A stretch of DNA of 20,429 nt from a virus: positions 1 to 20,429 of IMG/VR virus record IMGVR_UViG_3300029448_000566; one strand, 5' to 3'. Positions 1 to 20,429 of this stretch are shown here, piece after piece. A program made the translations under genes and the position numbers. The notes beneath the pieces were generated by a model. The model did no database searches and had not been told where the DNA came from. It saw nothing but the letters and a program-made list of their open reading frames with translations. Positions within the stretch are counted from its first letter, which is position 1, and the number at the start of each line of letters is the position of its first letter.

Positions 1-248
1 TAACCTTCGACATCGTTGTGGTTTGCGTCTTGCACAAGAGAAACAGACATATTGTCTCTGTCAAGGGATACGCAACCCAACCTCCCGTCTTTCTTGCGGA
101 AGCCAACCTCGTAGGGTTTGTCATCCGAGGTAAGGAACTTATCGCCTGTAATAACTGACACGGCTCGCCCGTTGTCAAATTCAAGGAAGGCATGCTCCCC
201 ATCAAAGTATGGGTGCGGCTCGAATGTTAAGTCTTTGAATGTCTTCAT
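1..248 (-). CDS. Hypothetical protein, 3' end at or beyond window edge
   Basis: An open frame on the minus strand starts with ATG at 248-246 and reads 82 codons without a stop to the window edge, where the last two bases are TA, so a stop codon may lie exactly at the border. The protein begins MKTFKDLTFEPHPYFDGEHA and continues with alternating charged and hydrophobic residues typical of a small soluble beta-rich protein (for example VSVITGDKF and YEVGFRKKDGRLGCVSLD). There is no membrane segment and no family that I recognise. It lies 10 nt downstream of the next leftward gene and is probably the most distal visible member of the operon that starts near 1757. Confidence 0.6.
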   Translation of the reverse strand, partial: MKTFKDLTFEPHPYFDGEHAFLEFDNGRAVSVITGDKFLTSDDKPYEVGFRKKDGRLGCVSLDRDNMSVSLVQDANHNDVEG

Positions 249-258
249 GTCGTTTGGT

Positions 259-633
259 TTAGTGATCTGTAAACAGATCTGTGTTTACTGAGTAGATGAA
301 GTTATACTTCATGTCATCCACGTCAACTCCTTGACTGTCAACCCAATAGGGTTTCTTACGTGGGTTGTATGATACCTTGACTGCACCGTCCGGCACGTTG
401 CCGAGGTACTTCGATGTCGCACCGAAGGTGTCGCACTCCACCCAAGCACACACAGTCTTGTGTTCTCCTGAGTGAATCTTCTCAGCGGTCTTCCGCTGAT
501 TGCGAAGCTTGCATCCCCACATGAACAGGTTGTGGGTTTCAGGATCGTAGTAGTCTTTGTCACCGTTAGGTGAGGTGACTTGCCAACACTTGTAGAACTT
601 GCCTTTGGCAAGGTGGAATCGTACTTTGTACAT
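259..633 (-). CDS. Hypothetical small phage protein, 124 aa
   Basis: The frame starts at ATG 633-631, 5 nt after the stop of the upstream gene. The product is basic at the N terminus (MYKVRFHLAKGKFYKCWQV) and rich in aromatic residues, with Cys residues at about 16, 41, 63 and 68 but no clear zinc-finger spacing. The pattern of short strands and the tail ending YSVNTDLFTDH suggest a compact soluble protein. No family is recognised. It contains perfect micro-hairpins at 296-312 and 483-498, part of the field described separately. A 100-aa frame on the same strand inside it is an out-of-phase shadow. Confidence 0.65.
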   Translation of the reverse strand: MYKVRFHLAKGKFYKCWQVTSPNGDKDYYDPETHNLFMWGCKLRNQRKTAEKIHSGEHKTVCAWVECDTFGATSKYLGNVPDGAVKVSYNPRKKPYWVDSQGVDVDDMKYNFIYSVNTDLFTDH

Positions 634-638
634 GATGA

Positions 639-821
639 TCAGTTTAGATGAGCGGATCTTCGATCCAATTCTTGTTTGAGAATCTTGTTCCGTACTTGGA
701 ACGGTGCGTCTTCAGAGTCTATGATGTCTATCATATACTGCACAAACTCTTGGCTGTCGTATGACGTGAGGTAGTGCAGCGATATGATGAAGTCTGCGGT
801 GAGTGAGTATGTGGTGATCAC
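639..821 (-). CDS. Hypothetical protein, 60 aa, GTG start
   Basis: This short gene is joined to its upstream neighbour: its probable GTG start (821-819) overlaps the neighbour's TGA stop (820-818) in the sequence GTGA, so translation is likely coupled. The protein is helical by appearance, with a hydrophobic N-terminal half (TADFIISLHYLTSYDSQEFV) and a charged C-terminal half ending RSAHLN. No known domain is visible. The GTG start is inferred from the overlap; no upstream ATG is better placed. Confidence 0.55.
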   Translation of the reverse strand: MITTYSLTADFIISLHYLTSYDSQEFVQYMIDIIDSEDAPFQVRNKILKQELDRRSAHLN

Positions 822-1144
822 GACTTGTATTCGTTGTAGTTCATGATAGCATCTACCGTGTATCGGTAGACCTCATCAATGCCCCAACAGCAGGTCAGCG
901 CATCGTCAATGTCATCTATCGCCGCCCACAGCCGAAAGGCCCAGATGTGTTGGGCTTGCTCTTCAGCCCACTCAGCATCAATGTTTTTCACCTTGCTGAT
1001 GACAGGCATCAGCCAATCCCATGAGGTGTGGTATTTAAGGTCTGCATCTACATTGGTGTGTAGTTCTGATGTGTAGTTATCTCTATCGCTAACTACTAAC
1101 CCCATAAACTCTGCAATGAGTTTGTTTGCTTCTTGTGTTGTCAT
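818..1144 (-). CDS. Phage ABA-sandwich-like protein, 108 aa
   Basis: The start ATG (1144-1142) is preceded by the recurrent leader AAACATCACATC. The N terminus has NKLIAEFMG, the middle has LKYHTSWDWLMPVISKV, and the C terminus has IDEVYRYTVDAIMNYN. These three blocks match my memory of the small 'phage ABA sandwich domain' proteins, which typically read NKLIAEFMG...YHTSWDWLMPVVEKI...AVYKAVVEFIKWYN. Those proteins are widespread in phage accessory regions and have no established function. The spacing between blocks is slightly shorter than usual, with an insertion rich in Trp and Ala (AEEQAQHIWAFRLWAAID) in the centre. The family call is by pattern recognition only. Confidence 0.7.
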   Translation of the reverse strand: MTTQEANKLIAEFMGLVVSDRDNYTSELHTNVDADLKYHTSWDWLMPVISKVKNIDAEWAEEQAQHIWAFRLWAAIDDIDDALTCCWGIDEVYRYTVDAIMNYNEYKS

Positions 1145-1154
1145 GATGTGATGT

Positions 1155-1757
1155 TTAGTTCCAACGGTTACGAATAGTAACCCAAATGATTGCTTGAAAT
1201 ACGTAGGCAGGGATACCGAACTCGGCAGCTACCTTGATGGTTTCTTGAGACAGTACTTTGTACTGGTTTGGGGTGACTGATTCACGACATTGCTTGGACT
1301 TGAGAGACGAAGTCTGACAGGCCCGCAGGTGCCACTTGTCGATGGTCACGAAGTTACCGTCCAGCTCACCGACATTACGAGCGAAAGCGTAGGTCTTGGG
1401 GGACTGCTTCAGGATCTTGGCATCGCCAAAGGCGATAGCAAAAGCCTTGCGTTTGTTAGCACCATAGGTGCAAACCTTGACATCATCGGGTGACTTGCCG
1501 TCTCGTACTGCTTTCAGCACTTGAATGGTGTCATACTTGTTGCGCTCCCACTTGTTGTTGGGGGACAGGGCAGAGATGACTCCGGCAGCAACCTCTCGTG
1601 ACACATCGAAGGTGTCTGACATCTGACGTGAGAAGGTCTGTGCCTCGGTGTACCATACGGCACCCTGAAGGAGTTCTGCTTTGGTGGCTCGTGAGAACCA
1701 AGTTCGAAGGTTGCGACGAATCTGTTTGCGTGACGCAGTTGATGTGAGATCTTGCAT
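1155..1757 (-). CDS. Probable HhH-GPD-like (DUF7178-type) phage protein, 200 aa
   Basis: I place the start at ATG 1757-1755 (MQDLTSTASRK) because it follows the shared leader CAAAACTCACATC; the longer frame to 1805 would begin within a few bases of the expected transcription start. The sequence contains GVISALSPNNKWERN, YGANKRKAFAI, a K-T-x-x-F-x-x-N block (PKTYAFARNV) and a VTIDKWHLRA block. This order resembles a phage family that I know as DUF7178, whose fold resembles HhH-GPD DNA glycosylases and reads AAGVIAALSPRTxWxxN, GxKTxxFxxNI, VTVDxWxxR. A role in DNA base handling is therefore possible but unproven. It is the first gene after promoter 1805-1837 and probably heads a transcript covering 1-1757. 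Confidence 0.6.
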   Translation of the reverse strand: MQDLTSTASRKQIRRNLRTWFSRATKAELLQGAVWYTEAQTFSRQMSDTFDVSREVAAGVISALSPNNKWERNKYDTIQVLKAVRDGKSPDDVKVCTYGANKRKAFAIAFGDAKILKQSPKTYAFARNVGELDGNFVTIDKWHLRACQTSSLKSKQCRESVTPNQYKVLSQETIKVAAEFGIPAYVFQAIIWVTIRNRWN

Positions 1758-1804
1758 GATGTGAGTTTTGATGAATGACCGACAAGATTGCCGATCGGGG
1801 ACCA

Positions 1805-1837
1805 CAAAGATAAGGGAACTGATTCGACAATTCCAAA
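1805..1837 (-). promoter_or_regulatory. Leftward promoter 1 (Bacteroidota type)
   Basis: On the minus strand TTTG (1837-1834) is followed after exactly 21 nt by TATCTTTG (1812-1805), matching the Bacteroidota -33 TTTG / -7 TAnnTTTG form. The spacer contains TCGAAT. Two further copies with the same boxes and the same 21-nt spacer occur at 4315-4347 and 5659-5691. Transcription should begin near 1799, giving a leader of about 42 nt before the ATG at 1757. The leader contains CGATCGGCA near its 5' end, as does the leader of promoter 2. Confidence 0.8.
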
Positions 1838-1838
1838 T

Positions 1839-2198
1839 TTATTTTTTCCCTTCGGGGTAGGCTTTTGGGACTCGACCTTTCATGAACGAAGGTACATAAG
1901 CATAGACGCTCCACATGGAACGGGATGCTTCGCAGTCGATCTCGATTGCAAAGGCTCTCAACTTTTCAGTTGAAGCAACACCTGCCATGAAGCGGCTGTG
2001 ATCATCTGACATAACGTATGCCCAGTCGTGTTGCTGGAGCATTTGTTGAAACTGTTCTAACTTATTCATTTTCATTTCTGAACGGTTGAAATTACGCACA
2101 ATAATATTACACACCTCAGTCAACACCTCCTGTGGCTGTCCGTCTAAGTAAGTCAGCAAATCTTGCTGAATCTGCTCTTTTAATTCTACTTTGTTCAT
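1839..2198 (-). CDS. Hypothetical protein, 119 aa
   Basis: The start is placed at ATG 2198-2196, preceded by CATTGAAA, the same 8 nt that precede the start of the next gene upstream (2619). This leaves 10 nt after the upstream stop. The protein opens with an acidic helical part (MNKVELKEQIQQDLLTYL) and later has the block FAIEIDCEASRSMWSVYAYV. It ends in a basic tail with PKAYPEGKK. A second in-frame ATG at the block MKMNKLEQFQQML could be used to make a shorter form. No family is recognised. Its 3' end abuts promoter 1, whose -33 box lies just below the stop codon. Confidence 0.6.
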   Translation of the reverse strand: MNKVELKEQIQQDLLTYLDGQPQEVLTEVCNIIVRNFNRSEMKMNKLEQFQQMLQQHDWAYVMSDDHSRFMAGVASTEKLRAFAIEIDCEASRSMWSVYAYVPSFMKGRVPKAYPEGKK

Positions 2199-2208
2199 TT
2201 TCAATGGT

Positions 2209-2619
2209 TTACCAACGTGACTTAATATTGTAAGCGTGCTCTTTGCCCTTGACGGTGAGACCTCCGGTACCGCTCTTCCCGTAGGGATCGAGCCAATTCG
2301 AATCCCGGTCATGAAGGGATTGCAAGTCCATGATTTGCTCGGTAGTGAAGTGTGCATACTCTCGCTTCAGGACAGCCATGCGACAAACGTACTTCCACGA
2401 AGGTTGCTCCTGAGCATCCATACCGTAAAAGTCAGTAGCTGACTCGTCACATAAGCGTGCGGCAGCACATCGCTCACCGCTCGGCCCGGAGTACCTGCAC
2501 ATAGAGCCATGTCCGTTTCTCGGTCTTACGAGTGAACGGGGGTTGTTGGTGTAGTACTCTACAGTTTCATCGACCAACTCAGCGAAGGTCATCGGGGTGG
2601 TTTGTTTTGTTTCTTTCAT
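2209..2619 (-). CDS. Hypothetical phage protein with C-x(9)-CA motif, 136 aa
   Basis: The start ATG at 2619-2617 follows TTCATTGAAA, an upstream sequence shared with the gene at 2198. A longer frame to 2670 would run into the upstream gene and is not favoured. The protein carries CRYSGPSGERCAAARLC, which resembles small phage proteins that I recall with C-x-Y-x-G-x-x-G-x-x-CAVGCLI. In those proteins the motif follows a helix such as TFAELVDETVEYYTNNPRS, as it does here, and precedes an acidic segment. Their function is unknown to me. The C terminus has RDSNWLDPYGKSG. The Cys arrangement may bind a metal, but this is inference. Confidence 0.6.
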   Translation of the reverse strand: MKETKQTTPMTFAELVDETVEYYTNNPRSLVRPRNGHGSMCRYSGPSGERCAAARLCDESATDFYGMDAQEQPSWKYVCRMAVLKREYAHFTTEQIMDLQSLHDRDSNWLDPYGKSGTGGLTVKGKEHAYNIKSRW

Positions 2620-2644
2620 TTTCAATGAATTAAAATAGGTGATC

Positions 2645-2854
2645 TTATTCAGCGTACTTCCATCCGGCACTCTTGCCGTTCATCACATCTGTGTAGAACA
2701 GGAGTGACATGGGTTTGTGGATGCGGTTCACACCTTTGTATTGACCGATGAAGGTTTTCATCTCAGCCTTGGTGTGGACTTTACCGTTCCGAGAACGGAA
2801 GGAACCGTCAATGTAGACGGTACCAAACCTTGTTTGCATTTTTACTTTGCTCAT
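2645..2854 (-). CDS. Hypothetical basic protein, 69 aa
   Basis: ATG at 2854-2852 lies 11 nt after the stop of the gene above it. The protein is basic (MSKVKMQTRFGTVYIDGSFR) and has a compact pattern of short strands followed by a helix (HTKAEMKTFIGQYKG). It contains no Cys and no membrane segment. A perfect hairpin CCGTTC-CGA-GAACGG lies inside it at 2784-2798. No homologue is recognised. Confidence 0.6.
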   Translation of the reverse strand: MSKVKMQTRFGTVYIDGSFRSRNGKVHTKAEMKTFIGQYKGVNRIHKPMSLLFYTDVMNGKSAGWKYAE

Positions 2855-2865
2855 AGCGGTTTTGA

Positions 2866-3411
2866 TTAGTAGTCCTCTGGACTAAGTTTGTGGTCTAATG
2901 TGTTCTCGTAGAGAGGGTATAGTACGATTGTACCGGGGTCATTCCATGACAAGTACCATCCGTACTTCGTCAGAAGTTCTTTGAACTTCATCAGCACACC
3001 ACCGTCATACGGTGAGTTACCACAGTTCTTACAATCACCGTACTGGTAGTAATCGAAGATTTTAAGTTTATCCTGTCCGTAGGACAGTTCGACGGTCATA
3101 AAGTATGGATCATCGTCGTACTCAGCCGACATCCAAATTCCATCGGCATGAGTCTTTGTGATATTTGAGGAATTCAGCTCATACCCTTCGAAGTATTCGT
3201 TGGGCTGAACATGAAGTAGCTTCATGTCTTCGATCAGCCATGTCATCATCTGATGACGGTTCTTCATACCGAAGCTGAAGAATTCAGAGAACGACTTTTC
3301 AAGTCGTGCTTTGTTGTCAGGCGAAGCCCTGAGCCATGCTTCGAGCATTGTGGTGTGGAATGAACCGTGGTTCATTTGCAACTGGTTGTGAACCCAATCG
3401 AACTTGTTCAT
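2866..3411 (-). CDS. Hypothetical protein, 181 aa, with CxxC
   Basis: The start ATG (3411-3409) has the recurrent leader CAAAATTCACATC. The N-terminal half is helical (MNKFDWVHNQLQMNHGSFHT...), the middle has ADGIWMSAEYDDDPYFMTVELSYG, and a DCKNCGNSPYDGG segment near residue 130 contains a single CxxC. The C terminus is TIVLYPLYENTLDHKLSPEDY. I recognise no family. This gene holds one of the densest runs of micro-hairpins in the window: 2951-2967, 2973-2989, 3073-3087, 3209-3227, 3242-3257, 3291-3307 and 3359-3376, all perfect. Confidence 0.65.
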   Translation of the reverse strand: MNKFDWVHNQLQMNHGSFHTTMLEAWLRASPDNKARLEKSFSEFFSFGMKNRHQMMTWLIEDMKLLHVQPNEYFEGYELNSSNITKTHADGIWMSAEYDDDPYFMTVELSYGQDKLKIFDYYQYGDCKNCGNSPYDGGVLMKFKELLTKYGWYLSWNDPGTIVLYPLYENTLDHKLSPEDY

Positions 3412-3494
3412 GATGTGAATTTTGAATTACATTCAGCTATCTCGTCAGTACACCTTGCTGAAGGGTGCAGACTCCCCGAAGGGGGAGTTTCGAA

Positions 3495-3854
3495 TTAGTC
3501 CTCAAGGACTGTCAACCATACAGGGTATGGATTGCCGCTGTTAGCGGAGATTTTGTAGACACAGTAGCTGCCTTTCTTGGACTGATAAACAGTCCGACCT
3601 TCGAAGCGGAACTCGGTAGCCTCACCGATCCAAACGGCATAGCCGTTTCCGGTGCGGGGTGACATGCACTTGATGTACTGCGAACCGCTTTTGGTGTTGA
3701 AGATTTCGAAGACTTGTTCGTCGATTGTAATCGACTCGTTCGTATGCACTCCGCTTTCGATGTCGAAGCCACCACTAGAAGTGGTTGTGAAGGTTTGTGC
3801 TTGTGAACTGATGGCGATAGCCATTACGAGGAGGATTGAAAACAGATTTTTCAT
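3495..3854 (-). CDS. Secreted small protein with signal peptide, 119 aa
   Basis: The N terminus MKNLFSILLVMAIAISSQAQ is a classical signal peptide: a Lys, a hydrophobic core of about 12 residues, then SSQA before QTF. A cleavage site after A18 or A19 is likely, and SQA-Q endings are common in flavobacterial secreted proteins. The mature part of about 100 residues is beta-rich, with two Cys (IKCMSPRTG and GSYCVYKIS) that could form a disulphide in the periplasm. It lies directly after the lipoprotein gene 3884-4033 in the same direction. Phage-encoded envelope proteins of this size often block later infections, but nothing in the sequence proves that here. Confidence 0.7.
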   Translation of the reverse strand: MKNLFSILLVMAIAISSQAQTFTTTSSGGFDIESGVHTNESITIDEQVFEIFNTKSGSQYIKCMSPRTGNGYAVWIGEATEFRFEGRTVYQSKKGSYCVYKISANSGNPYPVWLTVLED

Positions 3855-3869
3855 TTATGAAAAGGGTTT

Positions 3870-3886
3870 AGATTAAACTTCGTTTA
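3870..3886 (-). repeat. 17-bp direct repeat, copy 1 (hairpin TAAAC-GAA-GTTTA)
   Basis: The minus-strand sequence TAAACGAAGTTTAATCT occurs here and again, identical, at 4047-4063, so the two copies flank the lipoprotein gene. The first 13 bases form a hairpin with a GAA triloop. In this copy the TAA is the stop codon of the lipoprotein gene. Confidence 0.85.
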
Positions 3887-4033
3887 CCAGTTGCGGATGC
3901 AGTCTGGGGTTTGTCCTTTGGACAGCTTGGTCACCTTGCCATGCTTGATCTGATACGTGGCTTGGGTGTTGTTGCTCATAGAGCAAGAAGCGAGGAGGAG
4001 TGCTGCTGAAGCAGCAAAGAGAAACTTTTTCAT
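3884..4033 (-). CDS. Small lipoprotein, 49 aa
   Basis: A short frame, ATG at 4033-4031 to TAA at 3886-3884, encodes a 49-residue lipoprotein. The N terminus MKKFLFAASAALLLASC is a lipoprotein signal with a lipobox LASC, so C17 would be lipidated, leaving a mature chain of 33 residues. That chain is basic and ends with GQTPDCIRNW, with a second Cys at 45. The leader (CAAAATTCATGTC) resembles the recurrent leftward leader. The gene lies between two identical 17-bp repeats and immediately upstream of a secreted-protein gene. Very small phage lipoproteins such as Llp of T5 block receptors; this is an analogy, not evidence of function. Confidence 0.75.
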   Translation of the reverse strand: MKKFLFAASAALLLASCSMSNNTQATYQIKHGKVTKLSKGQTPDCIRNW

Positions 4034-4046
4034 GACATGAATTTTG

Positions 4047-4063
4047 AGATTAAACTTCGTTTA
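4047..4063 (-). repeat. 17-bp direct repeat, copy 2
   Basis: Identical to 3870-3886. Here it lies in the upstream leader of the lipoprotein gene, 13 nt before its ATG, and can form the same TAAAC-GAA-GTTTA hairpin. Confidence 0.85.
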
Positions 4064-4064
4064 G

Positions 4065-4108
4065 AACTGCACCGGGGAGTCGAACCCCGGTCGAAGACCG
4101 TCACAGTT
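4065..4108 (-). other. tRNA T-arm-like structured element
   Basis: On the minus strand the segment contains GGTTCGACTCC, an exact fit to the tRNA T-arm/B-box consensus GGTTCGANTCC, with a 6-bp stem (CCGGGG/CCCCGG, 4072-4090). A second partly overlapping hairpin CGGTC-GAA-GACCG (4088-4100) and an outer stem AACTG/CAGTT (4065-4069 with 4104-4108) close the element. I could not find D and anticodon arms or a 5' acceptor strand upstream; the gene 4119-4265 occupies that place. It is therefore not a complete tRNA. It could be a tRNA remnant, part of an attachment site, or an unrelated RNA structure. Confidence 0.5.
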
Positions 4109-4118
4109 GCGGCGTGTG

Positions 4119-4265
4119 TCACGCCTCGCCAATCATCTGCTCTACGAGCATCTGATCATCGACAGACAGTTCATCGAACTGCTTAGTGTTGGTAGCGTTC
4201 TCACCAAAGGTGAATACGAGGTCTTGGAGGGCTTGCAGCTTTGCTGCTTTGAGTGCTTGTGTCAT
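4119..4265 (-). CDS. Hypothetical small acidic protein, 48 aa
   Basis: The start is placed at ATG 4265-4263 (MTQALKAAKLQALQDLVFTF) because the recurrent leader CAAAACATCACATC precedes it and promoter 2 sits 50 nt upstream; a longer frame to 4346 would start inside that promoter. The product is a single helical segment followed by an acidic tail (ELSVDDQMLVEQMIGEA). No domain is recognised. Its stop codon lies inside a perfect hairpin GGCGTG-TGT-CACGCC (4111-4125). Confidence 0.6.
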   Translation of the reverse strand: MTQALKAAKLQALQDLVFTFGENATNTKQFDELSVDDQMLVEQMIGEA

Positions 4266-4314
4266 GATGTGATGTTTTGAGTGAGTGCCGTGGCTTAGTG
4301 CCGATCGACGGTTA

Positions 4315-4347
4315 CAAAGATAAGGGATTGCATTCGACAAATCCAAA
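4315..4347 (-). promoter_or_regulatory. Leftward promoter 2 (Bacteroidota type)
   Basis: TTTG (4347-4344) then 21 nt then TATCTTTG (4322-4315) on the minus strand. The element is nearly the same as promoter 1, including GGA after the -33 box, TCGAAT in the spacer and TCCCT before the -7 box. Transcription should start near 4309 and give a leader of about 44 nt that contains CGATCGGCA. It would drive the 4265, 4033, 3854 and following genes. Confidence 0.8.
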
Positions 4348-4466
4348 TCTAATTTCTATAATAACTTTCTACCTTCGGTAAGGGGGCCATTATTGCCCCA
4401 TGTGAGTGCAGGAGTGCGATCGCTCAGGATCAGACGCTTGGACACGGGGGGGGTGAGCAAACGACT

Positions 4467-4553
4467 TTAGTCGTTGTCGATGAGTAGTATGATGATTCCT
4501 GCAATTACAGCGATTGAAAATCGCAGTAAAAGTCCTTGAGTTGCTATGTCCAT
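4467..4553 (-). CDS. Putative single-pass membrane peptide, 28 aa
   Basis: A 28-codon frame starts at ATG 4553-4551 after the leader CTAAACTCATCGAAG, which closely matches the leader of the gene at 5613 (CAAAACACATCGAAG). The product begins MDIATQGLLLRFS and has one uninterrupted hydrophobic stretch (IAVIAGIIILLI) ending in DND. This is the form of a small transmembrane peptide. The shared leader and the position directly after the 4565-4912 gene make it likely to be translated, but a frame of this length can arise by chance. The stop lies beside an AACGACT/AGTCGTT inverted repeat. Confidence 0.45.
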   Translation of the reverse strand: MDIATQGLLLRFSIAVIAGIIILLIDND

Positions 4554-4564
4554 CTTCGATGAGT

Positions 4565-4912
4565 TTAGATTCGTACTTCTTGACCTTTTGCAAGGTCAAA
4601 GTAGGCAATTTCGTTTTCTGCTTCGCAGTATTGGCGGGCTTGCTCGGGGGTGTCAAACACCTTGCTTGCCTCAACCCAAAGGGTTTCACCGTCTAACCAA
4701 CCACCGATAAGTTCGTGGTCACCTTCGAAGAAGGTGTGGATAGCTCTTGCAAGGTCGTTTGGTTCCGTAGCATCAAAGCTTTGCTTGATGAAGGTTTCGG
4801 TTGCTACTACGTAGCCTTCGCTTGGTGCGCTTGCTTGCTTGTCAAGCGTGAAGCCACCGGAGTTTTCTATGCTGAAAAGCATAGCTTTTAGGATCTTGGT
4901 TTTCTGCTCCAT
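4565..4912 (-). CDS. Hypothetical protein, 115 aa
   Basis: ATG at 4912-4910 is preceded by the recurrent leader ending CTCACATC. The protein starts MEQKTKILKAMLFSIENSGG and continues with a mixed alpha/beta pattern and a C-terminal block DTPEQARQYCEAENEIAYFD followed by LAKGQEVRI. It has one Cys and no membrane segment. No family is recognised. Perfect hairpins at 4580-4599, 4720-4736 and 4867-4884 lie inside the coding sequence. It probably belongs to the transcript that starts at promoter 3. Confidence 0.65.
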   Translation of the reverse strand: MEQKTKILKAMLFSIENSGGFTLDKQASAPSEGYVVATETFIKQSFDATEPNDLARAIHTFFEGDHELIGGWLDGETLWVEASKVFDTPEQARQYCEAENEIAYFDLAKGQEVRI

Positions 4913-4950
4913 GATGTGAGGGTTTAGAGGGTTGTAATACTAAGCTTCGC

Positions 4951-5613
4951 TTAGAAGAGGCTGATCTGACCTGAAAGGTCATCCATAGTTACATCTTCTT
5001 CGAAGATCAAGTCTTCAGTCTCGATATCGAAGATATCTTGCAGGGCCAAGTGCTTGGCGTAGCGAGCCGCTTCCACTGGACACTGTCCTTCGGACAGCTC
5101 GAAGGGGACTTCAGAAACCTTCGGTTTGTTCTGCTTTGCAGACTGCTTCGGGGTTTCGATGTAGCTTTCAGCTACATTCGCTTTGGCTTGCTGAACCTCC
5201 AACCGCTGGTTGTGGTTGAGCTTCGCTCTACGATTCACAGTCTTCGACTGTGCTTTCAGATCAGCCTTCGGCTGAATGTCAGCTTTGCTGAACTTGGTGG
5301 CCATAGCCCGAGCCGTCTTCCGCTTCTTGTACTCTCCGAGTACAGTTTCACCTTCGGTGACTTGGTACATTCCAGAGACAGAGTCTCTACGGACTTTGAT
5401 ACCCTCCACAGTCTTCGACTGTGCTTTCGGCTGAGACTTAGTTACAGTCTTCGACTGTCGCTTAGAGGCAGGGACTTCCAAGCTATCAACGTAGTTGATA
5501 AGCTGGTTGATCGCTGCTTTAGCAGCCTTGATGCGCTGCTCCGAAGGAGCGAAAGATGCTGAGTTGACTGAAGCTTTAACCTCCTTCAGGAGGTCGATTC
5601 GTGTGCTTGACAT
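4951..5613 (-). CDS. Basic, low-complexity protein with C-terminal sliding-clamp-binding motif, 220 aa
   Basis: The start ATG (5613-5611) follows CAAAACACATCGAAG, 40 nt or so after the expected start of promoter 3; the longer frame to 5676 would run through the promoter. An N-terminal helix (MSSTRIDLLKEVKASVNSAS) is followed by Lys/Gln/Ser-rich linkers with QSKTV three times, a small domain (IKVRRDSVSGMYQVTEGE) and an acidic C-terminal part. The last residues are GQISLF, a strong fit to the bacterial beta-clamp-binding peptide (QLSLF-type). The protein may therefore dock on the host or phage sliding clamp. Its place as first gene of the leftward set fits an early role. No enzymatic domain is visible. 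Confidence 0.65.
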   Translation of the reverse strand: MSSTRIDLLKEVKASVNSASFAPSEQRIKAAKAAINQLINYVDSLEVPASKRQSKTVTKSQPKAQSKTVEGIKVRRDSVSGMYQVTEGETVLGEYKKRKTARAMATKFSKADIQPKADLKAQSKTVNRRAKLNHNQRLEVQQAKANVAESYIETPKQSAKQNKPKVSEVPFELSEGQCPVEAARYAKHLALQDIFDIETEDLIFEEDVTMDDLSGQISLF

Positions 5614-5658
5614 CTTCGATGTGTTTTGAGGTCGGCGGCTTCGGTGCTGCCGACGCCA

Positions 5659-5691
5659 CAAATCTACGGCGATCAATTCGAGAATTCCAAA
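5659..5691 (-). promoter_or_regulatory. Leftward promoter 3 (Bacteroidota type)
   Basis: TTTG (5691-5688), 21 nt, then TAGATTTG (5666-5659) on the minus strand, with the same GGAATT and TCGAAT segments as promoters 1 and 2. Transcription should start near 5653, and the leader to the ATG at 5613 carries GTCGGCA, again like the other two. This is the most upstream of the three leftward promoters. Confidence 0.8.
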
Positions 5692-5693
5692 TC

Positions 5694-6151
5694 TTTTTTT
5701 GCTGATAAAAAAGTACCCCCGTAGGGGGTAGGAGCCCCATCAGACCGTGTGCGTATGCATGTGCGGAGACGTGAGCAGCCGCCGTGCTTCGCACTGTATA
5801 GGCGTGTGCATGTGGCCCCGAAGGGGGAGTCTACCAAGTCGGTAGGGTAATGGGGTTGGTGGTTTGTCCCCCAAAAGAAACAGACCCTTAGGTCTGAGGG
5901 ATACCACCCGGTCGTCAAAAGCTACCCACCAGAGCAGTAGGTACGGAGTACCTAGCAAAAAGCTGAAAAGTGTCGGCCAACCCGGTGCGCATAATGCCCA
6001 CGGGGTTCGCAGATGCGTTCGGGTGTGCGTGTGCGTACGCTTATAGGTACGTAGAATCCCCACCATCTACATTACTCACCCCATTTTTGCGTACCCAAGA
6101 TACAGTCCTACAGCGTTTTACGCAGATATGCTTAAAGTAAAGCTTTAGCAC
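5694..6151. other. Gene-free control region with alternating purine-pyrimidine tracts
   Basis: No credible gene lies here; the minus-strand frames that cross it have histidine/threonine/arginine-rich low-complexity translations and no start context. The region holds the leftward terminator, perfect hairpins at 5881-5896 and 5938-5954, weaker ones near 5817-5827 and 5831-5845, and three strictly alternating purine-pyrimidine tracts at 5746-5765 (20 nt), 5802-5814 and 6023-6040 (18 nt) built from GTGTGCGT-like units. It separates the leftward early promoters from the rightward promoter, as an origin or switch region would. Confidence 0.5.
5704..5730 (-). terminator. Leftward intrinsic terminator
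   Basis: On the minus strand a 7-bp stem TACCCCC-TAC-GGGGGTA (5730-5714) is followed by C and six T (5713-5707). This has the form of a Rho-independent terminator for transcription moving left. It lies just upstream of promoter 3, so it would stop transcripts entering from beyond 5730; no gene is seen there to need it. Confidence 0.65.
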
Positions 6152-6182
6152 TTGACATTGTCAGAAAAATGTTGTAACTTTG
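6152..6182 (+). promoter_or_regulatory. Rightward promoter (Bacteroidota type)
   Basis: TTG (6152-6154) in TTGACA is followed after 20 nt by TAACTTTG (6175-6182), an exact fit to TAnnTTTG. Transcription should start near 6188 and read the whole rightward operon. Unlike the three leftward promoters it lacks the TTTGGA/TCGAAT spacer sequence, so the two directions can be controlled separately. Confidence 0.8.
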
Positions 6183-6187
6183 CCAAA

Positions 6188-6280
6188 GTGAAACTGCTCA
6201 CGCAAGAGGGGGCTTGCGGCCCGAGCCCCTCTGAGAGCGGATAAAGCTTATGATGTTGAATCAAGGCTAACTATACCCCA
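6188..6280 (+). promoter_or_regulatory. Structured 5' leader of the rightward operon
   Basis: The transcript leader carries a strong GC-rich hairpin at 6205-6232: AGAGGGG(G)CT pairs with AGCCCCTCT with one bulged G and a 9-nt loop. No T-run follows, so it is not a simple terminator. A six-codon frame (ATGATGTTGAATCAAGGC then TAA) lies at 6250-6270, between the hairpin and the first gene. The hairpin may protect the 5' end, or hairpin and leader frame may control expression; neither is shown. Confidence 0.45.
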
Positions 6281-6417
6281 ATGATTGTGAAGAAAAAGGA
6301 CGGGTATTACGTCCGATCTAAGAAAGGAAAGCCCCTAGGCGGTACCCATATAGTTCTAGGGAGGGTGCGGAGAAGCGGCTGCGTATGGTGGAGTACTTTA
6401 AACGCATGAAAAAGTAA
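6281..6417 (+). pseudogene. Frameshifted small phage protein (KKDGYYV...AEKRL family)
   Basis: From ATG 6281 the first frame reads MIVKKKDGYYVRSKKGKPLG followed by G. The frame that begins at 6346 reads PYSSREGAEKRLRMVEYF and ends KRMKK with TAA at 6415-6417. Together they match small phage proteins that I recall as KKDGxYYVYSxxGKxLGGPYxSxxEAEKRLxQVEYFKxxKK. The join needs two bases (6344-6345) removed, or a -1 shift. The second frame has a stop at 6319-6321, so a shift must occur after that. No canonical slippery heptamer is present. This may be a true mutation, a sequencing error or an unusual recoding site. Confidence 0.55.
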
Positions 6418-6432
6418 GTTATATTTGCAGGT

Positions 6433-6828
6433 ATGAAAGCTCTCAAGAAGAAATACGATGAAGGTGGTCGCTTGGAGCGCCAGCTGAAGCGTAAGAAACG
6501 CAAGCTTGCTAAGATCACCCCGCAAGAAGGAAGCGGTCCTGCAAAAAGTGCTGGCACTACAGGCATGATGGGATTTGATATGGGTGGTAGTGGTGGATGC
6601 CCTCCCGGCCAGAAGCGTGGAACGAAGGGTAGCTGTGAGAAAGGAAACCTCAGAGCAGAGAAGTCTGTTGCCGCAAAGGGGTTGAAGAAAGAAAAGACCA
6701 AAGCAAACCTTGCAGGTAAGGGACTGCCTCAGAAACGCAAGAAGCTTACTGCGGAGATCAGTGATCTCGAGAAGAGATTGAGAGCAATGAAGAAACCCGG
6801 TAAGTTCAGCAACCCTAGATTCCTATGA
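6433..6828 (+). CDS. Lys/Gly-rich hypothetical protein, 131 aa
   Basis: The gene starts at ATG 6433 after TATATTTGCAGGT. The protein is strongly basic and of low complexity: a Lys-rich helix (MKALKKKYDEGGRLERQLKR), a Gly/Met-rich stretch with GTTGMMGFDMGGSGG, a CPPGQKRGTKGSC segment with two Cys, and a C-terminal coiled-coil-like helix (KKLTAEISDLEKRLRAMKK). Lys/Gly-rich proteins near phage structural genes can be DNA-binding or internal virion components; that is inference. It overlaps the next gene by 4 nt (ATGA), which indicates coupled translation. Confidence 0.7.
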   Translation: MKALKKKYDEGGRLERQLKRKKRKLAKITPQEGSGPAKSAGTTGMMGFDMGGSGGCPPGQKRGTKGSCEKGNLRAEKSVAAKGLKKEKTKANLAGKGLPQKRKKLTAEISDLEKRLRAMKKPGKFSNPRFL

Positions 6829-7100
6829 GAGCACTGACTGGAAACGATAGAATCAAACGCATCACTAAGAAGCGGTTCCGCAAGATGACACCCGAAGAGC
6901 TTGAAGAGGCTCAGGCTGCTGGTGAAATCCCCAAGGGGAGGCAGGATGAGTTCTATGAAGCGATGATCGCAGACGCTCAAGAGAAGGGTGATGCTGTGAG
7001 AGAGAAGAAGTTCCAGAACCTTTACGATGAACTGCTTAAAGAGGAGTACGCAAAGAAAAGAAAGAGAACAAGAAAAAGAATCCGAGCACCTAAATTATAA
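6825..7100 (+). CDS. Hypothetical charged protein, 91 aa
   Basis: The start overlaps the upstream stop in ATGA. The protein is nearly all helix and very rich in Lys, Arg and Glu, with a basic N terminus (RIKRITKKRFRKMTPEE), an acidic middle (EFYEAMIADAQEKGDAV) and a highly basic C terminus (KKRKRTRKRIRAPKL). It shares this basic character with the preceding gene, and the two may act together, for example on nucleic acid in the virion. No family is recognised. The stop TAA overlaps the next ATG by one base. Confidence 0.65.
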   Translation: MRALTGNDRIKRITKKRFRKMTPEELEEAQAAGEIPKGRQDEFYEAMIADAQEKGDAVREKKFQNLYDELLKEEYAKKRKRTRKRIRAPKL

Positions 7101-7564
7101 TGGCTGATCTTACAGTAACAACAACAGATACAGTAACTATCACTGGTAGGCAGTATGGTAACACCCATGAGGCTACCATTACTGGTATCAATCAAGTGGC
7201 TCAAGGTAAGGTGAATGTAAAGTCGTCAGGCTTTTTGCAGTTGATGGGTTTTGATAGCGCTGATCAGAAGGGGTTATTCCAGTTCTTGGATAACACCATG
7301 AAGTATTTCAGACTGACTAACCTAGATGCTAACAACAGTGTTGTGTTGAGTATCAGCACTACTGATGGTGTCACCTCCCCGCTTGATGTCATCAATATTG
7401 AGGTCCCAGCAGGATGCTCATACGTATTCCACGGTGACGGCGCTGTAGGGGACGGGCTGAACGTAGCTGGGAGCTTCACTACATCCCCTTTCAGGCTGTA
7501 CAGATCGTCTGTACGAGCGTTGTCATCAAACGTAGATGTAGAAATCTTTATTGCAACAACCTGA
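7100..7564 (+). CDS. Putative minor structural protein, tandem paralogue A, 154 aa
   Basis: The protein is beta-rich and rich in Thr, Val and Ser, with VTITGRQYGN near the N terminus, KYFRLTNLDANNSVVLSIST in the middle and VDVEIFIATT at the end. The following gene has the same three blocks in the same places (VTLNGKLYGN, KYIRITNLDASETLFLNVYL, IQVEIFVGEIA), so the two are paralogues from a tandem duplication. The size and the beta-sandwich appearance suit a virion decoration or head-tail protein, but I recognise no named family. Starts and stops overlap by one base on both sides. Confidence 0.65.
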   Translation: MADLTVTTTDTVTITGRQYGNTHEATITGINQVAQGKVNVKSSGFLQLMGFDSADQKGLFQFLDNTMKYFRLTNLDANNSVVLSISTTDGVTSPLDVINIEVPAGCSYVFHGDGAVGDGLNVAGSFTTSPFRLYRSSVRALSSNVDVEIFIATT

Positions 7565-8013
7565 TGGGTACACTTACTACAAAGATCAAAGAAGAAGTAA
7601 CCCTAAACGGGAAGCTTTACGGTAATGAGATCACAAAGACTCATGCCGATATCACCAGAGTCAAGCAGACTACAGTGCAAGTCAGAGCATCAGGTAATGA
7701 CGACCTGTTTGATTTCGCAAATGCTACTTATAGTATTGGTACTGTAGCATTCAATAAAGCAAAATACATCCGCATCACAAACCTTGATGCTTCAGAGACG
7801 CTGTTCTTGAACGTATATCTTGATCCCGCAACTGCGGCAGATCAGTATATACTGTTTCAGGTACCACCGAAGCGATCGTGGATTCTGAATGAAGACAGTA
7901 TGGATGGGACTGGTTCTGCAACAACCACTCTCGAGCAGATTGACGCTATCAAAGCTCAGTGCAGTGGGGCGGGTAGCATTCAAGTAGAAATTTTCGTAGG
8001 AGAAATAGCATAA
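7564..8013 (+). CDS. Putative minor structural protein, tandem paralogue B, 149 aa
   Basis: This is the second copy of the duplicated beta-rich protein. It has VTLNGKLYGN, a central KYIRITNLDASETLFLNVYL and the ending VEIFVGEIA. Overall identity with copy A is low outside the three blocks, so the duplication is old. The ATG overlaps the previous TGA (TGATG). A pair of related beta proteins may form a hetero-oligomer on the virion, or each may serve a different surface; the sequence does not decide. Confidence 0.65.
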   Translation: MGTLTTKIKEEVTLNGKLYGNEITKTHADITRVKQTTVQVRASGNDDLFDFANATYSIGTVAFNKAKYIRITNLDASETLFLNVYLDPATAADQYILFQVPPKRSWILNEDSMDGTGSATTTLEQIDAIKAQCSGAGSIQVEIFVGEIA

Positions 8014-8015
8014 CT

Positions 8016-8540
8016 ATGATGAACTCAGGAAGCATGGCCGAAAAGATTATGGTCATGATGGAACAAAAAGAAAAAGCTGGAAAGGATAGCTTCACTATCT
8101 CCGGCGACAAAGCTTCACCTGTAATGATGGAGGAGGATAGAGAGTACGTAATGTACGAGTCCCCCAACGGTGAGCAGATCAAGATCTACGGTAACTGGAA
8201 TGAGTATGCCGACAGACGTGACGAGCAAGGTCGTGACATGATCAAGATTGAAGAGACCTACCCCATCACCAAGAATGCTGAAGGAGAATTCATCTTCGAC
8301 GAGGCTACCTTCGAGAACATGATGATGGAGCGCAGCCAAGAGCGCCAAGAGATGGAAGAAGAGGAGATGCCAGAACAGGAGGGAGGCATGATGAGGATGA
8401 AGATGGGTGGTAAATTGCCCGAGTACCGATATGGCGGTGCCATCGACAAGTATGCTGTAGGGGGTAAGTTCCCTGATCTGACCGGAGACGGTAAGGTTAC
8501 TATGGCTGATATCCTGAAGGGTAGAGGCGCAATCAAGTAA
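8016..8540 (+). CDS. Acidic protein with C-terminal dockerin/EF-hand-like motif, 174 aa
   Basis: The N-terminal two thirds are acidic and Met-rich (MMMERSQERQEMEEEEMPEQ). The C terminus has Gly-rich repeats (KMGGKLPEYRYGGAIDKY) and then DLTGDGKVTMADILKGRG, which fits a calcium-binding dockerin-type EF loop (D-x-x-x-D-G-x-x-x-x-x-D). I recall this GGKFPDLTGDGKVTxADILKGRG ending from other marine phages, where it is attached to otherwise unrelated proteins. It may bind calcium and hold a virion or assembly complex together. It begins two bases after the paralogue pair. Confidence 0.65.
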   Translation: MMNSGSMAEKIMVMMEQKEKAGKDSFTISGDKASPVMMEEDREYVMYESPNGEQIKIYGNWNEYADRRDEQGRDMIKIEETYPITKNAEGEFIFDEATFENMMMERSQERQEMEEEEMPEQEGGMMRMKMGGKLPEYRYGGAIDKYAVGGKFPDLTGDGKVTMADILKGRGAIK

Positions 8541-8541
8541 T

Positions 8542-9333
8542 ATGCACTCTGTTTGCTTTATGATGCTCTATCACAAGCGCAAGTCTGTGACTAGAATGTC
8601 AATGTACCACCTACGTAAAGTAGTAGACTTCTTCGAGAGCCAAGGTGTAGAAACCGAGGCTCTTGTTTTTGGTGACGAACCAGACCAGAAGGAGTTTGCA
8701 GAAGCATTGGGACTGACTCATATCGACGTTCCTAACTGGGATCCAGTAGTAAACTCAATAGCACCCAAGTTCAACAAAGCTTTCAGTACAGCCGTGAACT
8801 CTGGTAAGGAGTACATCTGCTGGCTTGGTAGTAATAACGTCCATGACATAGAGTACTTCCGTAAGTGCATTGATGCTATGGATGAAGACCATGTATACTT
8901 TGGTTCGAAATACTTTCACATCGCATCTGTAGATCATGAGAAAACTGCAAGCTTTACAGCAAGGAGATATCACTTGTGCTCTTCTGGTCAGTTTTACAAA
9001 GCAGACAAGTTGAAAGCTAGGGTTAGCTTTGGCAATCACATGTCATCAAACTTCGATGGGGCGATAAACAGAACGCTCACAGAATACTATGGTCGAAAGT
9101 GCTGGGCAGCTATTAACGGAGGCGCTAATGAGGGGATGAATTGTATAGATCTAAAGGCTGGTGGTGATATCCACGGCTTTGACCGATACAAGACCCCACA
9201 TCCAAGGCTGACTAGAAAGGACGTTGAGGATTACTTCGAGGAAGTTAGGATGTTTATGAACGGAGACTTCAATGAAGAGAATTATAGAACCGCTGTACTA
9301 GCAACCTACCTTTCTGAGAAAGAGCGTACCTGA
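8542..9333 (+). CDS. Glycosyltransferase-like protein (GT-A type), 263 aa
   Basis: The layout is that of a GT-A glycosyltransferase: a first strand and helix (VCFMMLYHKRKSVTRMSMYH), a second strand (VETEALVFGDEPDQ), then the block FNKAFSTAVNSGKEYICWLG followed by SNN, which resembles the nucleotide-sugar/metal site region of family 2-like enzymes. A classical DxD is not present; SNN stands in its place. Such enzymes could modify phage DNA bases, virion proteins or host surface sugars. Its 3' end overlaps the convergent regulator gene by 65 bp. The functional call is by fold pattern only. Confidence 0.55.
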   Translation: MHSVCFMMLYHKRKSVTRMSMYHLRKVVDFFESQGVETEALVFGDEPDQKEFAEALGLTHIDVPNWDPVVNSIAPKFNKAFSTAVNSGKEYICWLGSNNVHDIEYFRKCIDAMDEDHVYFGSKYFHIASVDHEKTASFTARRYHLCSSGQFYKADKLKARVSFGNHMSSNFDGAINRTLTEYYGRKCWAAINGGANEGMNCIDLKAGGDIHGFDRYKTPHPRLTRKDVEDYFEEVRMFMNGDFNEENYRTAVLATYLSEKERT

Positions 9334-9688
9334 CTCTGTAATTGAACTTCGTCTCCTCACGGAACATATGATCATCCATTTCTCTTGATGGGGTAAGCTT
9401 ATCGAAGTGCTTATACATATACCCCATGTTCACTAGCGGGTACACCCACCGCTCACCAATGTGACGCTTGCTCACGCCGTAATCTTCAGAAGCATAGTTC
9501 AGGGTAAAGAACTCCAAATCATAAGCCCACAACATAAACTCCAGAAACTTCTGGCTGATATCGTTTGCCTCGCAGCACTCGATCCGTCTTTGACGTAACC
9601 GCTTGAGGTAGTTGAAGTTAACGTATCTCTCATGCAGTAGAGAGAAATCCCTGAAGAGCCGCTTCTTTGCTACTCTAGACCTTGGCAT
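9269..9688 (-). CDS. Winged-helix DNA-binding regulator (MarR-like fold), 139 aa
   Basis: This is the only minus-strand gene within the rightward operon. The N terminus is very basic (MPRSRVAKKRLFRDF). Residues 48-95 read FLEFMLWAYDLEFFT, then YGVSKRHIGERWVYPLVNMG, then a wing, and YALSQKGRLLVQRFY at about 121-135. This order of helix, helix-turn-helix with VSKRHIG, wing and a final L-x-x-KG helix is typical of MarR/PadR-like winged-helix proteins. It starts 39 nt from the divergent gene at 9727, and the space between holds two facing TAnnTTTG boxes, so the protein probably controls its own and the rightward promoter. Confidence 0.65.
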   Translation of the reverse strand: MPRSRVAKKRLFRDFSLLHERYVNFNYLKRLRQRRIECCEANDISQKFLEFMLWAYDLEFFTLNYASEDYGVSKRHIGERWVYPLVNMGYMYKHFDKLTPSREMDDHMFREETKFNYRVRYALSQKGRLLVQRFYNSLH

Positions 9689-9698
9689 AATTTAATTC

Positions 9699-9720
9699 GT
9701 ATCTTTGAGATACAAATTTA
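9699..9720. promoter_or_regulatory. Facing -7 boxes with operator-like palindrome
   Basis: TATCTTTG at 9700-9707 faces right toward the gene at 9727, and TAAATTTG on the minus strand (9720-9713) faces left toward the gene at 9688. A perfect inverted repeat GTATCT-TTG-AGATAC (9699-9713) overlaps both boxes. Clear -33 TTG boxes at the usual distance are not seen on either side, so activity may be weak or activator-dependent. Binding of the winged-helix product here would be a simple autoregulatory circuit. Confidence 0.5.
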
Positions 9721-9726
9721 GCGAGA

Positions 9727-10041
9727 ATGAACGAGCACGAGGTTGAATTTATGGCAAAGGTGTACCTGCTGATCCAGCAGATCGAAGCACTGACAAGAGA
9801 ATACGGGTTTGAGAATCGTGTGATGAGCGCTATGGTGTTTGGTTTGATTGAAGCAGAGATGGAGGATGCCATCGAAGAAGGTCGTATGGTAGAACTCCAG
9901 TCGGTATTCAGCTTTAACCTCGAGGATCGTGAGGAGCTTGAGACAGTCAAGAAACTCATGGATGCCACATACGAGGAGCCAAAGGATAAGGGTCGAGGGT
10001 TCTCTGATCTATTCGGAGGCATCGACGTGAACTTGAATTAA
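9727..10041 (+). CDS. Hypothetical acidic helical protein, 104 aa
   Basis: The protein is nearly all helix and acidic (FMAKVYLLIQQIEALTREYG, EAEMEDAIEEGRMVELQS) and ends with DLFGGIDVNLN. It lies immediately right of the divergent promoter pair and begins the second part of the rightward gene chain. No family is recognised. Size and charge would suit a scaffold-type or accessory protein, but there is no direct support. Confidence 0.6.
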   Translation: MNEHEVEFMAKVYLLIQQIEALTREYGFENRVMSAMVFGLIEAEMEDAIEEGRMVELQSVFSFNLEDREELETVKKLMDATYEEPKDKGRGFSDLFGGIDVNLN

Positions 10042-10042
10042 A

Positions 10043-10279
10043 ATGGAAGGACTGATTCGGAAGATCGTTATTGGGAAAGATCCCAAGAACGGCATGGCAT
10101 ACTTTGTTGGTATGAACGCAGGTGGTGGCAAGGTCTCCGCTATCGTTCAAGACGAAGCATACTTGTTTAAATTTAACAAGACTCGCTACCTTGTATATAT
10201 CGAGGATAGTGAAGGGACTCAGTTATGGAAGGCTATTGATGAGATGCCTTGTATACTTGAGTTCGATTTGAACTTTTAA
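10043..10279 (+). CDS. Hypothetical protein, 78 aa
   Basis: A short gene that starts two bases after the previous stop and ends three bases before the next start. The N terminus MEGLIRKIVIGKDPKNGMAY and the Gly-rich turn (GMNAGGGKVSAIV) are followed by alternating strands with several aromatic residues (YLFKFNKTRYLVYI). It appears to be a compact beta protein. No family is recognised. Tight packing in the operon supports that it is a true gene. Confidence 0.6.
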   Translation: MEGLIRKIVIGKDPKNGMAYFVGMNAGGGKVSAIVQDEAYLFKFNKTRYLVYIEDSEGTQLWKAIDEMPCILEFDLNF

Positions 10280-10282
10280 TTT

Positions 10283-10867
10283 ATGAAGACACTGGACTTG
10301 TTTATCGTCGAGATTGAATCTCAGACGAAAGACACTATTGTGACCGATGGTGGCCTAGAGCTATACATCGACACCAAGTTTAATGAGTTTGAACACCGCA
10401 CTACAGACGGCCCTATCGTTGCTGCGCCTAGTAAGTATAAGACTGGTGCAAGTGTTGGTGATACTCTTTATTTCCATCATCTTGTGGTCCTCAATGAGGG
10501 TCAAACTCTCACGGGACTGGACAAGAATTACACGGTTAGATATGACCCTAAAGAAACCATCAATAATCAAGCGATTGCTTACAAGGATCAAAAGACTGGG
10601 AGAATCCATCCGCTCGCTGGTTGGGTACTACTGGAACATGTTGACGAAGAGGAAGAAGTCCTCTCAGAAGTAATCGAGGTAGTAAAGCTCAAAGAGAAAC
10701 CCGTAATCAAAGGTAGAGTCGGTTTCGACGCACCGTGGGTTGAAGAGCTAGGCTTGAAGAAGGGTGATGTGGTTGGTTTCAAGAAAGGGATTAACTACAA
10801 GATCGACATTGACGGAGTGAACTACTACCGCCTCCGGGCTGAGGACTTGCTCTATGTCGAAGCGTAA
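10283..10867 (+). CDS. Co-chaperonin GroES-like protein, 194 aa
   Basis: The C-terminal half reads like a GroES core: GWVLLEHV, a mobile acidic stretch, IKGRVGFDAPWVEELG, LKKGDVVGFKKGINYKIDID and a final strand YYRLRAEDLLYVEA (compare GroES V-x-x-GD-x-V...G...L...S-x-x-DILAI). The N-terminal half has the related pattern FIVEIESQTKDTIVTDGGLE...GPIVAAPSKYK...VGDTLYFHHLVVLN. The protein is about twice the length of bacterial GroES and may hold two such units. Phage co-chaperonins such as Gp31 of T4 help host GroEL to fold the capsid protein; the same role is likely here. Confidence 0.65.
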   Translation: MKTLDLFIVEIESQTKDTIVTDGGLELYIDTKFNEFEHRTTDGPIVAAPSKYKTGASVGDTLYFHHLVVLNEGQTLTGLDKNYTVRYDPKETINNQAIAYKDQKTGRIHPLAGWVLLEHVDEEEEVLSEVIEVVKLKEKPVIKGRVGFDAPWVEELGLKKGDVVGFKKGINYKIDIDGVNYYRLRAEDLLYVEA

Positions 10868-11144
10868 GTTCACCACCGTAGAGGCGGCAAGGAGACTCAT
10901 GTCCAGCATGGAGGTCGCTATCGACAATATGATCGCCGAAGTAAAAAAGCCTGTCGATCCAGAAGCAGGTGGCTCTGCACGTAAAGCGGAGCTTCAATCA
11001 ATTAAACAAACCGCCATCGACTGTAAAGAGCTGCTGATCGAAAGACAGAAGCTGGAGCAGATGGTGAAAGAACTACAAGAGAATGGAAGCATCGAAGAAG
11101 ACCGAGACTTCTCTGGAGGAATTGCAGAACGATTTAGTAAGTGA
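10854..11144 (+). CDS. Helical protein, possible small terminase subunit, 96 aa
   Basis: The gene begins 14 nt before the end of the GroES-like gene. The protein is helical, with a basic start (MSKRKFTTVEAARRLMSS) and a central coiled-coil-like part (LQSIKQTAIDCKELLIERQK) ending in a Lys/Glu-rich helix. It lies two genes before the large terminase, where small terminase subunits are usual, and length and helix content are compatible. No helix-turn-helix is clear, so this remains a positional guess. Confidence 0.5.
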   Translation: MSKRKFTTVEAARRLMSSMEVAIDNMIAEVKKPVDPEAGGSARKAELQSIKQTAIDCKELLIERQKLEQMVKELQENGSIEEDRDFSGGIAERFSK

Positions 11145-11316
11145 CTTCACTCACGACGACTACTGGTACTTCGAAGACAGCTGGAATGCATCTCACGGAG
11201 ACCCATTTAAAGATGGGTATACTCAAGGCCAGAAGGATCTGGCAAAGCTGATCATGGAGACCTTCAAAGAGTATGAAATTCCCTTGATGTTGTGGGAGGC
11301 TCTTAAAGAATACTGA
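11083..11316 (+). CDS. Hypothetical acidic protein, 77 aa
   Basis: The ATG at 11083 gives a 62-nt overlap with the preceding gene in another frame; a TTG at 11122 is a later possible start with a shorter overlap. The product is acidic and aromatic (SDFTHDDYWYFEDSWNASHG), followed by a helix (YTQGQKDLAKLIMETFKEYE). It ends one base before the glycosyltransferase gene at 11318. No family is recognised. The tight arrangement supports translation from one of the two starts. Confidence 0.5.
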   Translation: MEASKKTETSLEELQNDLVSDFTHDDYWYFEDSWNASHGDPFKDGYTQGQKDLAKLIMETFKEYEIPLMLWEALKEY

Positions 11317-11317
11317 T

Positions 11318-12028
11318 ATGATAACTGTTGCACTACCGACTTGGAATAGCAGCCCTATACTTTGGTTGCAGCTAGAAAGCCTTTGCAGGCAAGTAGATGC
11401 GCCTAAGTTTGAGGTTATCGTCATGGAAGACCCGTCAGAAAATTTTGCTGGTGAGAAATACGTGATGCAGTTTGCAGACAGGATGAAAGAGGTAGGGGGA
11501 GATCTTAGATATGTTGAGCTTGATAAATGGATACCTCTGGGATCAAAATGGAGAGAGATAGCTCTTATTGCTAAGTACGATATATTTTGTTTAGCCGCCA
11601 GCGACAATTACTCCCCACCAGACAGACTAAAAGTTACATCTGAGTACTTTGAAAAAGGGTGTAACTGGTTTGATGTTAGGCAAGGTCTTTTCTACAACAT
11701 AAAGACGGGTGCATCTAGTTGCTGGCACAATAACAATCTAGAAGACACTGGGCTCTTTATGGCTACTAACACGGACTTCATAAAAAAACTAGACGGTCCC
11801 GGCCCAAGCAAATGTATTGACAATTGGATTAGATCTCAAATAAAAGGCAGAGTTAAGTCCTCTGAGTTGAGAATGAACGGGCTGCATACGGACGGGTATA
11901 ACAATATCTCAATAAGAAGGGGTAAGTATAAAGAAGCGTACCCCAAAAGGTTTACAAATCCGTACATGCCAGTTGAAGAAATAGTGCCTAAGGATATTTG
12001 GGATAGACTAATATCAATGAAATGCTGA
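11318..12028 (+). CDS. Family 2-like glycosyltransferase, 236 aa
   Basis: The N terminus ITVALPTWNSSPILWLQLES followed by LCRQ is a standard GT-A start (strand, T-x-N loop, long helix). Next come FEVIVMEDPS, the position of the first nucleotide-binding acidic pair, and LIAKYDIFCLAASDNYSPPD, where SDN sits at the DxD site. The remaining part has LEDTGLFMATNTDFIKKL, typical of the acceptor side. The base composition is visibly more A+T-rich than in the genes on both sides, a sign of separate acquisition. It overlaps the terminase start by 7 nt. The target (DNA, capsid or host glycan) is unknown. Confidence 0.65.
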   Translation: MITVALPTWNSSPILWLQLESLCRQVDAPKFEVIVMEDPSENFAGEKYVMQFADRMKEVGGDLRYVELDKWIPLGSKWREIALIAKYDIFCLAASDNYSPPDRLKVTSEYFEKGCNWFDVRQGLFYNIKTGASSCWHNNNLEDTGLFMATNTDFIKKLDGPGPSKCIDNWIRSQIKGRVKSSELRMNGLHTDGYNNISIRRGKYKEAYPKRFTNPYMPVEEIVPKDIWDRLISMKC

Positions 12029-14142
12029 TCGAAGTAGAAGGCTATGAAGATAAAGCTGTTGTGGTGGACCCTCGAGGGACACACGGTGAAGTCATCGACA
12101 TCGACGGGCTACTTGTTGCGCTCCCGAAGAAACCACCCAAGAAAGAAATCCTATTCGCTGAAGAGCCTCGGAAGATGCAGATGTGGCGAAGGCTTGACGT
12201 GCCGCAAGAGCTGTCGTCAATACGAAGTATGGATGAGTGGTATGAGAAACCTGCTGAGTTCAGGAAAAAATTTCTTCCATATATCGAAAGGGAATTTGAC
12301 CGCCGCCGTAACGGTGTTTGGTTTTACAATAATGGGGAGCCTACGTACATTACAGGTAGGCACTACATGCTACTCCAATGGACGAAGCTTGATATTGGAC
12401 ACCCATACTACTTCGCTTTCCAGAGGAGGATTTATCTCCATATGGCTGCTTGCGAAGCTGACCCTCGTTGCATCGGCCAGCTTTATACTAAGTGTCGCCG
12501 TTCTGGTTACACTAATATCTGTTCTGCGGTTCTTGTGGATGAGGCTACACAAGTTAAAGACAAGCTGCTGGGCATTCAGTCAAAGACTGGTAAGGATGCT
12601 CAGGAGAACATCTTCATGAAGAAGACGGTGTCGATGTTTAAGTCGTACCCATTCTTCTTCAAGCCTATTCAAGACGGTACCACCAACCCACGCATGGAGC
12701 TGGCGTTCCGAGAGCCGTCGAAACGAATCACAAAGAACAACAAGACATCCACTAAGGGTGATGCGCTGAATACAGTCATCAACTGGAAGAACACCACTAA
12801 CAACGCATACGATGGTGAGAAGCTGCACATGCTGTACCTCGATGAGGCTGGTAAGTGGGAGAAGCCAGCGGATATACGTGAGGCGTGGCGTATTGAGCGT
12901 ACCTGTCTGATCGTGGGTAGAAAGATTGTGGGGAAGGCTCTGGTCGGATCTACAGTAAACCCAATGGACAAAGGTGGTGAGGAGTTCCGTGAGCTATGGG
13001 ATGACTCCGATCCTACAGAGCGTAACGCCAACGGTAGGACTAAGAGCGGACTGTACGGGCTATTCATTCCGGCCTATGACGCACTCGAAGGATTCTTTGA
13101 CCAGTACGGCAACTGCGTAACCGAAGACCCGGAAGAACCTGTAATGGGTATAGACGGGGAGATGATCGAAATTGGGTCAAAGACATACCTGAAGAATGAG
13201 CGGGATGCAATGAAGAACAATCCCAAGGAAATGAATGAGCTCGTGAGGCAGTTCCCTTGGAGCATCGATGAGGCGTTCCGTGACAGTATCGAGGGGAGCG
13301 TGTTCAATGTGGGTAGGATCTACCAGCAGATTGACCACAACAACAACCTGTTTCCAAACCCAGTGGTGAAGGGTAACTTCATGTGGAAGGAGAAAGACAA
13401 AGAGGTTGTGTTTACACCAGACCCGAACGGAAGGTTCCGTGTATCGTGGCAACCCGACCCAGAGCACAGGAATAAGTTTGGGACTGAGCGTAATGGGCGT
13501 AAGTCTCCAGCTAATGCCCACGTTGGTGTAGGAGGGGTGGATAGCTATGATCTGGACCAGACTTTGGATGGAAGAGGATCGAAAGGCGCAATGCACTTGT
13601 ATAACAAGTTCAATATGCAAGCCCCTTCAAATATGTTTATTCTGGAGTATGCATCCCGCCCAGACCTCGCAGCAATATTCTACGAGGACTGCCTCATGGC
13701 TGCATTCTATTACGGATATCCGCTGTTGATCGAGAACAACAAGTACGGGATAGCTAGGTACTTCGAGAAGCGTGGGTACGATAACTATTTGCTAGACCGT
13801 CCTTCACACCTTTCGAGCGCAAGTGCTAAAGTAAAAGTTAGAACAAAGGGTGTCCCATCTAACTCAGCAGATATGATCCAATCTCATGCTCAAGCTATTG
13901 AGGCTTATATACATAGCCATGTTGGTATCAGAGCAGAGACCGACGAGATGGGGGCTATGTATTTCAATAGAACGCTTGAAGACTGGATTGCATATAAGAT
14001 CGACAAGAGGACAAAGTATGACCTTACAATCTCATCAGGACTTGCCCTACTTGCTGCTCAAAAGGTTAAACAAGAGAAAGTAAAAAGCAACTTCAATGAG
14101 AAGCAGTTCTTCCGTAGGTACAAGCCAAAATCCTTCCACTGA
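12022..14142 (+). CDS. terL: Terminase large subunit, 706 aa
   Basis: This is the ATP-driven DNA packaging motor and nuclease. Residues near 156-163 read KCRRSGYT, a deviant Walker A of the R-x-G-x-S/T kind seen in phage terminases. LYLDEAG near 270-276 is Walker B, with the catalytic Glu directly after the Asp. GSTVNPMDKGG near 309 is the coupling motif. The C-terminal RNase H-like nuclease has VDSYDLDQT near 506, LLIENNKYG near 567 and a later SNSADMIQSHAQAI block with the third acidic residue. The phrase TKSGLYGLFIPAYDALEGFF recalls crAss-like terminases, a relation I cannot test here. Confidence 0.9.
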   Translation: MLIEVEGYEDKAVVVDPRGTHGEVIDIDGLLVALPKKPPKKEILFAEEPRKMQMWRRLDVPQELSSIRSMDEWYEKPAEFRKKFLPYIEREFDRRRNGVWFYNNGEPTYITGRHYMLLQWTKLDIGHPYYFAFQRRIYLHMAACEADPRCIGQLYTKCRRSGYTNICSAVLVDEATQVKDKLLGIQSKTGKDAQENIFMKKTVSMFKSYPFFFKPIQDGTTNPRMELAFREPSKRITKNNKTSTKGDALNTVINWKNTTNNAYDGEKLHMLYLDEAGKWEKPADIREAWRIERTCLIVGRKIVGKALVGSTVNPMDKGGEEFRELWDDSDPTERNANGRTKSGLYGLFIPAYDALEGFFDQYGNCVTEDPEEPVMGIDGEMIEIGSKTYLKNERDAMKNNPKEMNELVRQFPWSIDEAFRDSIEGSVFNVGRIYQQIDHNNNLFPNPVVKGNFMWKEKDKEVVFTPDPNGRFRVSWQPDPEHRNKFGTERNGRKSPANAHVGVGGVDSYDLDQTLDGRGSKGAMHLYNKFNMQAPSNMFILEYASRPDLAAIFYEDCLMAAFYYGYPLLIENNKYGIARYFEKRGYDNYLLDRPSHLSSASAKVKVRTKGVPSNSADMIQSHAQAIEAYIHSHVGIRAETDEMGAMYFNRTLEDWIAYKIDKRTKYDLTISSGLALLAAQKVKQEKVKSNFNEKQFFRRYKPKSFH

Positions 14143-14151
14143 TAGATTTAG

Positions 14152-14159
14152 TATATTTG
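14152..14159 (+). promoter_or_regulatory. TAnnTTTG box directly before the portal start
   Basis: TATATTTG (14152-14159) lies 7 nt before the portal ATG (14167), in the only clear gap between late genes. The same TATATTTGC with a following AGGT or GAGGTA is found at 6420-6427 before the gene at 6433. Starts from these boxes would produce almost leaderless messages. A -33 TTG is absent at both, so they may be inactive. Confidence 0.35.
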
Positions 14160-14166
14160 CGAGGTA

Positions 14167-16617
14167 ATGTACAGCCAGAACAATAAGAATAAATCCGGCT
14201 TTCCAGATCCTCTAGAGTCGAGGCTAATTAAGGAAGGCAAGGAATACGGGCTGAGATTTGCTAAGGCTATCCTCGCTCAGTGGGGTAGCATGGGTGAAGA
14301 TCAGTCATTGATCAGAAAGAGATCACGTATATTCCACAAGAATCGGAGATACGCTAACGGTACTCAGGATACATCTATCTACAGGCAGATCCTGACATCA
14401 CTTGACCCATCAAACAGTGACGGTAGTTTGCTGAACTTGGACTTCAGTCCAGTACCTATCCTACCTAAGTTTGTTAGGATTGTAGTCAACAAGATTCTAT
14501 CAAAAGATCCATACCCCAACCTCGAAGCAGTTGATCCTTTGTCTTCTTCTGAGAAAGACAAGCAGCGCAGAAAGGTTGAGATGATGATTCGCCATAAGGA
14601 GCAGCTTCAGGCTCTCCAGAAGCAAACAGGCGTTCAGGCTGAGAATGTAGATGCAGTTCCTGAAACCCTCGAGGAGGCTGAGATCTTTATGGATAACAAC
14701 ATAAAGTCTTCGTCAGAGATCGCTGCACAGATTGCGACTAATCTTACTCTCGAATGGAATGACTTTAGTGACAAGATATATCGTCGCTGCGTAGAGGACT
14801 TGGTTACTCTTGGCATGGCTGTAGTCAAGAGAAGCAACGATCCTAACTACGGTATTGCAGAAGAGTACGTAGACCCAGAGACCTTTGTACATAGTTACAC
14901 TGAGGATGCCGGGATGAATGACCTCATCTACGCAGGTCACTTGAAGTCAATGCCTATCCACGAGCTCAAGCGTATTGCAGGGGATCAACTCACCGAGGAG
15001 GACTTTGCTGCCATCGCAAGAAAGGCTCAGAAGAAATATGGGTATGACAGCTCAAAGCTGCACCAGACTAGCTACGATAATTATCTGAAGCGTCAGAAGT
15101 TTGGGTATGACGAGTACATGGTTGAGGTTCTTGACTTCGAGTTCAAGTCCGTTGACTGCATGTACTATGAGTCAAAAGAAAATAAGTACGGTAATGTTGG
15201 GTTCTTCTTCAAAGGTGAGAACTACAAGGAGCCAACTAACTCACTGTACAAAAGGGAAGTAACTAAGCTGGAGAACGAAACTATCTACGGCGGTTGCTAC
15301 GTTGTCGGTTGTGACATGCTGTTTAACTACGGTATCAAAACCAACACCCCTAAGAATATTCACGATATCTCAAGAGCAGAACTTTCTTACTCTTGTGCTG
15401 CCACCAACATGCGGGACATGATCCCCAAGTCTATGGTGGATGGTTGTGTTGGCTTTGCCGATCAGATCAACATCACACACCTCAAGATTCAGCAAGCAGT
15501 TGCTAAAGCTAAGCCTGACGGTATCATCATTGATATCGAGGCTCTTGAGAATGTACAGCTCGGGAAAGGTGGTGAGCTTCAGCCGCTTGAACTTCACGAC
15601 ATCTATGAACAGACGGGCGTATTCTATTACCGATCTAAAAACCCTGAGGGCGGTTTTCAAAACCCGCCAATCAGAGAGATCGGCAACTCCATTCGTAATA
15701 TTAACGAGCTTGTTGGTATTTATAACCACTACCTGAGAATGATCCGTGACACCACGGGTATCAATGAGGTAATGGATGGGAGTACACCCAAAGGAGATGC
15801 TCTTGTTGGTGTACGTCAGCAAGCTATCGCTGCGGGTAACAACGCAATCTACGACATCACCAATGCCTCAATGCTTCTGTTTAAGAAGGTGTGTAGAGAC
15901 ATTGTTAAGTGTGTTCAGATCGTACCTAAAGAATCTCTGCTGTTTGGCATTTACGCCAATGCGATTGGTAAAGAGAATATGGATCTGCTTTCTACGTTCG
16001 AGAATCTGGTAATGTACAACTTCGGTGTCACTGTCCAGAAAGAAATGGAGGAAGTAGAGAAGCAGTACTTAGAGCAGAACATTCAAATCTCGCTCTCACA
16101 AAAAGAGCTTGATATTGAGGATGCTATTGCAATCCGTCAGCTAAAAGACATCAATCAGGCAGAGCGACTGCTTGTGGTGAGACGTAAAAAGAGAATGGCT
16201 GCAAATCAGCAGATGGCTCAGCAGAATTCTCAGATGCAAGCACAAGTTCAAGCCCAAGCAGCACAGGCTGCTTCTCAGGGTAGAATGCAAGAGATGCAGA
16301 TGGAGGCTCAGATCGAGTCTCAAATGCTTCAGATGAAAACTCAGATGGAGGCCCAGATGGAGCAGATCAAGCATGAGCACAGAAAAGAGATTGAGCTTAT
16401 CAGAGCTCAGGCTACTCTTGGATTCAAGACTGATGAGCAAGAGTTCAAAGAGAAGCTCGAAGTACTCAAGGAGGATCGTAAAGACGAGCGTGTTGAGAAG
16501 CAAGCCGTTGAGCAGTCTAAACTGATCTCCCAAAGAAAAGGAGATCGAGGAGAACTCAAGAAAGGTGAGAAGTCATCTGATACATCAGACATCATTGACC
16601 AACTAATTAACCAGTAA
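14167..16617 (+). CDS. Probable portal protein, 816 aa
   Basis: The gene follows the large terminase directly, where portals are found, and its length (816 aa) fits the large portals of marine and crAss-like phages. The N-terminal part is mixed alpha/beta (for example VRIVVNKILSKDPYPNLEAV, typical of portal N-terminal lobes), and the middle has DVTG-like DTTGINEVMDGSTPKGDALVG, a block that recalls the conserved TGIN/GxxP segment after the portal stem region. The last 150 residues are a long Gln/Met/Glu-rich coiled coil (QMAQQNSQMQAQVQAQAAQA), a portal barrel-like extension. It forms the DNA entry ring and meets the terminase there. Confidence 0.75.
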   Translation: MYSQNNKNKSGFPDPLESRLIKEGKEYGLRFAKAILAQWGSMGEDQSLIRKRSRIFHKNRRYANGTQDTSIYRQILTSLDPSNSDGSLLNLDFSPVPILPKFVRIVVNKILSKDPYPNLEAVDPLSSSEKDKQRRKVEMMIRHKEQLQALQKQTGVQAENVDAVPETLEEAEIFMDNNIKSSSEIAAQIATNLTLEWNDFSDKIYRRCVEDLVTLGMAVVKRSNDPNYGIAEEYVDPETFVHSYTEDAGMNDLIYAGHLKSMPIHELKRIAGDQLTEEDFAAIARKAQKKYGYDSSKLHQTSYDNYLKRQKFGYDEYMVEVLDFEFKSVDCMYYESKENKYGNVGFFFKGENYKEPTNSLYKREVTKLENETIYGGCYVVGCDMLFNYGIKTNTPKNIHDISRAELSYSCAATNMRDMIPKSMVDGCVGFADQINITHLKIQQAVAKAKPDGIIIDIEALENVQLGKGGELQPLELHDIYEQTGVFYYRSKNPEGGFQNPPIREIGNSIRNINELVGIYNHYLRMIRDTTGINEVMDGSTPKGDALVGVRQQAIAAGNNAIYDITNASMLLFKKVCRDIVKCVQIVPKESLLFGIYANAIGKENMDLLSTFENLVMYNFGVTVQKEMEEVEKQYLEQNIQISLSQKELDIEDAIAIRQLKDINQAERLLVVRRKKRMAANQQMAQQNSQMQAQVQAQAAQAASQGRMQEMQMEAQIESQMLQMKTQMEAQMEQIKHEHRKEIELIRAQATLGFKTDEQEFKEKLEVLKEDRKDERVEKQAVEQSKLISQRKGDRGELKKGEKSSDTSDIIDQLINQ

Positions 16618-16967
16618 TGGCTACAGTAAATCTAGACACTTCAGTACGCCTTGATATCGTATGTCGCAAGGGTGATACATTCTCTCTCCCCATTGACTTT
16701 CAATCAGCTCAAAGTGCAAACGGATGGGGGATGCAGGTGCGATTAACTGACACTACAGAAGACTCAACGATTCTAAATGTGGAAGACGGGTTTTCAGTTA
16801 GTGACGGTGTTGCTACAAACTCATTGCTTACCGTTTCTATATCCGCTGACGATATGGCGGCGGTCTCCTCAGGCTTGTACGTATACGATATTCAGCAACA
16901 AATCGGAGCTACTGTATCGACTAAGCTTTACGGGACGTTCAAGGTTAACGAAGATATCACTGTGTAA
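16617..16967 (+). CDS. Small tail/baseplate beta protein (BppU-N-like), 116 aa
   Basis: The protein has the pattern VRLDIVCRKGDTFSLPIDFQ, then GWGMQVRLTDT, then GLYVYDIQQQIG followed by TKLYGTFKVNEDITV. This order (F-x-KGDT, a Gly/Trp-containing turn, a G-x-Y-x-Y-x-I strand and a closing G-x-F-x-V strand) is that of the N-terminal domain of BppU-like upper baseplate or fibre-anchor proteins. It lies between the portal and the tail fibre and shares TAATG stop/start overlaps with both neighbours. A role as adaptor for the fibre is likely but not certain. Confidence 0.55.
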   Translation: MATVNLDTSVRLDIVCRKGDTFSLPIDFQSAQSANGWGMQVRLTDTTEDSTILNVEDGFSVSDGVATNSLLTVSISADDMAAVSSGLYVYDIQQQIGATVSTKLYGTFKVNEDITV

Positions 16968-18517
16968 TGTCTGATATAATTGTAACACCGGGATCACCTC
17001 TTGTGGTGACGATTAACCCACCGACAGTTAGTCCAGTTATCATTACTGCTGGTGGCCCTGCCGGACCTGCTGGTGCTGATGGAGCTGATGGTGCTACTGG
17101 GCCTCAAGGCCCAGCTGGTGCAGACGGTGCTGACGGTGCTGACGGTGCAGATGGGCAGGGTGTTCCTGCTGGTGGTGATACGGGGAAATTTCTCGTAAAG
17201 CAGTCTGGCACTGACTACGACACCACGTGGGATAATGTTACAACCGTTCTAGAGGTTGTCAACAATGCTTCAGGGGGTACGCTTGGGAAAGGATCTCCAG
17301 TTCATATTACAGGAGAAGACGCATCAGGAAACCCCACCGTTATTGCTGCAAGAGCGGATACCGCAGGGGCTATGCCAGCACACTTCGTTCTTAACGAGTC
17401 TATTGATAATGGCGCTACTGGAGAGGCCATCCTTATAGGGATGATTGAAAATGTAAACACCGCTTCCTTTTCAGCGGGGGATGCTTTGTTTGTCGCCCCA
17501 ACAGGTGGGTACACAACCACGAAACCTACAGGATCTAATCAAATACAAAAGATTGCAGTTGTATCTCACGTAGACGCAAGCACTGGTACAGGATATGTTA
17601 CAGGCGCAGGTAGGTCTAACGATGTCCCCAACCTAACCACAGGTAAGATTTTTATTGGGTCAGCATCCAATACAGTTGAGTCTGCATACACCCTCCCCAC
17701 ATCTGATGGTAGTGCCGATCAGTTCATGAAGACTGACGGTGCTGGTGCTGTAACATTTACAAGCATCACTCAAGCTACAGGCAATGAGCTTGAGAACGTA
17801 GTAGAGGATACTACTCCTCAGCTTGGAGGTACTCTTGATTCTAATGGAAATGGGATTAGGTTCAGGGGTGCTGGCCATGCTAATTACGTAGCGATATCGC
17901 CCTCCCCTCTTGAACCATCCTCTAGCGTAACTTTCGTTCCCCCAATCGCTGATGGAACTACTGGTCAAGTATTACGGACTAACGGTAGTGGCAGGCTGAG
18001 CTTTACTACTGTTACAAGTGCTACAGGAAACGAGCTGGAAAACGTAGTTGAAGATACTACTCCACAGCTTGGTGGGGATCTAGACGCTCAGTCAAACAAC
18101 ATCACCAACCTTGGTAGCTTAAACGGTACCGCTGCGTCTAAAATTATATCCCGTAGTCTTACTGTTGCCTGCTCCGACGAAACATCGGATTTGACCACGG
18201 GTACTGCCAAGGCTACGTTTCGCATGCCTGAAGCGGCAACTATTACTGGGGTGAGGGCATCCGTTACAACGGCTCCCGCTGGGTCTGTGCTTACTGTTGA
18301 CATCAATAAAGCAGGTGGTGCGACATCTCTCCTATCTACTAAGCTAACCATCGACGCCGGGGAGAAGACCTCTACGACAGCAGCGACAGCCGCTGTTGTT
18401 GACACTGACGAAGATGATGTTGCTGATGATGCAGAGATGACTATTGACATTGACACCATTGGTTCATCAACCGCAGGTGCGGGCCTCAAGGTAACTATCT
18501 ACTACACCCCTGCTTAA
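16967..18517 (+). CDS. Collagen-like tail fibre protein, 516 aa
   Basis: After a short N-terminal beta part, residues 29-65 form about twelve G-x-y triplets (PAGPAGADGADGATGPQG and similar), a collagen-like trimeric stalk. The following region contains the block ATGNELENVVEDTTPQLGG twice, near residues 268 and 350; the DTTPQLGG-x-LD repeat is common in fibres of marine phages. The C-terminal 120 residues (TITGVRASVTTAPAGSVLTV onward) match a jelly-roll-like end domain that I recall from many marine phage fibres. It should form a trimeric fibre that contacts the host surface. The GGTGCT/GATGGT triplets in the stalk produce short DNA direct repeats near 17074-17160. Confidence 0.8.
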   Translation: MSDIIVTPGSPLVVTINPPTVSPVIITAGGPAGPAGADGADGATGPQGPAGADGADGADGADGQGVPAGGDTGKFLVKQSGTDYDTTWDNVTTVLEVVNNASGGTLGKGSPVHITGEDASGNPTVIAARADTAGAMPAHFVLNESIDNGATGEAILIGMIENVNTASFSAGDALFVAPTGGYTTTKPTGSNQIQKIAVVSHVDASTGTGYVTGAGRSNDVPNLTTGKIFIGSASNTVESAYTLPTSDGSADQFMKTDGAGAVTFTSITQATGNELENVVEDTTPQLGGTLDSNGNGIRFRGAGHANYVAISPSPLEPSSSVTFVPPIADGTTGQVLRTNGSGRLSFTTVTSATGNELENVVEDTTPQLGGDLDAQSNNITNLGSLNGTAASKIISRSLTVACSDETSDLTTGTAKATFRMPEAATITGVRASVTTAPAGSVLTVDINKAGGATSLLSTKLTIDAGEKTSTTAATAAVVDTDEDDVADDAEMTIDIDTIGSSTAGAGLKVTIYYTPA

Positions 18518-19374
18518 TGTTCCTGATAAACTCATACGTATATCAGTCATTTAGTGGGTTGGATCTAGCAGACTACTCATCTGACAGTCCTGTACTAGCG
18601 CTCAGCACTAGACGCATTAACAGTGGGTATACTGGGCCTCTGATACGTTTGCGTAGAAGTACAGACAGCACTGAGCAAGATTTCGGTTCTGGTCTTGGTA
18701 TGGGTGAGACAATAGACTACTCCGCTATCGACACGTTTCTTAGCGGTGGTACTGCCCACGTAGTGAAGTGGTACGATCAGAGCGGCCAAGGTCGAGACCT
18801 CCAACAACAGACAGCTAGTCGTCAACCAACATTTGATGCTGGTGCAACTACAGGTCGGGCAGTAAATTTTAGTGGTCTTTCAGATTGTCACCTGTCAAGC
18901 GTGGCTCAGGTATCAGGCGGGTTTTTTAGCTCTGGACCTGCAGTGAGTATACACCACGCTACAGACAACAACGACAACAGCTTCGCTACTAATATGGCGA
19001 TTTCTGAGGAGCCACACGACAACGGAGGACTCGACTACTTCAGAACCAACAGGTATGGTACTGTCAACCGATTTATTTGGATGGGCGTTCAGTTTCCTTT
19101 ATCCCCACCCACTACCTCTGGTAATGAATATAATTACTACCATCATGATGGTTCCAATCTTCGCATGGACATAAACGGTTCGGAGATAGGCTCTACTTCT
19201 AATACTACCACCTTTAATTCTGATGGCGACTCCTTTAATTTAGGGGCTGATGCAACAAATCACGAATGGGATGGATATACTTACGAACTAATCATTTTTG
19301 ATAGCTCTCAATCTACAGCGAACAGTGATGCTATTCGTGATGACATGAACTCACAATACAGCCTATACACCTGA
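18517..19374 (+). CDS. Tail protein with ABF-B/LamG-like lectin domain, 285 aa
   Basis: The segment YTGPLIRLRRSTDSTEQDFG, followed by VVKWYDQSGQGRDLQQQT and RQPTFDAG, matches the catalytic/ConA-like domain of alpha-L-arabinofuranosidase B and the related lectin-like domains found in phage tails and flavobacterial surface proteins. The C-terminal half is a LamG-like beta sandwich ending YTYELIIFDSSQSTANSDAI. It follows the fibre gene with a TAATG overlap, so it is likely to be the receptor-binding or polysaccharide-degrading tip. I did not check that the catalytic acids of the enzyme family are present; binding alone is as probable as hydrolysis. Confidence 0.7.
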   Translation: MFLINSYVYQSFSGLDLADYSSDSPVLALSTRRINSGYTGPLIRLRRSTDSTEQDFGSGLGMGETIDYSAIDTFLSGGTAHVVKWYDQSGQGRDLQQQTASRQPTFDAGATTGRAVNFSGLSDCHLSSVAQVSGGFFSSGPAVSIHHATDNNDNSFATNMAISEEPHDNGGLDYFRTNRYGTVNRFIWMGVQFPLSPPTTSGNEYNYYHHDGSNLRMDINGSEIGSTSNTTTFNSDGDSFNLGADATNHEWDGYTYELIIFDSSQSTANSDAIRDDMNSQYSLYT

Positions 19375-19706
19375 TGAGAATCATACGCCTATACCAAGAG
19401 CTTTCAGCTCAGCACATACAGCAACTTGCCAACTGGATTAGCACTGTAGAGCAGCGCTATGATAGTGATGGGCAGGTCACATCCAACGTAGCCAACTACA
19501 AGAAGCATCCAACTCAAGATATCTGGTTCTTTTACTACAACGATATCGCAGACCACATGGGTGGGATTGGATCTCAGATTATGGAATTTATCCTTGGTAC
19601 GTATGCGCCAACAGGAAACCCAGTAGTAAACAGAGAGGTATTAGAGATCGTAACTCTAACAGAAGCTGAGTTAGCAGAGTATGATCCACCTGAACCCGAA
19701 GAATAA
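19374..19706 (+). CDS. Hypothetical tail-associated protein, 110 aa
   Basis: The gene starts within the TGATG overlap of the lectin-domain gene. The N terminus is helical (MRIIRLYQELSAQHIQQLAN), the middle has DIWFFYYNDIADHMGG, and the end is acidic and proline-rich (ELAEYDPPEPEE). No family is recognised. Its place between the receptor-binding protein and the amidase suggests a tail or lysis accessory, for instance a chaperone for fibre assembly, but there is no direct evidence. Confidence 0.6.
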   Translation: MRIIRLYQELSAQHIQQLANWISTVEQRYDSDGQVTSNVANYKKHPTQDIWFFYYNDIADHMGGIGSQIMEFILGTYAPTGNPVVNREVLEIVTLTEAELAEYDPPEPEE

Positions 19707-19712
19707 AAAACA

Positions 19713-20126
19713 ATGAGAGATCTAAACAGAATCATCCTGCACTGCTCTGCAACTAGAGAAGGCAAAGACTTTAGTGTAGACACTATTCGTGACTGGCACG
19801 TAAGGGGTAATGGCTGGTCAGATATCGGGTATCATTGGGTTATCCGTCTTGACGGCAGCATCGAAGTTGGTCGTCCTTTAGAGAAGTCTGGTGCCCACAC
19901 TAAAGGCCACAACAAGGATTCAGTTGGGGTATGCTACATCGGTGGCTGTGACGCTGATGGTAAGCCGAAAGACACCATGAGCCCAGAGCAAGAGAAAGCA
20001 TGGAGAATGATCGTACTGTCTTTGCGCACACTCTACGGAGATCTGACTATTCACGGGCATAACGAATTTGCTAACAAGGCTTGTCCTAGCTTTACCGTTA
20101 AGGAGAAGTTTGTTGATATATATTAA
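19713..20126 (+). CDS. N-acetylmuramoyl-L-alanine amidase, T7-lysozyme type, 137 aa
   Basis: The enzyme cuts the bond between N-acetylmuramic acid and L-alanine in peptidoglycan and is the likely endolysin. The zinc ligands are visible: H10 in IILHCSAT, H116 in HGHNEF and C124 in KACPS. The spacing of 8 between H116 and C124 equals that between H122 and C130 in T7 lysozyme. The catalytic pair corresponds to Y40 (SDIGYHWVI) and K122. The length (137 aa) is that of a single catalytic domain without a cell wall-binding part. There is no signal peptide, so a holin or other export route is needed; none is visible. Confidence 0.9.
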   Translation: MRDLNRIILHCSATREGKDFSVDTIRDWHVRGNGWSDIGYHWVIRLDGSIEVGRPLEKSGAHTKGHNKDSVGVCYIGGCDADGKPKDTMSPEQEKAWRMIVLSLRTLYGDLTIHGHNEFANKACPSFTVKEKFVDIY

Positions 20127-20144
20127 TCTTAACAATTATGAAGA

Positions 20145-20429
20145 ATGAGAATTGCAACAGTTGTCCTTTGCGCCCTTTCTGCCCTCTTCGCAGGTTGCAC
20201 TAAAGACATCCTCCCAGAACAAAGAGTAGCAGAAGTATCTTTAGAAGAACTGCTTCAGGGGGATTACCACTGCTACAGGGTGGAGTATCCAGATGGTAGT
20301 GACACTTATCACTTCAACGCATCTGTGATGCTTGAACTCATTGGTGACTGGCAGACCACCCCGTCTGCGTTCGACTTGAATGATGACCAGATCGTAGACA
20401 CCCCAGACATGCTTGATGGGATTGGCGGG
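20145..20429 (+). CDS. Lipoprotein with dockerin-like motif, 5' part (cut by window end)
   Basis: From ATG 20145 the frame is open to the window end (95 codons). The N terminus MRIATVVLCALSALFAGC is a lipoprotein signal with lipobox FAGC, so C18 would be lipidated. Further on, FDLNDDQIVDTPDMLDGIGG fits a calcium-binding dockerin-like loop. It directly follows the amidase, so a lysis or spanin-like role at the outer membrane is possible; a surface role is equally so. An overlapping 21-codon frame at 20138-20203 in another phase is Cys-rich (ENCNSCPLRPFC) and is noted as an alternative. Confidence 0.7.
   Translation, partial: MRIATVVLCALSALFAGCTKDILPEQRVAEVSLEELLQGDYHCYRVEYPDGSDTYHFNASVMLELIGDWQTTPSAFDLNDDQIVDTPDMLDGIGG

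Follow-up and report, generated by a model that had tools for sequence, protein, structure and literature searches.

Phage T4 gp33 and gp55 are small phage proteins that attach to a sliding clamp through a C-terminal peptide; the clamp is that of the phage, and for late transcription they also bind RNA polymerase. Partners of the bacterial beta-clamp (DnaN), such as Pol III alpha, Pol IV/DinB and Hda, have a disordered stretch that contains a Q-aliphatic-x-L-F peptide. The canonical clamp motif is Q-aliphatic-x-[LM]-[FL], or a version one residue longer, and its affinity may be increased by negative flanks or by a free C-terminal carboxylate (PMC11139829). Another small phage protein, Gp168 of phage Twort, inhibits the beta-clamp by sitting in its DNA channel rather than in the motif pocket (PMC11139829). 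The C-terminal tip of SSB (DDDIPF or DDLPF) is a second established docking peptide, for which the terminal Ile-Pro-Phe is required (PMC10143822).

The DNA analysed here, the window, is a virus record of 20,429 bases taken over its whole length. Its terminase (12022-14142) matches PHROG 6681 and is less than 60% identical to the terminases of Flavobacterium (Elemovirus) and Cellulophaga phages, a kinship from which the host is likely to belong to the Bacteroidota; membership of the Crassvirales is not claimed. A family 2 glycosyltransferase-like gene (11318-12028, plus strand) lies directly upstream of the terminase.

A gene at 4951-5613 on the minus strand specifies a 220-residue basic protein with a putative docking tail, the C-terminus of which (EDLIFEEDVTMDDLSGQISLF, then the stop codon) ends in QISLF. 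As in the DnaN partners, a Q-aliphatic-x-L-F peptide is found in a disordered region, and as in several polymerases it stands at the extreme C-terminus; unlike those partners, the protein has no polymerase or repair domain, belongs to an unnamed phage family in which the motif is not conserved, and is a putative clamp binder. Compared by description, it shares with gp33 and gp55 a small size and a (here proposed) C-terminal clamp peptide, although their target is the phage clamp and the target proposed here is that of the host. The comparison with Gp168, also by description, is between two small phage proteins, with action on the host clamp being only proposed for the one in the window. Like SSB, most members of its family have an acidic tail with -PF at or close to its end, in several cases exactly DDLPF, whereas the window protein lacks a Pro-Phe end and is predicted to begin with a helical hairpin instead of an OB fold. 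The reading preferred here, to which a little less than an even chance is given, is that of a basic tether whose docking tail may serve as a clamp-binding peptide in the window lineage.

A basic protein at the start of the leftward block

The sequence-only reading had described the gene as the first leftward one, and it does head the leftward block; early expression, which that reading also supposed, is plausible. Upstream, at 5659-5690 on the minus strand, is a promoter-like site of the Bacteroidota type (TTG-N-TAnnTTTG), recognised purely as a pattern match, and in the whole window this pattern occurs nine times (two of the matches overlapping) against about 1.8 expected by chance. Three similar promoter-like sites (TTGGA..T.TCGAAT...TTTG) precede leftward genes, at 5659-5690, 4315-4346 and 1805-1836 (all minus strand), and have counterparts in L003 (IMGVR_UViG_3300025889_001241), a close relative. 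The same block encodes a DUF7178/PHROG 3842 protein (1155-1757, minus strand).

An AlphaFold2 model of the 220-residue protein, built with nine homologues, had a mean pLDDT of 57, and therefore only its N-terminus is regarded as trustworthy. There, helices at residues 5-21 and 25-45 form a hairpin (residues 5-45; 5479-5601, minus strand; LLKxxKxxVNxxxFxP), with pLDDT mostly 70-90, and alignment shows this to be the best-conserved part of the family. It is followed by a basic chain (residues 51-170; 5104-5463, minus strand) that contains QSKTV repeats, carries a net charge of +17, and is probably disordered, given the low-confidence model of this part and the variation of the linkers among close relatives. 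Further helices were predicted at residues 134-149 and 179-200, and a predicted helix region, LSEGQCPVEAARYAKHLALQDIF (5029-5097, minus strand), aligns with LLxGExPxEAxxRxR of the relatives. The acidic tail (residues 201-220; 4954-5013, minus strand) has no predicted structure over its 20 residues, with pLDDT below 50 at the end, and the net charge of residues 195-220 is -9. The description of the chain as Lys-rich and flexible was thus borne out, as was the statement that GQISLF closes the protein after an acidic segment, the translation ending MDDLSGQISLF. On the minus strand, G215 is encoded at 4969-4971, QISLF at 4954-4968 and the stop codon at 4951-4953, so that the clamp-motif-like end occupies 4951-4971. 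The putative motif accordingly sits in an accessible stretch that is predicted to be disordered.

Compared with viral protein structures, the model gave no match at E 0.001, and no match to the OB-fold SSB domain PF00436 was found in the window record, a helical hairpin being predicted instead. Direct searches of phages, plasmids and genome contigs with the window protein returned nothing useful; a Vibrio phage match (E 0.7) was dropped since it lay inside a very large protein. Homologues were recovered by starting from the terminase neighbours and then searching with a two-sequence profile, and the distant ones are encoded on the minus strand at the corresponding place, upstream of the virion block. 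After additional scans there were 30 complete members, and the family matched nothing in Pfam or PHROGs. As judged from profile and alignment, this is a previously unnamed phage protein family, characterized by the LLKxxKxxVNxxxFxP helical hairpin and a basic chain behind it, to which the window protein belongs.

Tails of the family and triloop hairpins

Among the 30 complete members, 14 end in -PF (ADTAPF or AETAPF in eight, TSDDLPF in three, INVPF in two and DFGDSPF in one), and six more, among them L118, which is split in two frames, have PF followed by two to four further residues (FSDLPFDPTH/C, IEELPFQL and LNEVPFTL). The others end in LEPSFAPAV (six), have no tip (two) or end in QISLF (two). 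It follows from this list that QISLF is not conserved in the family, the usual tail being an SSB-tip-like -PF, and in this respect the clamp-binding tail proposed from the sequence is partly contradicted. A degenerate DNA scan for DDLSGQISLF recovered only the known relative, L003. The protein of L003 is 84% identical to that of the window and differs mostly in the Lys-rich linkers, while the last ten residues are the same in both. Their last ten codons and the stop codon are identical in nucleotide sequence, and the pair therefore cannot reveal selection on the peptide; that QISLF occurs in two of 30 members with identical final codons counts against a clamp-binding role.

QISLF nevertheless meets the definition of the canonical clamp motif in full. 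The corresponding site was located in 14 Bacteroidota Pol III alpha sequences by means of a downstream anchor motif: ten of them have QxSLF (QASLF, QVSLF, QNSLF, QSSLF or QESLF), one has QVNMF, and the other three have SASLF, TSSLF or ENSLF. DinB-type proteins carry QIDLF, QLDLF, QINLF or a C-terminal QLKLF. The window tail therefore spells a host motif. From the amino-acid composition of the relatives, the chance of such a C-terminus is about 4e-6 per protein for Q[LIVM][SD]LF and about 1.1e-4 for Q..LF, figures which overstate the surprise because the motif was chosen after the fact.

The DNA itself offers another source for the tail. Two perfect triloop hairpins flank the tail codons. The first, TGACCT-GAA-AGGTCA (4967-4981), covers the codons for DDLSG together with two bases of the Gln codon, and the second, CTAAGC-TTC-GCTTAG (4940-4954), spans the stop codon; L003 has the two in identical form. 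In the window as a whole there are 43 perfect hairpins of this design (6-bp arms, 3-base loop) against about five expected, 34 of them within 2000-6000. The gene at 4951-5613 contains 12, compared with a mean of 1.3 and a maximum of five in 200 synonymous shuffles, whereas the plus-strand virion genes have numbers near expectation. The excess lies inside the leftward coding genes, is densest at 4900-5500, and is also present in L003, L242, L117, L118, L093 and L115. A non-homologous gene of L003 has eight hairpins of its own within about 400 bases, and paired changes distinguish two hairpins between the window and L003. A near-identical hairpin, CACAGTCTTCGACTGTG, recurs in the gene at 5236-5252, 5407-5423 and 5444-5458, where its copies encode the QSKTV repeats, and L003 has no repeats at those places, a pattern that in-frame insertion or copying of the hairpin would produce.

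Whatever builds these hairpins may therefore dictate part of the tail and give part of the motif a neutral origin. Since hairpins account for some of the nucleotide identity between the two tails, this identity was rejected as evidence for the peptide. It is conceivable that the resemblance to a clamp motif is incidental, the tail having arisen by drift and by the hairpin-building process and docking on nothing; the eight family members with no recognisable tip are also in keeping with this. However, the I, S, L and F codons fall outside the first hairpin, an exact C-terminal motif has a chance probability of the order of 1e-5 per protein, and the -PF tails across the family far exceed chance. 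An incidental origin is, on balance, unlikely.

SSB-type tips in hosts and relatives

A Bacteroidetes-labelled MAG containing a related terminase contig encodes two SSBs, which end in GDDDLPF and EAADLPF, and of the 23 SSB C-termini read across a sample of the phylum, 19 had LPF or IPF ends, mostly DDLPF. Similar ends occur in the phages. In related phages, a protein of 100 residues that adjoins a PDDEXK exonuclease and a DnaB-type primase-helicase ends in SSDLPF, SSDIPF, QDDMPF, QDDLPF, ESADLPF or VEDIPF (L126:13804-14106, minus strand; L132:10300-10608, plus strand; L129:3751-4056, minus strand), and was present in ten of the 12 large relatives. It matched no Pfam or PHROG family and its AlphaFold2 model was of low confidence; from position, size and tip, we infer that it is a candidate for an unrecognised phage SSB. 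The replication block of L126 also encodes a small protein (15853-16221, minus strand) whose match to the DnaA DNA-binding domain falls just short of the cut-off (31.2 against 31.5 bits).

A PF end is present in six of the 275 open frames listed for four relatives, where 0.4 would be expected, and all but one of the six belong to the basic-protein family or the 100-residue SSB-like family. With the excess concentrated there, the basic proteins probably obtained their -PF tails by copying the SSB tip or by convergence on it. Since this position carries, across the family, SSB-tip-like peptides identical to the ends of host SSBs, the tail is taken to be a general docking site. Acidic C-termini ending in [IL]-P-F are seen in L028, L046 and L087, while the window (DDLSGQISLF) has no such end. 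L016 and L020, both of which have FSDLPFDPTH, form the sister group of the window pair in the terminase tree (support 88/99), and the simplest history would be that an SSB-like tip of the family gave way to DDLSGQISLF in the window lineage.

The tail of the window protein could itself be a divergent SSB tip, binding host or phage partners of SSB (RecO, PriA, primase, nucleases) and not the clamp. The frequency of -PF at or near the ends of the family, the occurrence of DDLPF as the tip of both host SSB and the likely phage SSB, and the retention of an acidic DDL and a terminal Phe in the window all favour this. Against it, the Pro of the required Ile-Pro-Phe (PMC10143822) is missing, SGQISL separates DDL from the Phe, and the PFDPTH ends of the sister clade indicate that a free terminal PF is not always retained. 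This reading seems rather improbable. That the protein is instead a virion or assembly component (e.g., DNA-packing or scaffold-like) with a tail that binds a phage structural protein is very unlikely: the gene adjoins the virion block, which also encodes small basic proteins such as that at 6433-6828 (plus strand), but it lies on the opposite strand to the virion genes, heads the leftward block, has a promoter-like site of its own, and has relatives whose tails match the SSB tips of host and phage.

Host replication and the proposed docking role

PolA, PolB, Pol III alpha and clamp genes were sought in 12 relatives of 44-72 kb, and none was detected, while controls were positive. As the records of these relatives are linear and could be fragments, the absence is suggestive and falls short of proof. 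A phage-encoded clamp as the partner of the tail was rejected, none having been found in the 12. Showing no polymerase or clamp gene, the large relatives probably use the host replicase; that some such viruses without replication genes depend on their hosts is established (PMC11348598).

The clamp-binding reading of the QISLF tail stands in part. The motif definition, the disordered acidic end, the QxSLF sites of the host, the retention of the pentapeptide in L003 despite diverged linkers and the large relatives in which no polymerase or clamp was detected speak for it, and the unconserved pentapeptide in the family speaks against it. The sequence-only reading had seen neither the likeness to the SSB tip nor the hairpins that contribute to coding the tail. 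In the preferred explanation, the N-terminal helical hairpin would be the folded part of the protein and the long, basic, probably disordered chain could lie on DNA. At its end the acidic, disordered tail would present a short peptide that docks on a host replication protein; in most of the family this peptide would imitate the C-terminal tip of SSB, and in the window lineage it would have become the clamp-binding peptide QISLF. QISLF may then keep the sliding clamp of the host, or the replicase bound to it, close to phage DNA; alternatively, it may compete with the clamp partners of the host. Recruitment, rather than inhibition, would be the presumed outcome.

For the family as a whole, the proposal is more tentative still: its members would be basic tethers whose C-terminal docking peptide can be exchanged, mimicking the SSB tip in most lineages and being a clamp motif in one, and phages without a polymerase might in this way seize the host replisome at different points of contact. 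The two types of tip provide a ready comparison of SSB-type and clamp-type capture, with peptides that are short and cheap to test. If the proposal is true, viruses devoid of their own polymerase would tie host replication proteins to their DNA with only a few residues, and the family would be an example of a docking contact that has changed its target in the course of evolution.

Follow-up and report, generated by a model that had tools for sequence, protein, structure and literature searches.

The DNA analyzed here, the virus record IMG/VR IMGVR_UViG_3300029448_000566, is 20,429 bases long, and we refer to this whole stretch as the window. Its minus-strand genes lie at 259–5676 and its plus-strand genes, which include those for the terminase and the portal, at 6433–20126; we infer that the minus block is the early side of the record and the plus block the late side. 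The large terminase (TerL; 12022–14142, plus strand, phrog_6681) shares 46% identity with that of MW202828 and 40% with those of Flavobacterium elemo phages, which makes a flavobacterial host likely. The portal gene lies at 14167–16617 (plus strand, phrog_6547), and a 516-aa protein with a collagen-like Gly-X-Y repeat near its start, perhaps a fibre, is encoded at 16967–18517.

Among the plus-strand (late) genes, one gene runs counter to its neighbors, a minus-strand ORF at 9269–9688 that begins with ATG, encodes 139 aa, and is supported by homologues and by a structural model. The initial annotation had placed a winged-helix regulator facing the operon at 9269–9727. The gene is real, it lies on the minus strand, and its plus-strand flanking genes do include those for the terminase and portal, but its true end is at 9688, position 9727 being the start codon of the next gene. 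An AlphaFold2 model built with 100 homologues (mean pLDDT 84.2) agrees with the proposed winged helix and is MarR-like, aligning with the MepR–DNA complex with a Z of 12.5 and an rmsd of 3.4 over 98 residues. Of 1000 chains aligned to the model, 483 had a Z of 8 or more, and the best 50 of the 1000, judged by title, presumably belong nearly all to the MarR family. An earlier model from 30 homologues pointed in the same fold direction, and a Foldseek search of the PDB with that first model gave no match at E < 0.001. The wing (residues ≈95–119) is long, conserved, and poorly modeled, with pLDDT below 50 at residues 97–101 and 106–116. As judged by the predicted model, the protein thus has a MarR fold.

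Sequence searches of the same protein returned little. A Pfam scan of 30 family members listed nine families at E up to 1, none of them MarR, a result that for so distant a sequence leaves the fold family possible. The window protein itself had nothing above the cut-off in Pfam or PHROGs (no PHROG at E up to 0.1), and the best hit of its profile among sequences of solved structures was an unrelated protein at E 0.13. In a viral structure library the best match was an unnamed 91-aa protein that is 69% identical; databases therefore do contain some trace of the family.

Divergent from this gene, on the plus strand, begins the packaging operon. Its first gene encodes a 104-aa protein (9727–10041), followed by g10043, a conserved 78-aa protein (10043–10279), a GroES-like protein of 194 aa (10283–10867; phrog_13932), and a conserved 96-aa protein (10854–11144) that is a small-terminase candidate by position only. 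The 104-aa protein has an acidic tail that ends approximately in ...DLLxGLGISLN in most aligned relatives; the name "IHF-like" was dropped for this gene, its Pfam E value of 0.014 being below the cut-off. In elemo, Panino, phi46:3, and phi38:1, too, an annotated GroES gene immediately precedes TerL or lies close to it. The Pfam and PHROGs scans recognized no small terminase among the window proteins scanned. This, together with the nearby terminase gene, would fit a reading in which the counter-running gene encodes a packaging or virion DNA-binding protein, such as a small-terminase-like binder of the pac site, rather than a transcription regulator. We regard that reading as very improbable, given the MarR fold, the opposite strand, and a promoter box of its own; moreover, the position of the 96-aa gene at 10854 would suit a small terminase better, and in MW202828 and phi46:3 annotated genes of comparable size lie before TerL.

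To place the gene among relatives, we searched several collections. A tblastn search of 50,697 phage records gave no match at E 0.01, and species genomes gave a single, partial match, located on a contig of a Bacteroidetes MAG. In IMG/VR, a single-sequence search returned 53 loci and a profile-based tblastn search at least 552 relatives among 599 candidate stretches, of which 80 were kept. The profile recovered a complete gene in 120 of 122 loci, and merging loci more than 80% identical over 160 nt reduced these 120 to 58 distinct ones. Four more profiles added 289 loci, of which 243 merged, one was too short, and 45 were new and distinct. Two loci lacking an ATG start were left out, and L247, read in the wrong frame, was excluded before the 102-locus counts. 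The layout is strongly kept: in 99 of the 102 distinct loci (window included), the regulator gene diverges from the 104-aa gene, g10043, and the GroES-like gene, the remaining three lacking one or two of these. TerL was seen where the fetched DNA extends that far. All six records of 57–65 kb hold one regulator match each. In the 65-kb record G004, mechanically called ORFs at 363–37,009, including terminase and portal, are mostly on the minus strand and those at 37,027–56,087 mostly on the plus strand, and the regulator gene lies at 32,020–32,445, plus strand, adjoining the packaging genes.

More distant homologues emerged from a profile search of six stretches from cultured or named phages. 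The top matches, in phi46:3 (E 2.5e-4) and Panino (4.6e-4), are both counter-running; next came phi38:1 gp078 (E 0.025), on the same strand as TerL, and the counter-running "repressor protein" of MW202828 (0.23), and an elemo gene on the same strand as TerL is connected to the family through Panino. Aligned together, these five genes (phi46:3, Panino, phi38:1, MW202828, and elemo) matched the regulator profile at E 3.1e-8 with probability 95. That the elemo and phi38:1 homologues run with TerL counts against the reading proposed below.

At its 3′ end, the regulator gene overlaps an opposite-strand neighbor by 65 bp (9269–9333), as had been noted. This convergent neighbor (8542–9333, plus strand) had been called a glycosyltransferase; a glycosyltransferase-like Pfam match exists, but it is weak (E 0.1, below the cut-off). 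The gene occupies a variable slot: as judged by ORF sequences, the occupant beside the regulator 3′ end differs between loci, next to the fixed packaging block, and the regulator does sit, as proposed, at the border between a variable (accessory) block and a conserved packaging block. Of the first 58 distinct loci, 48 have flanks long enough to show the 3′ neighbor, and in 34 of these a convergent ORF overlaps the regulator 3′ end. The overlap is 65 bp in 7 of the 48, all with the neighbor family of the window, and 86, 16, 4, or other lengths elsewhere. The suggestion of antisense interference at this end fares poorly, since the 65-bp overlap is confined to those 7 loci and the others have different lengths or none.

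We then turned to the 5′ side. F. johnsoniae promoters, as described in PMC6847099, carry a −7 element, TAHHTTTG, often 4–5 nt before the start, and a weak −33 element. At the zone shared by the two divergent genes, putative −7 elements of this Bacteroidetes sigma-ABfr type are found in both directions: TATCTTTG at 9700–9707 on the plus strand for the packaging operon, with a start expected at 9712–9713, and TAAATTTG at 9713–9720 on the minus strand for the regulator, with a start expected at 9707–9708. The promoter boxes had been described as overlapping. The −7 boxes themselves are separate, with 5 bp between them, but the promoter footprints must overlap; with starts at these positions, the two transcripts would diverge with no stretch in common, and the polymerase footprints would overlap. 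In the window, TANNTTTG occurs 20 times, compared with 10.8 ± 3.1 in shuffles, and a sigma-70 scan gave 13 sites against 11.1 expected, near chance. By inspection, neither box of the shared zone has a −33 TTTG 17–23 nt upstream. Two minus-strand TATCTTTG boxes, in the stretches 1805–1841 and 4315–4351, are each preceded by another TTTG, whose end is 21 nt upstream, and resemble full −33/−7 Bacteroidetes promoters; the packaging box, unlike these, lacks a second TTTG at the 21-nt spacing. Plus-strand TATATTTG boxes at 6420–6427 and 14152–14159, which precede the start codon at 6433 by 5 nt and that of the portal gene at 14167 by 7 nt, are possible further plus-side promoters.

A perfect palindrome, GTATCT-TTG-AGATAC, occurs once in the record, at 9699–9713. 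It had been said to cover both boxes; it covers the packaging box, but only one base of the regulator box. An imperfect 25-bp version (9694–9718, 10 of 11 pairs), a candidate operator lying over both expected starts, covers six of the eight bases of the regulator box. In a region of 48 bp, a perfect stem of 6 bp is unremarkable (p 0.17). The 25-bp version is rare locally, being reached by 1 of 400 shuffles of 9660–9747, but the whole window contains three repeats of this type, with 0–5 in eight shuffles. In 32 loci whose packaging box lies, as in the window, in the gap between the two genes (gap-type), a mean of 5.50 of 11 arm pairs matched, compared with 5.00 ± 0.20 for permuted arms (13 of 2000 permutations; the rows are related). 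Exact stems reached p 0.05 in 3 of 28 loci and in 0 of 28 for each of three control regions; this test permitted no mismatch and is therefore blind to the 25-bp version.

The perfect 15-mer is shared by the window and L007, and L023, L397, and L094 have similar repeats, most others differing. We rejected the palindrome as a group-wide conserved operator, its sequence being kept in few loci. In MW202828, a 9-bp inverted repeat extends across the two −7 boxes (p 0.01); in Panino, the two boxes themselves form an inverted repeat of 8 bp (p 0.04), between CDS0103 and CDS0104, with the homologue second on the minus side; the −7 boxes of phi46:3 showed no unusual inverted repeat (p 0.90). Some lineages thus share the presence of a putative dyad at the promoter node but not its sequence, and one arm of the dyad is also simply the host −7 box. 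Overall, a role as operator is plausible but weakly supported.

In the relatives, the packaging-directed box is found in one of two places. Strict matches among the 102 loci lie in the gap in 32, within regulator codons 20–22 in 49 (embedded-type), in both in none, and in neither in 21; about half of the compared relatives seem to carry the packaging promoter inside the regulator gene. A strict regulator-direction box is present in 42 of the 102 loci and absent from 60. The background of strict boxes is 0.90% of 20,065 sequence windows for the packaging direction and 0.42% for the regulator direction. For the −33 element, the spacing in gap-type loci is not consistent, and in 11 of 30 embedded-type loci a TTG lies 18 nt away, a count confounded by coding. 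The first 58 distinct loci divided into 20 gap, 30 embedded, 0 both, and 8 neither, and the 45 held-out distinct loci alone into 12, 17, 0, and 16. Two of these last 16 have an embedded box one codon off, owing to a different start, and one is L247; all three were corrected in the 102-locus count.

The embedded box reads CAAAnnTA on the regulator strand, mostly as CAAAGGTA or CAAAGATA, and its codons 20–22 encode Gln-Arg-Tyr. Codon usage is biased at these positions. The Gln20 codon is CAA in all 49 embedded genes, compared with 94 of 182 for other Gln residues there, and because this test takes every Gln20 locus, it is independent of how the groups were drawn. Arg21 is AGR in 45 of 45 (406 of 571 elsewhere in embedded-type genes). 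A gap box occurs in none of the 49 Gln20 loci and in 32 of the 53 remaining ones. For codons 20–25, synonymous conservation z values are 13.4, 7.6, 5.0, 15.8, 27.5, and 3.5 in embedded-type genes and 0.2, 4.4, −0.9, 4.5, −0.7, and 0.2 in gap-type genes. Codons 4 (18.4), 44 (12.7), 38 (10.5), and 51 (10.1) also score highly in embedded-type genes; the run at codons 20–25 stands out but not alone, and related rows inflate all z values.

The gap/embedded split follows the tree, with two changes among the 81 box-containing loci of the 102-locus tree and three independent pairs (one opposite, two without difference). Mutual exclusion of the two box positions is not claimed as a statistical result, because two changes and three independent pairs are too few evolutionary switches to support it. 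Adding "neither" as a third state gives 10 changes on the 102-locus tree, and the 58-locus tree gave three changes in two counts, the second with six loci containing one-mismatch boxes assigned by hand. In the group with Gln18-Asp19, 11 of 12 loci lack a strict packaging box, making up 11 of the 21 "neither" loci (L287, L290, L306, L309, L316, L320, L337, L340, L343, L029, and L036). Co-variation of both boxes in this group (TATCTTG for TATCTTTG) was considered and dropped, the variant occurring on the regulator strand in 4 of 12 loci and, elsewhere in these loci, about as often as the reversed control (13 against 14 occurrences).

Box positions predict a 5′ antisense overlap of the mRNAs in embedded-type relatives and none in the window, where the starts would be at 9712 (plus) and 9708 (minus). 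In embedded-type loci, the packaging mRNA is predicted to cross the regulator start codon in antisense; in the 20 of the 49 that have a regulator box as well, the overlap would be ≈70 nt. Antisense control appears better supported at the regulator 5′ end, in embedded-promoter relatives, than at the 3′ end; the window is not of the embedded type.

From the modeled fold, the layout, the boxes, the codon bias, and the conservation, all sequence-based, we infer promoter activity, timing, dimerization, DNA binding, the sign of control, and the antisense effect as follows. With a slightly better than even chance of being right, we propose that the gene encodes a phage MarR-fold regulator sharing one promoter zone with the packaging operon, where a dyad-bound dimer limits its own synthesis and delays packaging, with an antisense shut-off in the embedded relatives. 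Host RNA polymerase would start in either direction but never in both at once, because the polymerase footprints overlap. A regulator dimer on the dyad, lying over both start sites, would limit its own synthesis, and the bound regulator would hold back the packaging promoter until late infection. In many relatives, the packaging promoter would lie ≈57 nt inside the regulator gene, its mRNA antisense to the regulator start codon, and firing of the packaging operon would therefore also shut the regulator off. The shared zone or embedded promoter in this way suggests an either/or switch. A tentative extension, less likely than not, is that in a large clade the packaging toggle is written into coding sequence: the embedded promoter would have locked in one amino acid along with several codons, the packaging mRNA would act as an antisense brake on its regulator, and occlusion and antisense would form one two-way switch, of which the clade of the window has the gap version.

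That the protein represses rather than activates is a guess that leans modestly toward repression. If it instead worked like phi29 p4, which we take to be the counterpart of an activator switch, with the same anatomy of back-to-back promoters and a DNA-binding protein, it would repress its own promoter at the node and recruit RNA polymerase to the packaging promoter. The missing TTTG at the packaging box, set against the two minus-strand TATCTTTG boxes that have one 21 nt upstream, would fit this reading, and a cyanophage MarR protein described in PMC9692554 is an activator touching RNA polymerase alpha. In Flavobacterium promoters generally, however, the −33 element is weak according to PMC6847099. 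The dyad, moreover, lies on the −7 box and the start sites, where binding more likely blocks. We consider activation a serious rival, albeit an unlikely one.

The repressor reading also has to be weighed against a protein that mainly targets host promoters or host RNA polymerase, its location being historical and the boxes two ordinary promoters. Host-targeting phage MarR and winged-helix proteins exist (as described in PMC9692554 and PMC5569994), and by inspection the near-invariant residues are more frequent at both ends and in the wing than in the recognition helix. Such a role would leave unexplained why the layout is kept in 99 of 102 loci and why 81 of 102 have a packaging-directed box at the regulator gene, at one or the other of two positions, and we judge it quite improbable.

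Hundreds of IMG/VR contigs carry this gene (at least 552 relatives), without a tblastn match at E 0.01 in the 50,697 phage records, and the node, whose layout is shared by 99 of 102 distinct loci, is a concrete target for the study of packaging timing. Should the embedded box prove to be a functional promoter, the amino acids and codons would suffice to locate it, and a single locus would combine occlusion by the protein with antisense RNA. Laboratory tests are possible because cultured phages of Cellulophaga, Maribacter, and Flavobacterium carry distant homologues.

Many genes of the MarR family control themselves through a dyad located at a divergent promoter, and the window protein has the same predicted fold as MepR, TcaR, and MarR. 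Its family differs in giving no MarR sequence match (30 members) and in its long, conserved, poorly modeled wing. The phrog_17028 proteins phi46:3 gp076, Panino CDS0105, and the MW202828 "repressor protein" are distant homologues by profile, and all three run against TerL. The window protein differs in having no direct PHROG match, the single-profile E values are weak (2.5e-4, 4.6e-4, and 0.23), and the elemo and phi38:1 relatives run with TerL; the relation suggested to phrog_17028 is one of profile comparison.

Noncontiguous operons have already been reported in S. aureus phages (PMC7154746). Like the noncontiguous operon or excludon as described there, our locus has an opposite-strand gene inside an operon, and its embedded-type relatives are predicted to make overlapping transcripts that would exclude each other; here, however, the opposite gene is a candidate regulator, and these relatives carry a promoter box in its codons. 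The gene order fits such an operon, and no plus-strand terminator-like site is listed at 8542–9727. A reverse-strand bS21 gene among Bacteroidetes phage late genes (PMC9723584) is likewise a counter-running gene beside TerL and capsid genes, but it encodes a ribosomal protein, and the word "promoter" is absent from the main text of that paper. Plasmid pLS20, as described in PMC4207663, shares the use of overlapping divergent promoters as a switch and differs in concerning plasmid conjugation, DNA looping, and a Gram-positive host. The main text of PMC8776804 mentions none of regulator, repressor, helix, or promoter. Among the papers listed by searches of the open-licence PMC literature, as covered by titles and the beginnings of abstracts, none described the arrangement. 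The arrangement adds to known kinds, the divergent regulator and the noncontiguous operon or excludon, and what is new is a packaging box that lies either in the gap or inside the codons of the regulator.
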